Source of the DNA: a virus
Length of the DNA: 64,000 nt
Virus record (IMG/VR): IMGVR_UViG_3300015263_000653
Location: 1 to 64,000 of that record
Reading direction: 5' to 3' (one strand)
Shown here: piece after piece, positions 1 through 64,000 of the stretch
Position numbering within the stretch: position 1 is the first letter of the stretch
Layout: every line of letters starts with the position of its first letter
Translations under genes and position numbers: made by a program
Notes under the pieces: generated by a model
The model's input: only the letters and a program-made list of their open reading frames with translations
Database searches by the model: none
Told to the model about the DNA's origin: nothing

Positions 1-23
1 ACACTTCACAGGAGATCGAAATC

Positions 24-743
24 ATGTTTGGACACCAAATCGAAGGCGAGCGAGTTTGTTACTGGGGCGCACGAGCCATCTTCGAGCGTGGCAATATCGA
101 CTTGCTGCACGACCGGCAGTCTGGCGATGCCAACGATGGTCTCGTCAACTGGCTCAACGCCCGTGCTCTGCCGTGGCTCCGTGAGCGAGTCAAGGAAATC
201 GGGCTGGCGACCAACGATCCGCAGGAGATCGTGCTGAGCGAATTCAAGTACGAACTGCGTGCCAGCACCCATGCGTCCTACGGCTACCTTTACATTGGTG
301 CCGTCGAATGGCCCCAAGTGCCGTGCGAGCCGCACATCAACACGGCGACCAAAGTTGAGGAACCGGTTGTCTCGTGCAACGGTCAGATGTTCGTGGTGGA
401 CCCCGGCATGGCAGAAGTTGGCACTGAAGGGGTTGTCAAAGTGAACGGCATCGGCCCGGCGAAGGTGGTCGGATATTACAATGAGAACTATGCCGATCCC
501 TACAAGCTGGCCTGCCTCATGGTGGTGATGCTCTCGCCGCCCGACTGGTGGATCGCCCAGCGTCAGGAAGACGAGATTCGCAAGCTCGTGAAGTCTGGCA
601 AGATGCCCGCCAAGCGTGGGACGAAGCCGGAACATGGTGTCGGATCGCCAGCAGCGGTCAAGGAATACCGTAAGAACTGGAAGCCGTCGCCCTGTCCAAT
701 CTGGTCGAACGACTTCAAGACAGACAAGGCCGAAGCGGCGTAA
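24..743 (+). CDS. hypothetical protein, 239 aa
   Basis: The start is preceded by AGGAGATCG, the conserved Shine-Dalgarno of this region. The sequence is rich in Trp and Pro with a basic, Lys/Trp-containing C-terminus (KNWKPSPCPIW). There are no membrane segments and no recognised domain. Bases 1-23 are the tail of a leader whose element core lies outside the window. The TAA stop overlaps the first visible element core. Confidence 0.85.
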   Translation: MFGHQIEGERVCYWGARAIFERGNIDLLHDRQSGDANDGLVNWLNARALPWLRERVKEIGLATNDPQEIVLSEFKYELRASTHASYGYLYIGAVEWPQVPCEPHINTATKVEEPVVSCNGQMFVVDPGMAEVGTEGVVKVNGIGPAKVVGYYNENYADPYKLACLMVVMLSPPDWWIAQRQEDEIRKLVKSGKMPAKRGTKPEHGVGSPAAVKEYRKNWKPSPCPIWSNDFKTDKAEAA

Positions 744-789
744 CACCCGCTTCGATCTTGTAACACACAACACACACTGGAGACCAACC

Positions 790-1080
790 ATGACAGCTTT
801 CGTTGACAGCCCGGAGAAGGCCCGGCAAGACGCCGCTTTGACCAACCTCTGGTATCACGAAGACCAGTTCCGTGAATTCTTCACCAGTCCGTTCGATCAG
901 TACAAAGATCGCATCGGCCAACGCTTCACGGTGTTGGGTCACGACACCGAAGCGGAACAAGACGTGGTGGACGGTGGTGGCAACTTCGAGGAAATGTACA
1001 AGATTCGCTTCGAGGATGGCACCGAGATCACCGCTTGGGGACATGAAGTCTGCCTGCTCGACTACGACAAGTGCAAGTAA
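790..1080 (+). CDS. small hypothetical protein with possible SH3/KOW-like fold, 96 aa
   Basis: The start ATG follows CTGGAGACCAACC. Residues about 45-90 read as short beta strands separated by turns (GQRFTVLGHD, MYKIRFEDGTEITAWGHEV), a pattern common in small SH3/KOW-like barrels of phage accessory proteins. This is inference from pattern only. The longer frame starting at 616 is an out-of-frame overlap with the previous gene and is not used. Confidence 0.8.
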   Translation: MTAFVDSPEKARQDAALTNLWYHEDQFREFFTSPFDQYKDRIGQRFTVLGHDTEAEQDVVDGGGNFEEMYKIRFEDGTEITAWGHEVCLLDYDKCK

Positions 1081-1124
1081 CACCCACTTGTTGAGAGTCA
1101 ACCACAACACACTGGAGATCGACG

Positions 1125-1505
1125 ATGAAAGCACGAAACGCCCTGAAACTGATTCTGGAACTGCACCACAACCCGGATTGCAGTCCCACAGACAAGGTGG
1201 CTCTGGCCCCAATGACGTTGCGACAAGTGCGGGAAGCATTGGCTGAAATCGACGCCGATGATCCCCGTGTCAAGATGATCCGCAACGACCCGAAGGTGGG
1301 CAAGGGAACATGCACCAGCATCGACGAAGCCAACACCGACACCGAGTTGGTGGACAGGATGAACGAAGATGGTGTAACTCCGCTCAATGCTGTAAAATGG
1401 GCGAGAGAGTGTGAAGGTCTCTCGCTGGAACAGGGACTCAACCAACGGTGGGGCGAGGATGACGACCCCCAGTTGAAACGGTATCACGAATTTCACCAAG
1501 ACTGA
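1125..1505 (+). CDS. hypothetical protein, 126 aa
   Basis: The start follows GGAGATCGACG. The protein is largely helical and charged, and has no membrane segment or recognised motif. The next gene follows after only 7 nt and without an element, so these two genes probably share one transcript and may be translationally coupled. Confidence 0.8.
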   Translation: MKARNALKLILELHHNPDCSPTDKVALAPMTLRQVREALAEIDADDPRVKMIRNDPKVGKGTCTSIDEANTDTELVDRMNEDGVTPLNAVKWARECEGLSLEQGLNQRWGEDDDPQLKRYHEFHQD

Positions 1506-1512
1506 GGAACCA

Positions 1513-1779
1513 ATGGCGCACGACCCGGAACTCGATCACCTGATTTACGATGGCATGGCTGTGAGCGACGGTCACACCACCATCGGATCGGTACGACCGA
1601 CAGGTAATGTCAGTGAATTGCCGCCGCTCACCCCGGAGCGGTTGCAAGACTGCCTCAGAGTGTTGAAGCATCTGGAGTCGATCAACCCCAAACTGCTGAC
1701 TGATCGTGAGCGGGAATGGGCAGATTTTGTTCGCTTCAAGATCGACGACTGGAACTCCGACTATGATCCACCCGAATAA
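1513..1779 (+). CDS. hypothetical protein, 88 aa
   Basis: The start is supported by GAGG at the end of the previous gene. This is one of the few junctions in the array without the element. The sequence is acidic (ends DYDPPE) and has no recognised domain. Confidence 0.75.
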   Translation: MAHDPELDHLIYDGMAVSDGHTTIGSVRPTGNVSELPPLTPERLQDCLRVLKHLESINPKLLTDREREWADFVRFKIDDWNSDYDPPE

Positions 1780-1830
1780 CACCCGCTTGGTCGGTATCAC
1801 CAACACAACTTTTGCACTGGAGACCGACCA

Positions 1831-2265
1831 ATGAACCACTCAACCGAACCGCTTAGCGACGAAGTTCTCGCCGATCACTTTCGGCAACATGCTCCCGCCA
1901 TCGTGAAGTCATTGCAGGAAGCGGGACAACGCTTCCTTGGCGACAAGGCTCCGAGCATCGAATATCTGGAAACCGATCCCGTCATCCGCATCGACGGGAG
2001 TTTGGTGGACATTTCCCCGGACGATCAAGAACAGAAGTCGATTGGCCGAACGCTCCACGTTCCCGCCTTCGCCGTGGTGACTTACAAGCACTATGCGGCG
2101 ACTCGTGAGGAACCGGAAGACTGGGATGAAGTCCATCTGGAGACCGTTCGTGGTGTCCACAACGTGGCCCATGCCGCTCTGTCACACTGGTTTCGGTTGA
2201 CGACCGAAAGCTACTTCGACGCCGAAGGTGAAGCGGCTGCCTATGCTGAAATGGAAACCGACTAA
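1831..2265 (+). CDS. hypothetical protein, 144 aa
   Basis: The start follows CTGGAGACCGACCA. The sequence is acidic with mixed helix and strand, and reads VIRIDGSLVDISPDD in the middle. No family recognised. Full elements stand on both sides. Confidence 0.8.
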   Translation: MNHSTEPLSDEVLADHFRQHAPAIVKSLQEAGQRFLGDKAPSIEYLETDPVIRIDGSLVDISPDDQEQKSIGRTLHVPAFAVVTYKHYAATREEPEDWDEVHLETVRGVHNVAHAALSHWFRLTTESYFDAEGEAAAYAEMETD

Positions 2266-2301
2266 CACCCGCTTGAACAGCACAACACCACAGGAGAACA
2301 A

Positions 2302-2532
2302 ATGAGTCAGAAACCCGAACTGTATCACGGCATCGAAGTCGCAACGGATGGATGCTACCATCTGTATGTTTCGACCGATGAAAACGAAGTGAACGAACAC
2401 TTCGCCGAACTCCGCAGGATGCTCGGCGATGAAATCGAGACCTACAGTCTCGGTACGATGGAAGCAACGTCGGTCGATGAAGCACTCGACAAGATTCGGG
2501 CAGGTGACTGGGATTATACCCAGTTGTGTTGA
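2302..2532 (+). CDS. small hypothetical protein, 76 aa
   Basis: The start follows CAGGAGAACAA. The C-terminal codons (GDWDYTQLC) lie on the first copy of the duplicated palindrome CTGGGATTATACCCAG. No family recognised. Confidence 0.75.
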   Translation: MSQKPELYHGIEVATDGCYHLYVSTDENEVNEHFAELRRMLGDEIETYSLGTMEATSVDEALDKIRAGDWDYTQLC

Positions 2533-2573
2533 TACCAATTTAGGAGACAACCCAATGCTGGGATTATACCCAG
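2508..2573. repeat. duplicated 16-bp palindrome
   Basis: CTGGGATTATACCCAG occurs at 2508-2523 and again at 2558-2573, with its start points 50 bp apart. Each copy is an inverted repeat (CTGGG/CCCAG around ATTATA). The second copy is followed at once by another hairpin (AGCACTG 2572-2578 / CAGTGCT 2583-2589) and then an element core at 2590. It could be an operator pair or a local duplication. Confidence 0.85.
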
Positions 2574-2641
2574 CACTGACGCCAGTGCTAACACCCGCTT
2601 ACAAGACACACAACACACAACCCCGTTCAGGAGATCAAACC

Positions 2642-3235
2642 ATGTTGGAATTGTTTCAGAAAGACGTTGCTGGTGCTCTGGCACTCGTGCTCGATCTGGC
2701 ACAACAGAATGTCATCGAAGATGATGAAATGGCCGACGAAGCCGCCGAACAGGAGAAAGCCATCGAGACGGTTCAGGAATATCTGAATCTGCTCAACGAT
2801 GGCACCGACCTGACGCAAGCCGCCGTCGCCCTCGAAGAACTCGCCGGTGTGGACGTGGATACGTTCATGGATCGGGTCGAGAACGGCAACGATGATTACC
2901 TCGGCTGGTGGAAGCCGCTCTATGAGAAGATGGCAAGGCTGATCGAAGCGGCGAAGCAACCCCGCATCCTCGAAGTCCCGTTGCAAGGTCATGTCGTTCG
3001 CCTCTATCCCAGCGGCGACGGCGCACCGAACAACAAGCCGGTCCTCAAGGTGTTCAAGCTGGTGGAAGGGGAGCGTGTTCCGCTCGCCAGCATCGAACTC
3101 TCGGATTACGCCAGCATGGCCCAATACTTCCATGAGGAAGACATGATCGAAAATCTCGGTCTGGACCGTGACAGTCGCCAGTTCAAGAGCCGGGTCAAGG
3201 CGACTCGCAAGGCACTGGGCTACTCTCAACCCTAA
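2642..3235 (+). CDS. hypothetical protein, 197 aa
   Basis: The start follows AGGAGATCAAACC. The N-terminal half is acidic and helical (EDDEMADEAAEQEKAIETVQ) and the C-terminal half is mixed. An in-frame ATG at 2555 with its own GGAG would add 29 residues read through the element. The first start matches the rest of the array better. Confidence 0.8.
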   Translation: MLELFQKDVAGALALVLDLAQQNVIEDDEMADEAAEQEKAIETVQEYLNLLNDGTDLTQAAVALEELAGVDVDTFMDRVENGNDDYLGWWKPLYEKMARLIEAAKQPRILEVPLQGHVVRLYPSGDGAPNNKPVLKVFKLVEGERVPLASIELSDYASMAQYFHEEDMIENLGLDRDSRQFKSRVKATRKALGYSQP

Positions 3236-3248
3236 CACCCGCTTGTGA

Positions 3249-3273
3249 GCCGGGGAGAACTACTCTCCCCGGC
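3249..3273 (+). other. hairpin after element (CCGGGGAG family)
   Basis: GCCGGGGAG at 3249-3257 pairs with CTCCCCGGC at 3265-3273, directly after the element core at 3234. There is no T-tract, so it is not a classic intrinsic terminator. Related hairpins occur at 4778, 13124, 17178 and 19815. Confidence 0.85.
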
Positions 3274-3301
3274 ATCACACAACACACAACTGGAGATCGC
3301 T

Positions 3302-3808
3302 TTGGAAAACAACCTCCTCAAAACTCGCTTCGCCGTTCTCATTGAGACCACTCGTGGCGAGATCAAGATCGAACAGGCTGCTGACGAGAACACCGTGGGC
3401 TACCACTACAAGCCCATCGACAAACACGACCCGTATTTCAATGGGCCGATCACCGTCAACCCCACTGGCACGGTCAAACGCAAGCAAGTTGAAGAGGCAT
3501 TGACCCGCTCTTGGATCGAGCCGACGCCGGAAGCCTGCGAACAGGTGGAAGACGCCGCCTGCCTCGTTCATGCTCTGGTCGCTGCCCACAAGATGGAAGA
3601 CGTTGCCGTTCAGATGACTTCCGACGAATTCGGTGGTGAGCGATTTGGACCCTACACCACGGGCGCAAATGCCCTCAGTGCCATCGTTCGGCTGGCCGAA
3701 AAAGCCGATGAAGATCACGTCGAACGGACTATCGGACTGCTCGTCAACCCGGAAGAAACTGACGACGACGAAGATGATGATGATTTCGATGTTGGTGGGG
3801 AAGGATAA
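3302..3808 (+). CDS. hypothetical protein with acidic tail, 168 aa
   Basis: TTG is chosen as start because GGAGATCGC stands directly before it. The upstream in-frame GTG at 3245 has no ribosome site and would translate the hairpin. The last 20 residues are almost all Asp/Glu (EETDDDEDDDDFDV), a DNA-mimic-like or solubilising tail. No family recognised. Confidence 0.75.
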   Translation: MENNLLKTRFAVLIETTRGEIKIEQAADENTVGYHYKPIDKHDPYFNGPITVNPTGTVKRKQVEEALTRSWIEPTPEACEQVEDAACLVHALVAAHKMEDVAVQMTSDEFGGERFGPYTTGANALSAIVRLAEKADEDHVERTIGLLVNPEETDDDEDDDDFDVGGEG

Positions 3809-3811
3809 CCC

Positions 3812-3928
3812 ATGTGTCGTTGCCGAAAGAAAACCGCCAACGTACACTGGGTGAGATACCCCAGCGGCATCTGGAAAGCGATTTGTCTGGCTTGCTTCTG
3901 TCTTCGGTCTGACAGATACACCAGATAA
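3812..3928 (+). CDS. tiny Cys-rich protein, 38 aa
   Basis: GGGGAAGG lies 6 nt before the ATG. The protein begins MCRCRKK and contains CLACFC, so six Cys in 38 residues could bind a metal. Its TAA overlaps the element at 3927. No element separates it from the upstream gene (3 nt gap), which suggests co-translation. Confidence 0.65.
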   Translation: MCRCRKKTANVHWVRYPSGIWKAICLACFCLRSDRYTR

Positions 3929-3977
3929 CACCCGCTTGAACATCGTCAACAACACAACCCTTTCAGGAGATCGCAGA

Positions 3978-4766
3978 ATGAGCTTTATGAAACCCCAACG
4001 CTTCAGCGACCTGTCTCCGACCGACATCTTCTATGACACGCATCGTCATGGATTTGACAACAAGGAGCAAGTCTGGATGAAGGTCACGGGCAATGCCGAT
4101 TTCAACGTCATCAGTGACGACGGCACTCGCACCGGCAAGATGCCCGAAGACAAGATGGTGACGGTCATCCGCAAGAAAATCCACATCCTCGATCTGCGTC
4201 AAGGCGACCAGTGCTGCATGGTGGCACACCTCGGCATCGGCTATATGACCTGCACCGTGCTGAAGATCGAAGACAAAGACGGTTATCGTCACATCACGTT
4301 CATCCGGCCCCTGATTCACGCCAGCGGTTTCGGTACGACCTGTCCCAGCGGATATGTCCACACCGAGAAGTTCACGGCAATGGTTCGCTGCGATGATCGG
4401 AAGCGGGACGATTACTACCATCTGGTCGGCGTCGATACCAGTGCCGTCTATGACGAATACAAGCTGGTTCTCAGCGGTGGTGGCTGTGCCAATCGGCATC
4501 GCATGGCAGTTTACATGCAACTGATGGGCGACAAGCGAAGCATCGCCGAAATCCTCTGCATGGATGGACTCAAGATCAACTCCGAGTGTATCGGCCTGCT
4601 GATGAACAACTTCATCAAGGTGCGGGAGATTCCCCCGGAATACCCGGATCGTGATGACGAAGCCGAAAGCCGGTTCATCAAGGAACTGCAAGCCAAGGCC
4701 GATCACACGAAGTGGGAACGCAAGTACCTCGGCATGGTCGAAGCAAGCCGGGCGAAACTCGTCTGA
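3978..4766 (+). CDS. hypothetical protein, 262 aa
   Basis: The start follows AGGAGATCGCAGA. This is one of the largest proteins of the array, with mixed alpha/beta content and several Cys and His (CCMVAHLGIGYMTC, GGGCANRHR). No recognised catalytic motif or membrane segment. It ends TGA, giving a TGACACCCGCTTG form of the element. Confidence 0.85.
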   Translation: MSFMKPQRFSDLSPTDIFYDTHRHGFDNKEQVWMKVTGNADFNVISDDGTRTGKMPEDKMVTVIRKKIHILDLRQGDQCCMVAHLGIGYMTCTVLKIEDKDGYRHITFIRPLIHASGFGTTCPSGYVHTEKFTAMVRCDDRKRDDYYHLVGVDTSAVYDEYKLVLSGGGCANRHRMAVYMQLMGDKRSIAEILCMDGLKINSECIGLLMNNFIKVREIPPEYPDRDDEAESRFIKELQAKADHTKWERKYLGMVEASRAKLV

Positions 4767-4777
4767 CACCCGCTTGG

Positions 4778-4808
4778 ATACCATCGGGGAACAACTCCCC
4801 GATGGTAT
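4778..4808 (+). other. hairpin after element (CGGGG family)
   Basis: ATACCATCGGGG 4778-4789 pairs perfectly with CCCCGATGGTAT 4797-4808. It is followed by CCAAAATTTGT, a short motif that recurs after hairpins at 13150 and 19846. Confidence 0.9.
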
Positions 4809-4837
4809 TCCAAAATTTGTATTCAGGAGACAACGGA

Positions 4838-5104
4838 ATGACAACCAAAACCGTCGATGAACTCATGCAAGATTTGGAGAGAAGCGAAAGGGATTTGACT
4901 CTCTCCATGATGCGGCGTGCAATCGCCCATGTCAAGCTGATCGACCCAGAACTCTTCTGGGACGTGTATGAAACCGTGGTGCATTTCACGGGCGACTTCC
5001 CCGAAGACGAAGGCTGGGGAACTTCGGATACCAGTGCCGTCCTGCGTGCTGTCTCCGAGCGGATCGACGCCGTAAAAGCCTATCAGCAGCAAACACCCGC
5101 TTGA
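4838..5104 (+). CDS. hypothetical protein, 88 aa
   Basis: The start follows CAGGAGACAACGGA. The protein is helical and acidic. Its final codons run into the element core at 5092 in the Thr-Pro-Ala frame, and it stops at the TGA formed by CTTGA. Here the stop is inside the element rather than at its left edge. Confidence 0.8.
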   Translation: MTTKTVDELMQDLERSERDLTLSMMRRAIAHVKLIDPELFWDVYETVVHFTGDFPEDEGWGTSDTSAVLRAVSERIDAVKAYQQQTPA

Positions 5105-5142
5105 AGCGAAGACAACACAACACCAATCAGGAGATCGCCAAC

Positions 5143-5382
5143 ATGGCACACTTTGCACCGGAACATCAAGAACTGATCGAGAAGCACAACTTGGGAGAAG
5201 GCTCGATCATCGGTGGCCCACTCTACGATCCTCGACGGTTCACCCCCGTTTGCACTCCAGAACTCGAAGCCGATCTGGTCAGGCTCAACATCCCGTTCGA
5301 TAGAACACGAGCCGACAACAAGCAACATCCCGACTACGGCAAGCCGCTGTTCGAGTTTGTCATCTACAAGCAACGTGACTGA
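5143..5382 (+). CDS. hypothetical protein, 79 aa
   Basis: The start follows AGGAGATCGCCAAC. No recognised domain. The sequence is Pro/His-containing (HQELIEKHN, GGPLYDPRRFTPV). It ends TGA, fused to the next element. Confidence 0.8.
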   Translation: MAHFAPEHQELIEKHNLGEGSIIGGPLYDPRRFTPVCTPELEADLVRLNIPFDRTRADNKQHPDYGKPLFEFVIYKQRD

Positions 5383-5425
5383 CACCCGCTTGGTGGGAGT
5401 CAACAACACACACCGGAGATCGCAA

Positions 5426-5791
5426 ATGATGACCGACGAAATCACACAGGAAACGCTCGACAAAGCCGCCGAATTGGGACGGGAAATGGCGAAGCGGGAC
5501 ACTTGGATTCAAGCTGTTCACGATGTGCGAGTGGACAACCCGAACGACTTCGGGGAATACCAGCAAGCCCATCGTGCCGCTTGGGAAGAGACCTGCCAAT
5601 GGGAGCAACTGTGGGGCAGTCGCCTCACAACTCTCACCGAAGAGGCAGCCGAAGCCCAAGACGTGGACAAGTCAACGAACTGGGAAGCGTGGTACTACGG
5701 TTTCTACGATCCCGCCAAAGATGCCATGTGGGATGCGTGGGAAGAGGAACGAGACCTCGCTGCCTACTGGAAACAGAACGTCGCCAAGTAA
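5426..5791 (+). CDS. hypothetical Trp-rich helical protein, 121 aa
   Basis: Tandem ATGATG follows CCGGAGATCGCAA. The sequence is strongly helical with many Trp (AWEETCQWEQLWGS, NWEAWYYGFYDPAKDAMWDAW), as seen in small phage proteins of unknown function. No metal or catalytic motif. Confidence 0.8.
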   Translation: MMTDEITQETLDKAAELGREMAKRDTWIQAVHDVRVDNPNDFGEYQQAHRAAWEETCQWEQLWGSRLTTLTEEAAEAQDVDKSTNWEAWYYGFYDPAKDAMWDAWEEERDLAAYWKQNVAK

Positions 5792-5836
5792 CACCCGCTT
5801 GGTCAGCGTCAACAACATAACCTCATTGGAGTCAAC

Positions 5837-6508
5837 ATGACCATTCAACTTTACGCTCCCGGCGATGGTGCTCTGTCTTTCACGAAGACAGCAAACCAGT
5901 ATGTCGGTAACTGCCGACAAGACGTTGCCACTGGTGAGCCGATCACTCGTGAAGAGGCAGAAGCAAGAGTCGCCGAAGAGGGAGACCGGTTCAAGGATTA
6001 CCTGCTGATCGAGATCGGCAAAGACCAGTCCTACACTCGCATGGTCGAAGCCCCTCGGAAGAAATGGGCAAGGCGAGCCGATCCCCCGGAAATGGTCGAA
6101 GAACTCGTTCTCGTTCCGCCTCAGTTCCGCCTCTGTGCCCCGGTCAAGCGAGTCGGCGATAACAAGCTGCAACTCAATGGCACGGTTTACACCTATGCCG
6201 TGGATGAAAGCAACATTTTCTGGAGTCGGGACGGCGAATACACCGACAACAACCTCTCCATCACGTTCCATCATTGCATCGTGGCGGAAGGCGAAACGCT
6301 GGTCGATGAACCAGACCGAGAACTCCGCAATGTCTCCACCCGTGGCGCACTGCGATGGTTCCTCAACCATGAGGCAATCATTCTCAAGCAGTATCCACAA
6401 CAGGACTCAACGCTGGACGCCACAACTCAGACGTTGAAAGAGACAGTGGCGAGTCTTCGCCGAGCCGGAATGTCCGACGAACAGATCATCGGCCTGACGA
6501 ACGAGTAA
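5837..6508 (+). CDS. hypothetical protein, 223 aa
   Basis: The start follows TTGGAGTCAAC. Mixed alpha/beta, with a C-terminal short helix RRAGMSDEQIIGLTNE that resembles degradation-tag-like or helix-turn segments. No family recognised. The next element (6507) is the short form whose GGAGG itself serves the next start. Confidence 0.8.
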   Translation: MTIQLYAPGDGALSFTKTANQYVGNCRQDVATGEPITREEAEARVAEEGDRFKDYLLIEIGKDQSYTRMVEAPRKKWARRADPPEMVEELVLVPPQFRLCAPVKRVGDNKLQLNGTVYTYAVDESNIFWSRDGEYTDNNLSITFHHCIVAEGETLVDEPDRELRNVSTRGALRWFLNHEAIILKQYPQQDSTLDATTQTLKETVASLRRAGMSDEQIIGLTNE

Positions 6509-6527
6509 CACCCGCTTGGAGGATGTA

Positions 6528-7076
6528 ATGACACCGGACGAACAAATCCAATACCTGCGGGGACTGCAACCCGGAGAGAAGGTGATTGAGACCGAACGAT
6601 CTTCTTGCATGTATGGAAAGACTGGTGTTGTTTACATCAGTGAAAACATCGGCCCCTCTTTTGGCAGCCTTTGTGTCAAGTGGGAAGATGGGATGGGAAC
6701 GTCGGTGACTCACGGGACTCGCAGAATTTCTGACACACAACACACAGGAGATCGCTCAATGTTCAACAAGCCGTTCAAACTGCCTTATATGGGAAGCGAA
6801 TTCGATTGCGTGCTGGTCGAACAGCACTATCGCAATGATCGCCTCGCCATCGAAGTCATCGACCGGGCCGAAGGTGAGCCGTTCACCACCCTCACCGTCA
6901 ACATCCCCGAAGTGCCGCTGGCCGACGACGAGATTCTCGTCAAGACGTGGAGTGAGAACGAGACCATCGCTCCCGCTGTCCTCGCCGCCTTCCCCAATCA
7001 CTTTGAAGATACTGGTCGCACCGTGCCTGCCGGTCATGCCCGTGCCGCCATCTGGAAGATCAAGGGAGCGGCGTAA
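6528..7076 (+). CDS. apparent in-frame fusion of two small genes, 182 aa
   Basis: The start follows CTTGGAGGATGTA. The first 77 codons (beta-rich, GKTGVVYISENIGPS) run without a stop into a second ATG at 6759 that keeps its own leader (ACACACAGGAGATCGCTCA). At the junction a TGA is present but out of frame, and the element core is missing. The second part can therefore be made alone (105 aa) or as a fusion. Loss of the element appears to have merged two genes. Confidence 0.65.
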   Translation: MTPDEQIQYLRGLQPGEKVIETERSSCMYGKTGVVYISENIGPSFGSLCVKWEDGMGTSVTHGTRRISDTQHTGDRSMFNKPFKLPYMGSEFDCVLVEQHYRNDRLAIEVIDRAEGEPFTTLTVNIPEVPLADDEILVKTWSENETIAPAVLAAFPNHFEDTGRTVPAGHARAAIWKIKGAA

Positions 7077-7122
7077 CACCCGCTTGGCTAGAGTACACAC
7101 AACACACTTTCAGGAGATCGCA

Positions 7123-7458
7123 ATGAACAAATCCACGAGCGATATGCTCCACCATCTGTCCAACCTCGAAGTCGATGAATTGGATGCCGCCATCAACCAT
7201 CTGACTCGTGCTCGCAAGAGCCGTGCCGAAATGCGGTCGCTAGTTGCCTTCAAGATCGGCGACAAAGTGACGTTCCCGTGGCACACGAAAGATCAGATGC
7301 ACACCGGAGAATTCGTCGGAACATATCACGAAACCGGCAAGATTTGTGTCGCCAGCGTCATCGACCACGAAGGTAAACCGTATTCTGGAACTTGTGTGGT
7401 CGATGCCCTCAAGGTCGATCACTTGGAAGGCGACGAAGACGAAAAGGAAGCGGCGTAA
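7123..7458 (+). CDS. hypothetical protein with possible SH3-like C-terminus, 111 aa
   Basis: The start follows AGGAGATCGCA. The N-terminus is a helix (LSNLEVDELDAAINHLTRARKSRAEM). It is followed by FKIGDKVTFPWHTKDQ and VGTYHETGKICVASV, the strand pattern of KOW/SH3-like barrels. Acidic end. The function is not known. Confidence 0.8.
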   Translation: MNKSTSDMLHHLSNLEVDELDAAINHLTRARKSRAEMRSLVAFKIGDKVTFPWHTKDQMHTGEFVGTYHETGKICVASVIDHEGKPYSGTCVVDALKVDHLEGDEDEKEAA

Positions 7459-7474
7459 CACCCGCTGGGACAGC

Positions 7475-7840
7475 ATGAACATCGAAACCATCACCAACAT
7501 CGCCAGACGACTCAATCCCGAAACTTTCATCGGGATTGACTATCAACCCGAACAAACTCAAGGAATCAAGTTGGTTGCTTGGTTCAAGTCGGATGAAGGT
7601 CTCCGGGCCTACAAACGACAGTTGATTCGGGGAGAGAACAAAGTTGGCATCGACCTCACAAGTCGCCTGTCAGACAAGCCCGAAACCTTCAACGTCATCG
7701 AGTGGCACAATCCCAGCAACTCGCTTGGAGAAAACCTCACTGCTGAACAGGTGATGGAACTGGGATACAACAATGTCATGTTCGAGCGGGGGAAACAGCG
7801 GGCATGGGTCACAAATTGCTGTGCCTTCAAGTGCCACTAA
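7475..7840 (+). CDS. hypothetical protein, 121 aa
   Basis: The upstream element is the variant CCCGCTGGGACAGC, whose GGGA provides the only ribosome-binding bases. Mixed fold with a Cys-rich end (NCCAFKCH). No family recognised. Confidence 0.75.
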   Translation: MNIETITNIARRLNPETFIGIDYQPEQTQGIKLVAWFKSDEGLRAYKRQLIRGENKVGIDLTSRLSDKPETFNVIEWHNPSNSLGENLTAEQVMELGYNNVMFERGKQRAWVTNCCAFKCH

Positions 7841-7888
7841 CACCCGCTTGTCGGTCATCACAACAACACAACACACAGGAGATCGCAG

Positions 7889-8254
7889 ATGTTTGACCGA
7901 CTGGATATGTCGCCTCGCCGCTTCGCTCGAATGCAAAAGTTGGAATGCGGGGCAAAAGTCCCCAATCCCGACAAGCCGATGGTTCATCCCACTGAGTTTG
8001 GGCCAGACCGGGCGCAGGAGATCGCCGACGCTGCTCATGCCGCCACAACGTGTGGCCCGTGGGTTGACCAGATTGAAGACCAGATGACCGATGGCGAACT
8101 CGTGTTCGTGCTGGTGATTTGGGATCGCCTCAGCGGTAGCTCTTGCTGGATGGATGCGTTCAATCGTATCTGGCGGGGCGAAGTGCAGGCAATGCGAGAC
8201 TCGGAACGCGCCGCACCTGCCGCCTATGCCGCCGCAATGGCGAAACTCGACTAA
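7889..8254 (+). CDS. hypothetical protein, 121 aa
   Basis: The start follows AGGAGATCGCAG. Helical C-terminus rich in Ala (AAPAAYAAAMAKLD). No recognised motif. Full elements on both sides. Confidence 0.8.
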   Translation: MFDRLDMSPRRFARMQKLECGAKVPNPDKPMVHPTEFGPDRAQEIADAAHAATTCGPWVDQIEDQMTDGELVFVLVIWDRLSGSSCWMDAFNRIWRGEVQAMRDSERAAPAAYAAAMAKLD

Positions 8255-8300
8255 CACCCGCTTGGCATCTGTCACAACACAACACACAGGAGATCGAGCC

Positions 8301-8603
8301 ATGTGGGACAAGAATTCAAAGCGTTATCACTTGGGAATCCAAGCATCGGGACACAACCTCTACGAACGTGCCCGATTGTCGGTTTACAACTCATCCAACG
8401 GCAAACTCGAAATTCACGGGTTCGCCATCGGTGGGCAGGACGTGGAAATGATCTACGACCTGTACCTGTCTCGGAGGGATGAACGCAAGCCGACCAAAGA
8501 ACAAATCTCTTTTGTGATTGCCTTCATCTTGGGCATCGCAGAAGGATCGGACCAGCGGACACGGTTGACCGGCAATGGACTGCCGGGACGATACTCCCAC
8601 TAA
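8301..8603 (+). CDS. hypothetical protein, 100 aa
   Basis: The start follows AGGAGATCGAGCC. Beta-rich N-terminal half and a helix near residues 70-85 (TKEQISFVIAFILGIAEG). No family recognised. Confidence 0.8.
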   Translation: MWDKNSKRYHLGIQASGHNLYERARLSVYNSSNGKLEIHGFAIGGQDVEMIYDLYLSRRDERKPTKEQISFVIAFILGIAEGSDQRTRLTGNGLPGRYSH

Positions 8604-8650
8604 CACCCGCTTGGCAAGAGTCAACACAACACACTCTTTCGGAGATCGCC

Positions 8651-9115
8651 ATGACTGGTGACGAATTGAAAAAGCAACTGGCCGAAAAGTATCCGCAGAT
8701 CGGTTTGACCTTCGGATACATCGGCAACCTCGAACGCTGGGGTGATGATCGCTCGTGGTATTTCTTCACGAAGGTCCGTCCGCCGCAAAGTGACAACTGC
8801 CTGTCGTTTGGTAGCTGTCGCACCGATAAGCTGGACGAGTTTATCGCCAAGGCTGAACGAGAACTGGAGAACTGGATTGTCGAGCGGGTACTCCCGCACG
8901 CCGAACACGTCTATCGCAGTTTTGACGTGGTTGTGCCGTTGCATGTCGCTCCCATCGTGGAAAAGACCCTCAAGGCGCATGGAGCAAGTTTCGGTATGCG
9001 TGGTGGTGGTCGCTTCAGTTTCTCGTTGCAACACAAAACCCTCGAAGATATTCGAGAGATCGTTACGGGTCTGGTGGGAACCGAAGGCGTGACGGTCGAG
9101 CCGTCTCGCTGGTAA
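8651..9115 (+). CDS. hypothetical protein, 154 aa
   Basis: The start follows CGGAGATCGCC. Two similar-sized alpha/beta halves (WYFFTKVRPPQ and GRFSFSLQHKTLEDIREIV) could be a duplicated small fold. No catalytic motif. The stop is TAA followed by ACACCC, a one-base shift of the usual stop/element overlap. Confidence 0.8.
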   Translation: MTGDELKKQLAEKYPQIGLTFGYIGNLERWGDDRSWYFFTKVRPPQSDNCLSFGSCRTDKLDEFIAKAERELENWIVERVLPHAEHVYRSFDVVVPLHVAPIVEKTLKAHGASFGMRGGGRFSFSLQHKTLEDIREIVTGLVGTEGVTVEPSRW

Positions 9116-9132
9116 ACACCCGCTTGGAACAT

Positions 9133-9209
9133 GCCCGGCTGACCGGGCCGGTGATCGACGCCAGTACAAAAATTGTACCGGGCTGTGATCCAATGCCAGT
9201 CAGCCGGGC
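9133..9209 (+). ncRNA. structured RNA block between two elements, about 77 nt
   Basis: There is no ORF here. GCCCGGCTGAC 9133-9143 pairs perfectly with GTCAGCCGGGC 9199-9209. Inside, GTACAA/TTGTAC closes an AAA loop. The block sits between cores at 9115 and 9214, where a gene would normally be. Its role is unknown. Confidence 0.6.
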
Positions 9210-9259
9210 CTCTAACACCCGCTTGAAACGAGAACACAACACACTACTAGGAGATCGAG

Positions 9260-9673
9260 ATGACGAAGCCAGAATTCGCCGCCCTGTCAGGATGGGCAAT
9301 CGCTGAACACTTCGGTTGCCAATACTACGGCGATGGTTCGCCAGTCCCGCATGGTGGTGTCTTCTATGACATGCGAGATTGGCAACGATACGGATATGCC
9401 AACGTGGTCAACATCTACAAAGACCCCGAAGGCGAGCCGATTATGACCGTCGAACGTGGCACGCTCAACAAGCCAGAGGACATGCAATCGGCATTCGATT
9501 GTGCTGGTACGCCGAAAGATCAGTACGACAATCCAGCCGCTCAGATCGAAGCCGTCTTCGCCGCCTGTGGTGTCGAACCCGATTCGGTCAACCCGTGGTC
9601 CTACTTCCCCATCGACGACGAAGATCGGTTGTGGGAAGAGACCGAGCAAGACCTGAAATTGCTCGGTAGCTAA
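9260..9673 (+). CDS. hypothetical protein, 137 aa
   Basis: The start follows AGGAGATCGAG. Acidic, aromatic-rich (WAIAEHFGCQYYGDG, NPWSYFPIDDEDRLWEE). No recognised family. Confidence 0.8.
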   Translation: MTKPEFAALSGWAIAEHFGCQYYGDGSPVPHGGVFYDMRDWQRYGYANVVNIYKDPEGEPIMTVERGTLNKPEDMQSAFDCAGTPKDQYDNPAAQIEAVFAACGVEPDSVNPWSYFPIDDEDRLWEETEQDLKLLGS

Positions 9674-9715
9674 CACCCGCTTGATGGGAAACAACACACC
9701 ACTGGAGACCAACAA

Positions 9716-10102
9716 ATGACAAAGCCGTTTGTCCTGTATCGCAACACTAAGAGTCGTGTGGAACACGAACGAGAAGAAGAAGTGATGGATCGCATGGAAG
9801 CCGATGCGGAGATCATCGACTTTGAAGAGTTTGCAGAGAACTGTGAATTCAATGAAGTCGCTGAACAACTCGGCTATGGTGATGACCTGCCGCTGGCCGA
9901 TGATTGGTCTGTCAGCTTCAGCAAGAGCCAGTTCGGCGGATTGCCCTGCTTCATCCTCGGACACACAGAGTGTGATTTCATCTTCCTCAAACCGGAAGAC
10001 GCAAACATGCTCGGCGAACATCATGGTCAAGCCGCCGAAGGGATGACCGACATGGAATGGAAACGTCACACCGGTTACGGCAAGACTGGCCTCGACCCCT
10101 AA
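9716..10102 (+). CDS. hypothetical protein, 128 aa
   Basis: The start follows CTGGAGACCAACAA. The N-terminus is highly charged (SRVEHEREEEVMDRMEADAE) and is followed by a compact mixed region with two Cys. No family recognised. Confidence 0.8.
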   Translation: MTKPFVLYRNTKSRVEHEREEEVMDRMEADAEIIDFEEFAENCEFNEVAEQLGYGDDLPLADDWSVSFSKSQFGGLPCFILGHTECDFIFLKPEDANMLGEHHGQAAEGMTDMEWKRHTGYGKTGLDP

Positions 10103-10120
10103 CACCCGCTTGGAGATCAG

Positions 10121-10429
10121 ATGAACGTCAACATCACGGTAACTTGCCCAAAGCACAACATGATCGTCAATCCCCGGTATGTCACCGAACAACTGGAGAA
10201 ACGAATGTTCCAGATGCCGGGCGGGTTTCGGTTCCGACTGCAACAATGCCTGCCCTATCCGGGCGAGCCGTTTGAGAACAAGACATTGCAGTTCACCAAT
10301 ACTGTGCCGGTTGGCAGGATTCGTGACAACGCCCAGCGAACACCCACTTTCAAAGAGCAGCGAACACGCTTCGCCTTCAACATCGGAGATAACCAAGTCT
10401 CCGTGAGCACTGACCCCGAATCACAATAG
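10121..10429 (+). CDS. hypothetical protein, 102 aa
   Basis: The element at 10101 is the short form: its trailing GGAGATCAG is the Shine-Dalgarno. Beta-rich sequence with two Cys. The next gene follows after 8 nt without an element. Confidence 0.75.
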   Translation: MNVNITVTCPKHNMIVNPRYVTEQLEKRMFQMPGGFRFRLQQCLPYPGEPFENKTLQFTNTVPVGRIRDNAQRTPTFKEQRTRFAFNIGDNQVSVSTDPESQ

Positions 10430-10437
10430 GAGAACGG

Positions 10438-10851
10438 ATGAAACCGAACCCCGGACAACACGTCACTTGCTTGCATGAAATGGCCGCTTACTACTCCAAC
10501 TATGGACCGAACAAAGGCCGACATATCATCTTCCGGCCCGGCATGGTGGGAGTCGTTCACAGCATCACCCCCAAGGTGACACTGCCCAAGCGTGGCACAC
10601 CACTGCCGCCCGGCATCGACCGGAAAGATGAATTCGCCGTGGTCGATTACTTCGACGAGAACAACGAACCGCAACGGGTTGGCTTGAACTTCTGCAACGT
10701 GGTTATCGCTGAACTGCCCCGCAACACTTGCCCCGATTGTGGTGCGCCCAATCGTCCAGACAATGGCGAGCAACTTCATTACGTCAATTGTCCGCATCAC
10801 ACCAAGTGGGTCTTGAAAAGAATTCGACGACGCAAAGCGGCGAAAGCGTAA
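10438..10851 (+). CDS. small zinc-ribbon-like protein, 137 aa
   Basis: The start follows AGGAGAACGG at the end of the previous gene. The C-terminal part has CPDCG, then 14 residues later CPHH, a plausible zinc site, and then a basic tail (KRIRRRKAAKA). It could bind nucleic acid. The partner is unknown. Confidence 0.75.
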   Translation: MKPNPGQHVTCLHEMAAYYSNYGPNKGRHIIFRPGMVGVVHSITPKVTLPKRGTPLPPGIDRKDEFAVVDYFDENNEPQRVGLNFCNVVIAELPRNTCPDCGAPNRPDNGEQLHYVNCPHHTKWVLKRIRRRKAAKA

Positions 10852-10869
10852 CACCCGCTTGTGAAGTGT

Positions 10870-11042
10870 GAGAGAGTGAGCAGGGGGTTGGCCGGTTGTA
10901 TCGGACAATCCTCAAGTCTGCTGAAAGCTCTGCCTGAAGTGCGCACTAGGCTACTTTGGTGAACGTGACCGAAGGAAAAGGTAGATCAGCGGAAGGGATT
11001 GGCATAAACGGGTCGATTCCCGTAACTCCCTGCCCACTCTCT
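10870..11042 (+). ncRNA. tRNA-like structured RNA with an 84-nt insert
   Basis: There is no ORF here. AGAGAGTG 10871-10878 pairs with CACTCTCT 11035-11042, and CAGGG 10881-10885 with CCCTG 11028-11032. Read as a tRNA, GGGGGTT 10883-10889 / AACTCCC 11024-11030 is a 7-bp acceptor with one wobble. A 3-bp D-like arm, CAATCC/GGATTG (10906-10911/10996-11001) as anticodon stem, a 5-nt variable loop and the T arm ACGGG-TCGATT-CCCGT (11008-11023) follow. The T loop is 6 nt instead of 7. The 84-nt insert in the anticodon loop folds itself (CTGCTGA/TCAGCGG, CTTTGGT/ACCGAAG). No CCA is encoded. It is not a normal tRNA. Confidence 0.6.
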
Positions 11043-11092
11043 AACACCCGCTTGTGAAGCGTACAACACAACAACTTTCACTGGAGATCGCA

Positions 11093-11437
11093 ATGAGCCG
11101 TCGAATCACAATCACTTTCGATGTCGTGGATGAAGAGTCAGCCGCCCAAGGCGACTTCGCCGAAACCGGCTGGATTGACGAAGAGGGAGTGGAGATCACC
11201 CCCGATGAGTATGACCTCGACGATGCCGATGGCGATGAGATCGCCGCCGTGGTCGAACTCGCCAAGAAAACCATTCTCCAGAACGGTTGTGTCGAACCAT
11301 CGTCCAGCCAGTTCCATACCGGAGTCTGGTACACGCAAGTTGACTGCCCGATGGGAGAGGAACGCTATTCGTTCCACCTGAACGACTTCCTCCCCGAAGA
11401 GGAAGAGGCAGTTTACAACGCAATCACCGCCAACTAA
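11093..11437 (+). CDS. hypothetical acidic protein, 114 aa
   Basis: The start follows CTGGAGATCGCA. Acidic (YDLDDADGDEIAAVVELA), with a segment EPSSSQFHTGVWYT and YSFHLNDFLPEEEEAVYNAI. This layout recurs in phage hypothetical proteins, but I cannot name a family. Confidence 0.8.
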   Translation: MSRRITITFDVVDEESAAQGDFAETGWIDEEGVEITPDEYDLDDADGDEIAAVVELAKKTILQNGCVEPSSSQFHTGVWYTQVDCPMGEERYSFHLNDFLPEEEEAVYNAITAN

Positions 11438-11455
11438 CACCCACTTGGAGGATAC

Positions 11456-12037
11456 ATGAGCCAACTCGAAACACTGGTGAACCGACTGAACCGCCAACTG
11501 GCAGAAATCAATGCCCTCGTGCGGTTCAAGTACGCCCCTCGCAACAACTATGCCGCCGTCGATGAATTCGACGTGGACGTGGACGGGAATCGGACAAGCA
11601 CCGGCGACCGAAACGTGGCCTGCGGCACTCGCACCGAAGTCACCGACAAAGTGCAGGAACGGTATGAGGAACTGTTTGACACCCGCTTGGGAGAAGTCGA
11701 AGCCCTGCGGGATCGCTTGACCAAGATCAAGGCCAAAGCACGATTGAAATATCTGCGTGGCGAGATCGAAGCCGAACGCATCAGCTACGGCGAGATCGCA
11801 GAACTGCAATCGCTGGTGGAACACATCGACGATGGCGATGTTCTGCTGCTGGAGTGGGCTGGTGTCCCTGAGTTTCCCCCGGATACCGCTCCCTGCCTCG
11901 GTTGCGGTATCACACAAGTCGCTGTCGAAATCCTCGATAACGGTGGCGTGCCGGTCAATCGGTATCGCATCAAGTTGCCCGAATCGTGCGAAGTCAACAT
12001 CGACGAAGAGAACGGCGAAATCATCATCGACAACTAA
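11456..12037 (+). CDS. hypothetical protein with coiled-coil middle, 193 aa, internal element
   Basis: A short-form element supplies GGAGG before the ATG. Residues about 55-120 are a charged coiled coil (LRDRLTKIKAKARLKYLRGE). An element core at 11679 lies in frame within this coil and encodes Asp-Thr-Arg-Leu. The C-terminal part is beta-rich. No family recognised. Confidence 0.8.
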   Translation: MSQLETLVNRLNRQLAEINALVRFKYAPRNNYAAVDEFDVDVDGNRTSTGDRNVACGTRTEVTDKVQERYEELFDTRLGEVEALRDRLTKIKAKARLKYLRGEIEAERISYGEIAELQSLVEHIDDGDVLLLEWAGVPEFPPDTAPCLGCGITQVAVEILDNGGVPVNRYRIKLPESCEVNIDEENGEIIIDN

Positions 12038-12082
12038 CACCCGCTTGAACAGCGTCAACACAACCCATAACAGGAGACCCAC

Positions 12083-12328
12083 ATGACACAGAATGGCCCC
12101 ACAGTGATCGCTGGCGAACAGAATGTCCGCAACGCCCGTGTTCTGGCACTGCGGAGTATGCTCGGCCTCGAAATCAAGGGACTGGGCCGACGTGGGCGAA
12201 GTGCCTACTCCATCGTCAAAGAGGAATTCGGCTTCAAGGGCGGCAAGCAAAAGGTCTATGACCAACTGGACGCCCATATCAAGGCGAATATCCTGCCCGA
12301 TCCGCCCACTGAGGCAACGACCGAGTAA
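12083..12328 (+). CDS. small basic helical protein, 81 aa
   Basis: The start follows AGGAGACCCAC. The sequence has RSMLGLEIKGLGRRGRSAYS then a helix VYDQLDAHIKANIL. It resembles small phage proteins of unknown function found near recombination genes, but the assignment is weak. Confidence 0.75.
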   Translation: MTQNGPTVIAGEQNVRNARVLALRSMLGLEIKGLGRRGRSAYSIVKEEFGFKGGKQKVYDQLDAHIKANILPDPPTEATTE

Positions 12329-12372
12329 CACCCGCTTGGCAACCGTCAACACCAATCAACAGGAGAACAACA

Positions 12373-12696
12373 ATGTCCTTTGGAACGACGGTTGCCGATG
12401 CACTGAGAACCGCTGGATTCAACGTCACCGACGTTTACCAGTACGAATTTCGCTCGGTCGATATTGAGATTGGCGAAGAGTCGCTGACGTTCGGACTGCA
12501 ACACGATGGAACGGTGACGTGGCATGATTTCACTCACACCACTGTCATCGCTCCCATCGACAAGCCGGATGAACTCGTCGCCGCCTTCACCGAACTTCTC
12601 CCGCTAAGGGACGAAGCCCTGCAAGAGTGGATCGCAAGCCGCAAGTGGGAAACGCAAGAGCAACACCCGCTTGGACAACACAACACACCTTACTGA
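12373..12696 (+). CDS. hypothetical protein reading through an element, 107 aa
   Basis: The start follows AGGAGAACAACA. The usual TAA at the element is CAA here (12661-12663). Translation therefore continues through the core (His-Pro-Leu frame) and adds about 11 residues before a TGA in the leader of the next gene. A point change of the stop codon is the simplest explanation. Confidence 0.75.
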   Translation: MSFGTTVADALRTAGFNVTDVYQYEFRSVDIEIGEESLTFGLQHDGTVTWHDFTHTTVIAPIDKPDELVAAFTELLPLRDEALQEWIASRKWETQEQHPLGQHNTPY

Positions 12697-12712
12697 GAAC
12701 AGGAGATCGCTT

Positions 12713-13102
12713 ATGTCAAGTCCGATTCGTCACCGCCTCTGCCGAGACGTTTGTTTCTCTCAAATCGTCGGAGCAATGCGGGATCGCTGCAACGCCCACT
12801 GGCTGGTCGATGCCATCGCTTCTCACCTGCAAGCCGGGAAGGAATTCAAGGCCGCTTGTGAGAAAGATGAACGCTTCCGTGATATGTCCATCTGGATTCT
12901 GCGGAAGACCGGCGACAGCACCGCCGAACTGATCGCCGTCGCTGACACCGACGCCGCATCCATGCGAAGGCCCGCCGTTCGTCAAGAGATTGAGCACACC
13001 GATTTCCCCTTCGACATTGAGGGGCAATACAAGTGCTACGCCTGCTGGACGATGATCGACGACAAGCCCTGCTATTACATCATCGACCCCAAGGAATACT
13101 AG
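12713..13102 (+). CDS. DUF6876-like protein, 129 aa
   Basis: The start follows AGGAGATCGCTT. The pattern NAHWLVDAIASHLQ, then SIWILRKTGDSTAELIAV and IEHTDFPFDIEG, matches the DUF6876 family of phage and mobile-element proteins as I remember it (WLiD...DFPL). The family function is unknown. It ends TAG, so the next element is 3 nt downstream. Confidence 0.6.
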   Translation: MSSPIRHRLCRDVCFSQIVGAMRDRCNAHWLVDAIASHLQAGKEFKAACEKDERFRDMSIWILRKTGDSTAELIAVADTDAASMRRPAVRQEIEHTDFPFDIEGQYKCYACWTMIDDKPCYYIIDPKEY

Positions 13103-13123
13103 GGCAACACCCGCTTGGAAGAC

Positions 13124-13147
13124 ACCGGGGAGAATCGTCTCCCCGGT
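13124..13147 (+). other. hairpin after element (CCGGGGAG family)
   Basis: ACCGGGGAGA 13124-13133 pairs with TCTCCCCGGT 13138-13147 with a 4-nt loop. It is followed by CCAAAAATTGTACTGGAG, which carries the next Shine-Dalgarno. Confidence 0.9.
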
Positions 13148-13177
13148 CATTCCAAAAATTGTACTGGAGAACAACGC

Positions 13178-13429
13178 ATGAAGACGATTTACCTGCTCAT
13201 GTGGGAAGGTCAACTTGGCGGTGGTGGCGGTGGCGGTTTTGAATGGCATCCAGAAAAACAGGTCATGGTCGAAACCCTTGCGAACTTTCTCCGCACCGGC
13301 CCCAAAAAGACCTACTACTGGGAGTTTGAGATCAAAGTCCCGTCCACGGCAACCGAGGATGAAATCAACGAGATCATCGAAAATCGGGCTGAGGAACTCC
13401 AAAACAGCAAGGTCGCCAGCCGGGTTTAA
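13178..13429 (+). CDS. small hypothetical protein, 83 aa
   Basis: The start follows CTGGAGAACAACGC. It has a run of seven Gly near residue 15 (LGGGGGGGFEWHP), then a compact alpha/beta part with VPSTATEDEINEIIENRAEE. No family recognised. Confidence 0.75.
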   Translation: MKTIYLLMWEGQLGGGGGGGFEWHPEKQVMVETLANFLRTGPKKTYYWEFEIKVPSTATEDEINEIIENRAEELQNSKVASRV

Positions 13430-13471
13430 CACCCGCTTGGAAAACAACACAACACCTTTCAGGAGATCGCC

Positions 13472-13693
13472 ATGAACGATTTGCTCGCTGTAATCTTCTC
13501 GCCTGTCGCTCTCAGTGATGAAAAGCTGAGAGAACTGTCGGAGCATGGTATCAAAACCGGCACGGTTGTCGTCGCCGGTTGCGAAGACCGACAATGTTTC
13601 TGGACTCCACCCGGCTCGCCGCCTACCGTCGTCTGGAAGTCGGAAGACGAAGCCCAACAATGGATGGACGAATCGTTGCTCGGAGCGGGGTAA
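13472..13693 (+). CDS. small hypothetical protein, 73 aa
   Basis: The start follows AGGAGATCGCC. Mixed alpha/beta, acidic. No recognised motif. Confidence 0.75.
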   Translation: MNDLLAVIFSPVALSDEKLRELSEHGIKTGTVVVAGCEDRQCFWTPPGSPPTVVWKSEDEAQQWMDESLLGAG

Positions 13694-13741
13694 CACCCGC
13701 TTGAACAACGTACAACACACACAACACTGGAGAACAAAACC

Positions 13742-13969
13742 ATGCTCGTTCGTGACTGGGAAGGGAAAATGGTCGAAGCCCCCGCCGACCTCAAGATTGC
13801 CGTCGCAACCTACTCCGACAATTACATCGTCTGGAGTCGCACCGGCAAGCGTCATCAAGTGCGGTATGGGCTGGAAGTCACCCCCTGCGGCAACGCCAAC
13901 GATGCCGCTCACAAGTTTGGTGAGTGTGTTCAACACTTCGCCGCCTGCGAAGGGAAGCTGGACGACTAA
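13742..13969 (+). CDS. small hypothetical protein, 75 aa
   Basis: The start follows CTGGAGAACAAAACC. Beta-rich first half (KIAVATYSDNYIVWSRTGK) with three Cys later. No recognised family. Confidence 0.75.
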   Translation: MLVRDWEGKMVEAPADLKIAVATYSDNYIVWSRTGKRHQVRYGLEVTPCGNANDAAHKFGECVQHFAACEGKLDD

Positions 13970-14014
13970 CACCCGCTTGTAGAGAAACAACACAACACCT
14001 TTCAGGAGATCGCC

Positions 14015-14368
14015 ATGTACCGCTATCGTGACACCAATTGTTCAACCAAGGGATCGCTTCGGGCCATGAAGCACCTGCTGAAGCTCGGCACAATCACCGC
14101 CATCCGGGGTTACATTTACTTCGGACGTTACAACACGCTCCACGTCGGCGTGATGGTTCACGGTGAGAACGGAACCTGCCGATTCGGCGGTTTCTCATGG
14201 GGTTACGGTGGCGAAGGCCCACGGGGACTCAATGAGTTGTTCGCTCGCCTCAATGTCCCGCAAGCGGAACAAGCCCGGATTCAATCCATCCCGTGGACTG
14301 GCTGGAACGCCGTTCGTGAAGTGTGGCGAATCGACATGACTGCCCTTGAACAACGACAAGCGGCCTAA
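14015..14368 (+). CDS. hypothetical protein, 117 aa
   Basis: The start follows AGGAGATCGCC. Gly/Tyr/Trp-rich centre (GENGTCRFGGFSWGYGGEGP) and a mixed C-terminus. No family recognised. Confidence 0.75.
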   Translation: MYRYRDTNCSTKGSLRAMKHLLKLGTITAIRGYIYFGRYNTLHVGVMVHGENGTCRFGGFSWGYGGEGPRGLNELFARLNVPQAEQARIQSIPWTGWNAVREVWRIDMTALEQRQAA

Positions 14369-14441
14369 CACCCGCTTGAAGGGCATCACCGGCGCACGCC
14401 GCTTCGCACCAAACAACTTCACAACTTACGAAGGGAAACCC

Positions 14442-14699
14442 ATGTACGAAGACCTCAAAGCCATCGCTGATCGGCTCGAAGAACTCAATGAGGACAGTTC
14501 TGAGAACTCGGAATACTGGTCGCTGCAAGAGCGTTTCAAGCCGATGCTCGAAGCCGCTCTGCTGGAACAAAACCTTGTCCAGTTCACCAAGCCGCAACTA
14601 TTCGACCTGATGTGCTGGATCGGCACTCACCGGCCCGTCCCCCTGCACACCGTTTTCTCGTCGTTCAGCCTTGCTCGAAAGTACGGACTGCCCGAATAA
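14442..14699 (+). CDS. hypothetical helical protein, 85 aa
   Basis: AAGGG lies before the ATG. The junction here lacks the A/C-rich leader and has a GC-rich spacer (ACCGGCGCACGCCGC) instead. Acidic helical sequence. The longer in-frame version from 14346 would cross the element and is unlikely. Confidence 0.7.
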   Translation: MYEDLKAIADRLEELNEDSSENSEYWSLQERFKPMLEAALLEQNLVQFTKPQLFDLMCWIGTHRPVPLHTVFSSFSLARKYGLPE

Positions 14700-14750
14700 C
14701 ACCCGCTTGTAGGGCATCGAGAGTAAACACAACACCATCTTGGAGAACCC

Positions 14751-15029
14751 ATGACCGACCCCACCATTCGCCGTTACATGCTGGTCTCTGACTATTCCAA
14801 CAATCAGACCGATCTGGAATGGCAAAGACTTTTGGAACGGATCGCTGTGACCGAACCGACATTGCTGCTGCAAGCTGTCGTGACAAAACACGGCTTGCGT
14901 GGCACAATGAACGAATTGGCCGATGCCGTCGAAGGGATGGAAAGCGTCCCCTATCTGCCAGTCGGGGAGAAAATCCACCCGGCAGACGTGAAGACTGCCC
15001 TCAACAACATTCGGGCTGACTTGTTCTAA
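14751..15029 (+). CDS. hypothetical protein, 92 aa
   Basis: The start follows TTGGAGAACCC. Helical, neutral, Leu-rich (LLQAVVTKHGLRGTMNELAD). No recognised family. Confidence 0.75.
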   Translation: MTDPTIRRYMLVSDYSNNQTDLEWQRLLERIAVTEPTLLLQAVVTKHGLRGTMNELADAVEGMESVPYLPVGEKIHPADVKTALNNIRADLF

Positions 15030-15082
15030 CACCCGCTTGGACTGCGGTAACACACAACACAACTTTTGGATTGGAGATCGAC

Positions 15083-15376
15083 ATGAAACCCGGAGAAGGC
15101 GCAGCACACCTGCGAAAACTGCGAAAGCACTCGCCACTGCGAACCGACGTGACATTCCCCGAAGAGGAACACGTTGCCCACGCCGTGGCAAAGGCTCTCG
15201 ATGATCTGTGGTCCTGTAACGGCATCCACCCCGCTCGAATCGCTGGGCTGGCTCTCGAAGAGGCAAACAGCCATCAAGCCGCCGCCGTTTGCTTCGCTCT
15301 GGCCGAAGGCGATTTGTCGGTGGAAAAGTTGCGGGAGATCCTCGCCATCCGCAATCACATCGAAGTCACCGGCTAA
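15083..15376 (+). CDS. hypothetical helical protein, 97 aa
   Basis: The start follows TTGGAGATCGAC. Helical with two His-containing segments (EEEHVAHAVAKALDDLW, ALEEANSHQAAAVCFAL). No metal motif is convincing. Confidence 0.75.
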   Translation: MKPGEGAAHLRKLRKHSPLRTDVTFPEEEHVAHAVAKALDDLWSCNGIHPARIAGLALEEANSHQAAAVCFALAEGDLSVEKLREILAIRNHIEVTG

Positions 15377-15399
15377 CACCCGCTTGGAAAGGACAAGAC

Positions 15400-15510
15400 A
15401 TGATCGTTGACAGAAAACAGAAGCGTCTGATTCGACGCATCAACTGGAAACTGATGCCTTGGCAAAGGAAACGACGGTTCACAATCCTCGGCTGGCAAGT
15501 CTGGCTGTAA
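15400..15510 (+). CDS. tiny very basic protein, 36 aa
   Basis: A short-form element with GGAAAGGACAAG before the ATG. The sequence is rich in Arg/Lys and Trp (RKQKRLIRRINWKL, RKRRFTILGW), so it might bind nucleic acid. An element bounds each side, which supports it as a real gene despite its size. Confidence 0.6.
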   Translation: MIVDRKQKRLIRRINWKLMPWQRKRRFTILGWQVWL

Positions 15511-15556
15511 CACCCGCTTGAACCCAGTCAACACAACACTCACAGGAGATCAGAAC

Positions 15557-15898
15557 ATGAACATGATTCAGCGTGCCGCTCTGTCGCCCGTCCCCGGAAA
15601 CCACAAGGTGATCGCTGGTGGACCCATCACCCTCCAGCCGCATTCTCGTGCCTATCGGGTTGTTATCGCCAACTGGGGTGACAAGCTCTCGGTTCATCAG
15701 GAAATTTTCGACGTGGACAAGGCCGACAACGCCGACGACCTCGCCGAAGCGTGCCGCAACGCCGAAAGCTGGCTCGATCAGGGCAGTTACTTCGGATACG
15801 ACGAACTTCACAAGGCCCAAAGCGAATTCGCCAACCGGCTGACGAAGCACGCCTATCACGTTGAAAGCATCTACCGGGATGTTCAGGCTGCCGCCTAA
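15557..15898 (+). CDS. hypothetical protein, 113 aa
   Basis: The start follows AGGAGATCAGAAC. Mixed alpha/beta. Begins MNMIQRAALSPVPGNHKVI and ends with a helix. No recognised family. Confidence 0.75.
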   Translation: MNMIQRAALSPVPGNHKVIAGGPITLQPHSRAYRVVIANWGDKLSVHQEIFDVDKADNADDLAEACRNAESWLDQGSYFGYDELHKAQSEFANRLTKHAYHVESIYRDVQAAA

Positions 15899-15920
15899 CA
15901 CCCACTTGGACACCATGAGA

Positions 15921-15939
15921 GGGTGACAACGAGTCACCC
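15921..15939 (+). other. short hairpin after element
   Basis: GGGTGAC 15921-15927 pairs with GTCACCC 15933-15939. It lies between the element at 15897 and the next ribosome site (GAGGAGACTGCCCT). There is no T-tract. Confidence 0.75.
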
Positions 15940-15970
15940 CAAACAACCCTAGTTTTGAGGAGACTGCCCT

Positions 15971-16345
15971 ATGACCATGCGAAACCCCCGTGGCAAGACG
16001 TTGAACCGTGCAATGCGGGATGCGGAAGCGAACTTCCGCTATCTCCAGAAGTTGACGGTCAACACTTCGCCGACCCTGAATCGGCTCGGCTCTGTCGCCG
16101 TGGCAACCATCCCAAAGGCTCCGAAAGATGGCTCGAACAAGCTGACTCTCAGCGTTCGTGGCATCGCCGAAGAGTCCGCCCGGATCGCCAAGGTGCTCAA
16201 AAACGGTGTCACCGCCGACCAGATTGCCGCTGGTGCGACCGTTCCCGTCAAGTTCAGCCGCATCGACGTGATGGTGACGTTCAAGATCGACGCCGCCGCC
16301 GTCAATGCCGCTCAGGAACGTGTCAAGCGTCGGATCGCTGCCTGA
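15971..16345 (+). CDS. hypothetical protein, 124 aa
   Basis: The start follows GAGGAGACTGCCCT. Basic helical N-terminus (RGKTLNRAMRDAEANFRYL) and a beta/helix C-terminus (FKIDAAAVNAAQERVKRRIAA). Basic overall, so nucleic-acid binding is possible but unproven. Here the stop TGA is 2 nt before the element. Confidence 0.75.
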   Translation: MTMRNPRGKTLNRAMRDAEANFRYLQKLTVNTSPTLNRLGSVAVATIPKAPKDGSNKLTLSVRGIAEESARIAKVLKNGVTADQIAAGATVPVKFSRIDVMVTFKIDAAAVNAAQERVKRRIAA

Positions 16346-16358
16346 GTGACACCCGCTT

Positions 16359-16398
16359 GGGAAGCGTGAGGCAAACGCCGCCCTGCCTCACGCTTCCC
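16359..16398 (+). other. perfect 15-bp hairpin bracketed by two elements
   Basis: Positions 16359-16373 (GGGAAGCGTGAGGCA) and 16384-16398 are exact reverse complements. Cores at 16348 and 16412 flank the hairpin, with no ORF between them. Confidence 0.9.
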
Positions 16399-16463
16399 AA
16401 CTCTTTCATCTAACACCCGCTTGGGAAGCGTACAACACACAACACCTTTTACTGGAGATCGCA

Positions 16464-17069
16464 ATGATGACCACGACCATGACCCCAAAGGATGCTTGGC
16501 TGTACGCTGCAAGCTGGGGATCGCTGATCCGAAGCGGAGACCCCGGCGCATGTATGTACGGATTCAATGAGTCCTGCCGCCCTCAGTCTGAGGAACACCG
16601 GCAAGCGGTTCTCGAATACGTCAAGGGTTGCCGTGCCGCTGTGGAAGCAAGCCCGGAAGACTACGATGATGATGAACTGGAAAAGATGGATGCGTTCGTC
16701 GAATTCATCACCAATCGGGGCATCACCGGTCAAGAGCGTGAACCATTCATCATCGAAATCAGCCTTTGCGGCTCGGTGAGCGTTTGCAAGATGGATGGCA
16801 GTGAGATCGACGGCGATTTGCTCAACGATCTGGCCGACTGCAATGCCAGCGGAGATTGCGAACCCGCTTGTCGATACGTTCTCGACCAGTACAAGCCCGA
16901 ATTTCGCATCGTTCGCAAGGTCGGTGACAAGTATGAAAACGTGATCGCCTCGGCAAAGGAAAAGAAAGCCGTCTGCAAAACGATCTATTTCGACTCCGAA
17001 ACCGACTTCGACGATGAGGACAACTGCAACGTCTACCTGATGTGGGAAGCCGCTCACGACGAAGAGTAA
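16464..17069 (+). CDS. hypothetical protein, 201 aa
   Basis: Tandem ATGATG follows CTGGAGATCGCA. Acidic, with nine Cys spread through the sequence. It has internal SVCKMDGSEIDGDLLNDLADC and ends in an acidic tail. No family recognised. A partial core-like stretch (AACCCGCTTG, 16861) lacks the CAC and is probably chance. Confidence 0.8.
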   Translation: MMTTTMTPKDAWLYAASWGSLIRSGDPGACMYGFNESCRPQSEEHRQAVLEYVKGCRAAVEASPEDYDDDELEKMDAFVEFITNRGITGQEREPFIIEISLCGSVSVCKMDGSEIDGDLLNDLADCNASGDCEPACRYVLDQYKPEFRIVRKVGDKYENVIASAKEKKAVCKTIYFDSETDFDDEDNCNVYLMWEAAHDEE

Positions 17070-17177
17070 CACCCGCTTGGACACCATCTGAGAAACATGC
17101 AATACCTCGAAGGCTCCGAATGGAAAGGAGGTGGCCCATGAAGTTCTGAACCCCGATCTGAATTGAACATGAGGTAC

Positions 17178-17201
17178 GCCGGGGGAGGCAACTCCCCCGG
17201 C
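17178..17201 (+). other. hairpin before element (CCGGGGGAG family)
   Basis: GCCGGGGGAG 17178-17187 pairs with CTCCCCCGGC 17192-17201 around a 4-nt loop. It lies in a 165-nt gene-free gap (17070-17234) that also holds GGAAAGGAGGTGGCCC before a three-codon ORF. Otherwise I see nothing in this gap. Confidence 0.85.
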
Positions 17202-17234
17202 TACGCCTAACACCCGCTTGAAGGAAAACAACAC

Positions 17235-17426
17235 ATGAACCCATCGACTCACAACGGATTCATTCTGGCCTATTCCGGCCCCGTGTTTCCGGCATCAACC
17301 GCCAACCAAATCACCTACGATTGCTTTTGCTTCATGGGCGGATTGGCGAACGGACGATTGCAAAAGATCGAAAAACGAAACGGCAGCCACGTTTACCACA
17401 CCTACCATCGGTGCGACACTGCCTAA
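17235..17426 (+). CDS. small hypothetical protein, 63 aa
   Basis: A short-form element with GAAGGAAAACAACAC before the ATG. Neutral, Gly/Asn-rich (NGFILAYSGPVFPAST) with CFCFMGG in the middle. No recognised family. Confidence 0.65.
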   Translation: MNPSTHNGFILAYSGPVFPASTANQITYDCFCFMGGLANGRLQKIEKRNGSHVYHTYHRCDTA

Positions 17427-17448
17427 CACCCGCTTGAAGGAAAACGAC

Positions 17449-17685
17449 ATGATTCGTGACAGATTGAAACGAAAACACCTTGCGGATCGCAAACCGTTGC
17501 ATGAAATGCACGCTGGCCCCGGCTGGCTGTGGGATCGCAACGAAGTGGGAGAGGCACGCAAACGGGTCGCTGCAAAGCACTATATCCGTCGCCACTCAAC
17601 CATGAATGTGATCGACGTGAGAGACCTGCCCACGCCGGTATTGGTTGTGATCGCAAAATCTGTCAAACAACTGACTGGCCGCTAA
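17449..17685 (+). CDS. small basic hypothetical protein, 78 aa
   Basis: A short-form element with GAAGGAAAACGAC before the ATG. Basic N-terminus (RDRLKRKHLADRKPLHEM) and a hydrophobic C-terminal strand (TPVLVVIAKSV). No recognised family. Confidence 0.7.
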   Translation: MIRDRLKRKHLADRKPLHEMHAGPGWLWDRNEVGEARKRVAAKHYIRRHSTMNVIDVRDLPTPVLVVIAKSVKQLTGR

Positions 17686-17731
17686 CACCCGCTTGTTCGT
17701 CGTCAACACAACCCTTTCACTGGAGAACACT

Positions 17732-18091
17732 ATGCAACACCGCATCATCGAAGGCGACGAAAACAAGGTCGGCAAGCTGGTTATCACCATCGACGCCGAT
17801 GAACAAGCCGAACTGAGAGAGTTGATCGAACCGCTTGTCTGTAACTCCGAATTGCAGTGGATCAACCCGGAAGATACCGGCGACCTCACCGACGCCCCCA
17901 TGCTGGGCATCCTCGGCGAAGAGTCCACCGAAAACACCGGCCCCTTCGGGGCAATCCAGTGCGGTTTCTGGGATGGCAAACCCCGCTTTCAACCGATTCT
18001 CAACCGCTGGGCATTCATGGAATCGGCCCTGCGAAGCCCCCTCGAAGACCTGCTCGAAAAGGGCGAAGTGGTTTTCGTGGATCGCAACTAA
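17732..18091 (+). CDS. conserved phage-type hypothetical protein, 119 aa
   Basis: The start follows CTGGAGAACACT. The layout ADEQAELRELIEP, then GDLTDAPMLGILGE, then RWAFMESALRSPLEDLLEKG with VVFVDRN at the end, resembles a hypothetical protein I recall from many phage and mobile-element genomes. The function is unknown. There are no catalytic residues I can name. Confidence 0.75.
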   Translation: MQHRIIEGDENKVGKLVITIDADEQAELRELIEPLVCNSELQWINPEDTGDLTDAPMLGILGEESTENTGPFGAIQCGFWDGKPRFQPILNRWAFMESALRSPLEDLLEKGEVVFVDRN

Positions 18092-18136
18092 CACCCGCTT
18101 GGCAAGAGTCAACACAACCCAACCAATGGAGAACCA

Positions 18137-18565
18137 ATGATTCGATTCTTCGGAACTGAGACGTGTTTGCCTCGCTGGCGTGAGATCGTGATTGAACTCA
18201 CCGGCAAGCCTTGCACCGAAATCATTCCAGCACCGGCCCGCTCCAATGTCAGCTTTCAATTCGATGCCGACATTGACAACGCTGATCGGGAAACCCTGAT
18301 GGTCCCTTGGCGTCAAGAGACCGGTATCCCCGGCGTAACCGATGCTCAAAGCCGTCCCCTGCTGTGGAACTGCTGTGTCGCTTACGAAGAACACCCGCTT
18401 GGAGTGAAGACAATGGAAAAGCCCCTCAGTGCGATGGAAGAGTGGATGGTCAAATCCAATCTGCAAACGATTGCCGATGGAAGAGACGCCGCCGATCTGG
18501 TCGCTGAATTGCGCCACAATGGCTACCTGAGAGTCGCCGCCGCTGTCGAAGCCCGTTCCAAGTAA
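18137..18565 (+). CDS. possible two-gene fusion across an element, 142 aa
   Basis: The start follows ATGGAGAACCA. Residues 1-84 form one unit. The core at 18390 is then read in frame (His-Pro-Leu-Gly) and carries GGAG and an in-frame ATG at 18413. A 50-aa C-terminal protein (MEKPLSAMEEWMVK) could thus start on its own. The stop that normally overlaps the element is lost. Confidence 0.7.
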   Translation: MIRFFGTETCLPRWREIVIELTGKPCTEIIPAPARSNVSFQFDADIDNADRETLMVPWRQETGIPGVTDAQSRPLLWNCCVAYEEHPLGVKTMEKPLSAMEEWMVKSNLQTIADGRDAADLVAELRHNGYLRVAAAVEARSK

Positions 18566-18612
18566 CACCCGCTTGGATCATGTAACAACACAACACCTAA
18601 CTGGAGATCGCT

Positions 18613-18978
18613 ATGAGAACTCGACCTGCACTCGACTCGGATCGTCAAGCCGAAGCCTTTGCACATGAAAGCCCCCGGCTGGCAATCTGTGAAGGAAATC
18701 TGAGGAACGGCAACCTCAACCGCCCGCCGCAAGTGTTCCTCGAAATCGACGGGGAAGACATCCAAATCTGTGACACCGTTCTGAATATCGCCATCCGGCG
18801 ACCACACGACGGTCGGTATGCCCGTGTCAACCTCGTGCTGTCAGCGTCCCACGACGGCAATAAGGTCCGGGCTATCCTCCAATGCGTGGGAACGACGAAA
18901 GAGTTTCGCAAGGAACAACAGGCGCATTTCGTCTGGAACTATGACGATGAGCGGCAATCCTACGAACCCGCCGTCTAA
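18613..18978 (+). CDS. hypothetical protein, 121 aa
   Basis: The start follows CTGGAGATCGCT. Beta-rich (QVFLEIDGEDIQICDTVLNI, RVNLVLSASHDGNKVRAILQC). No recognised family. Confidence 0.75.
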   Translation: MRTRPALDSDRQAEAFAHESPRLAICEGNLRNGNLNRPPQVFLEIDGEDIQICDTVLNIAIRRPHDGRYARVNLVLSASHDGNKVRAILQCVGTTKEFRKEQQAHFVWNYDDERQSYEPAV

Positions 18979-18995
18979 CACCCGCTTGAACAACG

Positions 18996-19080
18996 TCAGC
19001 AGTCATCCGAAAATGACACCTAACCAAAGGCCGTAAAACTTTGCCGGGGCCGGGCTGGACAGTAGGCTCTGAACTGCTGA
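18996..19080 (+). ncRNA. structured RNA block between two elements, about 85 nt
   Basis: There is no ORF here. TCAGCAGT 18996-19003 pairs with ACTGCTGA 19073-19080 and is followed by TGTTTTT. The interior contains CATCCGAAAATG and CCGGGGCCGGG segments that can form small hairpins. It is flanked by cores at 18977 and 19093. Confidence 0.5.
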
Positions 19081-19113
19081 TGTTTTTCACTCAACACCCG
19101 CTTGGAGAGAGAC

Positions 19114-19419
19114 ATGACAAACAAACGCTATCACGGTCGCTGCGAAATCAAGCCGAAAACCAGAGGCAATGGAAACGAAGCCGACTTCCGGTTGCGAGAT
19201 TATCTCTCACCGGGCGGACGATACCCCTACGCCGATCTGGCTGGAGACTTGGAAGCCGCCCTCGCCGATGGTTTCACCGTCTATCTGTTCTCGGTCCCCG
19301 GCTTTATGATGCTCGCCGGGCATCCCTCGGAACCGGGCTGTGAAGACCTCGAACCGTGGCACGTCACCGACGCCGGGGATGAATACCACAAAACCGCCGC
19401 TGAGGCACTCCGGGTCTAA
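19114..19419 (+). CDS. hypothetical protein, 101 aa
   Basis: A short-form element with GGAGAGAGAC before the ATG. Mixed alpha/beta, with a hydrophobic stretch FTVYLFSVPGFMMLAG too short to be a clear membrane anchor. No family recognised. Confidence 0.75.
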   Translation: MTNKRYHGRCEIKPKTRGNGNEADFRLRDYLSPGGRYPYADLAGDLEAALADGFTVYLFSVPGFMMLAGHPSEPGCEDLEPWHVTDAGDEYHKTAAEALRV

Positions 19420-19471
19420 CACCCGCTTGAACCCTGTCACAACACAACACCTTTCACTGGAGATCGAAAAC

Positions 19472-19798
19472 ATGCGAACGACCGAAACCGTCACCATCAA
19501 GGCCACTCCCGAAGCTGTCAAGCTGGCTCGCACCGCTTTGCAGATTCAAGACGCCTGCAACCCCCTCGCCGTCGCCAACCAACTTGAAGTGACACAACGG
19601 CACTTCCGGGATGGGACAAGTCAGGGACAGAAGTACGGCGGAAGCGATATGGGCCTCCAAAACCCTGTCAGCATCGCCATCCTCAACAAGCTCAATGACC
19701 TCGCCGGTCTCGAACAATCCCGCACCGATTGTTTCGACGCCTGCCAGAAACTCGCCGAAGGCGACGACGCCGACTGGGAAATCAACTTCCTCAACTAA
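19472..19798 (+). CDS. hypothetical helical protein, 108 aa
   Basis: The start follows CTGGAGATCGAAAAC. Helical throughout. It contains CNPLAVANQLEVTQRHFRDG and GLQNPVSIAILNKLNDLAG, a layout reminiscent of small phage proteins of unknown role. No catalytic motif. Confidence 0.75.
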   Translation: MRTTETVTIKATPEAVKLARTALQIQDACNPLAVANQLEVTQRHFRDGTSQGQKYGGSDMGLQNPVSIAILNKLNDLAGLEQSRTDCFDACQKLAEGDDADWEINFLN

Positions 19799-19814
19799 CA
19801 CCCGCTTGGATGAT

Positions 19815-19838
19815 GCCGGGGAGAACAACCTCCCCGGC
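19815..19838 (+). other. hairpin after element (CCGGGGAG family)
   Basis: GCCGGGGAG 19815-19823 pairs with CTCCCCGGC 19830-19838. It is followed by CCAAAATTTGTACTGGGAG, which contains the next ribosome site. Confidence 0.9.
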
Positions 19839-19869
19839 ACTCAATCCAAAATTTGTACTGGGAGAAACC

Positions 19870-20388
19870 ATGCCTCACAAACTCACCATCCGAAAGATGC
19901 GACCAACCGCCGAACAAGTTGCCATTGTCAGGCAATTCGCATCCGCCGAATCACGACCCGATTCCGCCGAATATGAACGGTTTCAACGGCAAATGAACAA
20001 GGTCAATCCACCCAAAATGAAAGCGAAAGAGCGGAAAGCTATCCCCAACACCACGCAAGGATTCAACCCCGGCGACATCCGACTAACACCCGCTTTCAAC
20101 GCAACGGACCTGCCCAAAGGTTACGCCGTCACAAGCTGTTACGACTCTGGTGGAAACCATCAAGTCGAAGCCGCTGGTACTGCCCTGCTACGGTTCATCT
20201 GGAACGGATGGGCCGGAAGAGGCGCAGGACAAAAATGGGCAAACCAAGTGCTCGATGAGATCGAGCGTAACACCCGCTTGCAAGATACCGATTGGGACGA
20301 ATACGAACGACGTGTCACCGACCTCGAAAACCAAGGTCTCACCCGTTCTGACGCTCAAGGTGTCGTCGATCTGGAGATGCGTCATTGA
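19870..20388 (+). CDS. hypothetical protein with two internal elements, 172 aa
   Basis: The start follows CTGGGAGAAACC. Basic N-terminal half (KMKAKERKAIPNTTQG). Cores at 20085 (Leu-Thr-Pro-Ala frame) and 20269 (Asn-Thr-Arg-Leu frame) are both translated, in different frames of the element. The protein could be a mosaic of three former pieces. Its last codons overlap the next gene's start. Confidence 0.75.
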   Translation: MPHKLTIRKMRPTAEQVAIVRQFASAESRPDSAEYERFQRQMNKVNPPKMKAKERKAIPNTTQGFNPGDIRLTPAFNATDLPKGYAVTSCYDSGGNHQVEAAGTALLRFIWNGWAGRGAGQKWANQVLDEIERNTRLQDTDWDEYERRVTDLENQGLTRSDAQGVVDLEMRH

Positions 20389-20525
20389 ACGAAGATATTG
20401 AACAACTCAAAGCCATCCACGAAAAACTCGCCGAAGTCGCCAAAACTCTCGGTTGTGAACTGGAATGGCACTTCCACGAACCATCACAAACCGTGTTTTT
20501 CGTCCCTAAGTTGCCAGCACCGTAA
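20385..20525 (+). CDS. tiny helical protein, 46 aa, TTG start
   Basis: The TTG start overlaps the TGA of the previous gene (TTGA), with GGAG 8 nt upstream. The sequence MNEDIEQLKAIHEKLAEVAK is helical and is followed by a short beta-like end. The TAA overlaps the next element at 20524, the strongest argument that the frame is real. It is one of the few junctions without an element upstream. Confidence 0.65.
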   Translation: MNEDIEQLKAIHEKLAEVAKTLGCELEWHFHEPSQTVFFVPKLPAP

Positions 20526-20572
20526 CACCCGCTTGGGAACCATCACCACTCAACCCCCTTGGAGAACAAAAC

Positions 20573-20890
20573 ATGATCGTTCACAGCAAAAGTGATGTGT
20601 TCCTCGGCGCAATTGTCACCCTCAACACTGGCGACAAGGCCGAAGTCATTGACGATCACGAAAACCATGAAACCGTGATTGTCAACCTGAACAACGTCCC
20701 GACGCCGGTACTCGTGTCCGAAGCGTTCAACCCCGAAACCGATCCCCTGTGGATCGCCGAAATCAAGCCCGAAGATAACAAGCCGCAAGAGGATGAACCC
20801 CAGCCAACACCCGCTTGTGACCTGTTCGATGAAATCTTCGATGGAATCGACCCCGATACCTTCGATGGTGACATCCTCGACCTGATCTAA
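20573..20890 (+). CDS. hypothetical protein with internal element, 105 aa
   Basis: The start follows TTGGAGAACAAAAC. Beta-rich first half (VTLNTGDKAEVIDDHENHET). The core at 20806 is translated (Pro-Thr-Pro-Ala-Cys) and joins an acidic 25-residue tail (DLFDEIFDGIDPDTFDGDIL). Confidence 0.75.
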   Translation: MIVHSKSDVFLGAIVTLNTGDKAEVIDDHENHETVIVNLNNVPTPVLVSEAFNPETDPLWIAEIKPEDNKPQEDEPQPTPACDLFDEIFDGIDPDTFDGDILDLI

Positions 20891-20906
20891 CACCCGCTTG
20901 GAGAGC

Positions 20907-21218
20907 ATGATGACACAGCAACTCGAAATCGACCTCGTTCCCTATGACGTGGAACAACCTGACCCGAATACGATGGTCATGGTGAGCGAATACTACGCCG
21001 ATAAACTCCGCATCAAGTCTCGATTCACTGAGAAGTATGCCGGGTTCTATCACGGTGAGAACTTCGTCACCCTTGACATTGACAACGATGAAAATACGTT
21101 GACATTCACCTGCCGAAATGAACCAATGACGCTGGATATTGTCGCCGACTTTTTCGACCGGAATATCCATGCCATCGACGAAATCGGCTATGAGTGCCTT
21201 TACCCCGAACCAGTGTAA
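20907..21218 (+). CDS. hypothetical acidic protein, 103 aa
   Basis: A short-form element: GGAGAGC precedes tandem ATGATG, and the second ATG (20910) has better spacing. Acidic, beta-rich (VTLDIDNDENTLTFTC). No recognised family. Confidence 0.75.
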   Translation: MMTQQLEIDLVPYDVEQPDPNTMVMVSEYYADKLRIKSRFTEKYAGFYHGENFVTLDIDNDENTLTFTCRNEPMTLDIVADFFDRNIHAIDEIGYECLYPEPV

Positions 21219-21250
21219 CACCCGCTTGAAGTGTGTAACAACCTTCAATC

Positions 21251-21281
21251 GTCGGTGAGAGAGAAACCCTCTCTCACCGAC
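21251..21281 (+). other. 13-bp hairpin after element
   Basis: GTCGGTGAGAGAG 21251-21263 pairs with CTCTCTCACCGAC 21269-21281. No T-tract. It lies in the 100-nt gap before the gene at 21322. Confidence 0.9.
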
Positions 21282-21321
21282 AATCCCCGAACTCTTTCAA
21301 CAATCAAGATCGGAGCAAACA

Positions 21322-21576
21322 ATGTCAAAAGCCGCTGTCATGGAACAATTCGCAAAGCGTATGGGAATCAGCGTTCACCAAGCCCGACGCCTGCAAACCC
21401 TTGTCAACAAGGCCGCTGATGCTCAAGTGGAAGAACATAACACCGGAACCGATTCCGCTGCCGCTTGCAAGGCCGTCGATGAGTACGCCCTGAAACTCAA
21501 TCTGGGAGTGGACTGGCGACCCGGTATCTACCCCCTGTTCATCAACGGAAGCAACCGGGAAAACGTCCCCGACTAA
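21322..21576 (+). CDS. small helical protein, 84 aa
   Basis: The start follows CGGAGCAAACA. Helical, with KRMGISVHQARRLQTLVNKA reading like a helix-turn-helix-type segment. DNA binding is possible but unproven. Confidence 0.75.
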   Translation: MSKAAVMEQFAKRMGISVHQARRLQTLVNKAADAQVEEHNTGTDSAAACKAVDEYALKLNLGVDWRPGIYPLFINGSNRENVPD

Positions 21577-21626
21577 CACCCGCTTGGAACCTGTTACAAC
21601 ACACAACACAACCGGAGATCGAAACC

Positions 21627-21917
21627 ATGCTGCTACTCTTGACAGTGGACTGGGATACCGATGGGGAATCCCTCGACGATTGCGGACTCCCTAGCAAAGT
21701 CCTCGTTCCAGACTTCCCCGAATCCTGCCACTTGGGCGCAAACCTAATCAAGTTTGAGGCCGAAGAGGCTCTAGGGGATCATCTGTCCGATCAATTCGGT
21801 TTCTGTCACAACGGATGGAGCATCGAAGTCCTCAACGTCCAGAATCACACTGGATACGTCGCCGAAGTTGACAAGCGGATCGGCATTATGTTCTGCCCTG
21901 AGATCGAAGAGGTCTAA
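21627..21917 (+). CDS. hypothetical protein, 96 aa
   Basis: The start follows CCGGAGATCGAAACC. Acidic, beta-rich (MLLLLTVDWDTDGESLDDCG). No recognised family. Confidence 0.75.
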   Translation: MLLLLTVDWDTDGESLDDCGLPSKVLVPDFPESCHLGANLIKFEAEEALGDHLSDQFGFCHNGWSIEVLNVQNHTGYVAEVDKRIGIMFCPEIEEV

Positions 21918-21966
21918 CACCCGCTTGGAACCTGTTACAACACAACACCTTCACCGGAGATCGACA

Positions 21967-22218
21967 ATGGCTCAAAAGCCGAACCACTTCTGTATGCAAT
22001 GCACTGACAAGACAAGCGGCAAGGTGGGAGATTTCGCCTACCATACGGATAACCCGTTCGTCGCCCTGTCACCCGTGTTCCCCGATTTCGTCCAGTTTCT
22101 CGACTGGCTGAAAGAAAACAACCTGAAATGCGGGCCGCTGGCATCGTTTGAACTACTCCCCATCGAACCGGAAATGCCGATGGACCGTGAGTTCGACGGG
22201 GCGGAATACTTCACCTAA
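21967..22218 (+). CDS. small hypothetical protein, 83 aa
   Basis: The start follows CCGGAGATCGACA. Three Cys in the first half (HFCMQCTDKTSG). A CxxC pair without a partner pair argues against a standard zinc ribbon. No family recognised. Confidence 0.75.
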   Translation: MAQKPNHFCMQCTDKTSGKVGDFAYHTDNPFVALSPVFPDFVQFLDWLKENNLKCGPLASFELLPIEPEMPMDREFDGAEYFT

Positions 22219-22268
22219 CACCCGCTTGGAACCCGTAACAACCCAACACAACTTTTGGAGTCAAACCA

Positions 22269-22541
22269 ATGTCCAGACACATCACCCCGGCAAAGGCCGA
22301 TCAATGGTCCGTCATTGCCAACAAGCTGAGACAAGCCAGCGAATTGCTGGGAGAATGTCACGTTCTGCTGGCCTGTGACCTCGGTATCACTGAGGGCAAG
22401 CCAATGGAAGCCGTTGTCAAGGCCGAAGATGCTGTCAGTGGTCTGGCCTATATGTTCACCCCGCAAAGTGAGTGGACCGGTGGCGACTCCAGCGACCCGA
22501 ACAACTTCAAGTTTCGACCCCCGCATATCGCCTCCAGCTAA
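22269..22541 (+). CDS. small helical protein, 90 aa
   Basis: The start follows TTGGAGTCAAACCA. Helical first half (SVIANKLRQASELLGECHVL). No recognised motif. Confidence 0.75.
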   Translation: MSRHITPAKADQWSVIANKLRQASELLGECHVLLACDLGITEGKPMEAVVKAEDAVSGLAYMFTPQSEWTGGDSSDPNNFKFRPPHIASS

Positions 22542-22586
22542 CACCCGCTTGGAACGTGTAACAAACACAATCAATCGGAGAGCAAG

Positions 22587-23102
22587 ATGAAACACTTTAT
22601 CAATGATGAACAACGGGCAATCGCCTACGCCGCTTTCAAGGAATTGGAACGGATGCTCAAGGCCGATGGCGACATCAAGCCAGATTCAACCTATGACGTA
22701 TCTGGCTCGGAAATCACCATCACCATTCAACCCGGTGTCACCATCAACCGGGAAGCTGGCCTGAAAGGGGATGGCACGATTGAGAAACGGGCGCAACAGA
22801 ATCTCAACGGGTATTCCATACTCGCCGAACTGTATCGCATCGCTTCCACGTTCAATCAACACAAGCGGTTTGAGAGACTGTTAAAGCGTGTCGTCGGTCG
22901 TGCTGTCAGACGTGGCAACACTACGAAAGATGCCTTCGCAGCACTCTGCCCCCGTCGTGCTGAGGAACTGGAAAACTACATCGCTGAAATCGCTAATAGC
23001 CTGCCGAAGCGTACCGAACAAACGCCCCGCAGCGTTATCAGAGACAAAGCGAAACTCTTTCCAACCATCGTCATCAAGTCCAGAAAACGAAAGGCTGCCT
23101 AA
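22587..23102 (+). CDS. hypothetical protein with basic tail, 171 aa
   Basis: The start follows CGGAGAGCAAG. Helical, with a basic C-terminus (KLFPTIVIKSRKRKAA). The ending KRKAA or KAA recurs in several proteins of this array (10438, 26483, 29753, 30922). Confidence 0.8.
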   Translation: MKHFINDEQRAIAYAAFKELERMLKADGDIKPDSTYDVSGSEITITIQPGVTINREAGLKGDGTIEKRAQQNLNGYSILAELYRIASTFNQHKRFERLLKRVVGRAVRRGNTTKDAFAALCPRRAEELENYIAEIANSLPKRTEQTPRSVIRDKAKLFPTIVIKSRKRKAA

Positions 23103-23113
23103 CACCCGCTTGG

Positions 23114-23134
23114 GGAGTGTGAGGAAAACACTCC
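23114..23134 (+). other. short hairpin after element
   Basis: GGAGTGT 23114-23120 pairs with ACACTCC 23128-23134 around GAGGAAA. It lies directly after the core at 23101. Confidence 0.7.
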
Positions 23135-23162
23135 TCAAGTTATCAACCAGATCGGAGAAAAC

Positions 23163-23393
23163 ATGAAAGATCCACAATGGAACGCATTGGTATTGCGTCT
23201 CGCTAATAGTGGGACACAAGCCGAACGGGAAAAGTGGGCCGCAAAACAACCCCCGTTGTTGGCCTCTCTCGACCCCGCTGACGCTGAGGATGCCGATGCC
23301 GTCCCCGTGTCCTATCCCATTGACAACTATCGCCACAATCGCACTGGCAAACCCTCAATGGCGACTGGGAACAACCTCAAACCTGTCATTTAA
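23163..23393 (+). CDS. small hypothetical protein, 76 aa
   Basis: The start follows CGGAGAAAAC. Helical first half, then an Ala/Asp-rich part and a polar C-terminus. No recognised family. Confidence 0.7.
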   Translation: MKDPQWNALVLRLANSGTQAEREKWAAKQPPLLASLDPADAEDADAVPVSYPIDNYRHNRTGKPSMATGNNLKPVI

Positions 23394-23399
23394 CACCCG

Positions 23400-23625
23400 C
23401 TTATGGTTCATCAGGGTAAAGCCAATCCTGACAACAGTGAGCAAGTGAGGCGCAGGGGGAACGTAGGGAAAATGGGATGTTTTGGCCTAGTCCCAGTCCT
23501 TTGTGGTGTCCCCGTGGCGTCGGAGCGGCTGGGGAGCGGTGTCCAGTACAATTTTTGGACTGGTCGCCGGGATGTTTAAGATAGTTTAAGAAGCTGGCCG
23601 ATACTTATGTTATCTTAAACAACGG
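23400..23625 (+). ncRNA. ORF-free block between two elements, possible regulatory RNA
   Basis: About 230 nt without a credible ORF lie between cores at 23392 and 23629. GTTTAAGATA 23574-23583 pairs with TATCTTAAAC 23611-23620, and TCCCC/GGGGA and CCAGT/ACTGG pairs lie upstream. It may be a structured RNA or a promoter/operator region. I cannot decide between these. Confidence 0.4.
23555..23582 (+). promoter_or_regulatory. possible sigma70-type promoter with palindrome at -10
   Basis: TTGGAC 23555-23560, a 16-nt spacer and TAAGAT 23577-23582. The -10 box lies inside one arm of a 10-bp inverted repeat (23574-23583 / 23611-23620), a geometry that would suit a repressor site. This is inference from sequence only. 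Confidence 0.4.
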
Positions 23626-23678
23626 TGCAACACCCGCTTGTAATCTGTAAGAACGAACCTTAACTGGAGGAAAGAGCA

Positions 23679-23879
23679 ATGGCTAAGCGTAGGCGAAAGC
23701 CTCAACCCGTAGTGATGCCGAAAGCCGAGTCAAATCGGTTTACGATCACCATTGATCCGTTGAAAGTGGCGATGGGCCATCAGCCACATATCACGGGGAC
23801 CGGCGTGCATGACAACCGCCCAAAGCGGAGGCGCACAAGGTCCGCCCAAACACTCGCTTGGAAAGGCGAGTGGAACTAA
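23679..23879 (+). CDS. small very basic protein, 66 aa
   Basis: The start follows CTGGAGGAAAGAGCA. Basic ends (MAKRRRKPQPVV, NRPKRRRTRSA) suggest nucleic-acid binding. No recognised domain. Confidence 0.7.
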   Translation: MAKRRRKPQPVVMPKAESNRFTITIDPLKVAMGHQPHITGTGVHDNRPKRRRTRSAQTLAWKGEWN

Positions 23880-23892
23880 CACCCGCTTGTAA

Positions 23893-23925
23893 CCTACTCA
23901 GTAACTCGAAGAGTTACTGAGTAGG
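23893..23925 (+). other. 15-bp hairpin (GTAACTC family) between two elements
   Basis: CCTACTCAGTAACTC 23893-23907 pairs exactly with 23911-23925 around GAA. Cores at 23878 and 23942 flank it. The inner arm AGTAACTC recurs at 24231, 24704 and 26419, with the order inverted at 31184. Confidence 0.95.
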
Positions 23926-23964
23926 AAACTGGGAACCAACAAACACCCGCTTGGAGAACGACGA

Positions 23965-24216
23965 ATGACACTGAAAGAGTTTCTGAAACTGGAACGAGAA
24001 CACCGGACGGCTGGCAAGTGGTGGATGGGAACCTATGACGTTATCAACGATCATGGTGTCACCGTCAAAGTCGCCATCAAGAGCTACGGCTTTTACAACC
24101 AGATTCTCCGTCTCAACGATGATCCGGTCAATTATTGCTCTGGACACACTTGCGAGAAAGTGGGACTGATGCAAAAGCACCTGACCGAGACCATCAACCG
24201 CATCACCGCCGCCTAA
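23965..24216 (+). CDS. small hypothetical protein, 83 aa
   Basis: A short-form element: GGAGAACGACGA before the ATG. Mixed fold. Begins MTLKEFLKLEREHRTAGKWW. No recognised family. Confidence 0.75.
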   Translation: MTLKEFLKLEREHRTAGKWWMGTYDVINDHGVTVKVAIKSYGFYNQILRLNDDPVNYCSGHTCEKVGLMQKHLTETINRITAA

Positions 24217-24230
24217 CACCCGCTTGTCAA

Positions 24231-24263
24231 CCATCTGAGTAACTCTTCGAGTTACTCAGATGG
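24231..24263 (+). other. 15-bp hairpin (GTAACTC family) between two elements
   Basis: CCATCTGAGTAACTC 24231-24245 pairs exactly with 24249-24263 around TTC. Cores at 24215 and 24280 flank it. Confidence 0.95.
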
Positions 24264-24326
24264 GAAGCGGGACTGAGAGAACACCCGCTTGGAAGTCAAC
24301 ACAACACAACTTTTGGAGACAAGCCA

Positions 24327-24689
24327 ATGCCGCTGACACTGAAAGAGCGATTGTCAATGCTTTACACCAAAGGCTATCGCTTCTGCATCCAGTTCGCTGA
24401 GACCAGCAACATCGAACCGCTGGCCGTCAAGACTCTCTCGGAGATTGGTCCGCTGATGCGGAACCACTACGCCAATGAGAAGAACTGGCGAGGCTGGGAG
24501 TTCGATGCCGATGGAGTCGAAGTCCCGAAGAACACCCGCTGGAAGAAACATGGGACAGCCGGTGGACACGTCATCTGGACCGATGGCGAAGTTTACCAAG
24601 CCACAACCGGACCAGTGCCGGGGGATGGCGACGGTGGCTATCCCGTACTGGAATCCCTGCTCAACCTCAAGGGATTGAAACTCGACTGA
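24327..24689 (+). CDS. hypothetical protein with internal element, 120 aa
   Basis: The start follows TTGGAGACAAGCCA. The core variant AACACCCGCT at 24531 is translated as Asn-Thr-Arg-Trp within a Gly/Trp-rich region. It may be a chance coding match because the downstream part of the element is absent. No family recognised. Confidence 0.75.
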   Translation: MPLTLKERLSMLYTKGYRFCIQFAETSNIEPLAVKTLSEIGPLMRNHYANEKNWRGWEFDADGVEVPKNTRWKKHGTAGGHVIWTDGEVYQATTGPVPGDGDGGYPVLESLLNLKGLKLD

Positions 24690-24703
24690 CACCCGCTTGG
24701 ACA

Positions 24704-24736
24704 CCACCTGAGTAACTCAGAGAGTTACTCAGGTGG
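24704..24736 (+). other. 15-bp hairpin (GTAACTC family) between two elements
   Basis: CCACCTGAGTAACTC 24704-24718 pairs exactly with 24722-24736 around AGA. Cores at 24688 and 24748 flank it. Confidence 0.95.
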
Positions 24737-24768
24737 GCAATCCACCTAACACCCACTTGGAGAGAACA

Positions 24769-25035
24769 ATGAGTCAACGGCGACAAGTGCGGCTCGAATG
24801 TCGCACAGTTGTTCTGGATGAGCATACGCTGGGCGTGGCCTATCCGAACGGACTACAGATTTTGCGTGCGTCGATCCTGCGTGGTTCGCCGCATCCGGGG
24901 ATGGGCCTGATCGCTTTCGATCCTCTGCTTAACACCCGCTGGAGAAGTGCAACAGAACAAGACTTCAACGAGTTCGGAGTCATGTTCAATGCGGATTACC
25001 TGACGCCGACCGAAGTGCCGACGTTTCTCAACTGA
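24769..25035 (+). CDS. hypothetical protein with internal element, 88 aa
   Basis: A short-form element (CCCACTTGGAGAGAACA) supplies the ribosome site. The core variant at 24931 is translated as Leu-Asn-Thr-Arg-Trp. No family recognised. Confidence 0.75.
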   Translation: MSQRRQVRLECRTVVLDEHTLGVAYPNGLQILRASILRGSPHPGMGLIAFDPLLNTRWRSATEQDFNEFGVMFNADYLTPTEVPTFLN

Positions 25036-25082
25036 CACCCGCTTGGAGAGACGGATTTCAGATTGTCCGCCATGTTCACCGG

Positions 25083-25343
25083 ATGTGGTTTGAAGTGATT
25101 GATCCTCACGGCTGCGAAGCGGTTGTGGTGAAGCAAAACGATCACGCTTACCACTGGTTCGATAAGAAGCACCGTGCCACTGCCAGCAACAGCAGTGCGG
25201 CTCGGTGTCACTTGGGCGGGCTGGGAGACGCCATCGGTACGGATGGGGAAATGTGGGGTTACAAAAACCTCGTGAAGAACGCCCCGGAAGAACTGTCCCG
25301 CAACTACGAAGGACTGTACGTCGCAATTCAGCAGGTGATGTAA
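25083..25343 (+). CDS. hypothetical protein, 86 aa, start uncertain
   Basis: The ATG at 25083 has no ribosome site. The open frame continues upstream to the element's GGAGAGACGG through codons that look coding (DGFQIVRHVHR), where only ATT or GTC could start. Either a rare start codon is used or the 5' end was altered. Mixed fold with HAYHWFDKKHR. Confidence 0.6.
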   Translation: MWFEVIDPHGCEAVVVKQNDHAYHWFDKKHRATASNSSAARCHLGGLGDAIGTDGEMWGYKNLVKNAPEELSRNYEGLYVAIQQVM

Positions 25344-25394
25344 CACCCGCTTGGAAAGCGTAACAACCCAACACAACTTTTGGAGTGCTGAACC

Positions 25395-25658
25395 GTGGAG
25401 AATCTTCAAGACTACAACGGACACCCGCTTGCAGTGGGTGACACGATCCAAAGCATCGAGAATGGTTGGCGTGGTGTCATCCAAGCCATCGGCGAAGACG
25501 AAGGCCGAAACACCATGCTGGAATGTCTCGGTGTCAACTTCTGGGATGGATCGCTGGACGAAGACGACCGGCAATGGTACTCGGCCTATGACGTGGTTTT
25601 CCAGCCCCGTCAGGAGCACCAGCCCGGCGACCCGATCAACGCCATCAACATGATGTAA
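25395..25658 (+). CDS. hypothetical protein, possible SH3-like N-terminus, 87 aa
   Basis: GTG start with TTGGAGTGCTGAACC upstream. The N-terminus DYNGHPLAVGDTIQSI has the DxNGxPLxVGDxV pattern of small KOW/SH3-like phage domains. The core-like ACACCCGCTTG at 25421 encodes exactly the His-Pro-Leu-Ala of that motif, so here the match may be natural coding sequence. Confidence 0.75.
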   Translation: MENLQDYNGHPLAVGDTIQSIENGWRGVIQAIGEDEGRNTMLECLGVNFWDGSLDEDDRQWYSAYDVVFQPRQEHQPGDPINAINMM

Positions 25659-25667
25659 CACCCGCTT

Positions 25668-25752
25668 GGGGCAGTGTGAGAAGTGAGTCCTGTGTCCGAA
25701 AGGGCAACGTAACTGCGAATTAACGCACGCCGTTCTCACACTGCCCCTTTTT
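25668..25752 (+). ncRNA. structured RNA block with 13-bp closing stem
   Basis: GGGGCAGTGTGAG 25668-25680 pairs exactly with CTCACACTGCCCC 25735-25747, followed by TTTTT, so the 3' end resembles an intrinsic terminator. The 54-nt interior has GTCC-GAAA-GGGC and GCG-AATTAA-CGC hairpins. It is flanked by cores at 25657 and 25753. Possibly a small RNA. The class is not recognised. Confidence 0.6.
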
Positions 25753-25764
25753 AACACCCGCTTG

Positions 25765-25860
25765 TGGTGTATGAGGGAAAGGCAAAAGGCACTCTGAGAA
25801 CCCTACGGGGGGAATGAGAGAATCCCACGCCAGAGCCGTTGTGTCTGGGACACAGCCCCT
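25765..25860 (+). ncRNA. ORF-free block between two elements
   Basis: About 95 nt without an ORF lie between cores at 25753 and 25863. GTGTC/GACAC closes a hairpin near 25838, and GGGA/TCCC pairs are possible. Structure is less convincing than in the neighbouring block. Confidence 0.35.
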
Positions 25861-25881
25861 CTAACACCCACTTGGAGGACA

Positions 25882-26040
25882 ATGATGGAAGACGGGACAA
25901 GAGTGTATGTGCCAAGCGTTGGCAAGAGCGGAACGATGAAGTTCTCAGTGCCCGGCAATGGCACGTTCCGCTGGTATATCGTCGAGTTCGACGACGGCAC
26001 TGAGGATCGTTTTGTCCTTGAGGATTTGCAGCGGGAGTAA
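25882..26040 (+). CDS. tiny KOW/SH3-like protein, 52 aa
   Basis: A short-form element (CCCACTTGGAGGACA) before tandem ATGATG. The sequence GTRVYVPSVGKSGTMKF, then FRWYIVEFDDGTEDRFV, is a typical small SH3/KOW-like strand pattern. Its partner is unknown. Confidence 0.65.
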   Translation: MMEDGTRVYVPSVGKSGTMKFSVPGNGTFRWYIVEFDDGTEDRFVLEDLQRE

Positions 26041-26088
26041 CACCCGCTTGAGTCCTGTACAACACACAACACCTTTTGGAGATCGCTG

Positions 26089-26403
26089 ATGTTGACAGAC
26101 GAACAAAAGAAAGAGCGTCGGTTTCTCAGTCACAACATTGAACTGGGACAACGGGGCCGCAAGCGGATGCCGTTCAGCGAAGTCTGTATGCACATGCGGA
26201 TCGCTGGCAAGTACATGGATTTCGAGTTGCTCAACAAGGAGTATCCCGGAGTCCAGTTGTACGAAGACGGTCGCCCGTTCTCTGGCTCGATCACGACCGG
26301 CGAAGCTGGCATCTTCCATGACTCGGAGCGGGGATATTACTACTACCCCCACGAGTACAACGCCGAGAACATGGACGACGCCGCCGACAACCCGCCCAGT
26401 TGA
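26089..26403 (+). CDS. hypothetical protein, 104 aa
   Basis: The start follows TTGGAGATCGCTG. Basic N-terminal helix, then an aromatic-rich C-terminus (SERGYYYYPHEYNAENMDDAAD). No recognised family. Confidence 0.75.
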   Translation: MLTDEQKKERRFLSHNIELGQRGRKRMPFSEVCMHMRIAGKYMDFELLNKEYPGVQLYEDGRPFSGSITTGEAGIFHDSERGYYYYPHEYNAENMDDAADNPPS

Positions 26404-26418
26404 CACCCGCTTGAACCT

Positions 26419-26449
26419 CACCTCAGTAACTCAAAGAGTTACTGAGGTG
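26419..26449 (+). other. 14-bp hairpin (GTAACTC family)
   Basis: CACCTCAGTAACTC 26419-26432 pairs exactly with 26436-26449 around AAA. It lies between cores at 26402 and 26474. Confidence 0.95.
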
Positions 26450-26482
26450 GACAACCCCGAACCCATTTGGAGGAACACCCAC

Positions 26483-26686
26483 TTGAAAGACAGAACAACC
26501 CTTGGCCTGATGGCAGCACTGCTGAGCATGGGCGGCATCATCCCGATGCCATCGTCGGAACCTCGTCGCCGTGTGTATCGGTCGCCAGAGGAACGGCGAG
26601 ACCTGAACGCCGTCAAGGCGGAAAAGAAGCGAAAGCGGAAGATTTCGCAGAAGTCCCGCAAGGCCAATCGACGCAAGGCGGCATAA
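26483..26686 (+). CDS. small basic protein starting inside an element, 67 aa
   Basis: TTG is part of the core variant CCCACTTG itself, with GGAGG 9 nt upstream; the alternative is ATG at 26510. The N-terminus is hydrophobic (LGLMAALLSMGGIIPM), like a signal or anchor, and the rest is strongly basic (KAEKKRKRKISQKSRKANRR). Function unknown. Confidence 0.6.
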   Translation: MKDRTTLGLMAALLSMGGIIPMPSSEPRRRVYRSPEERRDLNAVKAEKKRKRKISQKSRKANRRKAA

Positions 26687-26736
26687 CACCCGCTTGAACA
26701 ACGTACAACACACAACACTTTCTGAGGAGATCGCTG

Positions 26737-27129
26737 ATGAGTTTCAAGTTTCGCCACGTTACCGTCAAGCTCGGCAACATGCGGAAAGAGGCCGAGTTCG
26801 TGGTCTGTCCGGTGAGCAATACCGCTCCCCATGAGATCACGATTCAGAGTGACAAGCGGATTGCCCGTGTCAATCTGGAGACGAAAAAGGTCATCGTGAG
26901 CGATGGCAAGGGCGGGCATCCGGGCTTCCACAAGCTGCAAGCGTTCTGTGGAGCGAAGGAATACGACGCCCCGCAAGACCTGCTCGACCAGTTGTCCGCA
27001 CTGGAAGAGGATCACGGCCCGATGGAGTCTGGCCCGGTGGTTGTCATGGATGAGAACGGCCCGGCCCCCAGCGTCCACGCTCGGCGTGAGACTGTCCCCA
27101 GCGGCCCGGTTTCCATCTTCGACCTGTAA
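26737..27129 (+). CDS. hypothetical protein, 130 aa
   Basis: The start follows GAGGAGATCGCTG. Beta-rich N-terminal half (RHVTVKLGNMRKEAEFVVC), Pro/Gly-rich C-terminus. No recognised family. Confidence 0.75.
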   Translation: MSFKFRHVTVKLGNMRKEAEFVVCPVSNTAPHEITIQSDKRIARVNLETKKVIVSDGKGGHPGFHKLQAFCGAKEYDAPQDLLDQLSALEEDHGPMESGPVVVMDENGPAPSVHARRETVPSGPVSIFDL

Positions 27130-27141
27130 CACCCGCTTGGA

Positions 27142-27174
27142 GACTGTGAGACAGGAGTGGCCTGTCTCACAGTC
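27142..27174 (+). other. 14-bp hairpin after element
   Basis: GACTGTGAGACAGG 27142-27155 pairs with CCTGTCTCACAGTC 27161-27174. It is followed by CAATCCAACTTTTGGAG, the next ribosome site. Confidence 0.9.
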
Positions 27175-27197
27175 AATCCAACTTTTGGAGTGGACCA

Positions 27198-27521
27198 ATG
27201 GCGAAAGACAAGCCAAAGATTGAGATCAAGTATGCTGACCGTGTTGTCGGCAGCTACACCCTGTACCGCTCAATGCCAAAGGGCGCACGAGTCACCCAAT
27301 GGGGAACATTCTTCCCCGGTCAAGGCGAGGATGGTTATGGTCGCAAGATCACAACCGACATCATCTTGATTTTCAATGGCGAGAGCAAGCGGAAATACCG
27401 GGTCTATGCGACCTGCTTTTCCAACTGTGCAAGCCACTGGATCACCTATCAGGGGCAGACGTTGCACCTTGGCACTCACTTTCAGGATGAGATCAAGCCG
27501 GAAAGTGAGATCCCGAAGTAA
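27198..27521 (+). CDS. hypothetical protein, 107 aa
   Basis: The start follows TTGGAGTGGACCA. Basic, beta-rich (IILIFNGESKRKYRVYATC). No recognised family. Confidence 0.75.
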   Translation: MAKDKPKIEIKYADRVVGSYTLYRSMPKGARVTQWGTFFPGQGEDGYGRKITTDIILIFNGESKRKYRVYATCFSNCASHWITYQGQTLHLGTHFQDEIKPESEIPK

Positions 27522-27532
27522 CACCCGCTTGG

Positions 27533-27560
27533 AAGGTGTCAGCAATGGGGCTGACACCTT
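27533..27560 (+). other. 11-bp hairpin after element
   Basis: AAGGTGTCAGC 27533-27543 pairs with GCTGACACCTT 27550-27560. The GGAG for the next gene follows directly. Confidence 0.85.
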
Positions 27561-27573
27561 TCTGGAGAACACA

Positions 27574-27906
27574 ATGCACCAACTCGTTATCGCCCATCAC
27601 CCGCAGGACGTTGACCCTTCCGCCCCGATGGCGGACTCGCCGTTCTGGGCGTGGCTGGAAGAACACCCGCTTTCAGTCTGTCACGTTGCACTGCTCAAGT
27701 ATCTCGGAGCGGAGAATTATCCACGAGAGATGCGGCGTGGAATGCTCAACGAAACTGAGCACATGTGCTACAAGCACATCCATGCTCACTTTTGGTGGAC
27801 TCGGTTGCGGCAGCCGAAACCGGTGGTTGAGAAGACCCCGGAGCCGATCACGCCCCCGGAGTTGATTTCAGTCATCAGCTTCGATGGCATCAAGCGGCTG
27901 GTCTGA
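27574..27906 (+). CDS. hypothetical protein with internal element, 110 aa
   Basis: The start follows CTGGAGAACACA. The core at 27662 is translated (Glu-His-Pro-Leu-Ser) and keeps the downstream TGTCAC box at the usual distance, so a full element rather than a chance match appears to be embedded. His/Trp-rich middle (CYKHIHAHFWWTR). Confidence 0.75.
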   Translation: MHQLVIAHHPQDVDPSAPMADSPFWAWLEEHPLSVCHVALLKYLGAENYPREMRRGMLNETEHMCYKHIHAHFWWTRLRQPKPVVEKTPEPITPPELISVISFDGIKRLV

Positions 27907-27957
27907 CACCCGCTTGGAGAGTGTACAACACACAACACACTTTTGGAGATCGCCATC

Positions 27958-28290
27958 ATGGCACGTTGCGAAGACTTCCCCTGCTGTGGGCATGAACCCG
28001 GATGCTGCCCGGACTACGATGAGTCGGGCCGTCAGTTGAACATGGTTTGCGTCTGTGGGGCAAAGCTGCCCATCGACAGCCGCTACTCGATCTGTGCGAG
28101 TTGTATGCGAGACCCGGACGACCCCGATTTCGACCGGGATTTCGATGACGACTTCGAGGATGACGAAGAGGATTTCGACGAAGAGGACGACTACGAGCGT
28201 CGTCAGGACGAGATTCTGGAGCGTCAGGAACTCGAAGACTTCGAGCAGGCCGACGAATACTTCGGTGGCTACGGCGGGGAGGACTGGTAG
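27958..28290 (+). CDS. Cys-rich protein with very acidic tail, 110 aa
   Basis: The start follows TTGGAGATCGCCATC. It begins MARCEDFPCCGHEPGCCP, followed by CVCGAKL and ICASC: a probable metal-binding head of nine or more Cys. Residues 60-90 are almost all Asp/Glu. I recall similar Cys heads in phage and bacterial hypothetical proteins. Function unknown. Confidence 0.8.
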   Translation: MARCEDFPCCGHEPGCCPDYDESGRQLNMVCVCGAKLPIDSRYSICASCMRDPDDPDFDRDFDDDFEDDEEDFDEEDDYERRQDEILERQELEDFEQADEYFGGYGGEDW

Positions 28291-28311
28291 GACACCCGCT
28301 TGGAATACACT

Positions 28312-28440
28312 GGGGGAGACCGGGTAAAACGCCTCGGTCCCCAACTATCAAACCTAAAGCGACCCGACAGGCCGCACCCGGTTCTCCCCCTTTGATTTAC
28401 CTTTTTCGTCACTGGGCGACGGCGAATGTCCAGAACACAA
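28312..28440 (+). ncRNA. structured RNA block between two elements
   Basis: There is no ORF here. GGGGGAGA 28312-28319 pairs with TCTCCCCC 28383-28390, and CCGGG 28320-28324 with CCCGG 28377-28381 across a single-base bulge. A second hairpin, CGTC-ACTGGG-CGACG, follows. It is flanked by cores at 28291 and 28448. Confidence 0.55.
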
Positions 28441-28495
28441 CGCCAGTAACACCCGCTTGGACAGCGGTAACACAACACAACTTTTGGAGTCAGCC

Positions 28496-28675
28496 ATGAC
28501 ACCGGCTCAACGTCAGCAGCGGCAAAACATTCGCAATGCGTATCTTGTGGCATCCATCGAAGAGATGGAAGCTGGCAAGGCTCAACAGAACGATTTCGGC
28601 AAGAGCGTCCTGCAAGAGATGATCGACGAGTGCAAACAGCACGGCGTTGACAACTATGGGAAGACTCCCCTCTAA
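28496..28675 (+). CDS. small helical protein, 59 aa
   Basis: The start follows TTGGAGTCAGCC. Helical (QRQQRQNIRNAYLVASIEEM). No recognised family. Confidence 0.75.
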   Translation: MTPAQRQQRQNIRNAYLVASIEEMEAGKAQQNDFGKSVLQEMIDECKQHGVDNYGKTPL

Positions 28676-28724
28676 CACCCGCTTGGGGAGTGTACAACAC
28701 ACAACACCTTTTTCGGAGATCGTG

Positions 28725-29228
28725 ATGAAAACCGTCACACGTCAAAGCCAGTGGGGGACTGGCAACATGGTTGTCGAGATCAGCGATGGTGGGATTGACT
28801 ACTGCAACCCCGATGCACTGTCCGCAAAGTATCGGGGCGAGTTCGAGGAATTTGCCGATCCTCGTGAGGCAGTGGAAACCGCTATCACCATCGCTCAACA
28901 GTGGCAGGCGGATGCTCCCGATAAGACCATCCTGATTGACCACGGTGGCACCGGTGGAATGACCATGCCATTCGATGGGATGGAACTGGGAGAGGAAACC
29001 TACACCGCTCTGAGGGAGTGGGCAAACAGCCAGTATGAGGAACTGGAGAAATGTTGCCGCTGTGGCGACATCCTCGGCAAAGAGCGATGGACACACCCGG
29101 AACTCTGCGAAGAGGAAAAGTTCTGCTCTGAGAACTGCTGTGACAACGCCTACTGGGACATGATGAAAGAACTCGAAGAGGAGGAGGAGGAGGAGGACGA
29201 GGATGAAGAAGTAGAGGACGACGAGTAA
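28725..29228 (+). CDS. protein with Cys-rich centre and acidic tail, 167 aa
   Basis: The start follows CGGAGATCGTG. N-terminal alpha/beta part, then CCRCG, CEEEKFCSENCC: a possible metal site. The tail is an Asp/Glu run of about 22 residues. A metal-binding part plus acidic tail is also seen at 27958. Confidence 0.8.
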   Translation: MKTVTRQSQWGTGNMVVEISDGGIDYCNPDALSAKYRGEFEEFADPREAVETAITIAQQWQADAPDKTILIDHGGTGGMTMPFDGMELGEETYTALREWANSQYEELEKCCRCGDILGKERWTHPELCEEEKFCSENCCDNAYWDMMKELEEEEEEEDEDEEVEDDE

Positions 29229-29242
29229 CACCCGCTTGGAAG

Positions 29243-29274
29243 GTGTCAGGCAGGAGAATGGGCCTGCCTGACAC
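29243..29274 (+). other. 12-bp hairpin after element with short T run
   Basis: GTGTCAGGCAGG 29243-29254 pairs with CCTGCCTGACAC 29263-29274, followed by TTTT. It is a weak terminator candidate. Confidence 0.8.
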
Positions 29275-29296
29275 TTTTCACAACTCGGAGAACACC

Positions 29297-29503
29297 ATGC
29301 CAAAGGCGCAATCGCAGTACAAGCCTATCGGCCAGTATCGGTTTCCCGCAATGGGCGGGCCGACTGTGACCTATGGGCAGAAACCCTACTACGGCAGGCG
29401 GATGCAGTATTTGCCAGCCGTGAGAACGACAATGCTTCAAGTCCAAGTGATGGTTCTCGGCTCGTTGATGTGGATCAACGTGAGGCCCGAGGATCTGAAG
29501 TAA
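29297..29503 (+). CDS. small hypothetical protein, 68 aa
   Basis: The start follows CGGAGAACACC. Tyr/Pro/Gln-rich first half and a hydrophobic C-terminal strand (QVQVMVLGSLMWINV). No recognised family. Confidence 0.7.
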   Translation: MPKAQSQYKPIGQYRFPAMGGPTVTYGQKPYYGRRMQYLPAVRTTMLQVQVMVLGSLMWINVRPEDLK

Positions 29504-29553
29504 CACCCGCTTGGGTGATGTAACATCAGCAACCCCCGTAAGGGAGAAGAACA

Positions 29554-29703
29554 GTGCATTTCGACAAACGCAAGGCCAAACGTGCCGACAAACGACGCCG
29601 AGACAAGGAGATCGAGCGTTGCAAGAGGGAGCACGGGAATCGGGGTGAAAAGAACACTCGGAAGCGTCCCCGATTCGACGAGTTTGACAGGGAAGCGGCG
29701 TAA
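29554..29703 (+). CDS. tiny very basic protein, 49 aa, GTG start
   Basis: GTG follows AAGGGAGAAGAACA. Nearly half the residues are Lys/Arg (KRKAKRADKRRRDK), so nucleic-acid binding is plausible. The TAA overlaps the element at 29702, which supports the frame. Confidence 0.6.
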   Translation: MHFDKRKAKRADKRRRDKEIERCKREHGNRGEKNTRKRPRFDEFDREAA

Positions 29704-29752
29704 CACCCGCTTGGGGACTGTCAATCAACAATCCAACTTTTGGAATGAAGCC

Positions 29753-29938
29753 ATGAAGGTCGCCACGCATCGTTACCCCCGGACTGCTCAGGAGTCTCGG
29801 GAAGTCATCACCGACGTTGATTTCAGCGTCAAGGCCCGCAAGCGGAAGTTGCCCAACTGCTGGGACGACAAGCCACGGGGAGACCACGATCACCGCTCGT
29901 GGAAGCGTCATCGCCGCAACCAGTGGAAGGCAGCCTAA
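29753..29938 (+). CDS. small basic hypothetical protein, 61 aa
   Basis: The start follows TTGGAATGAAGCC, a degenerate ribosome site. Basic C-terminus (RSWKRHRRNQWKAA). No recognised family. Confidence 0.65.
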   Translation: MKVATHRYPRTAQESREVITDVDFSVKARKRKLPNCWDDKPRGDHDHRSWKRHRRNQWKAA

Positions 29939-29988
29939 CACCCGCTTGTAGGCTGTACAACACACAACACCTTTTCAGGAGTCGAGCG

Positions 29989-30360
29989 ATGAACTTCGCC
30001 GTCAACACCAAAGACAGCATCTTGGCAACCTTGCGGGATGCGATTGATTTGCAGGATTACATGGTCAAGGCCGACCACATTCTGGATGCCCTGATGACGA
30101 CGGCAGGCGTCTGGACTGAGTGTGGCTATGCCTACAAGGCGACTGAGATCGCCAATATCATCGGCCAGCGGTTCACCGATGAGATCGGCAATTGCCATCA
30201 CCACAAGACCCACGCCAAGATCGACACCATGCGGATCAAGGCGTACACCGTCGCCCGGTTCTTCTGTGAACAGCAGTACGAGTATCGGGAAGCCCAGCAA
30301 GCGGAGATCGACGCCATGTTGGGCATCGAACACAAGACCGATATGGAGCTTGCGAGCTAA
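29989..30360 (+). CDS. hypothetical helical protein, 123 aa
   Basis: The start follows AGGAGTCGAGCG. Helical throughout. Contains NCHHHKTHAKIDTMRI and ends in acidic helices. No recognised catalytic motif. Confidence 0.75.
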   Translation: MNFAVNTKDSILATLRDAIDLQDYMVKADHILDALMTTAGVWTECGYAYKATEIANIIGQRFTDEIGNCHHHKTHAKIDTMRIKAYTVARFFCEQQYEYREAQQAEIDAMLGIEHKTDMELAS

Positions 30361-30478
30361 CACCCGCTTGGAAGGTGTTGAGAGGGTGCTGTCTGGAGGC
30401 GACAGCCAAGTGTCACCCAGTCTCAGGTGAAACAGCCCGATCAACACCCGCTTGTAAAGTGTCACCGGTGGCAAGGAC

Positions 30479-30672
30479 GACCGGGGAGAACACTGAGACA
30501 ACCGATTAGCCCACCGCTACCTACTGTCTTTACCGAAACTGCTGTGACAGCCGCCAGTCTGATGACGGGTTTACCGTACCTTGGCCGAGGCGTTGTCCAC
30601 TGGAAACGGCGACAGCAAAAGTAGGCAGAGTGGACGGTGTGCGAATCGAGTCTCAGTGAAGTATCCCCGGTC
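30479..30672 (+). ncRNA. structured RNA block, about 194 nt
   Basis: GACCGGGGA 30479-30487 pairs with TCCCCGGTC 30664-30672, and CACTGAGAC 30491-30499 with GTCTCAGTG 30650-30658: two consecutive perfect 9-bp helices closing the block. Inside are GCTG-TGA-CAGC, ACGG-GTTTA-CCGT and CCTAC/GTAGG pairs. There is no ribosome-bound ORF. It is flanked by cores at 30443 and 30682. A smaller hairpin block (GGGTG/CACCC enclosing CTGTC/GACAG) lies just upstream, between 30359 and 30443. The class is not recognised. Confidence 0.65.
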
Positions 30673-30729
30673 CTCTCCTTCAACACCCGCTTGTACAACG
30701 TAACAACAACACCTTCTGAGGGCCACAAG

Positions 30730-30870
30730 ATGAATCAGCGTCGGATCTACCAACTCATGACGGAGTTGGGCAAGGAACTGGAGTCGTACAATCCGCCCGG
30801 CAATGTCAAGTTCAAGGCGGCAATCGCTGGCCTGCGAGCGGCCATCAAGAGTTTGCGAGTGTTCTTCTAA
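30730..30870 (+). CDS. tiny basic helical protein, 46 aa
   Basis: GAGGG lies upstream of the ATG. The sequence (MNQRRIYQLMTELGKELESY, AAIAGLRAAIKSLRVFF) is amphipathic helical. No recognised family. Confidence 0.65.
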   Translation: MNQRRIYQLMTELGKELESYNPPGNVKFKAAIAGLRAAIKSLRVFF

Positions 30871-30921
30871 CACCCGCTTGGACAACGTAACAACACAACC
30901 CACTTCTCAGGAGTTCACACG

Positions 30922-31155
30922 ATGAACCACAATCCCGGCGTCAACCGCATGAAGAACATCGCCCGCAATGGCTTCCTGTCCTCGCTGGTCGCCAAGGCCC
31001 ACGCCGGGCAGCGGCCCGACATCACCCTCAAGCCGAAGGGCGTCACCTGTGAGGAACTGGAGAAGTACCTCAAGGCCAACAACTGCGGCTGGACCAAGCA
31101 CGCTGGCGGACGGTATGTCATCGGCTCCCTGCGACCGGCCCGCAAGGCAGCGTAA
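30922..31155 (+). CDS. small basic hypothetical protein, 77 aa
   Basis: AGGAGTTCACACG lies upstream. Basic, with a helix KGVTCEELEKYLKANNCGW and a basic end. It recalls winged-helix or double-stranded-RNA-type small folds, but no family can be named. Confidence 0.7.
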   Translation: MNHNPGVNRMKNIARNGFLSSLVAKAHAGQRPDITLKPKGVTCEELEKYLKANNCGWTKHAGGRYVIGSLRPARKAA

Positions 31156-31183
31156 CACCCGCTTGGAGAGTGTCAGCCAACAA

Positions 31184-31214
31184 CCCCTCAGTTACTCTTT
31201 GAGTAACTGAGGGG
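31184..31214 (+). other. 14-bp hairpin (inverted GTAACTC family)
   Basis: CCCCTCAGTTACTC 31184-31197 pairs exactly with GAGTAACTGAGGGG 31201-31214 around TTT. It lies between cores at 31154 and 31233. Confidence 0.95.
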
Positions 31215-31284
31215 GAGCGGCTGGCCGGGACCAACACCCGCTTGGACCGTGTTAAGACCACAACACCTTTTTGGAGATCGAGTC

Positions 31285-31857
31285 ATGTTGAAGTTGTTTG
31301 TTCTGGAGTGCAGCACCGTCGAGGAACTGGAATCGGCAATGTCCCGCATGGGGCTGAGCAAGGTCAAGCCCGAACTGGCTGTGCTGGTCACGCCCGGTGG
31401 CAACGTCGAGGAGCCGACGCCAACGCCGCCTGCCCCCAAGGCTGACACCCGCTTGGAAAGTGTTGAGACGGAAACGACTCAACCGCCAGCCCCCAAGGCT
31501 GACGCCAAGCCGCCCCGCAAGTCGAAGCGGAAGGGTGGCGGGGGTGGCTTCCGCAAGGCAGCCCCCAAGACGTTCACCGATTTGTCGAAGCTGGAAGGCA
31601 TCGGCATCTATCACAAGGCCGATGGCACGCAGAAGGTTGTGGGCATCATCGGACGGAGCGAAGGCAAGGGCGGCAACGCTGGTCACGAGATTCTGTGGCT
31701 CGGCAACGTCGAGCGGAAGGACGGCGAGATTGTGTGCTGGTCCTTCGCCAACGGCGACCCGTGGACGCACAACGCCACCCGCTTCCCGGAAACGATCACC
31801 GATCTGGCCCCGTACAGCCCGGACTACGCCGAACTGCTGGTCGAGATGGTGGGCTAA
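31285..31857 (+). CDS. two-part protein with internal element in its linker, 190 aa
   Basis: The start follows TTGGAGATCGAGTC. N-terminal 40 residues (SRMGLSKVKPELAVLV) share a motif with the next gene. A Pro/Lys linker holds two PPAPKAD repeats with an element (31444) between them. The C-terminal 100 residues form a separate globular part (GHEILWLGNVERKDGEIVCW). No family recognised. Confidence 0.8.
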   Translation: MLKLFVLECSTVEELESAMSRMGLSKVKPELAVLVTPGGNVEEPTPTPPAPKADTRLESVETETTQPPAPKADAKPPRKSKRKGGGGGFRKAAPKTFTDLSKLEGIGIYHKADGTQKVVGIIGRSEGKGGNAGHEILWLGNVERKDGEIVCWSFANGDPWTHNATRFPETITDLAPYSPDYAELLVEMVG

Positions 31858-31875
31858 CACCCGCTTGGAAAGTGT

Positions 31876-31901
31876 CGAGAGGGGGACGACAACCCCTCTC
31901 G
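31876..31901 (+). other. 9-bp hairpin after element
   Basis: CGAGAGGGG 31876-31884 pairs with CCCCTCTCG 31893-31901. A second CTCTCAC/GTGAGAG pair follows near 31913-31942, before the core at 31957. Confidence 0.8.
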
Positions 31902-32008
31902 CTCTTTCCTCTCTCTCACTCTCAACTGCGAGTGAGTGAGAGGGGAGAGACAGACTAACACCCGCTTGTAAGTTGTGAGAGGACACAACACTAACCGAAA
32001 GGGATCGA

Positions 32009-32467
32009 ATGCTGCAAGAGTTGAAAGGGATCGTCGAGGGCATGGGCAAGAGCAAAGCCAAGCCCGAACTGGTCGCTCTGATCGAGCGAGCCGAGACGCA
32101 AGGCCAAGCCGCTGATCCGAAGCGATGGGCCTATGCGGGAGTCACCTTGATGGCCGTGATGAGTGCTGGACTCAACGGCTACGCCAACGCACAGCACGCA
32201 ACTGTGCCGATGGCAGGGTGGGCGATGGGGATTGCAATCCCCGCCATCGTCCTGATCCTCGCCCGTGTGGCAGGGATCAACTGGAAGGCAGGACGCAAGG
32301 CGATGGCGAAGGCCGGGGCTGGCGTCGGCATCGGATTGCTTGTCTTGTCAGTGTGGCACTGTGCTACTAGCATCAGCCTGCTGACTGGCAGCCATGTGCT
32401 ACTCGCACTGCCGATGGCACTGGCTATTGATGCGGGGCTGGTGTACTGCGAGTGCAACACATTGTAA
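32009..32467 (+). CDS. membrane protein with three predicted helices, 152 aa
   Basis: AAAGGGATCGA lies upstream of the ATG. The cytosolic N-terminus shares MGKSKAKPEL with the previous protein. Hydrophobic segments near residues 46-62 (GVTLMAVMSAGLNG), 72-90 (GWAMGIAIPAIVLILARV) and 105-145. It resembles the multi-helix membrane proteins of phage accessory regions. Role unknown. Confidence 0.8.
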   Translation: MLQELKGIVEGMGKSKAKPELVALIERAETQGQAADPKRWAYAGVTLMAVMSAGLNGYANAQHATVPMAGWAMGIAIPAIVLILARVAGINWKAGRKAMAKAGAGVGIGLLVLSVWHCATSISLLTGSHVLLALPMALAIDAGLVYCECNTL

Positions 32468-32544
32468 CACCCGCTTGTATTATGTAAGAGGGACACATGA
32501 CTCACTCGCTGAATCGCAGCGAGTGAGTGTGTTGCAAAAATTGT

Positions 32545-32569
32545 AATTGAGAAACTCTCAATTTTTTTT
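32545..32569 (+). terminator. intrinsic terminator ending the array
   Basis: AATTGAGA 32545-32552 pairs with TCTCAATT 32556-32563, overlapping and followed by a run of eight T. It is the only textbook intrinsic terminator I see in the left 32 kb besides weak ones. It lies just past the last element (32466) and the last array gene. The 250-nt gap around it also holds short inverted repeats (GGGGGAGGCACCCCC) and no gene. Confidence 0.85.
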
Positions 32570-32725
32570 GTGCCATGTGGCCCATGGGGGAGGCACCCCC
32601 GCCGCTATGTCACCCCCCTCTCTTATATTAACAAGAAGAAATTTTTCAGACGCCTGCGCAGCAAAAACCGAAACTCCGAAACTTCTTTGGAGTGAGGCTA
32701 TATCTCAGAAAAGGAGAAGAAAGCG

Positions 32726-32917
32726 ATGTTGCAAAAAATCCGCCGACAGAAAATCGTCGCACGCATATTGCGAGCGGTAGCCGAAGAAACTCAAGAGCCG
32801 TCTCTTCAGCAGATGAAAGAGGTGGCAGCCCTCGCCTGCAAGATTGCGGCGAAGGTCCATCCAGATCCGAAGCATCGGTGCGAGCACTGCGAACGACGGC
32901 AGCGTCAGTACGCCTAA
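32726..32917 (+). CDS. small basic protein with CxxC pair, 63 aa
   Basis: The start follows AAAGGAGAAGAAAGCG. Helical and basic (MLQKIRRQKIVARILRAVAEE), ending HPDPKHRCEHCERRQRQYA. It lies outside the element array and is convergent with the minus-strand train, overlapping its last gene at the stop codons. Confidence 0.7.
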   Translation: MLQKIRRQKIVARILRAVAEETQEPSLQQMKEVAALACKIAAKVHPDPKHRCEHCERRQRQYA

Positions 32918-33228
32918 GCCGTCTCGACGAGAATCTCGATGATCTCGTCCATCATGAATTCGAGTTTGTCGCCGCAAGTCCAAGCGGTGGCGACGACGGG
33001 ATCGTTATTCAGTTCGCCCAAGAGATCCTCTTGCTCACCGACGCCCTGAACCATGACCCACATGTATTCTCGGCGATCTCTGGCGGCAAGAAACGCCAGC
33101 TTCACAAAAGCCCCGATCAAGTCTTCGGGCTTTAGATTGTGCTCTGCGATCAACCTCTGCGTTGTGGCCTTCCGTTCCTCGTTACAGCCTTCGCAGACGT
33201 GGAAGATGTTGGCAATTGGCTCCGTCAT
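32914..33228 (-). CDS. hypothetical protein, 104 aa
   Basis: Last gene of the minus-strand train. The ATG overlaps the upstream stop (ATGA). It begins MTEPIANIFHVCEGCNEERKA with a CxxC, is helical and has an acidic end. No family recognised. Confidence 0.75.
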   Translation of the reverse strand: MTEPIANIFHVCEGCNEERKATTQRLIAEHNLKPEDLIGAFVKLAFLAARDRREYMWVMVQGVGEQEDLLGELNNDPVVATAWTCGDKLEFMMDEIIEILVETA

Positions 33229-33467
33229 GACTCAAGGACTTCCTTTCTGCCCTTTTCGGTCAGGAATCCTTTCATGAAGGTTTCCTGCTCAAGTTCTACT
33301 TCTTCGACCCGCAACCATCCCTGATCGATGGCATAGTTCCATCCGTTGCGGAGGAACTCATTGCGAGCGGTGTGTCCGTCGAATCGGCAGTAAGTCAAAT
33401 CGAGGTTCTGTCCTGTGAACAGACGCTTGAAGGACTGCCGATATTCTTCTTCGAGGTTCTCGCTCAT
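33225..33467 (-). CDS. small hypothetical protein, 80 aa
   Basis: The start was chosen at MSENLEEEYRQSF with GAGGG upstream, instead of the longer frame that overlaps its neighbour. Helical, acidic. No family recognised. Confidence 0.75.
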   Translation of the reverse strand: MSENLEEEYRQSFKRLFTGQNLDLTYCRFDGHTARNEFLRNGWNYAIDQGWLRVEEVELEQETFMKGFLTEKGRKEVLES

Positions 33468-33703
33468 ACTACCCTCAACTCTGGTTTTTCTTCTTGGTAG
33501 CCCCAGTGTATCTTCAACAGGCTCTCGGGAACATCCTGCCCGACAGATTTCTTGGCTTCGAAAATCATCTTCGACATTTCGGGCATCATCATGGGCGCAT
33601 AGACGCTGGTAACTTTGCCGCAGTTGGGACACCAAGTGATCCCATCAGCCAGCGAAGTCATTGGAACTTTGCAGTGTCGGCACTCCCATTCACAGCCCAG
33701 CAT
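33464..33703 (-). CDS. small zinc-ribbon protein, 79 aa
   Basis: The start MLGCEWECRHCKVPM gives a compact protein with CRHC and, 17 residues later, CPNC: a classic zinc ribbon. Overlaps its neighbour by 4 nt. Role unknown; such ribbons often sit in nucleic-acid or assembly proteins. Confidence 0.75.
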   Translation of the reverse strand: MLGCEWECRHCKVPMTSLADGITWCPNCGKVTSVYAPMMMPEMSKMIFEAKKSVGQDVPESLLKIHWGYQEEKPELRVV

Positions 33704-33704
33704 G

Positions 33705-33950
33705 TTATTCTCGCTTTCCAGTTCGGCCCAAGATCCTCTTCCCTTTGTGGATGACGCTCCCGCTGGGATCGACGTAGACCTTGCCACGTTCACACAACTC
33801 ACCATTGACGGTGATCGTGCGGGGGCCGTCCACATGAATTCCATGGGCGACAAGATAGGCGTCGATGGCAACAGCGACTTCATCGCCACTGAGTTTGATC
33901 TCGACGCCCGGCCCGTATTCGGTGGGGCCTTTCCCTGCTTTGACTTTCAT
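33705..33950 (-). CDS. small hypothetical protein, 81 aa
   Basis: Tight packing with both neighbours. Basic and beta-rich (GVEIKLSGDEVAVAIDAYLV, TITVNGELCERGKVYVDPSG). No family recognised. Confidence 0.75.
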   Translation of the reverse strand: MKVKAGKGPTEYGPGVEIKLSGDEVAVAIDAYLVAHGIHVDGPRTITVNGELCERGKVYVDPSGSVIHKGKRILGRTGKRE

Positions 33951-34537
33951 GATGCACCCATGAATTCTTTCCGAGGCTCATACAGCAGATGTCTGCCGGA
34001 TTCGAGTCCTTTGGGGAACTGTTGCAAAATTTGTGTCTGCCACTCGTTGGGCTGGAAGTCTTCGTGTTGAGCGAGGGTGAGGAGCATCTCCGCTTCGTAC
34101 ATGTGGCCTCGGGAGTTGGACCGATCTCGTTCCGTGAGGATTTTGCCGTTATAGAAATCACGGCACTGAGAGGCGGCGAGGCAGATGGCTCCGAGACCCA
34201 TCGTGCGGTTATTGCTGGCGAACGGGAGCCAGTCTGCCCGGATGGCGACGACGGGGATGGGATGTTCCAGAGAACCGATGATGGCAAAGCCGAAGTTGGT
34301 GGGAATCGGCAGTCCCATTGCGACATTGACAACTCGATTGCCGATCAATCGCCATGCCAAGGTGCAGAGTTGGTTGATCTCTTTGTTGGGGAAGTCTGTC
34401 CGCAGGAAGTCGATGAGGTAGTCGAACATCGTTGTGACGCTGTTGAGATGCGTCTTGAGGGGATCACCTTCTGTGAGGAACTGCTCATGGGTGAACATGA
34501 AGTCGAACAGCGGATGTTGGAACATTGGTCGTTTCAT
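33947..34537 (-). CDS. hypothetical protein, 196 aa
   Basis: Starts at ATG overlapping the previous stop. Mostly helical. Contains MFDYLIDFLRTDFPNKEINQ and LGLGAICLAASQCRDF-type segments. No signal peptide or recognised motif. Confidence 0.8.
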   Translation of the reverse strand: MKRPMFQHPLFDFMFTHEQFLTEGDPLKTHLNSVTTMFDYLIDFLRTDFPNKEINQLCTLAWRLIGNRVVNVAMGLPIPTNFGFAIIGSLEHPIPVVAIRADWLPFASNNRTMGLGAICLAASQCRDFYNGKILTERDRSNSRGHMYEAEMLLTLAQHEDFQPNEWQTQILQQFPKGLESGRHLLYEPRKEFMGAS

Positions 34538-34734
34538 GACTTCCTCGGATTCAGCAGGGGTTCATAGGATGATTCGAAGACCACGATAGCGGCGGCTTCG
34601 ATATCATCCTTGAGCACTTCGGTTCGTCCCTCGTCGGCGACGAGTCGTTTGGCGGTTTCTTCGATTTCAGTTCTGGTGGCCCTGATGATCTTGTCAAGGC
34701 GGATCACGGCATCGGCTGTGACTTTCACTTTCAT
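34534..34734 (-). CDS. small hypothetical protein, 66 aa
   Basis: The start MKVKVTADAVIRLDK was chosen because the longer frame has no ribosome site. Helical and charged. No family recognised. Confidence 0.7.
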   Translation of the reverse strand: MKVKVTADAVIRLDKIIRATRTEIEETAKRLVADEGRTEVLKDDIEAAAIVVFESSYEPLLNPRKS

Positions 34735-34745
34735 TGAAGACTCGT

Positions 34746-35216
34746 TTATCTCTTCACGAGCGTCCCGCTCTCGACAGCCCAAGCCAGTCCATGACAAGGG
34801 CAAACGTAGCACGATTGTCCTTTGACTTCTGTGGTCGCTTCGAGGCGGCAGCCTTGGTGTGGGCAATGCAGCTTCGAGAGATCGACTCTTCTGTTCTGGT
34901 TTCGTTCCTGAAGCACGGCGATTCCAGCCATTTGTTTTGTGCTGAGGGCTTCGAGTTCGACGGTGGCTGCTTCACGCACACAGCGGCGAATCTTCTTCTC
35001 GACCTTGTTCTCTGTCCCGCAGGCGAGGATGCTGTTGGGCGAAGACTCAAGGAGACGCAAAATCCGATCCGGGATGAATCTCATGTCCAGATGATGGTGC
35101 TCTTCGCCGCTGATGTCTCCGTAGTGGGTATGGAGAATAGCGAACCAGAAGTTCACACCATTAGTAACTGGCAGTTTGATGCACGGGCGGGTGTAATTGC
35201 GTCCGATCACAAACAT
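34746..35216 (-). CDS. protein with C-terminal Rieske-type iron-sulfur motif, 156 aa
   Basis: The C-terminal 40 residues have CPHQGCRLE and, about 17 residues later, CPCHGLAW, the two Cys-His pairs that bind a Rieske [2Fe-2S] cluster. The N-terminal 110 residues are unrecognised and include a His cluster (HTHYGDISGEEHHHLD). It could be an electron-transfer partner or a structural metal site. No redox partner is named. A full Rieske oxygenase lies 5 kb away in the same train. Confidence 0.75.
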   Translation of the reverse strand: MFVIGRNYTRPCIKLPVTNGVNFWFAILHTHYGDISGEEHHHLDMRFIPDRILRLLESSPNSILACGTENKVEKKIRRCVREAATVELEALSTKQMAGIAVLQERNQNRRVDLSKLHCPHQGCRLEATTEVKGQSCYVCPCHGLAWAVESGTLVKR

Positions 35217-35235
35217 TGTATGGCACTTTTGGGAG

Positions 35236-35631
35236 TCAGTTTCGTGGGTGGAAAATATCGTACAGATCGTTGTGCATCCGGTGCAGTGGTCCTCCCTCGT
35301 ACTTCCCGGCGTGCAGCATCCAGCACATCAAATCATATTCCGTGTGGCCGTCGTCCCCATGATCGGCCCAGATTTCGTAGAGATGGACTTGGGTTTCATG
35401 GCTGACGCCATTGAAGTTTCCCATCTTCCGCAGTTCGTCGTATGACACGAGAAATTTTTCCCGCACATACAGATCAAGTTGGTAGTAACGCCCTTGGACG
35501 GGCGTAAAGAACTCTGGCTTTTCGACCACGACTTCGGTAGGAATCCAGAAGTATCGGATGGTCGAACGGGTGAACCATCGAGGATCGGGATTGTCGATCC
35601 GCTTCATGAGTTCGGTGATCTCTAGGATCAT
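35236..35631 (-). CDS. hypothetical protein, 131 aa
   Basis: The ATG (MILEITELMKR) overlaps the stop of the upstream gene (TAATG), which fixes the start. Aromatic and His-rich C-terminus (YDLMCWMLHAGKYEGG). No family recognised. Confidence 0.75.
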   Translation of the reverse strand: MILEITELMKRIDNPDPRWFTRSTIRYFWIPTEVVVEKPEFFTPVQGRYYQLDLYVREKFLVSYDELRKMGNFNGVSHETQVHLYEIWADHGDDGHTEYDLMCWMLHAGKYEGGPLHRMHNDLYDIFHPRN

Positions 35632-35939
35632 TAGATGAAGGCCCCCATGTTTCTTCGAGCTTCGGCCTGCTCGATCTTTCGTTGAATGGCTCGTTCGGCG
35701 GCGTCGATCACACATTGTGGGCCGAACAATCGGTAAGGCATTTCCAGATGTAGGCGACGGACCCACTTCTGGATTTCGTGTTGACATCCGGGGCATTTGG
35801 GATCAGGAGGCCACGGATATCTGAGATACGATAGTTGGCAGGTGTGATGCTGCTCAGCCATCATTTCGGTGCGAGCGGACAACTGCCCCATTTGGAAGTT
35901 GATGTCGCACATCATTTTGTTGAGGACAGCGGTGGTCAT
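35631..35939 (-). CDS. hypothetical protein with CPGC motif, 102 aa
   Basis: GGAGGAAAA precedes the ATG. It contains HHTC and KCPGCQHE, a possible zinc site, then helices. No family recognised. Confidence 0.75.
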   Translation of the reverse strand: MTTAVLNKMMCDINFQMGQLSARTEMMAEQHHTCQLSYLRYPWPPDPKCPGCQHEIQKWVRRLHLEMPYRLFGPQCVIDAAERAIQRKIEQAEARRNMGAFI

Positions 35940-36337
35940 TTTTCCTCCGGTTGTGAGAACATCCATTGATCGCCGTCCTTGATAATCTCCAGCCACTTTG
36001 TGTGGTCTTTGGAGATGATCTGCGGATCGAGCATAAGGCGGACTCGTCGGTGTTCGACGGTGATGCCATAGAGACTGGCGAAGAACTCTGCGGGATCATC
36101 CACCTGTTTGATGATGTAGTCCAGCTTGTGACGGAAGAGATTCTCTTCCATGTAGCTGATGTAGCTGCGAAGATCTTCGACCTTCGAGAACATGGGGATG
36201 AAGAAGTCCTCGCAGCCATTGAGAAGGACGAGCAACGGTCCAAAAGTTGGATCGAACGGAAATACGAGACCCTTGAGATCGACGGGTCGTTCGACGCCAT
36301 TCCATTTAGGCGGGCCTGTCCAGACGGATTCACTCAT
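35936..36337 (-). CDS. hypothetical protein, 133 aa
   Basis: Overlaps the downstream gene by 4 nt. Mixed fold, acidic (FGPLLVLLNGCEDFFIPMF). No recognised motif. Confidence 0.8.
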   Translation of the reverse strand: MSESVWTGPPKWNGVERPVDLKGLVFPFDPTFGPLLVLLNGCEDFFIPMFSKVEDLRSYISYMEENLFRHKLDYIIKQVDDPAEFFASLYGITVEHRRVRLMLDPQIISKDHTKWLEIIKDGDQWMFSQPEEK

Positions 36338-36519
36338 TCGACTTCCTCCACAGATTTCGTGATGAACTCTTCTCCCTGTTGAAATTGATCGTAGGCGATG
36401 TCGTGCCCTCGATCAATTGCCTCATTGCGATCCTCGGCATGAAAAGGGCCAACGGTCTCAATGACCATGCGATTTCTGAGGTTGCACCAAAATTCCACCT
36501 TCGCTGTCCATTTCTTCAC
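36334..36519 (-). CDS. small hypothetical protein, 61 aa
   Basis: GTG start with AAGGA upstream. The pattern VEFWCNLRNRMVIETVGPFHAEDRNEAI looks like a small beta-beta-alpha domain. Overlaps the 3' end of the membrane protein upstream by 62 nt. Confidence 0.7.
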   Translation of the reverse strand: MKKWTAKVEFWCNLRNRMVIETVGPFHAEDRNEAIDRGHDIAYDQFQQGEEFITKSVEEVE

Positions 36520-36802
36520 GTCGATTCCTTTCTTTTCGCTTCCTTGCTCGAATGAACAAGCCCAGAATAATTCCGAAGCTCACTGCCCCGGAGACGAAAT
36601 GATGGAGGGGAACTGGCTCGACGGGATGTTCGAGGTAGTTCCGCCATCCTTGAAACGCAATGATGCCGGGAATCTTGAAGACGCTGTAGACAAGCAGCAT
36701 TCCCATGAAGAGGCCGACAGCATCCATGAGTCCTTTGATCGGCATGAACCATCTGTGGAAGATGACGGCAAGGACACCGATGAAGATGAAGTCAAAATTC
36801 AT
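36458..36802 (-). CDS. small membrane protein, 114 aa
   Basis: Start at MNFDFIFIGVLAVIF. Three hydrophobic stretches (residues about 4-20, 30-45 and 70-90: FVSGAVSFGIILGLFI), then a basic cytosolic tail (RARKRKERNRREE). Role unknown. Confidence 0.7.
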   Translation of the reverse strand: MNFDFIFIGVLAVIFHRWFMPIKGLMDAVGLFMGMLLVYSVFKIPGIIAFQGWRNYLEHPVEPVPLHHFVSGAVSFGIILGLFIRARKRKERNRREEMDSEGGILVQPQKSHGH

Positions 36803-37239
36803 AACTCTTTCCTCTGCAAATCGACCACGCAAGCGTGGTGCCCACGCTGGGCTTCACCAAACGTGCGATAGCGATTGAAGGTGTATGTGGTTGGACCGAA
36901 GACCATTGTTTCAAACCAGTCCGGGCCGTCTCCCTCGTCGAAGTCGGCGGCGACCTTCGCCAGATGTTCTTGAGTGGCTCTTGGCAGGTGGGTCGTCTTA
37001 ATATGTCGGGGCGTCGTGTAGCCGTTTAGTGGGACGACGCTGAAGATGGTGGAGACTTCGTACTCACCGACTTGGGTTTTCTCAACTCGGAGGGCGTCTT
37101 CATGCTCCATCTGCCAGAAGATGGCTTCGATGAAGTGAACGGGAACGACTTGTTTGTTCTCGTCGAGGATCGCTGACATGAATGGTGGTTCGGGAACCAT
37201 CTTCTTCATGTGGTCGATGAGTTCTTGTCTTTCATCCAT
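36799..37239 (-). CDS. hypothetical protein, 146 aa
   Basis: Overlaps its neighbour by 4 nt. Mixed alpha/beta, with FGPTTYTFNRYRTFGEAQRGHHACVVD near the C-terminus. No family recognised. Confidence 0.8.
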   Translation of the reverse strand: MDERQELIDHMKKMVPEPPFMSAILDENKQVVPVHFIEAIFWQMEHEDALRVEKTQVGEYEVSTIFSVVPLNGYTTPRHIKTTHLPRATQEHLAKVAADFDEGDGPDWFETMVFGPTTYTFNRYRTFGEAQRGHHACVVDLQRKEL

Positions 37240-37247
37240 CTCAATTC

Positions 37248-37535
37248 TCAGTCGTACAAACGGGCCACTGTGACACCAAACTTCTTATCGAGTGCGAGGA
37301 TTTCGGCTTCAAGCGAATCCAGAGCGGCTTTGGCGCAAGTGACGGTGATTGATTGTTCTGCCCATTCCTGTTCGATCAAAGGCGAGAGGGTGCGAGCCAG
37401 CCGGTAGCTGGAGTCTCTGACCTTTGCCCAGATTTCTCCGCTGTCGCTTCTGTTGAAAAAGGTTCCTCGATCTGTTCGTAGTCCGAGCAGATAGAGGGAT
37501 TGTTGTTGGACAGCGAGAATCAATGCTTGGTTCAT
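37248..37535 (-). CDS. hypothetical protein, 95 aa
   Basis: Part of the overlapping train (ATGA junction at its start). Helical. No recognised motif. Confidence 0.75.
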   Translation of the reverse strand: MNQALILAVQQQSLYLLGLRTDRGTFFNRSDSGEIWAKVRDSSYRLARTLSPLIEQEWAEQSITVTCAKAALDSLEAEILALDKKFGVTVARLYD

Positions 37536-37900
37536 GGCGTAAAGTTGCCTTCGTCGATGAGAAAGCCATATCCATGTCCGTTGGCCGAGAGCATGTCTGC
37601 GACGACTTCTTCGACGGATCGTGATGGCTGAAACATGACGAAGCCTTGTGCTTCCTTGACGGCAACTCCGAGGACGAGATCACTGAGCTTCCAGCGATCT
37701 TCCTCTTCTCCTTGTTCGGTTCCCACGATGGCTTCATCACCTTCGGCTCTGATGAAGAATTTCGAGGTTGAGTTGCCGGTCTCGTTGATGTGTTTGTGGT
37801 TCCAGATTCCTTTGGCTTTTCCCGGAAAGCTGTCGAGGGCGATCCGTCGTTGGGTATAGCCGTGGGCGATCTCCAAGATTTTCTGACTGTTGGCATCCAT
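37532..37900 (-). CDS. hypothetical protein, 122 aa
   Basis: The start MDANSQKILEIAHG overlaps the upstream stop (TAATG at 37900). Mixed fold, acidic. No family recognised. Confidence 0.75.
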   Translation of the reverse strand: MDANSQKILEIAHGYTQRRIALDSFPGKAKGIWNHKHINETGNSTSKFFIRAEGDEAIVGTEQGEEEDRWKLSDLVLGVAVKEAQGFVMFQPSRSVEEVVADMLSANGHGYGFLIDEGNFTP

Positions 37901-38172
37901 TAGATCGAGTTCACAATACGAAGGTGAGCGACAAGGTTGTTCCATCGTGGAACATCAATGTAGGCCACACCATCCTCGATGTAGCCATTGCTGAGGCCCA
38001 TACGTTCGCAGACCTTGTATTCTCCTGACGAGAGCAGATCGAGCAGGGCTTGTCCGTCTTCCTCGACGAGCATCTTCTGCTGAAAGGCGTCCCGAGTGAG
38101 ATGAAGGTCTGTGCTCTCGGGGGTTTCCGAGGTTTCTTCACACAGACCACGAAGTTTGTCCAAAAAGCTCAT
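37900..38172 (-). CDS. small hypothetical protein, 90 aa
   Basis: The start MSFLDKLRGLCEE overlaps the upstream stop. Helical, acidic N-terminal half. No recognised motif. Confidence 0.75.
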   Translation of the reverse strand: MSFLDKLRGLCEETSETPESTDLHLTRDAFQQKMLVEEDGQALLDLLSSGEYKVCERMGLSNGYIEDGVAYIDVPRWNNLVAHLRIVNSI

Positions 38173-38384
38173 TACTGCATCCTTATCGTGACGTTGTGCT
38201 TGCGACAATAGCGTTGGAGAGCTTCTGCCCGAAGTTGATGAAGTCGTCCTTTGCCCTCGTGAAACTGTTCGAAAATTGCCGCCAGTTGCACGGCATCGAC
38301 TTCATTCTGGGCTTCGAAGACGAGCTTGCCGACTTTCTCAGAAGTGCATCCCTTGCGGCCAAAGGCTTTTGCTTCGACTTTCAT
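38172..38384 (-). CDS. small basic hypothetical protein, 70 aa
   Basis: The 4-nt overlap with the Tat-signal gene fixes the start. The order strand, helix, helix, basic end (RYCRKHNVTIRMQ) is like small RNA-binding folds, but no family can be named. Confidence 0.7.
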   Translation of the reverse strand: MKVEAKAFGRKGCTSEKVGKLVFEAQNEVDAVQLAAIFEQFHEGKGRLHQLRAEALQRYCRKHNVTIRMQ

Positions 38385-38902
38385 GTGATGTTCGCTCCCC
38401 GCCAGATGAGATGACTGTTGGCATATTCACCCTCGATCATGAATGTTCGGTTGTCTTTGGTGTTGAGACCAGCTTGTCTGTAGAAGTGGCTGAGAGCGAG
38501 ATAGTAATCACTCTGGCTCAACTCGAAGACGTGTTCCCAAGCGTTATCGAGGTAGATGACGGTGAGTGAGCAGTCGTGCCCATTCGCCATCAGAGTACAA
38601 TTGTTGGGATACAGGTCGAGTGCGGTGATGCTGTTGTCTTGAATGCGATAGCAGGTCTCGGGGCACCTCTTGATGGCTTCTGGATCGAGACCGATCCCAC
38701 CTTCATCTTCGAGGGCGAGCCGCAGACAAGGATAGCCGTCCAGCCATTTGTGGGGATTGTTTCCCCAGATGGCATCGACCAATTGCCACTTCTGCCGTCC
38801 CCGTTGAACTGTTTCGGCGGCGGGAGCTTGTGTGAGTTCCACGAAGGGCAGGAGCAGGGATGCCGCTGTGATTCCGAGTGCTTCTCTACGGGTGATTTCC
38901 AT
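38381..38902 (-). CDS. exported protein with Tat-type signal, 173 aa
   Basis: The N-terminus MEITRREALGITAASLLLPF has the twin-arginine motif, a hydrophobic stretch and a likely cleavage near APAAE. The mature part (about 145 residues) is unrecognised and has five or more Cys. Tat export carries folded, often cofactor-bearing proteins. In a train with two Rieske proteins this is suggestive, but no link is proven. Confidence 0.75.
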   Translation of the reverse strand: MEITRREALGITAASLLLPFVELTQAPAAETVQRGRQKWQLVDAIWGNNPHKWLDGYPCLRLALEDEGGIGLDPEAIKRCPETCYRIQDNSITALDLYPNNCTLMANGHDCSLTVIYLDNAWEHVFELSQSDYYLALSHFYRQAGLNTKDNRTFMIEGEYANSHLIWRGANIT

Positions 38903-39122
38903 CGTCGTCTTTCTTGTCTGGTGGTCTTCTGACGGAGGACTGTGCGAGTCCTGCTTGGAGTTGACCGAGTGTGACTTGTTCCCCGGCCTTGAGTGACACG
39001 ATGTCGCCGTTACATTCTGGGCAGCCGCCTTTGGTGCTGAACCAGTAGTTGGGGATCGGCATCTGCCATTCGTGATTGTTCTGACACTTGGCGTGCAGAG
39101 TGGGGAACACAGGTTCGTTCAT
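38886..39122 (-). CDS. small zinc-ribbon protein, 78 aa
   Basis: LHAKCQNNHEW then GGCPECNGD: a CxxxxH / CxxC metal site. Overlaps the Tat-signal gene by 17 nt. Polar, charged C-terminus (PPDKKDDDGNHP). Confidence 0.75.
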   Translation of the reverse strand: MNEPVFPTLHAKCQNNHEWQMPIPNYWFSTKGGCPECNGDIVSLKAGEQVTLGQLQAGLAQSSVRRPPDKKDDDGNHP

Positions 39123-39499
39123 TGTAGCTCCGCAATGACTTCTACGATTTCGTTCTCACAACTGATCTGACATTCTTCGAATGGCGGGAATCCCAACTGA
39201 TCGCAGATGAGGCGGATTGTTATTATGTTCGGCACTCGGCCCGGTCTCGAAAGTGACATACTCATGTGTCGAACCCATACAGCCCCTCTTCCACTCTTCG
39301 TCGGGTACTCCGAAATAGAATACACCAACTTCCAGCAGGGTTCCAGATCAATGCAGTATCCGGGGCGATCTCCGGGCGGTGGGGCAGTCCCTTCAATGAT
39401 CTTCAGGCAGTCCTCGAAAGGAATGCGGTTTTCCTCTGCTTCTGCGAAGGCTCTAAGGTTGCCTATCTTAACATCGTCTAACAAAATGGGCGTTCCCAT
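39119..39499 (-). CDS. hypothetical protein, 126 aa
   Basis: 4-nt overlap with the downstream gene. Mixed alpha/beta with several Cys (GYCIDLEPCWKLV). No family recognised. Confidence 0.75.
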   Translation of the reverse strand: MGTPILLDDVKIGNLRAFAEAEENRIPFEDCLKIIEGTAPPPGDRPGYCIDLEPCWKLVYSISEYPTKSGRGAVWVRHMSMSLSRPGRVPNIITIRLICDQLGFPPFEECQISCENEIVEVIAELQ

Positions 39500-39509
39500 T
39501 GTGAGCCTC

Positions 39510-39752
39510 TCAGTGGCCTTCTAAGGGCCTGATCAGGATATGTGGCTTCCCGTCTGTGTAGAGGCGGTAGCACTCCACACAGACGAATTCTGAGCTTACA
39601 GCGGCCTTCCGTGCCAACGAATCCGGTGCGGCCATGATTTCATGGTCACAATTGTAACAATTTCGCTTTTGGCTCCCGGCTTTTCCGTTCCAGTAGGGAT
39701 CACCTACCCGGCAGCATATGAGAGCGACGGCATCGGCAGGCCACGGCTTCAT
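39510..39752 (-). CDS. small zinc-ribbon protein, 80 aa
   Basis: CYNCD and CVECYRLY form a CxxC pair of pairs about 30 residues apart, consistent with a zinc ribbon. Overlaps its upstream neighbour by 4 nt. Confidence 0.75.
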   Translation of the reverse strand: MKPWPADAVALICCRVGDPYWNGKAGSQKRNCYNCDHEIMAAPDSLARKAAVSSEFVCVECYRLYTDGKPHILIRPLEGH

Positions 39753-40336
39753 TCGTCGTATCTTTCGGTTCGATAGTCTTCGCCTTCCACGACTGGTCGT
39801 GGGGTCGGCCAGATTCTTCTCAGTGCAGTCATGAGATCACAGCCGCACCATGGAAGTTTGATTTCGGCAGGCTGGTTGTTCTTGTCTCTCAGCCAGACGA
39901 GGATTCGGTCGGACTGGTTGTCGCAGTAGTGGCATTTGGCTCGACGGGCCTTTGCTGCTTCTCGGACCTGATCCAGTTGTGCGAGGACGACGGACGATTG
40001 AGTGGCGATCTCTTTCTCCAGAGTCCCCAGAGCGATAGCGGCAGAGAGGAGGATATTGGAGTTGGTGGGTTCGTGTCGAATGGATTCGAAAAGGTTTCGA
40101 GCCCACTTCTTGACTATTGGGTTGTCCAAACCTTCGACGATCTGTTCGAGACTGTTGGAGTCTTCTACGATCTCCAATCCATCCCTGAGTGGAATGGATG
40201 CGTCATCATGTCCATCGATTTCGGTCCAGAGGCCGTTGTTCATCAGCCAAACATCCTTGCCGTTCCGCACGCCGTGGACGAATGGATGATCTTGATAGGG
40301 AAGCTTGCAAATTTGTATGTCAGTGACTTGGCTCAT
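39749..40336 (-). CDS. hypothetical protein with Cys/His cluster, 195 aa
   Basis: Lies directly upstream of the Rieske gene's 3' end and overlaps it by 4 nt. The middle is helical, then KCHYCDNQSDRILVW and LPWCGCDLM could form a zinc site. No recognised family. Confidence 0.75.
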   Translation of the reverse strand: MSQVTDIQICKLPYQDHPFVHGVRNGKDVWLMNNGLWTEIDGHDDASIPLRDGLEIVEDSNSLEQIVEGLDNPIVKKWARNLFESIRHEPTNSNILLSAAIALGTLEKEIATQSSVVLAQLDQVREAAKARRAKCHYCDNQSDRILVWLRDKNNQPAEIKLPWCGCDLMTALRRIWPTPRPVVEGEDYRTERYDE

Positions 40337-41466
40337 CGGGTAACGCCTCTCAATTCATGCCAATGTAAAACGTGGAAGTCATAGCACGCCGCTTCCAGAG
40401 CGGACGAGTAGCGGCCATGACGGAACGAAACTGACTCCATGCCTCGTTGGACTGATTCGCAGATATCCACGTCTTGGCGTTGGATCAGATGGCTGCTTGC
40501 CATGTCTTGCCGCATTCTCTTCTGCGACTGCCAATCTTCCATGTTGTCGTAGGCGAAGAAGAAGTCGAAGATGACTCGGCACTTGTTGACGCCGAGCGGC
40601 TCCACGATGTTGATGTCCATCATGTTGCCGTACCTATTAACGAACAGGTTGGGATAGAGGTAGCAGTAGGCGACGGTATCGCCGAGCCGCTTATCTTTCC
40701 CGTGCGTCTTCGTCATCTGCACCGACGATCTGTCGAACAGCTTAACTTCGAACTCATTGAGGTCGAGTTCTGCTGCGAGTTGTTCATGGGCGTAGAGGCA
40801 GTGGTAGCATCCGTCGAGGCTGTTATCAACGAAGACCTTCCAGTTACAGTTCATCGTGTAGACTTCACGATGAAAGAACTTGAGGTTGTTCCAGCCGGTG
40901 GGTTCAAGGATGGCATCCAAGTCCTTCACATCTTCAGCGAGGGACCGAGGGTTGTTCTCCCCCTTGATTGTTTTGCCATCGAGATCGAGGAAGACGAGTG
41001 GTCCCCAAGTATCGACAGCGATGGGTTGTAGGCCGTAGCGTGCCGTGTTGAAGCTCACCTGTTTACCCAGCATGGGAGCTTTCTTCAGACGGCCATCGTG
41101 GTGATATTCCCAGCCATGAAAGGGGCATTGGAAGAAGGCACACGATTGCCTGCCTGCGTGTTCGGATTCGGCGACGACGGCTCCCTTGTGTCGGCAGACG
41201 TTGTGGTGGGCGTAGATTTCGTTGTCTTCTTCGTTCCTGACGACAACGTAGGGGTTGCCTACGATGTCGCCGGTGAAGTAGCGACCCGGCTTGTTGAGTT
41301 GATCGAGGCGACCGACTGGGAGCCAGAGTCGTTGGAAGATTCGGGCCATCTCCTGTTCGTAGAAACCCTGATCGGTGTACCAAGTGTACGGGGGCGTGCG
41401 GCTGTCTTCGAGTCCCCGTTTCGGATCGAACTGATCGAGGAGTTCATCGAACTGTTTGAAGGCCAT
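40333..41466 (-). CDS. Rieske non-heme iron oxygenase, choline-monooxygenase-like, 377 aa
   Basis: The Rieske domain spans residues about 48-130, with C91-x-H93 and C114-x2-H117 as ligands (NVCRHKGAVV, QCPFHGWEYHHDGRL). The spacing is longer than usual. The catalytic domain has DNSLDGCYHCLYAH at 214-227, very like the DNYLDGGYHxPYAH of plant choline monooxygenase and glycine-betaine-demethylase-type enzymes, giving H222 and H227 as iron ligands. Such enzymes use reductant and O2 to hydroxylate or demethylate small substrates. The substrate here is unknown. No reductase gene is visible nearby. Confidence 0.88.
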   Translation of the reverse strand: MAFKQFDELLDQFDPKRGLEDSRTPPYTWYTDQGFYEQEMARIFQRLWLPVGRLDQLNKPGRYFTGDIVGNPYVVVRNEEDNEIYAHHNVCRHKGAVVAESEHAGRQSCAFFQCPFHGWEYHHDGRLKKAPMLGKQVSFNTARYGLQPIAVDTWGPLVFLDLDGKTIKGENNPRSLAEDVKDLDAILEPTGWNNLKFFHREVYTMNCNWKVFVDNSLDGCYHCLYAHEQLAAELDLNEFEVKLFDRSSVQMTKTHGKDKRLGDTVAYCYLYPNLFVNRYGNMMDINIVEPLGVNKCRVIFDFFFAYDNMEDWQSQKRMRQDMASSHLIQRQDVDICESVQRGMESVSFRHGRYSSALEAACYDFHVLHWHELRGVTR

Positions 41467-41470
41467 GGCA

Positions 41471-41728
41471 TCATCCTTGATTTGGGTGAACGGTAATCAG
41501 TTCTTCGACAAATTGATAACGGCACAAGCGGATCGTCTTGCCATAGGCGTTGGCTTGAGCCTGCATCTGGGCACGGAGTGGTTCCATCTTGTGCAGATCT
41601 TTGGCGGCGAGTGGAATGCAACCGGCTGGAACGAGTCCAGCCTTGATGCCGACTTCCCCGGAGCCAAGTTCATCTTCGCCGATCCAAGCGAAGATTTCCA
41701 TGTCTTGGAAGTGTTCTGCATCAGCCAT
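41471..41728 (-). CDS. small hypothetical protein, 85 aa
   Basis: Lies 4 nt upstream of the Rieske oxygenase and is probably co-translated with it. Acidic, with ALKYG-type helices. No family recognised. A small partner of the oxygenase is conceivable but unproven. Confidence 0.75.
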   Translation of the reverse strand: MADAEHFQDMEIFAWIGEDELGSGEVGIKAGLVPAGCIPLAAKDLHKMEPLRAQMQAQANAYGKTIRLCRYQFVEELITVHPNQG

Positions 41729-41948
41729 GAAACCAACTCCAGTAGAGAAGTGTTCCGAGGATGCCCGTCAGGATTACAATTTTTGCGATGAGTAGTTTGC
41801 GGCGACGGCGTTCAAACTCATCGACCTGACTGAAGGGGACGTGGTATTCGTGGCCGAGCGAATCTTTGTAGATGACGCACGGCTCACAGCGATGCGTCAT
41901 GATCGGGACGTTCTTTGCCCCGCAGTTGGTGCAATCGCCATTGAGCAT
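41721..41948 (-). CDS. small membrane protein with zinc-ribbon head, 75 aa
   Basis: The start follows CGGAGAAAAC (the ATG at 41969 is the alternative). CTNCG and CEPC form the head, and a single hydrophobic helix (KIVILTGILGTLLYWSWF) anchors the C-terminus. Confidence 0.7.
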   Translation of the reverse strand: MLNGDCTNCGAKNVPIMTHRCEPCVIYKDSLGHEYHVPFSQVDEFERRRRKLLIAKIVILTGILGTLLYWSWFHG

Positions 41949-42003
41949 GTTTTCTCCGTCAGATTTCATGTTTACAAAAAAGGCAAAAGGTTCTGTGGGT
42001 TGA

Positions 42004-42408
42004 TCATCCGGTTCGACGGCTGCGATCATTGTGGTCTTCCGTGTCTTTACTGTCCAATCTTTCTAAAGCGGACTGCCAGAACGTCTGGAAGTCGAGAGGG
42101 GATTCGTCTTCGGGCAAAGGCCCAATGAGTTCGAGGGCTGTGGTGGCGTCCATCACCAGTTCTTCTGAGTCGCCACTGAGAGCTTCGTTGTATCCATGGA
42201 CGAGTTTCTGGGCGACCTGTTGCAGCACTGCTCGATCTCGGTTGATTCTGTCGTTCAGAACTTCGCCGACGATCTCGATCAGCGTCTTGTGTTCATAATC
42301 CTCAACACCTCGCCCGGCGAGTTGGTGGTTGCGAAACCTTTCGGCTTCGTTCTCGTGACGGCAAACGATTTCACGAGCGAGTGCGGCGATGGTGTTGGCA
42401 GCATCCAT
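42004..42408 (-). CDS. hypothetical helical protein, 134 aa
   Basis: Helical and acidic, with basic polar last residues (DHNDRSRRTG). Two His/Glu-rich segments near the N-terminus (CRHENEAERFRNHQ). No motif. Confidence 0.75.
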   Translation of the reverse strand: MDAANTIAALAREIVCRHENEAERFRNHQLAGRGVEDYEHKTLIEIVGEVLNDRINRDRAVLQQVAQKLVHGYNEALSGDSEELVMDATTALELIGPLPEDESPLDFQTFWQSALERLDSKDTEDHNDRSRRTG

Positions 42409-42463
42409 TTAGTAACCTCTTTCCTTCATAATGTTGATTCGGTAGTTGGGCGGAAATCGGGTC

Positions 42464-42868
42464 TCAGCATTCGTGTTCGTTGACGAGGACTCCAGCGGCT
42501 CTACATTTCAAACAGTTGCCTGTGAGTCGTTGTTCTTCGTCAAGTCCCAGATTGTTAAAGCGTGTGGCCTTGTAGTCTTCTCCTTCCAGATCATCGAGTC
42601 GTTTATTGATAGCCGTGTGCAAGAGGTTGGAAGTCTCTCGCAGGTAGGCGACGATCTTTCGGAATTGTTCTTCGGTTTCAAATGGGACACGAACGAACTT
42701 GACCTTGGAATCAGACAGCCGCCATTCGCAGATCATGTCCATCTCGACGACTTTGAGATGGTTGCTATTATCGTCTTCCTCGAAGGCCGAGTAGACGGGG
42801 AAGTATCCATCCGGGTTTTGGATGAAGTGCTTCTCGAAGTCGTCGAATTCAATTGTGTCACGTCTCAT
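42464..42868 (-). CDS. hypothetical protein, 134 aa
   Basis: The start MRRDTIEFDDFEK overlaps the upstream stop (ATGA). Mixed fold. It ends CLKCRAAGVLVNEHEC, a possible metal site. No family recognised. Confidence 0.75.
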   Translation of the reverse strand: MRRDTIEFDDFEKHFIQNPDGYFPVYSAFEEDDNSNHLKVVEMDMICEWRLSDSKVKFVRVPFETEEQFRKIVAYLRETSNLLHTAINKRLDDLEGEDYKATRFNNLGLDEEQRLTGNCLKCRAAGVLVNEHEC

Positions 42869-43107
42869 TTGAAAATCACCGTCAGAAATTGTCCCACTAC
42901 GCAACCTATGATGACCATGATGGAAAAGAATACAAGTGTGAGGACAAAGCCTGTGCGGCTCAATCCTTTCTTATGAAATTCCACAACTTGATCCATCTGC
43001 TCACGATCCAGATGTTGCGTGACGATGAAGAAGTTGTATTGTTGCTCGTTGATCTGTCCCGTCGCATATCTGAATGCGAGTTCGATATCAACTTTTGGAT
43101 TGCTCAT
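42865..43107 (-). CDS. small tail-anchored membrane protein, 80 aa
   Basis: Soluble N-terminus with His/Gln (VTQHLDREQMDQVVEFHKKG) and one C-terminal hydrophobic helix (GFVLTLVFFSIMVIIGCVVG). Confidence 0.75.
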   Translation of the reverse strand: MSNPKVDIELAFRYATGQINEQQYNFFIVTQHLDREQMDQVVEFHKKGLSRTGFVLTLVFFSIMVIIGCVVGQFLTVIFK

Positions 43108-43282
43108 CCGTTTCGCCTCCTTGCGGTTCTTCTCTGGAGTTGCATTCTCCTTTGTCGAGGTTCACATTCTTCTCAAGACCTTTGCGGCATCCGGCGAACT
43201 TGTCACGGCCATCGAGGCGAAATTTGCCATCGATATAGGCGGCGTGGGCACAACCGTCGCAAATGGTTTCGAGTTCGGTCAT
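43088..43282 (-). CDS. small Cys-rich protein, 64 aa
   Basis: Four Cys (ICDGC, FAGCRKG, GECNSRE). Overlaps both neighbours slightly. Highly charged tail. Role unknown. Confidence 0.75.
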   Translation of the reverse strand: MTELETICDGCAHAAYIDGKFRLDGRDKFAGCRKGLEKNVNLDKGECNSREEPQGGETDEQSKS

Positions 43283-44250
43283 TGGTCCTCCATTGCTTTC
43301 ATCGAATCACGCATACGGCGAATCTCCCGAACGGCCTGATCGTCTTGGGCTTCAGTGGCGGCTCGTTCGAGAGCGTCAAGTTGTTCCATCATTTCTTCGG
43401 GGCTGGCGATGATCATCGGACTGCGAGCGGCCATTGCTTTCTCATAAGTGTCGGCCATGTCGGTCATGAATTCCTCGAAGGAATTACCGATGGTCAGAAC
43501 TTCCATGACGATGAAGTCTTGGTTGAGAAGTTGCCGACGAGTAGCGATCTCCATTTGCTTTGCGAACTTGGCGGGATCGGTGATCCCAAAGATTTTGAAA
43601 GCGGCTTGGGCTTGAGGGTCTTCGAAGATGCTGGGTTGCGCCATGATGGCTTTGAGTGAGCAGGGGACGATACCAGAGATCACGGCTTCCGGCACGTTGT
43701 TGTTAGCCCGAGCTTCTTCGAGTTCCTCTTCTTCCATGATGGGGCAATCGAGCATTTCTTGATTGTGCTCTGGCATCCAGTTGAACTCGACGCCGCCGTC
43801 TTTGCCGTGATAGTCGTATGGGTAGCTGCCCATGAAGAAGCGGCCATCTTCTGAGAGGTAATGGACGCAGAGGCAGTCGGCGATTTCGCCGAGAGAGCAG
43901 GCCCCTTCTTCGTCACATGCTCTCTGCATGGAGCCGGGTTTGCCAGCGTACTTCTCATAGAGACGCTGGACTTCTTCGGGGCTCTTGCCGTTGGTGAGGA
44001 TGGTATGTCCGTCTGTGACAAGAATGACGGAGTTGATACCCAAGCCACGCCGAAGAATGTTGCAGGCGTTCAGCCCTTCGTACTTATCGAGTTGCGGGGC
44101 GACTACTAAGAGAGTCGGCTTCCCGTCTTTGATGCCAACGACAGTGGGGTTCATATCGCCCCGCTGTGTTGAATGCACCCAAGCCATCTTATGATGTTTG
44201 GCGAGCCTCACGAACTCCTGAAAGTTGAAGAGCGTGGCGTCGGTGGTCAT
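43279..44250 (-). CDS. hypothetical protein, 323 aa
   Basis: One of the longer proteins of the train. The N-terminal part is alpha/beta (PTVVGIKDGKPTLLVVAPQ). The middle has CDEEGACSLGEIADCLCV. The C-terminal 120 residues are helical with long acidic coils. No catalytic motif or signal peptide. Function unknown. Confidence 0.8.
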   Translation of the reverse strand: MTTDATLFNFQEFVRLAKHHKMAWVHSTQRGDMNPTVVGIKDGKPTLLVVAPQLDKYEGLNACNILRRGLGINSVILVTDGHTILTNGKSPEEVQRLYEKYAGKPGSMQRACDEEGACSLGEIADCLCVHYLSEDGRFFMGSYPYDYHGKDGGVEFNWMPEHNQEMLDCPIMEEEELEEARANNNVPEAVISGIVPCSLKAIMAQPSIFEDPQAQAAFKIFGITDPAKFAKQMEIATRRQLLNQDFIVMEVLTIGNSFEEFMTDMADTYEKAMAARSPMIIASPEEMMEQLDALERAATEAQDDQAVREIRRMRDSMKAMEDQ

Positions 44251-44265
44251 CCTTCATCCTCCATG

Positions 44266-44505
44266 TCATCCGTCTTTGTTCACGTCAAAAGCGGTTGAAG
44301 TAATATGGGCGGGCCAATCAACTCGCTCCAAGACGCCACGAGTTTGCAGGGAGTCTTGAGTCAGTTCGTGCATAGCACGTTGATAGCCGTTGTAGATGGG
44401 GGTGAGCAACTGTGTGTTCGCCATGAGATGAGATTGCGGAGCTTTCCAGCCATGTATGGACACGAGGGCTTCGCAGACTCGATCAAAGAAATTGCCGAAC
44501 TCCAT
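44266..44505 (-). CDS. small hypothetical protein, 79 aa
   Basis: The start MEFGNFFDRVCEALV was chosen because GGGAGACCAAC precedes it; the ATG at 44523 has a more distant GGAGATCGC. That ribosome site looks like the one used in the left array. Helical. No motif. Confidence 0.7.
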   Translation of the reverse strand: MEFGNFFDRVCEALVSIHGWKAPQSHLMANTQLLTPIYNGYQRAMHELTQDSLQTRGVLERVDWPAHITSTAFDVNKDG

Positions 44506-44600
44506 GTTGGTCTCCCATTCCATTGTTGTGCGATCTCCGAAATTCCACAGCCGCCCCCGCCCTCAGACCGAAGACGAGGGCGACTGGGATGGTGGGCAGC

Positions 44601-44927
44601 TTACACCATGTCCTTGAGACCCTTGAGGGGTCGGACCTTGACGACGTTGCGTGCCGGTTTGGCGGGTCGGTCTTGCAGTTCGCCGGTGAAGGGGTTCTTG
44701 ACGTTTTTCTGCGCCTTGACGGCGGGCTTGCGGACCCTGACGATTTTCACGAGGCCGGGAATGGTGAGTGCCCCGGCTCCTTTCCGTCCGCCGACTTCGG
44801 ACTGAACGACGTTGACGAGGGCGTCGAAGACTTCGCCGACCTGTCGTTTGTTGAGTCCGGTTTGGTCAGCAATCTGCGTGAGTAGCTGCGTCTTCGTCAA
44901 GGGGCGATTCTCGGTTGCAGTCGCCAT
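44601..44927 (-). CDS. HU-like DNA-binding protein with Pro/Lys tail, 108 aa
   Basis: The start follows TTTGGAGGAACCCCAGACC. Residues 10-60 have the HU/IHF fold pattern (LTKTQLLTQIADQTGLNKRQ, ALTIPGLVKIVRVRKPAV) and NPFTGE, the usual loop. The basic Pro/Lys/Arg C-terminus resembles HU-type proteins of planctomycete genomes and of some phages. Likely packs or bends phage or host DNA. It may be a host acquisition. Confidence 0.8.
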   Translation of the reverse strand: MATATENRPLTKTQLLTQIADQTGLNKRQVGEVFDALVNVVQSEVGGRKGAGALTIPGLVKIVRVRKPAVKAQKNVKNPFTGELQDRPAKPARNVVKVRPLKGLKDMV

Positions 44928-45050
44928 GGTCTGGGGTTCCTCCAAAGTGCCAAGTGTGAATACGATTGAGCAATACAATCGAGCCAAAAGCATTGTAAGG
45001 CACGGAATGAGGGCAGTAAAGCATAGATACTGAAAAACAGGAGGTTGTCA

Positions 45051-45503
45051 ATGTTTCGCAAACTGCTCACCATTTTGCTGTTTTCTACAATGCTTGTGTC
45101 CACCGGATGCGAGATGTTCAATCCGATTGGCCCCATCATCCAACTGGGGGTCATGTGGTACGAGGGCGAGGCTTCCAAGTATTACAACACCGATCAGGAA
45201 ACAATCCACATTGCGGTGAAGAAGGTTCTCAATGATCTTGAGTTCCCCATCACGAAAGAGACGAACGAGGGCGACTACATCTACATCATTGCTGATGCAG
45301 ATGATCGCTTCAAAATCAAGGTTCGAGAGGTTCGCCACAATGTGACGAAGTTGTCGATTCGCATCAACACATGGGGCGACCGGCCATATGCCGAAATGAT
45401 TTTCCGCCATGTGGATCGAGAACCAAAGGTTATTGACTTTGTGACAGTCGAAGAGTTGAACACCGCTCTCCAAGAAAGAAAGCGGGTTCGCCACAACAAG
45501 TGA
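45051..45503 (+). CDS. lipoprotein, 150 aa
   Basis: GGAGGTTGTCA precedes the ATG. Signal and lipobox LLILFSTMLVSTGC-type (MFRKLLTILLFSTMLVSTGC) at residues 1-20, so the protein is anchored via Cys20. The mature part resembles small DUF3568-like lipoproteins (beta/alpha, FKIKVREVRHNVTKLSIRIN). The only + strand gene within the minus train, and divergent from the HU-like gene. Confidence 0.8.
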   Translation: MFRKLLTILLFSTMLVSTGCEMFNPIGPIIQLGVMWYEGEASKYYNTDQETIHIAVKKVLNDLEFPITKETNEGDYIYIIADADDRFKIKVREVRHNVTKLSIRINTWGDRPYAEMIFRHVDREPKVIDFVTVEELNTALQERKRVRHNK

Positions 45504-45504
45504 T

Positions 45505-45666
45505 TCAGTCCAAAAGTTGGAACAGTGTCACGCACCCAGCGAGGAAGTTCAGGGCTCCAAGGCCGAGCAAAAGGCTTTGGAGCCATTTTTGTTGGATCTT
45601 CTTCTGATAGAAGTAGATCCAATAAGCCCAGCCGAAGTTCACGATGATGACAATGATGGGGAGCAT
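45505..45666 (-). CDS. tiny membrane protein, 53 aa
   Basis: ATG at 45666 gives MLPIIVIIVNFGWAYWIYFY, then QKKIQQKW, then a second hydrophobic helix (SLLLGLGALNFLAGCVTLF). Two-helix small membrane protein with no ribosome site as strong as its neighbours. It overlaps the 3' end of the gene at 45639 by 28 nt and the lipoprotein terminator on the other strand. Not present in a standard list of longer ORFs. Confidence 0.5.
   Translation of the reverse strand: MLPIIVIIVNFGWAYWIYFYQKKIQQKWLQSLLLGLGALNFLAGCVTLFQLLD
45553..45590 (+). terminator. intrinsic terminator of the lipoprotein gene
   Basis: GGCTCCAA 45553-45560 pairs with TTGGAGCC 45577-45584, followed by ATTTTTG. About 50 nt after the stop codon. 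Confidence 0.75.
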
Positions 45667-45860
45667 CCTACTGCCCTTCTAATATGTTTCAAAATCTCCT
45701 CAGTTTCGGAGATGGTTAATGGTTTGCCGAAGAACACCATCAGTTCGCCCTTGACATGGGCGTAGTGACATTTGATTTCTCCGTTTGCGTCACAAACTTG
45801 GAAAGTCCGCTGATCGGAACCCAGACCACACAGGCTGGTGCTAGGGGTGATGCGTAGCAC
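45639..45860 (-). CDS. small hypothetical protein, 73 aa, GTG start
   Basis: GTG start with GGAG 8 nt upstream, right after the VOC gene stop. Mixed fold with FQVCDANGEIKCHYAHVKGE and a basic end. No family recognised. Confidence 0.65.
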   Translation of the reverse strand: MLRITPSTSLCGLGSDQRTFQVCDANGEIKCHYAHVKGELMVFFGKPLTISETEEILKHIRRAVGCSPSLSSS

Positions 45861-45865
45861 GAGAG

Positions 45866-46456
45866 CTACTCCTTCATATCGGTGGCAATCCGCTGAGCAA
45901 GATCGACATCTTTCGTAGATGTCATAAGATCTTTCACATTGTCTGCACAGAAGCCATGTGCTCCCCTTTGTATGAACTCGTAGATCACTCCAGTCAACAT
46001 GCTTGGCTTGGTGAAGCACTGCACGAGGTCTGGGCATGTGAGAGGCTTCTCAGAAGTGAACTCGGCGTAGCCCAATTCTCTCCATTCTCTCATGGTGTCT
46101 TCTACGGATTCGACTTGGTAGGCGAGGTGGTGAATTCCGCCAACTCCCTGCCGTGCTGCGACCCACTTTCCAACGATGCTGTCGGAATCACCGTCTGAGA
46201 CAAAGATCTCAGGGGCCATATGAAACTCGGCGACAGGAAATGTGCCACCGGGATTGTCATGCCACAGGAAGTGTTTCCACGGTGCCATATCATGTGTGGG
46301 CTTCTCTGGTGGTTCCAGAGCGAAGCATTTGACGTGGCTTCCGTCATCGAAGTTGAGTTCGAATTCTGTTTGAACTCGATACCCAAAAGCGGCCTTAAAG
46401 AAATCGACTGTTTTGTGTCGGTCGGCGACTCGGTATGCGATATGATCTAATCTCAT
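45866..46456 (-). CDS. VOC-superfamily (glyoxalase/HPPD-like) protein, 196 aa
   Basis: The first vicinal-oxygen-chelate repeat starts MRLDHIAYRVADRHKTVDFF, with H5 as metal ligand. The second has GGIHHLAYQVESVEDTM and ends VIYEFIQRG, whose Glu is the usual ligand. The arrangement is closest to 4-hydroxyphenylpyruvate-dioxygenase-like and methylmalonyl-epimerase-like members. The substrate is unknown. Overlaps the rhomboid gene by 4 nt. Confidence 0.8.
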   Translation of the reverse strand: MRLDHIAYRVADRHKTVDFFKAAFGYRVQTEFELNFDDGSHVKCFALEPPEKPTHDMAPWKHFLWHDNPGGTFPVAEFHMAPEIFVSDGDSDSIVGKWVAARQGVGGIHHLAYQVESVEDTMREWRELGYAEFTSEKPLTCPDLVQCFTKPSMLTGVIYEFIQRGAHGFCADNVKDLMTSTKDVDLAQRIATDMKE

Positions 46457-47055
46457 TTTCCCTCCGCAGGTAATTGAGTTTGGCTCCGGTATTTCTCACC
46501 AAGAGCCACCAAAATTCCTGCGATGGCACCGCATAGATGGCCTTCCCAACTGATCGTCGGATCGCTGGGAATCATCCCGCTGACGAACGTGAAGGCGTTC
46601 AGGGAAAGCGTCATAAGAGCATAGAACAGAAGGGCTTCCTTATGATGGACGATGGCTCCCATGAGCATGTATGTCGTCAAGCCGTAGCAGAGAAGGCTGG
46701 CCCCGATATGGTCATGTGGGCGACCCATCAACCAGAGCAATGTTCCACCGAGAATGCAGATCTTGAAGATGACTTCCGGCATGTGGAACTCACCGTCGAA
46801 AGACAGGAACAGTGGGATGAGGACCAAGAAGATGCCGATGGAGTTGACGACGAGGTGGAGTAGATGGGCGTGCAAGAAGTGCATGGTGATGATTCCCAGC
46901 AAGCCGTCAAACTGTCTGGGGATTACGCCGTACTCTCTGAGATCGATTCCGAGCGGAATGAACATGACCGTTATGATGAAGACGGCCCACATGGCTTGGA
47001 CCAAACCCGCTGTTCTCAGCACTGCTACCAGAGCCCTCTTGGCTTTCTGTTTCAT
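46453..47055 (-). CDS. rhomboid-family intramembrane serine protease, 200 aa
   Basis: Six or more hydrophobic helices. The rhomboid signature residues are in place: HAHLLHLVVN with N71, the catalytic Ser in GAS at S120 (HIGASLLCYG), and the catalytic His in EGHLCGAIAG at H173. It cleaves membrane proteins within the bilayer. Its target in a phage context (host or phage membrane protein) is unknown. Neighbours are VOC and small metal-binding proteins. Confidence 0.88.
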   Translation of the reverse strand: MKQKAKRALVAVLRTAGLVQAMWAVFIITVMFIPLGIDLREYGVIPRQFDGLLGIITMHFLHAHLLHLVVNSIGIFLVLIPLFLSFDGEFHMPEVIFKICILGGTLLWLMGRPHDHIGASLLCYGLTTYMLMGAIVHHKEALLFYALMTLSLNAFTFVSGMIPSDPTISWEGHLCGAIAGILVALGEKYRSQTQLPAEGK

Positions 47056-47079
47056 CGTTCGCTTCCTTGCAAAAGTCAG

Positions 47080-47676
47080 TCAGTTGAAGTTCTCTCGAAG
47101 ATACTCAAGGCATTCTTGGGCGCACCGGCGAGTTGACGCAACGAGTTTTTCATCGTTGACATCGTGAATGGTGCCGTTGAGGTATTCACGATGTCGAATG
47201 GTTCCCAGCAGGTGTTGTGACGCATCATCCTCCCGTTGCTCCAAAGCATCTGTGAGATGGTGCAGACAGCCCATGACATGGTTTGCCCCGCAAGTCAAAT
47301 CATCCCGGCTGAGTTTGTCGGTGACTTCTTTGACGCCGAGAACGGTGATGTAAGCCAACAGGTGCTCGACCATGATTTGCCTTCCTCGTAGTTCTCGGTA
47401 TTCGAGAGGATTATCTTTGGCCCATTGTAGCATCAATTCACGCAACAGGGCCATCCGACTTTTGCCTTCGTCGGTTTCATTCCAACTTTTGCAACCTCCC
47501 ACACACCAGTCGGTATCGACTTGCGGGAGATCATCGTCGAACATTGCGTTTTGCAAGGCGTTCCGAGCTTCGGCCCCACCGAGGAGAGCGGCATTCAGCA
47601 TACAACACGGTCGGAGACAGTGAGTACACCGAATGACGCCCTTCTCGAAAGGAATCTTAAATGATCTCAGGGCCAC
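47080..47676 (-). CDS. Cys-rich hypothetical protein, 198 aa
   Basis: The GTG start was chosen for its GGAG at 8 nt; the longer ATG frame overlaps the neighbour by 44 nt. N-terminal CTHCLRPCC and a Cys-rich middle (VGGCKSWNE, DLTCGANHVMGCLHHL). Helical C-terminus. Role unknown. Confidence 0.65.
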   Translation of the reverse strand: MALRSFKIPFEKGVIRCTHCLRPCCMLNAALLGGAEARNALQNAMFDDDLPQVDTDWCVGGCKSWNETDEGKSRMALLRELMLQWAKDNPLEYRELRGRQIMVEHLLAYITVLGVKEVTDKLSRDDLTCGANHVMGCLHHLTDALEQREDDASQHLLGTIRHREYLNGTIHDVNDEKLVASTRRCAQECLEYLRENFN

Positions 47677-48163
47677 GCCAGAACTCCAGCTTTTGGGCAT
47701 GATACTCGTATTCGGGTCGGTAGAAGTGGCCTTCCAGAACTGTTTCCCTCAGTTCCTTTGGGAACCATTCTTCTCCGTCCAACCAACTTTCCAAAGCGGC
47801 CTTGTGTCGTTCATGCCAAGCATCAACCACTTCTCCGTGGGCTTGATAGAGGGCATGGTTGTGATCTTCGATGGCCTTTCTTTCGGCCCGCATTTCATCT
47901 GTGATCTCTTCTTTGCGAAGACCAGACTTCCACACCACTCGTTCCTTGAGTCCCGAGCGATCCATCTCTGGCATGGGGTTTTGTTCTCGCCATGCTTCGT
48001 CGAAGGTGCGGGCGAGGCTAAGCCAAGTCCTGATGTTCTGGTCTTGTTCTTTGAGCGTGTTGATGACGCCCTGTGGATCGATGCCATCAGGCACGGCCCA
48101 GATAACCCAAGGATCAACCCAGTGTTCATCCGGGTCAGATCGTTTGATGATGTTGACAGACAT
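47657..48163 (-). CDS. hypothetical protein, 168 aa
   Basis: The start MSVNIIKRSDPDEHW overlaps the upstream stop (TAATG at 48163). Charged, Trp/Tyr-rich. No family recognised. Confidence 0.75.
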   Translation of the reverse strand: MSVNIIKRSDPDEHWVDPWVIWAVPDGIDPQGVINTLKEQDQNIRTWLSLARTFDEAWREQNPMPEMDRSGLKERVVWKSGLRKEEITDEMRAERKAIEDHNHALYQAHGEVVDAWHERHKAALESWLDGEEWFPKELRETVLEGHFYRPEYEYHAQKLEFWRGPEII

Positions 48164-48303
48164 TAGTAGGCCCACAGCAGATAAGCGGAAACGATGAGAA
48201 CAACCGCCGCCCAGAACCACGGACTTTTCAGTGGTTCAAAGTAAGCCTTCACGGCCTCGACGACGGATTGTTTGAGGTAGTACCAGAAGTCACGGGGATT
48301 CAT
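48163..48303 (-). CDS. tiny membrane protein, 46 aa
   Basis: The TAATG junction fixes both ends. MNPRDFWYYLKQSVVEAVKA then a single hydrophobic helix (SPWFWAAVVLIVSAYLLW). Confidence 0.7.
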   Translation of the reverse strand: MNPRDFWYYLKQSVVEAVKAYFEPLKSPWFWAAVVLIVSAYLLWAY

Positions 48304-48743
48304 ACTTGCTCCGGGACATGGGGCTTGAAGGCTCCTTTTCGACGAGCCTTCCGTTCTCGTTCGATTCGCCAAGCCCCTTTCACCGGGCGTGAATCTTCGA
48401 CCTTGTGGGTATCGTAAACCACGCCGTCCTTGACACACATAACGTGTCCTTTCATCTGAAGGATGAACGTGCCATCGGGATGTTGTTCGCAGAACTCTTC
48501 AGCGGTCATCTGCCAATCAAACTCGTACCAGACGAATATGTGGCCGAAGACAACCTCTCTGGTGATGATCGAGAAGGGGAAGCGTCGATGGGAGTCCCGG
48601 CCACGTTCTCTGAGTTCATCGTAGGCGATGTCATAGTCAGTGCCGGTGGCAATGGCGAGTGCCCGGACTGTGCAGTCTTCTTTTTGTCTCGGGCGTCGGC
48701 TGAATCGTCTGCCGCCGTCGTTTTGTTCCCATTCGAAGCTCAT
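48300..48743 (-). CDS. cysteine-peptidase-like protein, 147 aa
   Basis: EDCTVRALAIATGTDYDIAY resembles the catalytic-Cys helix of papain-like/C39-like phage proteins, and GHVMCVKDGVVYDT supplies a possible His and Asp. The fold is inferred from pattern. Cleavage of a substrate is unproven. Confidence 0.55.
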   Translation of the reverse strand: MSFEWEQNDGGRRFSRRPRQKEDCTVRALAIATGTDYDIAYDELRERGRDSHRRFPFSIITREVVFGHIFVWYEFDWQMTAEEFCEQHPDGTFILQMKGHVMCVKDGVVYDTHKVEDSRPVKGAWRIERERKARRKGAFKPHVPEQV

Positions 48744-49045
48744 TGTGCCTCCAGATCGAAAAGTGCGATTACCTCATTGAGTTGTGATTGGGTCATGATG
48801 TTGACCTTCTTGTTGGACCCCATGACCATCACGCCACGGGCCATACCATCCATCGCCATCTTCATCGGATCAAGGCTTTCTGAGATTGAAGCCAATCCGA
48901 CGTAGTGGGGACACTGAAAACTGATCAGGTCGATGCCGGGAAATTTTTCCTGAACATCCTTGACGATATTCGGCCATTCTTCTGTGAGAAATGGGTCGGC
49001 GGCATACACGCCATCGAGCGTCACAGTTTTACCGTTGAGTTTCAT
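48740..49045 (-). CDS. hypothetical protein, 101 aa
   Basis: The start ATG at 49045 overlaps the RNase H stop (TGATG). Mixed fold, with FPGIDLISFQCPHYVGLASI. No motif. Confidence 0.75.
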   Translation of the reverse strand: MKLNGKTVTLDGVYAADPFLTEEWPNIVKDVQEKFPGIDLISFQCPHYVGLASISESLDPMKMAMDGMARGVMVMGSNKKVNIMTQSQLNEVIALFDLEAQ

Positions 49046-49788
49046 CAAGTCACCCATTCGAGTTGTTGGTCTGTGAGTTGTCCGTTGCCATCGTCTTTGT
49101 ACGAATAGCAGCAGCAACTTCCATACTCTCCCGCCATTTTGTGCTTGCTGGGCAATTGATCACAGGTGTCGAACACCGCTGCGTCTTCTGTATCGCCGCC
49201 GCCTGCCCGAGAGTCATAGATGATGTAGACTCTCTTCTCCTTCTTGGCCTTCGGTCGCTTCGTCATGTACTTGACGGGCCGCTTGTTCTGGTAGCAGAAG
49301 ATCTCATATCGATCTCGCCCAAGTGCGTCGGCGTCTTCGTTCTCTTCACGAGGCACCCATCGAACGATGAGGTTTTTGCCTCGCTCCAACTCCATCTCTT
49401 CAAACAAGTCCCAGACTCGTTGTCGGAGTTTCTGGAGATGCTCAGCGTTACAGTTCCATTCCCGCTTGACTTGGCAGACGACAAGTTTCGAGTCGCCTGT
49501 GACGAGGAGTTGTCCTCGCCACCCCTGTTCTTTGAGCCAGCGGAGCGGGAAGCCGAGGGCACAGTATTCGGCGAAGTTGTTTGTGGCGAGTTTGCCACCG
49601 TCCGCCACGACTTGTGCGCCTTGGGCCAACCGCTTACCAGTGAGCTTGTCGTTGATGAGCCAACCGATACTGGCAACACCACCGGGGTTTTTTGGTTCGC
49701 AACTTCCATCGAAGGCAAGGTGCAGATCTTTGTGTTCGGTGATCTTGCCTTCCGTAAAGTCTTGGACGTTGATTTTGGCTTCAGCCAT
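49045..49788 (-). CDS. RNase H type I-like protein, 247 aa
   Basis: The start at MAEAKINV has GCGGAGGAAATTCACTC upstream. Acidic catalytic residues fit RNase HI: D27 (AFDGSC), E74 (NNFAEYCAL), D99 (VTGDSKLVV) and D154 (EDADALGRD). It would remove RNA from RNA-DNA hybrids during phage replication. The C-terminal 90 residues are an extra part with YGSCCCYSY and no known domain. Confidence 0.85.
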   Translation of the reverse strand: MAEAKINVQDFTEGKITEHKDLHLAFDGSCEPKNPGGVASIGWLINDKLTGKRLAQGAQVVADGGKLATNNFAEYCALGFPLRWLKEQGWRGQLLVTGDSKLVVCQVKREWNCNAEHLQKLRQRVWDLFEEMELERGKNLIVRWVPREENEDADALGRDRYEIFCYQNKRPVKYMTKRPKAKKEKRVYIIYDSRAGGGDTEDAAVFDTCDQLPSKHKMAGEYGSCCCYSYKDDGNGQLTDQQLEWVT

Positions 49789-49867
49789 GAGTGAATTTCC
49801 TCCGCAGGTCATTGTATGGCTGTTTTTCTAGGCTGTAAAGCCAAATCAGCCCGATACAAATTTTGCG

Positions 49868-49984
49868 TTAGAAATTCCGGCTGATCCAGTAGAAGGCGAG
49901 TTGGAAGCAGCGGAAGATGAGTGCTCCGAGGAGCATCATCAGGAAGAAAGTGGCGAGTGTGATGTTGTGACCCATTTTGTTCAT
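49868..49984 (-). CDS. tiny membrane protein, 38 aa
   Basis: ATG at 49984 follows TTGGAGAAACACCG. The sequence MNKMGHNITLATFFLMMLLG, followed by ALIFRCFQLAFYWISRNF, forms one hydrophobic helix. Too short for a standard ORF list but has a clear ribosome site. Lies after an intrinsic terminator at 50006-50033. Confidence 0.6.
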   Translation of the reverse strand: MNKMGHNITLATFFLMMLLGALIFRCFQLAFYWISRNF

Positions 49985-50000
49985 CGGTGTTTCTCCAAAA

Positions 50001-50034
50001 GAAAAAGCCCCAGAGCGACTTCGCTCCGGGGCTC
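50001..50034 (-). terminator. intrinsic terminator on the minus strand
   Basis: AGCCCC and GAGCG arms (50006-50018) pair with 50021-50033, and read on the minus strand a T-run follows (the A-run at 50002-50006). Ends transcription coming from 50037-50551. Confidence 0.8.
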
Positions 50035-50036
50035 AC

Positions 50037-50222
50037 TTACAGTTGACCCCCGTGAATCCAAACCCGAGTCATCTGGAGGGGTTCGAGTTCGACCCCAAAG
50101 ATTCGTTGGGCTGACCACGGGCACATGTGGCGATAGCCGATGCCGTCGCCGGGAACAACATATAGGTCTTCCTCTTCAGTCTGCCCTACACGTTTCAACT
50201 CTGGCTTGTATTGAGTAAGCAT
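50037..50222 (-). CDS. hypothetical protein, 61 aa, start uncertain
   Basis: The frame is open upstream to 50375 but crosses the previous gene. The likely start is ATG 50222 (MLTQYKPEL) or TTG 50228. The C-terminus DLYVVPGDGIGYRHMCPWSA reads like a real protein. No ribosome site is convincing, so the N-terminus may be longer. Confidence 0.55.
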   Translation of the reverse strand: MLTQYKPELKRVGQTEEEDLYVVPGDGIGYRHMCPWSAQRIFGVELEPLQMTRVWIHGGQL

Positions 50223-50266
50223 GTACAAGCCGCTGCGTTGGCGAGAGAGCCAACCGGGCGTGGGTC

Positions 50267-50551
50267 TTAGGTTGACGCCGCCCTGAGTGCCTTGAGTGCG
50301 TCCATGCGTTGGTCGAGACCGAGCATGGACATGCGGTTTCCCAGTCCACCCTCCATCGCCGTCACAACTCCCCACTCATTCATCTGACTGAGAAGATCGA
50401 TCATCCCAGATTCGATGGCGACGATTCCATCATAGCCGATGCCATGGTAGGTCAGGTCGTTGTCGAAGAACGGTTCCAGACCTTCTGGCTTTTGTTCTGC
50501 GACTTCCAACCGAATCCTCAACTCGAACTTCTTTCCTGTCATGTCCTTCAT
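50267..50551 (-). CDS. hypothetical protein, 94 aa
   Basis: TGGAGAATTGAGAC precedes the ATG. Helical/beta mix ending LDQRMDALKALRAAST. No family recognised. Confidence 0.75.
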   Translation of the reverse strand: MKDMTGKKFELRIRLEVAEQKPEGLEPFFDNDLTYHGIGYDGIVAIESGMIDLLSQMNEWGVVTAMEGGLGNRMSMLGLDQRMDALKALRAAST

Positions 50552-50767
50552 GTCTCAATTCTCCATTTGCTGAGACTTAGAAACGAAACACCACTGGCGA
50601 GAGTGTATGACTTCTGAGAAATCGTGAAAGGACTAGAAAAGAACTACAAAGGAACTAGAAGGAACTAGGCAAACCCCGCATCAGTGGTAGTTCTTCGTTG
50701 TTGAAACACGAGGAATACGCTAGTTCCCCACCCGTTGGTGGTAGTTCCTTTTTGTTTTGAAAAATTC
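50552..50767. other. gene-free region with repeated GGAACTA motifs
   Basis: About 215 nt without a gene. GAACTA and the reverse motif TAGTTC recur (GGAACTAGAAGGAACTAGG and two TAGTTCC copies), giving a set of small inverted repeats. It may hold an operator array or the promoter for the minus train. No certain promoter is visible. Confidence 0.5.
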
Positions 50768-51829
50768 TCAAACAACCCAGTGTGGATTTTGTAAGGTCCA
50801 GTTCACGATGAGTTCTAAGCTTTCTCGGAACGTCATGGGTTGTTTCCAACCGGCCTCTGCCATCTTGGTTCCATCAAGGGCATAGCGTCGGTCATAGCCG
50901 GGTCTGGCTGATTCGCTGGGGATCAAACGATACTTCAAATCCTTGCCCATGATCTCAGCGACCATCTTGGCGAGTTGCAAGTTGTTGAGTTCTGTGTCGC
51001 CGCAGATGTTGTATCGATCTGGTCGTGAGTCACCGGTTTCTCCTCTCTGGACGAGATCGAGGTAACGGGTCGGATTTCTTTTTGCCAGAAAGACGAGAGC
51101 GTCGGCCATGTTCTTAGCATGGAGATAGATGCGGCTGCCGATGGAATCTTCTGAGTCTCCATAGATCGGCATCTCTTCTCCCTTGGCGACCTTCTGGATG
51201 ATCTTTGGCAAGAACTTCTCTGGGTCTTGTCGTTCTCCGATGATGTTCATCGTATTGGTCAGCACGATAGGCAGGTTGTATGTACGCCAGTAGCTAATAG
51301 CCATAGCTTCTTGTGCTGCCTTCGATGCTGCATATGGGTTCGATGGCAGAATGACATCCCATTCTTTGTGGGCCGAGTCTGCCTTGGCTTCTCCATAAAC
51401 TTCGTCGGTGCTGATTTGCACGAAGAGTTCGAGCCCTTTGCACTTGCGGGCGAACTCCAACATGTTGATAGCGAGGTGCCAGTTGTTATGAAGGCAGGAG
51501 ACGGGATCGATGGTGGATCTCTCGACTGCACTTTCTGAGGCCATGTTGATGATGTAGTGAATCGGTTTTTCTCTGACGACTCCCCGATCATCGATCCATC
51601 GTTCGAAGATGAGGTTCTCCGTCTGTGGATCAATTGGCACAGAGAGATCGTGGATAATAGTCGTGACTCTTGGGTTGTCTTGAGTGACTTCTGCGACTCG
51701 TCGGATGGTTCCTTTGTGTCGGAACGAGTCAAGGCAGATCAGTTCCCAGTCAGTGTGTTCCAAGAAGTATTGGAGGCAGTGGTGGCCCACGAAGCCGCCA
51801 TGTCCGGTGAAAAGAACTCGTTTAGGCAT
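50768..51829 (-). CDS. dTDP-glucose 4,6-dehydratase-like enzyme, 353 aa
   Basis: NAD-binding GxxGxxG at residues 9-15 (FTGHGGFVGHH), the TDEVYG signature at 141-146 and the YxxxK catalytic pair at Y166-K170 (NPYAASK). This SDR-extended enzyme would convert a nucleotide-sugar such as dTDP-glucose to a 4-keto-6-deoxy form. Paired divergently with a glycosyltransferase-like gene, it could supply sugar for surface or DNA modification. Confidence 0.85.
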   Translation of the reverse strand: MPKRVLFTGHGGFVGHHCLQYFLEHTDWELICLDSFRHKGTIRRVAEVTQDNPRVTTIIHDLSVPIDPQTENLIFERWIDDRGVVREKPIHYIINMASESAVERSTIDPVSCLHNNWHLAINMLEFARKCKGLELFVQISTDEVYGEAKADSAHKEWDVILPSNPYAASKAAQEAMAISYWRTYNLPIVLTNTMNIIGERQDPEKFLPKIIQKVAKGEEMPIYGDSEDSIGSRIYLHAKNMADALVFLAKRNPTRYLDLVQRGETGDSRPDRYNICGDTELNNLQLAKMVAEIMGKDLKYRLIPSESARPGYDRRYALDGTKMAEAGWKQPMTFRESLELIVNWTLQNPHWVV

Positions 51830-51885
51830 AGTTCCTCCAGAGATGAGTTTGATGTTTTAAGAGAGTGCGCCCGCTAGATAATCTC

Positions 51886-52605
51886 ATGGGTCTGATCTGT
51901 TTTCATAGGTGTATCGAGAACTGGCGAGAGAAGTCTGATGTCTCTGTGATGAATGGCATTCTCACCCCAAGTGAACTGAAGATATACAAGGAATCAGCAG
52001 GTAATTGGAATCGTCGGTGTTCCATGAGCTTGTTTGAATTTCGCCATCGCATTCAAGAGATACATCTAAAAAGCATTCGAGTTTCTGGAATGAAAGAGGT
52101 CAGTGATTTCGAAGAACTCATGTCAACTGCTGCTGACGATGACATCATAATTCCGAGCGATGACGACGATTTCTACCACCCAGACATAGCTTCACATCTT
52201 AATGTTCCAGACAAGGGAGTTCTGGCGTGGAAGTTTCTGGGGGTGACATTCGGTTTCAGGACCATTCGCCCCACAACTCCAACCACAGATGGCTGCCTGA
52301 TATCCTGTGGTTACGCCATCAAGATGAAATGGCTCAGAGAGATCCGACCACAGAAGGCCCGTGAAATTTTGATGTGGCATTGGACGCCGCACAGGATGCG
52401 AGCGATCATGGACATTTACACTGGGGACTGTCTCAGCTTCTATAACTATCATCCAGCCACAACAAGCAGCTTAAGGTACGAGCGTTATCAGTTTAACCCA
52501 ACTGCCGTGTGGCCCAGATCTCGTCAGTTTTGGGTCTATCCATACATGCGAGATCTCTACCATGTTTATGAGGAAGCGGGTTTGTTTCGGATCAAGTTTA
52601 CTTGA
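51886..52605 (+). CDS. glycosyltransferase-like protein, 239 aa
   Basis: ATG 51886 was chosen; GTG 51865 is an alternative. IIIPSDDDDFYHPDIA is a DxD-like motif of family-2-type glycosyltransferases. The remainder (C-terminal RYQFNPTAVWPRSRQFWVYP) is unrecognised. Divergent from the sugar dehydratase at 50768. Confidence 0.6.
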   Translation: MGLICFHRCIENWREKSDVSVMNGILTPSELKIYKESAGNWNRRCSMSLFEFRHRIQEIHLKSIRVSGMKEVSDFEELMSTAADDDIIIPSDDDDFYHPDIASHLNVPDKGVLAWKFLGVTFGFRTIRPTTPTTDGCLISCGYAIKMKWLREIRPQKAREILMWHWTPHRMRAIMDIYTGDCLSFYNYHPATTSSLRYERYQFNPTAVWPRSRQFWVYPYMRDLYHVYEEAGLFRIKFT

Positions 52606-52760
52606 GCGGAGCCACCTGTCTTAGATCCGCCAGACATCTGATTGTTCTTGATGACTCGATCTTCCATCGAGACCAGTGTGCGTCGGTAGTTGAAGGTGCC
52701 GCCCTTGATCTCTGGGTTTGCTATGAAGGTCACTTCTGCACAGGGGATTAGTTTTCTCAT
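52566..52760 (-). CDS. small hypothetical protein, 64 aa
   Basis: Lies opposite the end of the previous gene by 40 nt and the start of the DUF2061 gene. Beta-rich, basic. No ribosome site is obvious, so it may be spurious. Confidence 0.35.
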   Translation of the reverse strand: MRKLIPCAEVTFIANPEIKGGTFNYRRTLVSMEDRVIKNNQMSGGSKTGGSAQVNLIRNKPASS

Positions 52761-52793
52761 TCAGTAATTGAGTGTGGGACCATAAATAATCCC

Positions 52794-53018
52794 ATGGCTA
52801 GGCCCGTTCGAAGTTTCGCCAAAGCAATTGTGTGGCGAATAATTGCATCGCTAACAACCGTTTCATGTGTCTGGTTCTTTACGGGAAGTCTGGAGATGGG
52901 TGGTTTGGTAGGCGGTGCAGACTTCTTCATCAAGCTGTTTTTGTACTATGTCCACGAAAGGGTGTGGGCCAACATTGAATGGGGCAGAAGCTTCACCCAC
53001 CCCGAGAGAGAGAAATGA
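52794..53018 (+). CDS. DUF2061-family membrane protein, 74 aa
   Basis: The pattern SFAKAIVWRIIASLTTVSCV, FFTGSLEMGG, FFIKLFLYYVHERVWANIEW matches DUF2061, a two-helix family found in bacteria and phages near sulfur or sugar genes. Function unknown. Its stop overlaps the next start. Confidence 0.8.
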   Translation: MARPVRSFAKAIVWRIIASLTTVSCVWFFTGSLEMGGLVGGADFFIKLFLYYVHERVWANIEWGRSFTHPEREK

Positions 53019-54034
53019 ATCAGCGAATCCTCCTTGCATTAGCAAATCTTATCGTATTCAACTTGGGCCTCTTTGTCTTAATGAGCAAAGAGAGAGATAC
53101 ACACAGTTTGCCTCCAGTTCACGAGGCACCAATCGTGGATGTGATACCGATCACTCCCGAGCCGCCGCCACCCAAGATCAACTACGACATTGCTGATCCA
53201 ATGCCTGCTTACTTAAATTATGAGCAGACAGTGGCTCAGCTAAAGAAGTGGCACGAGGAAGCTCCTGAGCTTACGGAGATTGGCACTTACGGCAAAAGCT
53301 CAGATGGCACAGACTTGTACTTCATCAAGGTCCGCAATGATCGTGCTGTTAAGTATTGGGGAGGCAAGCCGAAGGTTTTGATAACGGCCTGTATTCATGG
53401 AAACGAGCCACTGTCGGCCTCGACGGTAATGGGGTATATCGGAACGATTCTGGACAAGTACGGCGATGACGACAAGATCACAGAGCTTGTGGACACAAGG
53501 GACTTGTATTTCGTTCCAGTAGTTTCCCCTGACAGTTATCCGAACTCACGATACGTTGACGGAGTTGATCCCAATCGGGACTTCCCAACGGAGCGAAACC
53601 CGAACAAGGTATCTGTGCCGCCGATCAAAGCACTGCAAGACTTCTTCTTAAAGATCGAACCGAACGCCGTGATCTCGGGCCACACATGGGGACGAGTCTA
53701 TCTGACGCCGTGGGGCGACCAGACACGTCTTTGCCCGAACGACGACGACTATAAGCGAATCATCGGCAAGATGACAGAACTCAGCCAGTACCGAATGCAG
53801 CGGGCCTGCCAGATGTACAGCCGCCCGATTTATGGGACTGAGGTGGACTGGTACTATCGTCACGGGGCGTTCAGCATTGTGATGGAGTTTGGCACACATC
53901 AACGCATTCCATCAACATCAGATATCAAGACTGAATTTGACAGAACATTTGAGGCGGTTCTTCATTTCATTGAAGAGGCTCCGAAGGTCGAGGTCAAGTT
54001 CTTTGTAGAAGATGATTGGAGACAAGCAGCATGA
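53015..54034 (+). CDS. M14-family zinc carboxypeptidase with N-terminal anchor, 339 aa
   Basis: ATG 53015 overlaps the DUF2061 stop (ATGA). A hydrophobic N-terminus (residues 5-23) directs export. Zinc ligands are in HGNE (H128, E131) and SGHTWG (H223), the substrate-binding DPNRDF at 185-190 and the catalytic Glu in VMEFGTHQ (E291). It would trim C-terminal residues of peptides or peptidoglycan outside the cytosol, as in endolysin-like or surface-active phage enzymes. Confidence 0.88.
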   Translation: MNQRILLALANLIVFNLGLFVLMSKERDTHSLPPVHEAPIVDVIPITPEPPPPKINYDIADPMPAYLNYEQTVAQLKKWHEEAPELTEIGTYGKSSDGTDLYFIKVRNDRAVKYWGGKPKVLITACIHGNEPLSASTVMGYIGTILDKYGDDDKITELVDTRDLYFVPVVSPDSYPNSRYVDGVDPNRDFPTERNPNKVSVPPIKALQDFFLKIEPNAVISGHTWGRVYLTPWGDQTRLCPNDDDYKRIIGKMTELSQYRMQRACQMYSRPIYGTEVDWYYRHGAFSIVMEFGTHQRIPSTSDIKTEFDRTFEAVLHFIEEAPKVEVKFFVEDDWRQAA

Positions 54035-54279
54035 ATTTCAAACAGTGGTTAGAACAAGACGAGATCACAAAAGCAAAGAAAAGCAGCAAGCTGAACCTTT
54101 CGAAGTATGACCCAGATCAATTGAAGATGGGTTATGAAGCCGAGAAGGAGCATGACGACGGCAGTGATGTGGATGTGGTGGACAAGAAGTCGGATCTGGT
54201 GAAGATCGCCGTGGCGCATCTGCGAGAAGATCCGAAGTATTACACGAAGCTCAAGAAAGTAGAAAAGCCCGGATCGTGA
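54031..54279 (+). CDS. DUF5661-like small protein, 82 aa
   Basis: ATG overlaps the carboxypeptidase stop. The order MNFKQWLEQDEITKAKKSSK then YDPDQLKMGYEAEKEHDDGS and AVAHLREDPKYYTKLKKVEK matches DUF5661 as I recall it, a family of unknown function common in phages and metagenomes. Confidence 0.7.
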   Translation: MNFKQWLEQDEITKAKKSSKLNLSKYDPDQLKMGYEAEKEHDDGSDVDVVDKKSDLVKIAVAHLREDPKYYTKLKKVEKPGS

Positions 54280-54288
54280 GATCCGGGC
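54267..54288. terminator. bidirectional terminator hairpin
   Basis: GCCCGGATC 54267-54275 pairs with GATCCGGGC 54280-54288. On the minus strand a T-run follows (the A-run at 54263-54266). The stop codon of the gene at 54031 lies inside the loop. Separates convergent genes. Confidence 0.75.
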
Positions 54289-54294
54289 TCTGGC

Positions 54295-54726
54295 TCATGG
54301 TGAGCTACCTTTGCCCTTGAATTTGGGGCGAAGAGCGTGTTTGCCAGCCAAATGAGTTTTGGATGGCACACAGGTTACGACAACTTTCTTGCCTTTGTCG
54401 ATGACTACGATGAATAGGATTTCGTCGTGGATGAGGAATTGAAACCTCTTATCGAAACCATATTTCTCATAGTACCAAGACATGAAACCGCTGTTGTTGA
54501 TATAACTGCGGTTCTCTTCAGACAAGCCTAATCGTCGTGCGATTTCGGTGTCAACTTGTTTTCCCTCCGTGCTTAGTGTGAACCTGATCTGCTCTCGAAG
54601 GTCATCGCATTCATCACAATTCTCTTTTCGGCAGGTTTGCAGGTGATGGAACTTTTTGTTGGTCCTCTGTAAGAACCGTTCTCTCAAGTGGTGCGTGAAG
54701 TAGTATTCACGCCGATTCTTCACCAT
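54295..54726 (-). CDS. hypothetical protein, 143 aa
   Basis: Basic N-terminus FTHHLRERFLQRTNKKFHHL and ILFIVVIDKGKKVVVTCVPS with a Lys-rich end. Reminiscent of the fold of small RNA-cleaving toxins of the DUF4258 type, but the match is weak. CRKENCDEC may bind metal. Confidence 0.6.
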   Translation of the reverse strand: MVKNRREYYFTHHLRERFLQRTNKKFHHLQTCRKENCDECDDLREQIRFTLSTEGKQVDTEIARRLGLSEENRSYINNSGFMSWYYEKYGFDKRFQFLIHDEILFIVVIDKGKKVVVTCVPSKTHLAGKHALRPKFKGKGSSP

Positions 54727-54744
54727 CCTTGGCGTCCTCTCAAG

Positions 54745-55974
54745 TTACGACGACTCTCCTCCTTCCTGCGGACTGTCCGCCTCTACTTTGAGTGTAGGAG
54801 CTTTCTTTTTCCTTCGTTTCTTCTTGGAGTCGTTGCCGAAGCCCATGTTTTGCATGGTCTTTTTCTCGGCACGTCGTTCCTCAAATTCTCCGAAGGCTCC
54901 TTCCAAATCCCATGTTCCATCGCCCAGAACGAAGTTCGTGACGAGGAAAGTGCGGATCGCCTCAAGTTCTGCGAAGGAGAAGTCGCCTGACCATTCAACG
55001 CAGTCATCCACACTGATGTTCTCTCGAATCTCAGTGGGCCAGATTTCGGAGATGAGTTTTCTCCGCAAGTCAGCATCAGGCTTGTCAAGCGTGATGCACT
55101 TGTCGATCCGTCCGGGTCGGGTAAAGGCTTTGTCGAGCCCATCCACCTTTTCGTTGGTCGTGAAGATGCGGACGAGGTGGCCTCCGTCCACAAGACCATC
55201 CATGGCCGTCAGCAGTGAGCAAGCCATCTTGCCATTGCCCTTGCTGCGATCCATGTACGAGATGTCGATGTCGTCAAAGAACGACACCGTGTATCGTTGG
55301 AAGAGATCATTCAGTTCTTTGTCGGCGTAAGCCTGATCGATGTCGGCACTGGTGATGATTCCCCAGCGGAATCCATTTTGAGAGCAGAGCTTTTGGATGT
55401 GGCGACACACCATTGTTTTGCCGTTGCCGGGGAGGCCATCCAGAATGATGCCTCGCTTGATTTTGACACCATATTTCTCGATGTCTTTCGATCTCAGCAA
55501 AAAGCCGATGGTGTTCTGGACGATCTCATCGAGGAGACCTTCTCTGAGGATTGGGATTTCTGTGATTTGCCCAGCCAATCGGTTTAGCCGGGTCGCCATG
55601 CGTCTGAGGCGGTAGAGTTTGCCTTTGGGGATGATGAGATAAGTTTCATCCCACATGTTGCCTCGGGCGGTGAAGGTGCAGTATTGGAGTTCTGCATCGA
55701 GGCGGCATTGATGGACGTAAATGCCATAGCCGACAGCACCGGGGACTTGCAGACGCCGCTTCTGGATGTGCGGCATCCCTTCCAGCGGACCTTCGCAGGC
55801 GACGACTGGATCACGGTGTTTGGTCGTCATGTATTCCCGAGGGAACCAGTCGTAATCCAAAATTTGGAGTTCGTTGGCTTCAACTCCAAGAAGCTGAGCC
55901 ATGCGGGGCAGACGACGCTTAAGTTCTGCGAAGACGGGTTGTGTGGTTTCTGAAGAAACGATTTGGACATCCAT
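54745..55974 (-). CDS. AAA+ ATPase, BCS1-like, 409 aa
   Basis: The N-terminal 170 residues are unrecognised. Walker A GLPGNGKT (180-187), Walker B SFFDDIDI (D234-D235), sensor 1 FTTN (N274) and RPGRID with the arginine finger (R286/R289) follow. The domain order matches BCS1-type AAA proteins of phages. Highly charged C-terminal tail (KKKRRKKKAPTLK). Likely a remodelling motor. The partner is unknown. Confidence 0.85.
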   Translation of the reverse strand: MDVQIVSSETTQPVFAELKRRLPRMAQLLGVEANELQILDYDWFPREYMTTKHRDPVVACEGPLEGMPHIQKRRLQVPGAVGYGIYVHQCRLDAELQYCTFTARGNMWDETYLIIPKGKLYRLRRMATRLNRLAGQITEIPILREGLLDEIVQNTIGFLLRSKDIEKYGVKIKRGIILDGLPGNGKTMVCRHIQKLCSQNGFRWGIITSADIDQAYADKELNDLFQRYTVSFFDDIDISYMDRSKGNGKMACSLLTAMDGLVDGGHLVRIFTTNEKVDGLDKAFTRPGRIDKCITLDKPDADLRRKLISEIWPTEIRENISVDDCVEWSGDFSFAELEAIRTFLVTNFVLGDGTWDLEGAFGEFEERRAEKKTMQNMGFGNDSKKKRRKKKAPTLKVEADSPQEGGESS

Positions 55975-56050
55975 GTCTGACTTCCTTGTACTGGGACACT
56001 TCCTTGTGTTCGAAAATCATACCTTCAGAAACCACATGATGCAACCCTTC

Positions 56051-56257
56051 TTAGGTTTTCTTTTCCACGCTGGCCTTGGCATCTTCAAGAATCTTCAGGG
56101 TTCCATCTGTGTTGATGGACGTGAACATTCGAAAGTCGTCATGGCATTGACCGGGAACACGATGTTCGTCGGGCGACCAGATGATCATACCGACAAAGGT
56201 TGTGCGTTTGCTGAGTTCTTCAATCAACTCTTGCGTGGATGCAAGCTCAAGCTCCAT
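56051..56257 (-). CDS. small hypothetical protein, 68 aa
   Basis: ACGGAGGCAAAC precedes the ATG (MELELASTQELIEELS); the longer frame to 56401 is a run-over of the ClpP gene. Beta/helix mix with RTTFVGMIIWSPDEHR. No family recognised. Confidence 0.75.
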   Translation of the reverse strand: MELELASTQELIEELSKRTTFVGMIIWSPDEHRVPGQCHDDFRMFTSINTDGTLKILEDAKASVEKKT

Positions 56258-56291
56258 GTTTGCCTCCGTTTTGCAAGAGGCTGGCTGCCCC

Positions 56292-56903
56292 TTACCCAAA
56301 GGTGATATCGAGGCCAATTTTGACCTCAAACTTCGGGACATGCAGGTGGTTGGCAATCTTGTGCTTCTTTGCTTCTTTCGCCGTGAGGAACCAGTCCACA
56401 TGGTGATTCTCTTTGATCAGGTTGCCGATGTAGTCCGCTGGATGTCCCAAGTGTTTTGATACTCTCTTATACATCCTTTGGTTAAGATTGTCCATCTGTT
56501 TTGCGTCGGCTTTGATTTCTTCGACCTTTCCGCCTGTCATGCTGCCGACATCGTGAATCATCAGCCAAGCCTCGGGGTGCATGAACCTGTAACCTTCGGT
56601 CCCAAAACAAAAAAGAATCGCCCCTGCCGACATTGCTTTGGCCGTGAGGATCGTGGCAACAGGAATCTTGGAGTTCTCGATGGCAGCAACCATTCCGAGA
56701 ATTCCATAAGCACTGCCACCGAAAGAATCGATCACGATAGGGATGACTGGTTGGCCGGTGCTGTGGGCATCGTCCATTTCTTCTTCAAAGTCCTCCAGAG
56801 CATCTTCATCAAACTTGTTGACCCGGATCACCACCGGTTTGTCAAGGAGATCATCGAGTTTGTGTCGATGCAAGCGAGGGTCTACATTGATTATCGTTCT
56901 CAT
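56292..56903 (-). CDS. ClpP-like serine protease, 203 aa
   Basis: The catalytic triad fits ClpP: S92 in AMSAGAIL, H117 in LMIHDVGS, D170 before WFLTAKEA. FGGSAYGIL at 61-69 is the oxyanion-side loop. It could be a host-like ClpP or a phage prohead/processing protease. The near-by AAA+ ATPase is a possible but unproven partner. Confidence 0.85.
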   Translation of the reverse strand: MRTIINVDPRLHRHKLDDLLDKPVVIRVNKFDEDALEDFEEEMDDAHSTGQPVIPIVIDSFGGSAYGILGMVAAIENSKIPVATILTAKAMSAGAILFCFGTEGYRFMHPEAWLMIHDVGSMTGGKVEEIKADAKQMDNLNQRMYKRVSKHLGHPADYIGNLIKENHHVDWFLTAKEAKKHKIANHLHVPKFEVKIGLDITFG

Positions 56904-57616
56904 GTTTCCAACTTCCTGACCTCCTGTTGATGAATGTATGTGACACTGGCGGGAGGCACGCCCTGATTTAAGATGAAGCGAGCTTTTGCTTCACAAAGAG
57001 CCAACTTCGTGATGTTGCAGATCACCCCAAAATGGGTGATCAAGGTACAACTATGTGGCAATCCTTGCAATACAAATAGAGTACGTTGCAGGAAAGTCTG
57101 AGGCGATTCACTTCTAAGAATGAAGTCATCTTCTGTTTGCCAATCGAAGTTTGGAAACTTCTCACATCGATTGGAAAGGCAGAACTCTTCGTCATCTTCT
57201 AAGAAAGATGGAGTTTCTGCGATCAGGGGTTCGACAAGAACTTTGGTTCTTAAATTTCTTTGCAGGACATCGGCAGTGCGGAGACAGCGAAGGAATGGGC
57301 TGACGATGAACGTATGGTCTTCCGCATTTGAAGTGCGCAACAAAGAGGCGAGCGACTCGGCTTGTCGCTCGCCTTCACTGGAAATATCTGTATCGGGATC
57401 GTTGGTGTCGTCTACAAGGGCGTGCCGAATAAGCAGAATGTCCTTGTCGAAGAAATGATCGGTTTCGACTTCTCCGAGGAATTCCTGCGTCTCGGAGTTG
57501 AAGAATCCGCTGAGAATTTCTTCGTTTTGTTCTTGTTCTGTAAGTTTGCCAAAGGCATCTCCGTGGTTTACGCCAACCACGATCCGTCCCTTAACGTACA
57601 AAGCGGCCCTTCTCAT
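56900..57616 (-). CDS. histidine-phosphatase-family protein with N-terminal extension, 238 aa
   Basis: Residues about 60-235 are a histidine phosphatase: LLIRHAL at R64-H65 (RHG-type motif with Ala for Gly), PFLRCLRTADVL with R110 and ITHFGVI with the second His. The 55-residue N-terminal part is unknown. It may dephosphorylate a small metabolite or protein. Overlaps ClpP by 4 nt. Confidence 0.75.
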   Translation of the reverse strand: MRRAALYVKGRIVVGVNHGDAFGKLTEQEQNEEILSGFFNSETQEFLGEVETDHFFDKDILLIRHALVDDTNDPDTDISSEGERQAESLASLLRTSNAEDHTFIVSPFLRCLRTADVLQRNLRTKVLVEPLIAETPSFLEDDEEFCLSNRCEKFPNFDWQTEDDFILRSESPQTFLQRTLFVLQGLPHSCTLITHFGVICNITKLALCEAKARFILNQGVPPASVTYIHQQEVRKLET

Positions 57617-57717
57617 TGAACCCTCCCATCCTTTGATAAGGTTCCCGAAACCGACCGAAAATGCGTCGTGAGTAATATATAGTAATAGTCACTTAACATC
57701 CAGAGGAGAAATCTGCT

Positions 57718-57975
57718 ATGAGAGACTTTGTAAACTGGGCATACCAGAATGAGTTAGTTGATGTCTTCGAAGATGGAACGGTAGCTTGGAAAGAAGCCGC
57801 CATGCGTGGTCAACAGAAGGGCTCTCATAAAGAGAAGTTCGACGGTGGCCGTGATGGTCGCAAAGATCTGAGTGACGACTACAAGGACTATTGCCACATG
57901 ATGGGAACAGTCTGGCCTTACAAGGTAGTCGCTAAGGGCAAGGGCGGAAAAGCCGTAGCTCCGGTTGGCAAGTAA
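57718..57975 (+). CDS. small hypothetical protein, 85 aa
   Basis: GAGGAGAAATCTGCT precedes the ATG. Basic, Gly/Lys-rich C-terminus (KVVAKGKGGKAVAPVGK). No recogn ised domain. TATATAG upstream at 57680 could be a -10 region. A clear intrinsic terminator follows. Confidence 0.75.
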   Translation: MRDFVNWAYQNELVDVFEDGTVAWKEAAMRGQQKGSHKEKFDGGRDGRKDLSDDYKDYCHMMGTVWPYKVVAKGKGGKAVAPVGK

Positions 57976-58010
57976 CTGAATACCGACATCATCGATGAGT
58001 CAAAAGGAAA

Positions 58011-58037
58011 AGCCGACGAGCAATCGTCGGCTTTTTT
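58011..58037 (+). terminator. intrinsic terminator
   Basis: AGCCGACGA 58011-58019 pairs with TCGTCGGCT 58024-58032, followed by six T. Terminates transcription of the gene at 57718. Confidence 0.9.
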
Positions 58038-58042
58038 AACTT

Positions 58043-58201
58043 ATGCAAATCATTCCAATTTTCATCCCACACGGCCCAGACAAATGCCCTCATTGTGGGA
58101 AAGACCTCAAGGGTCCGCCACCAACCAGAAGAGATTGGTTGTGGTTGGGAATAATTTTGATGACCACCATCAATGTGCTTTTTTGGTTCTTTGTGCTTTA
58201 A
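58043..58201 (+). CDS. tiny zinc-ribbon membrane protein, 52 aa
   Basis: ATG 58043 lies just after the terminator T-run and gives MQIIPIFIPHGPDKCPHCGK, then a basic hinge and one hydrophobic helix (WLWLGIILMTTINVLFWFF). The stop overlaps the minus gene's stop by 4 nt. It has no ribosome site I can point to and would need its own promoter. Confidence 0.5.
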   Translation: MQIIPIFIPHGPDKCPHCGKDLKGPPPTRRDWLWLGIILMTTINVLFWFFVL

Positions 58202-58503
58202 GCAGTTTCTTCGAGAAATTCTTTCAAGAAGATTCTGTAGACTGTGGCGTAGGCAATTCCCCACTCTCGACTGTGGGCGTCCTTATTGTCATACCACGCC
58301 ATTGTATGCGCCCACTCATGCAACAAAACGTCAATCGCTTCATGCTCGGGCAGATGCCGGTCAATGCGAATCAGATACCGCTCACTCGAACGACGACAAT
58401 CCCCATCCAGATCTTTCGGCAAAGCAACACGACGGACGCTGACCGGCAAATCAGTGGAGAATCGTCTTTTGAGGAATAGGATGACACGTCTGTAAGTTCT
58501 CAC
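58198..58503 (-). CDS. SprT-like zinc metallopeptidase domain, 101 aa
   Basis: HEWAH at residues 62-66 (DVLLHEWAHTMAW) is an HExxH zinc site, followed by HSREWGIAYATVYR, whose Glu or His may be the third ligand. Small SprT- or minigluzincin-type proteins are common in phages. The substrate is unknown. Confidence 0.7.
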   Translation of the reverse strand: MRTYRRVILFLKRRFSTDLPVSVRRVALPKDLDGDCRRSSERYLIRIDRHLPEHEAIDVLLHEWAHTMAWYDNKDAHSREWGIAYATVYRIFLKEFLEETA

Positions 58504-58527
58504 AACCGTATTTAACGGTTATGAAAA

Positions 58528-59178
58528 TCAATTCTGCACAAACTGGACCACAACCTCGGGTTCCACCAGTTCATTCAACTCTCGAAATTCCTTCGCATGT
58601 TCTTCACGATCCTCCCAGATTACAACTTTTGTGATGGAAGGATGTGATGTGAGGTACTGGTCGATGATCCAGAACTTCCATGGAAGAGTTTCGCTGGGAA
58701 TGGTTCCCTGTGGTGCTGGCCCTTTATCGCCGAGAAACCAGCATGTAATCTGAGAATCAACGATATCACAGAAGAGATCCTTCTGAGACTTCTTGCGTCG
58801 AATCTCTACCAAGCCGCCATCGCCAGCGATTCGGAGCACCTGATTACGCAGTCCGCCGTGTCGCCCCGTCATCAGGAGCGTGATTGTCTCTGGATTGGCC
58901 TTGCTCTCCTTCAGAGCTTGGCACGGCTCGGGGATGAACAGGTCTTTTGGAGTCGGATCAGGGACCAATGGCGGTTCCAGAGTTTCCCGACGCCCGAACC
59001 AGCCCCGCCGCATTCCGATGAATTTCCCGTGCTTTTTCGAGAGTTCACGGGACTTATTCTTGTCGATGAGCCATGGAATCCCCGTGGCCTTCTCGAATTT
59101 CCGCCTGTTTTCCGGCGTATCCAGAGGTGTTTTGACGAGAGTTCCGTCGAAATCGAAGATGTCTAATTGGGTTGCCAT
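58528..59178 (-). CDS. HAD-family protein, Swiss-Army-Knife RNA-repair-like, 216 aa
   Basis: GAAAGGAGAGCCAAGG precedes the ATG. The HAD motif DIFDFDGTLVKTP (D9, D11), the lid/threonine motif LLMTGRHGGLRNQV and the acidic VVIWEDREEHAKEF match the HAD domain of SAK-type RNA-repair proteins. It likely removes phosphate from RNA ends or nucleotides. Confidence 0.75.
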   Translation of the reverse strand: MATQLDIFDFDGTLVKTPLDTPENRRKFEKATGIPWLIDKNKSRELSKKHGKFIGMRRGWFGRRETLEPPLVPDPTPKDLFIPEPCQALKESKANPETITLLMTGRHGGLRNQVLRIAGDGGLVEIRRKKSQKDLFCDIVDSQITCWFLGDKGPAPQGTIPSETLPWKFWIIDQYLTSHPSITKVVIWEDREEHAKEFRELNELVEPEVVVQFVQN

Positions 59179-59307
59179 CCTTGGCTCTCCTTTCACTTTT
59201 GGCCCGAAATGGATTGTCCCACAATTCAATCAAAGGCGCAATACCTTTGTTTCTCTGACACTTGCGGTGAATTCGGGTTCGCTTCCAAATTTTTTTTCGT
59301 GGGACCG

Positions 59308-59335
59308 TTGACAGCCAGATTCCATTCGATATCTT
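59308..59335 (+). promoter_or_regulatory. sigma70-type promoter P1 of the large RNA
   Basis: TTGACA 59308-59313, a 16-nt spacer, TATCTT 59330-59335. The -35 box is perfect. Confidence 0.6.
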
Positions 59336-59405
59336 ATGACCATCGCACTTGCGAGCGGCCAAAACGAGACGCAAACGAGTGCAGAAAAAAAATGAAAACA
59401 GTGAG

Positions 59406-59434
59406 TTGACAACCGCAACACGAAAGGATAAAAC
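59406..59434 (+). promoter_or_regulatory. sigma70-type promoter P2 of the large RNA
   Basis: TTGACA 59406-59411, a 17-nt spacer, TAAAAC 59429-59434. The expected start is near 59441, directly before the structured region. Confidence 0.7.
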
Positions 59435-59440
59435 AACGAA

Positions 59441-60478
59441 CATGACAGTCATCGCCGGGAAACGCAACACCGTTTGTGACACAAGGTTATGACTGTTCAC
59501 TGAGTCCATCGGGAAACCTTAGAAGGGGTAGGAAACTGCAACTTCTAAGAGTACGAAACCCAAAACCATCAAAGCGAAGTAAGGTTGTCTTATAGAAGAG
59601 ATTCTTTAAGACGGCGACTGCTTCGAGGGTGGGCACGATCCGAAAGTTCAGACACTACTTCTGAGATGCGTCAAGGAAGCAAGACTGTTCTATAAGGTGA
59701 GTGGCGATTCAGGCTAACCATAGGTGGAGACACCGAGTCCGTCAGTACAACGGACGAGTTGGGTAAACCTGAGATCGCAAACCGATGGCGGGCACCAATG
59801 TCTGGGTGCAGTTGGTCGTATGAAGCCCAAACCCAGAAATGGGGTAAGGAGAAAAGGGCCAACATCACGGAGGAGTTCAGACCCATGCTGGGAAACGAAG
59901 GCATCGGCAGATGTCTCCAGTAATGATCTGAGCTAACTACCCAGACTGAGAGAGCGGCTAAATCAAAGGGCGTCGTGCCGTGACAAACGGAGACGAAGTA
60001 AGTGGGTGAATAGCCTACCAAAAGCAGCACCCTTTGGGAACGCCGTCCGCAAGGAGAACCAGAGTCGTTCTGGAATACTCTCGATGAGCCTACGAGGTAA
60101 CACGGCCTCGTTAGAAATGGCGCAGGACCGAACCTGCGACGACAAAAAGGAACTTGGGAGAATGACACCGAGGCGAAGGCATTCGAAAGAGATGGTCACT
60201 TGTTGAAGGGCTAACCGCTGGTAACAGGCGTACTCCTGACGATGAGCGAACATTGTTTGAAGTCTGCAAGAGCTAAAAGTCGTCAACCCAAGATCGGTGC
60301 TTGAAAGGTCAAACTGATGGTCGGGGGAGAGAACCTCCTCTGAAGGTGAGTGCTACCTTTCAAGAAGGCTGCGTAAAGACCGAGTAAACGTGGCGGCGAT
60401 ACGGAAAGTGTCGTTGCACAAAGCACTTGCTGAGGGAAGCCCGGTCCAACCGAAAGGTTGGGCCGGGTTTTTCTTTTC
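59441..60478 (+). ncRNA. large structured noncoding RNA, about 1.0 kb
   Basis: No credible ORF with a ribosome site exists here on either strand. Local helices: CTTAGAAG 59518-59525/59542-59549; CTTATAGAA 59589-59597 with TTCTATAAG 59688-59696; a bulged 10-bp helix 59704-59713/59768-59778; GTCCGT/ACGGAC 59737-59755; GCACC/GGTGC 59792-59809; CCAGA/TCTGG 60059-60073; CGAGG/CCTCG 60093-60110; CGCAGG/CCTGCG 60121-60138; and CTTGAAAGGT 60300-60309 with ACCTTTCAAG 60355-60364. Many GAAA and GNRA-like loops. Two promoters precede it and an intrinsic terminator ends it. Size and style recall ornate phage RNAs such as GOLLD and ROOL, but I cannot assign a class. Confidence 0.8.
60440..60477 (+). terminator. 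intrinsic terminator of the large RNA
   Basis: CCCGG-T-CCAACC 60440-60451 and GGTTGG-G-CCGGG 60456-60467 form a 12-bp stem closed by a GAAA tetraloop. TTTTTCTTTT follows. Confidence 0.95.
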
Positions 60479-60586
60479 CTTCCCTTCCTTGACCATCGGT
60501 CAACTCCGTCCTAAAATGAAACATTCAACCAGCCGTATCGTGCGGCGGTTAGCGACAATCTGTTTCTGATTGGAGGTTTAGCCACC

Positions 60587-60847
60587 ATGGCGCAACCTAA
60601 CGAGTTCGTTCTTGCAAAGGACGACAACGGAAGACATTTCGAAGAATTCTGTGGAGAAGACGAGCCAGACAAGCTCATGGAGATCACCCAGCGAGCTTTG
60701 GCTGGAACTCTGGGAGGCCATGTACCGGTTCCCGGAGAGCGGTATGCGGGGCGTCTGTATGGATACCCCGGTCGCATTCTCGTCAAGCTGACACGTCGTC
60801 GCCCGAAGCACATCCGGCGACAAGGCCGTCTGATCAAAGTGGCGTAG
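60587..60847 (+). CDS. small basic hypothetical protein, 86 aa
   Basis: TTGGAGGTTTAGCCACC precedes the ATG. The N-terminal half is acidic, the C-terminal half very basic (ILVKLTRRRPKHIRRQGRLI). No recognised family. A terminator follows after 40 nt. Confidence 0.8.
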   Translation: MAQPNEFVLAKDDNGRHFEEFCGEDEPDKLMEITQRALAGTLGGHVPVPGERYAGRLYGYPGRILVKLTRRRPKHIRRQGRLIKVA

Positions 60848-60886
60848 GTTTCTCCAGATGGTTCCCTGCCTCTGGTTTCTGCGGTG

Positions 60887-60926
60887 AGAGCCGCTTCCCT
60901 TCACGGGGAGGCGGCTCTTTTTCTTT
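60887..60926 (+). terminator. intrinsic terminator
   Basis: AGAGCCGC 60887-60894 pairs with GCGGCTCT 60911-60918, extended by CTTCCC/GGGGAG. TTTTTCTTT follows and touches the stop of the minus gene at 60926. Confidence 0.85.
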
Positions 60927-62257
60927 CAGTAGATCTCTTCCCAGTTGAGCGATCCGTAACTCAGCGTCGAGCTTCCGGTGACGCTGGTGATCACAATGCT
61001 CAACACGTCGCTGTTTGTCAGCGATTGTTTGGAAAGCAAACCTTCTCCCAGTCCAGAATTTGTGTTGTTGCCCTGAGCGTTGGCCGGAACGTATCCCGAG
61101 GCCACGATCTGTCCGCCAGTGATCGCTGTGGCAGCAACATCTCTTTCTGCCAAGCTGTTGCTGCCGACCGATGCCCATGATGGCCCGGTGAGGGTTCCGC
61201 CGAGAACCACCTCGAAGAAAATGTTCTCCGAAGCGGACAAGACAGAGAAGGCAGTGGGGACTATGTGCCCATGGTTCGTCAGGGTGTTGAAGAGTGCCGA
61301 CTTTCTGACCGAAAGAATCGGCCTTCTCGTTGTGACTGCGATTCCAGTTGCGCCATTGGCTGCTGAGAATGGATAGCCTTCTCTCTCAAGGCCACCCTCG
61401 CTGATCACAGCCGAACAAATCTGGATGAGATCGGTGTTGCTGGCTGATGTTGATGTGTTCTCGATCTCATATCGCAGCGGCAAATTCGCCGTCTGGGTGT
61501 AAACCATCGTGACGAAGTTTGCGTGCAAAAATTCGTGGCAGTAAACCAGAACACCATCGATGTCAAAACCAAAGCGAACTCGGCCCACACCCAACCATTG
61601 AAAGTCGATCACAAAGATGTGTGCTTTCGAGATGTCGAGAGTTTTGCCTGAGTTGCCAGAGCCATCGAGCGGATCGAGATTCCAAGATGATTGAGAAACA
61701 GGCGTGTTGACGACAGAGCCACTGGCCGAGGATCGGATAACCACCTTGAGGTTGTCGGCGTCCTGCTCGAAGAACATTCCATCTGAATCTTCGAAGTATC
61801 CGATTCGCTGAACAACACCGGTTTTCTTGGCTCCCATCACGCCGGTCATGAAGATCTGTTGGCTCTTGCCCGGCAGATAACGGAAGTATCTCTTGGTTGT
61901 CCGAGTTACCTTGTCGCCGCTGGCGGTTCCAACTCTCAATCGAACAGATGATTGGTCGGCCAGATGGGCAATCGTGCCGCCGCCTGATGTCGAATCGCTC
62001 CAGACAAGAGGTTGAGTGTTGTACTGGTGCTGGACTTCGAAGATCGTGAGGGGGTTGGAGACTCGGAACCGACCGAACGCATCTTGTGTTGCAGTTGGGA
62101 GCCGTACAGGAATTGGATTGATCAGTGATGCGTCGGTTGCTGTCCCGTCTGCGCCGTATTGGAGTTTTACTCGTTGGTGCTGTACGCCGCCGATCTCGTC
62201 TGTGGCAACGCTGGCCCCTTTGGTTTTCGGTTGATTGATTATTACGTTGTCTGTCAC
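60926..62257 (-). CDS. phage virion structural protein, 443 aa
   Basis: Long beta-rich protein. It begins MTDNVIINQPKTKGASVATD and has many Gly/Ser/Thr turns (SSASGSVVNTPVSQSSWNLD). Its length and composition match hypothetical virion or tail/head-fibre proteins of large phages. It has no enzyme motif. Overlaps the next gene by 4 nt. Confidence 0.7.
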   Translation of the reverse strand: MTDNVIINQPKTKGASVATDEIGGVQHQRVKLQYGADGTATDASLINPIPVRLPTATQDAFGRFRVSNPLTIFEVQHQYNTQPLVWSDSTSGGGTIAHLADQSSVRLRVGTASGDKVTRTTKRYFRYLPGKSQQIFMTGVMGAKKTGVVQRIGYFEDSDGMFFEQDADNLKVVIRSSASGSVVNTPVSQSSWNLDPLDGSGNSGKTLDISKAHIFVIDFQWLGVGRVRFGFDIDGVLVYCHEFLHANFVTMVYTQTANLPLRYEIENTSTSASNTDLIQICSAVISEGGLEREGYPFSAANGATGIAVTTRRPILSVRKSALFNTLTNHGHIVPTAFSVLSASENIFFEVVLGGTLTGPSWASVGSNSLAERDVAATAITGGQIVASGYVPANAQGNNTNSGLGEGLLSKQSLTNSDVLSIVITSVTGSSTLSYGSLNWEEIY

Positions 62258-62481
62258 TCTTGCCCCTTGATGAATCTATCCATCCGTTTGTCTTCGAAGA
62301 TCGCTCGCAAGTTTTGGTTGCAAACGGTGATAGGGGGCACAATGGCCCGGCTGTTCCGGCCCTCGAAGTCTCGACGACGAATCATTGCCATTGCTTCGAC
62401 GAATTTGGTGTCAACGGAGTGTGGGCCGCAGATGTAATCGCCGTCGTCATACTCAAAATTGTTGTTGAACAGCAGCAGCAT
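62254..62481 (-). CDS. small hypothetical protein, 75 aa
   Basis: ATG 62481 follows ACGGGGGAATTC. The frame is open further upstream to 62667 but without a good start after the terminator at 62634-62665. CTG near 62607 is a possible non-standard start. No family recognised. Confidence 0.6.
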   Translation of the reverse strand: MLLLFNNNFEYDDGDYICGPHSVDTKFVEAMAMIRRRDFEGRNSRAIVPPITVCNQNLRAIFEDKRMDRFIKGQE

Positions 62482-62633
62482 GAATTCCCCCGTTTGTATA
62501 TATGCGCCCCGAATCTCGCTTGCATCCGGGTGGACATGTGCTACTATCCGATTGGCTCGGTTGAGTTCACCTGCGTTCCGGTTGAGGCCCGCACTGGAAT
62601 CCAGATGAACCTCCGAGCCATTTTTGTGCGCAT

Positions 62634-62665
62634 GAAAAAAAAAAGCCGCCCCCGAAGAGACGGCC
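62634..62665 (-). terminator. intrinsic terminator on the minus strand
   Basis: Read on the minus strand, GCCGTC pairs with GGCGGC across a CTTCGG-containing loop and is followed by a run of ten T (the A-run at 62634-62644). Lies 27 nt after the CCA-like gene. Confidence 0.85.
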
Positions 62666-62691
62666 ACATGTACCTGTAGCGAAATTCCAAA

Positions 62692-64000
62692 TCAAACAGG
62701 TCGCATGTATTCCATGTGTTTGCGGAAGTTGTCGAGTTCGAGGTTTCTCTTTCTCTCCTCGATTCCATCCTTGTCCTGCTGGCCCGTGAACGGGTCGATC
62801 AGATCGAGGAACGCATCGTCGATGGTTTCTTGCCCATCTTCGCTCGACTTGTAGACCTTCACTCTGGGGCTCTTGCTGAAGCCGAGGAAGGCGTCAACCA
62901 CGCTACCGTCGAGGCCACCGAGTTTGGTTCCCCACTCTCGAAGTTTTCGGCCCGAAATACCGCTGCTCATCATGCCGTTGGTGAGATCCATGAGCGTGTT
63001 ACCGTCCATGTTCTCATTCATTCCAAGGCTCTTGATGAGGAAGGCGATCTTCTTCATGTCCTTCTGATCCAAACCAAGATCTTCCAACATCTCAGGTGGG
63101 TTGCCACGCAAGGCCCAAGCGAGCGGCATGTGCTTGTCGCCCATCTCGGAAAGTTCTTTGGGCAGATCGCCGTCGATCATCTTGCCGGGGAACAAGGAAT
63201 CCAGCAGGCCGAAGTCCTTGAACAGCTTCAGGAACTTTCTGGTATCTGTGTCGTCCTTGTCCATGCACTTCTTGAATTCGCCCATCTTGGTCTTGGAGTC
63301 CAGCTTAGACAGAAGTTCTGGGCCAAGTTTGGCAATGGTTTCTCTGTCTTCAACTGGAACCTTCTTCGAATCACCATAGCCGTTCATGAACCGCATATAA
63401 CGCATGAGGCGTTTTGGGTCTTCCTTGAACTTCTTCTTCATGTCGCCGATAGGAACAACCTTGCCCGCTGCCATGTGATGGATTCCACCGTGAAAGTCAG
63501 TCAGTTCTTTGTTGGGGCCGTTGTCATTACTCAGAAGGATATACATCCCGTTCATCGTAAAGTCACGGCTGTTGGAATCATCACCTTGGGTTCCGGGTTC
63601 TCTGTCCCCATCAACGCCACGAGGTGACTTGGTGAAGCATTCGAGTTCGAATTCGTCTTCATTGACCTTGAGTCCGAAGACAAAGGGTCGGCCATTCTTA
63701 TTGGCCTGTTGCACCCAGAACAACTGGTTAGCACCTTCCTTCTTATTCGGATTTGCATGGGCACTCTTAGAAGATGAGCCATCGTTCTTGATGAACGAGA
63801 ATCCGTTCTGCTTCAGAAGGTGATACACTTCGTCTGGGGAAGCATTGGTCGCCAGTTCGATATTTCTGGCTTTGCGGCCTGCGAGATAGTCTCGGACAGC
63901 ACCACCGGCGAGGTACAATTTCTTGCCAGAGATCTTCACTGGCTTGTCTTCACCGCTGGCGTCATCTTTGGACCAACCCCAGTTGCCGCCTGATTTGAAA
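62692..64000 (-). CDS. CCA-adding/poly(A)-polymerase-like nucleotidyltransferase, partial, degenerate active site
   Basis: The frame stays open to the window edge, so the N-terminus lies outside. The head domain has LYLAGGAVRDYLAGRKARNI but then ELATNASPDEV, where active enzymes have the DxD-type pair (as in DIDLAT). The catalytic Asp are replaced by Asn and Glu. SRDFTMNGMYI and EDPKRLMRYMRF match the family's other motifs. A GTG at 63939 is an internal candidate start without a ribosome site. It may have lost polymerase activity and kept RNA binding. Confidence 0.8.
   Translation of the reverse strand, partial: FKSGGNWGWSKDDASGEDKPVKISGKKLYLAGGAVRDYLAGRKARNIELATNASPDEVYHLLKQNGFSFIKNDGSSSKSAHANPNKKEGANQLFWVQQANKNGRPFVFGLKVNEDEFELECFTKSPRGVDGDREPGTQGDDSNSRDFTMNGMYILLSNDNGPNKELTDFHGGIHHMAAGKVVPIGDMKKKFKEDPKRLMRYMRFMNGYGDSKKVPVEDRETIAKLGPELLSKLDSKTKMGEFKKCMDKDDTDTRKFLKLFKDFGLLDSLFPGKMIDGDLPKELSEMGDKHMPLAWALRGNPPEMLEDLGLDQKDMKKIAFLIKSLGMNENMDGNTLMDLTNGMMSSGISGRKLREWGTKLGGLDGSVVDAFLGFSKSPRVKVYKSSEDGQETIDDAFLDLIDPFTGQQDKDGIEERKRNLELDNFRKHMEYMRPV

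What the first reader, a model, noticed from the sequence alone, without database searches (positions are those of the whole stretch)
10870..11042. tRNA-like RNA with an 84-nt domain in place of the anticodon loop
Acceptor-like 7-bp stem, T arm with the TCGAT core, 5-nt variable loop and anticodon-stem-like helix lie at correct spacing. The T loop is one base short and no CCA is encoded. The insert folds on its own. It may be a tRNA mimic, a decayed tRNA with an inserted cassette, or a regulatory RNA using tRNA shape.
Basis: partly seen in the sequence, partly recalled or inferred. Interest (0 to 1): 0.75.

Follow-up and report, generated by a model that had tools for sequence, protein, structure and literature searches.

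The report
Orphan tRNA-shaped RNA in a phage
A bacterial virus carries, between two small genes, a stretch of about 170 bases that would fold as RNA into a tRNA-like cloverleaf with an overlong stem and a long extra arm where the anticodon should be; it matches no catalogued RNA family and is probably a tRNA mimic or an RNA-processing element rather than a working tRNA.

Summary
Bases 10872-11041 (+) fold into a four-way junction with the tRNA arm order and near-tRNA linkers (2, 1, 6, 0 nt): a 17-bp basal stem (10 + 7 bp around one A.C), a D-arm-like hairpin, a 96-nt arm at the anticodon position, and a T arm with a 6-nt TCGATT loop. Folding is far below shuffles (z about -5.5 to -6). The cloverleaf plus T-core occurs once in 64 kb, in 9 of 400 window shuffles, and in 0 of 100,000 shuffles of the unit itself. 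The RNA is a discrete noncoding unit between two copies of a motif (TAACACCCGCTTG, 98 copies) that punctuates a roughly 32-kb one-strand array of small genes in a T4-like phage. Other noncoding units there are structured; one hairpin series shows compensatory changes. It is not a usable tRNA, fails the tested tmRNA criteria, and differs in arm order from YrlA Y RNAs. No Rfam match and no relative was found, so conservation is untested and function inferred. Most likely: a co-transcribed RNA, trimmed at its long stem, whose T-arm/acceptor stack engages a tRNA-handling factor (mimic), or simply a processing/stability element of the long transcript.

The parts
10849..10861 (+). array motif TAACACCCGCTTG that bounds the unit upstream; its TAA is the stop codon of the preceding gene (10438-10851)
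10872..10889 (+). 5' strand of the basal (acceptor-like) stem, 7 + 10 bp around A10879.C11034
   Evidence: pair probabilities mostly above 0.97; 0.86 for the innermost pair
10892..10904 (+). D-arm-like hairpin CCGGTTGTATCGG after a 2-nt linker (GG)
10906..11001 (+). 96-nt arm at the anticodon position: base helix 10906-10912/10995-11001, then 10917-10924/10986-10993, 10929-10935/10979-10985 and an apical hairpin 10954-10974
11002..11007 (+). 6-nt variable-loop-like segment GCATAA
11008..11023 (+). T-arm-like hairpin ACGGG-TCGATT-CCCGT, loop of 6 instead of 7
11024..11041 (+). 3' strand of the basal stem, directly adjoining the T arm
11042..11054 (+). next copy of the array motif, directly after the stem; no CCA encoded
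741..32477 (+). one-strand array of small genes and noncoding RNA units, 98 motif copies, in which the RNA is one unit

Best explanation
Bases about 10865-11045 encode a structured noncoding RNA of a T4-like phage, one unit of a long motif-punctuated, one-strand array. It is co-transcribed with the array and probably trimmed out of the transcript by a double-strand or tRNA-type nuclease acting on the T-stem plus basal-stem stack of about 23 bp (RNase III and/or RNase P; inferred). The released RNA has tRNA shape in two dimensions. Its T-arm/acceptor stack is likely what a tRNA-handling protein recognises (inferred), while the arm at the anticodon position is the effector or payload (inferred). 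It cannot be expected to be aminoacylated or to decode in the ordinary way, so it would act as a mimic or competitor rather than as an adaptor. Shown: the sequence, the predicted fold and its excess over chance, the unit boundaries, the absence from known families. Not shown: transcription, processing, partner, effect.
For: Fold z -5.5 to -6. tRNA arm order with linkers 2/1/6/0 and a TCGA T-core, unique in the window and 0 of 100,000 unit shuffles. Only the + strand, the coding strand of the array, gives this cloverleaf; the - strand fold is weaker against its shuffles (z -2.2). The unit lies exactly between two motif copies and contains no ORF over 33 codons. Other noncoding units of the same array are strongly structured, and one hairpin series shows compensatory changes in 4 of 15 pairs, so RNA (or hairpin DNA) structure appears to be under selection in this array. 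RNase III involvement in T4 tRNA maturation is described in a review (PMC4810235), and RNase P cleavage of phage RNAs such as M3 and C4 in another (PMC11143913).
Against: No relative of the RNA was found in the searched collections, so no covariation supports its own pairs. Core tRNA identity outside the T arm is poor (no U8, no G18G19, 6-nt T loop), so a tRNA-like three-dimensional fold is not assured. The phage record encodes no TROVE protein and no obvious dedicated partner next to the RNA: the flanking proteins match no Pfam family. No second cloverleaf of this kind was found among the other noncoding units, which suggests that a shared function of these units may not need tRNA shape.
Confidence: 0.42

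Rival explanations
1. cis-acting processing, stability or insulation element of the long array transcript: a cleavage site for RNase III (or RNase P), comparable in role to the simpler hairpins at other gene junctions, with tRNA resemblance of little importance.
For: It sits between two genes in a one-strand array, and several other junctions hold long hairpins (16355-16402, 23879, 24216, 24689, 26403, 31155). The T stem plus basal stem would stack to about 23 bp, within the size range of RNase III substrates (own knowledge).
Against: A simple hairpin would do; it does not explain the tRNA arm order, the T-core and a 96-nt arm.
Confidence: 0.3
2. Descendant of a phage tRNA gene that lost function and gained an insert in the anticodon loop (or kept an intron). 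With relaxed thresholds ARAGORN reads tRNA-Leu(CAA) with a 79-nt intron.
For: The T arm is one base short of an ordinary tRNA T arm. ARAGORN at 50% threshold calls [10882,11034] (caa) i(33,79). Loop bases C-U-C-A-A-G-G would be a regular anticodon loop with U33 and a purine at 37.
Against: The relaxed setting yields 502 calls in this window, so the call carries no weight on its own. tRNA-Leu should have a long variable arm; this has 6 nt. Decay does not add a well-paired extension of the acceptor stem. No bulge-helix-bulge is evident and the insert is far too small for a group I intron (own knowledge).
Confidence: 0.13
3. A Y RNA (YrlA type) that tethers a Ro60/Rsr protein to PNPase by a tRNA-like domain.
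For: Long 5'/3' stem plus tRNA-like domain, the general plan described for YrlA (PMC8394870).
Against: No TROVE family match in either phage record (a control genome rang). The review describes a YrlA tRNA-like domain with D, T and acceptor arms in addition to the basal stem; here the basal stem itself is the acceptor-like stem joined to the T arm without linker, so the topology differs. No Rfam match at E up to 10.
Confidence: 0.05
4. Chance fold: a structured RNA whose tRNA resemblance is coincidental.
For: The search for resemblance was made after the fact; 9 of 400 shuffled windows contain some match to the descriptor.
Against: 0 of 100,000 unit shuffles; only about 15 noncoding units exist in the array; the T arm matches a common tRNA T-arm sequence but for one base (own knowledge).
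Confidence: 0.1

Closest known systems
tmRNA (10Sa RNA)
   Same: Acceptor stem and T arm of a tRNA with a long arm and inserted domain at the anticodon position; unpermuted order (own knowledge)
   Different: About half the size, no encoded CCA, D-like arm has a stem, no tag reading frame recognised, no ARAGORN or Rfam match
YrlA bacterial Y RNA
   Same: Long stem formed by the 5' and 3' ends plus a tRNA-like domain
   Different: Different placement of the basal stem, no Ro60/TROVE gene in the phage record, no Rfam match
Phage-encoded tRNAs of T4-like phages
   Same: T4 pre-tRNAs Pro and Ser also lack encoded CCA (Ser carries UAA instead), and T4 tRNA maturation involves RNase P and RNase III (PMC11143913, PMC4810235)
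   Different: 17-bp acceptor stem, 6-nt T loop, 96-nt arm instead of a 17-nt anticodon arm
RNase P substrates that are not tRNAs (phage M3 RNA, P1/P7 C4 antisense RNA, polycistronic mRNAs)
   Same: Phage and operon RNAs that RNase P cleaves although they are not tRNAs (PMC11143913)
   Different: Whether RNase P acts here is untested; this RNA has a fuller cloverleaf (own knowledge of the others)

Membership tests
functional tRNA | cloverleaf with 7-bp acceptor, D, anticodon and T arms at tRNA linkers | tested here: inconclusive
   arm order present, linkers 2/1/6/0 with a variable segment one longer than usual, but 17-bp acceptor stem and 96-nt anticodon-position arm
functional tRNA | 7-nt T loop T-psi-C-R-A and G18G19 in the D loop | tested here: not met
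   T loop is TCGATT (6 nt); D-like loop GTTGTAT or TTGTA without GG
functional tRNA | recognised by a tRNA gene finder, introns allowed | tested here: not met
   ARAGORN 0 genes, also with intron options; a call appears only at 50% threshold among 502
functional tRNA | 3' CCA, encoded or added | tested here: inconclusive
   not encoded; a nucleotidyltransferase-like gene lies at 62692-63939 but its DxD motif reads NxE
tmRNA | tmRNA covariance model or ARAGORN tmRNA match | tested here: not met
   none
tmRNA | tag reading frame with resume codon | not tested
   no candidate seen by eye; not analysed systematically
YrlA / Y RNA | Ro60/Rsr (TROVE) partner gene nearby | tested here: not met
   PF05731 absent from G000 and G001, both possibly fragments; one control genome rang
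YrlA / Y RNA | tRNA-like domain with D, T and acceptor arms in addition to a basal stem | tested here: not met
   here the basal stem adjoins the T arm without linker, as an acceptor stem does
RNase III / RNase P processing element | in vivo cleavage at the stem | not testable with these tools
   needs RNA from infected cells or purified enzyme

The most novel reading that the evidence does not exclude
A new class of phage noncoding RNA: an unpermuted tRNA mimic in which the anticodon arm is replaced by an effector arm and the acceptor stem is extended into a processing stalk, carried as a cassette in a motif-punctuated array together with a dozen or so other structured RNAs, and used to occupy a tRNA-handling protein of the host such as an anticodon nuclease, RNase P or an exonuclease complex.
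Probability: 0.25. Interest if true: 0.75.

Novelty: new variant of a known kind. Interest (0 to 1): 0.5.

Why it matters
tRNA-shaped noncoding RNAs are few (tmRNA, YrlA, viral 3' tRNA-like structures). A phage-borne one outside these families would give a concrete handle on how phages engage tRNA-handling enzymes, some of which (anticodon nucleases such as PrrC) are anti-phage defences. It also points to an array with many structured RNA units whose role can be tested together.

Tried and rejected
Rfam at gathering and at E up to 10: nothing credible. ARAGORN with introns and in tmRNA mode: nothing. Homologues by blastn in phages, exact patterns in viral contigs, a covariance model built on this one sequence over fetched loci and related records: no relative; the weak scores are short or G+C-rich matches, several at the very sites picked for the T-arm pattern, and are treated as chance. 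The only other record found with the array (G001, 80,764 bp, nearly identical) begins at about window position 25,879 and does not reach the RNA. Upstream neighbour protein: no relatives. Array motif with context in genome contigs: none; a phage epimerase as a lead to the host: none, so the host is unknown. Integron attC sites were considered for the repeated motif because the stop codon overlaps TAAC, but no copy of the motif lies on the minus strand, so the inverted half of an attC is missing. A hammerhead-like CUGAUGA in the 30454-30672 unit lacks the GAAA partner and was dropped. A sliding-window fold scan missed the locus because its step did not fit the 171-nt stem; one search folded it directly. 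An edited copy of the RNA (insert removed) for a tRNA test was deliberately not made; descriptor scans on the real sequence were used instead.

Full report
What is there. The window is the first 64 kb of an 89,856-bp IMG/VR virus record. A structural protein matches PHROG virion proteins and is about 36-41% identical to proteins of cyanomyoviruses and of Puniceispirillum phage HMO-2011, and the record has a gp25-type baseplate protein and a Clp-type head protease, so this is taken to be a T4-like phage or a fragment of one. Between about 741 and 32,477 the + strand carries 98 copies of TAACACCCGCTTG with at most one mismatch (0.05 expected), nearly all at gene junctions and usually overlapping the stop codon of the preceding gene; none of the core motif lies on the minus strand. 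A hairpin followed by a T run at about 32,545-32,569 lies just after the last copy.

The finding's RNA is one unit of this array, exactly between the motif copies at 10849 and 11042, with no ORF over 33 codons. It folds with z -5.5 to -6 against dinucleotide shuffles and lies in the lowest 0.2% of 174-nt windows of the same genome. The minus strand folds less well against its own shuffles (z -2.2).

Anatomy: basal stem 10872-10878/11035-11041 and 10880-10889/11024-11033; linker GG; D-like hairpin 10892-10904; linker A10905; arm 10906-11001 with three successive helices and an apical hairpin; segment GCATAA; T-like arm 11008-11023 with loop TCGATT; no linker to the acceptor strand. The order of arms is that of tRNA and the linkers are close to it (variable segment one longer than usual). 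The T arm ACGGG-TCGATT-CCCGT is a common tRNA T arm with one T missing (own knowledge). Against this, U8, G18G19 and a 7-nt T loop are missing, so the tertiary elbow of tRNA is not assured.

Chance. A descriptor for tRNA linkers, 7-bp acceptor, T-core and an anticodon arm of any length up to about 160 nt gives one place in the window on both strands, 0.0225 per shuffled window (9 of 400), and 0 in 100,000 shuffles of the unit (159 without the T-core). The descriptor was written after seeing the fold, so these figures are optimistic, but with about 15 noncoding units in the array a coincidence is unlikely.

Relatives. None were found by Rfam, blastn, exact patterns or a single-sequence covariance model. 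The one near-identical phage contig starts downstream of the RNA. Covariation for this RNA is therefore untested. Indirect support comes from the same array: five noncoding units carry a 15-bp hairpin with 4 pairs changed on both sides and 98.7% of cells paired, and a 219-nt stretch (30454-30672) folds with z -5.3.

Mechanism. I consider most likely that the unit is transcribed with the array and released or cut at its long stem, and that its tRNA shape serves to engage a tRNA-handling factor, with the arm at the anticodon position as effector. The processing and binding steps are inference. The main rival is a cis-acting processing or stability element with no trans role. Decayed tRNA, Y RNA and chance are less likely for the reasons given in the rivals.

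Comparison. Tests for tRNA, tmRNA and YrlA were each failed on at least one tested feature, so the RNA is not filed under any of them; it may still work like a tRNA mimic. tmRNA is the closest in topology (own knowledge), YrlA the closest in general plan (PMC8394870).

Verdict. Observation confirmed, interpretation partly supported, function open. Interest 0.5: an orphan structured phage RNA with genuine tRNA-like architecture, limited by the lack of relatives and of expression data.

Noticed in passing
window 741-32477 (+): 98 copies of TAACACCCGCTTG (0.05 expected) at nearly every gene junction of a one-strand array of small proteins, 73 of which were scanned and show almost no family matches; usually the TAA is the stop codon. 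Role unknown (promoter, processing or translation signal, or cassette boundary).
   Followed up: partly
window 23889-23927, 24226-24266, 24699-24739, 26413-26453, 31177-31217: Five noncoding units carry a 15-bp hairpin with constant core (AGTAACTC/GAGTTACT or its flipped form) and compensatory changes in 4 pairs.
   Followed up: partly
window 59481-60480 (+): About 1 kb of gene-poor sequence folds with z -8.4 (20 shuffles) and ends in a GC-rich hairpin plus T run: a candidate giant structured phage RNA resembling GOLLD/ROOL in size, with no credible Rfam match and no blastn match in phages.
   Followed up: partly
window 30454-30672 (+): Another noncoding array unit, 219 nt, z -5.3, without a known family.
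   Followed up: partly
window 62692-63939 (-): tRNA nucleotidyltransferase / poly(A) polymerase-like protein (PF01743) whose catalytic DxD aligns as N-I-E, so it may be inactive or altered; no tRNA gene was found in the record.
   Followed up: partly
window 27276-27353 and 28929-28997 against L013: The near-identical phage contig G001 lacks 78 and 69 bases here (plus an 18-base gap), all multiples of three, inside array ORFs.
   Followed up: no
window 9116-9214, 16349-16412, 18978-19093, 25658-25753, 31857-31957 (+): Further short noncoding array units with stable stems.
   Followed up: no
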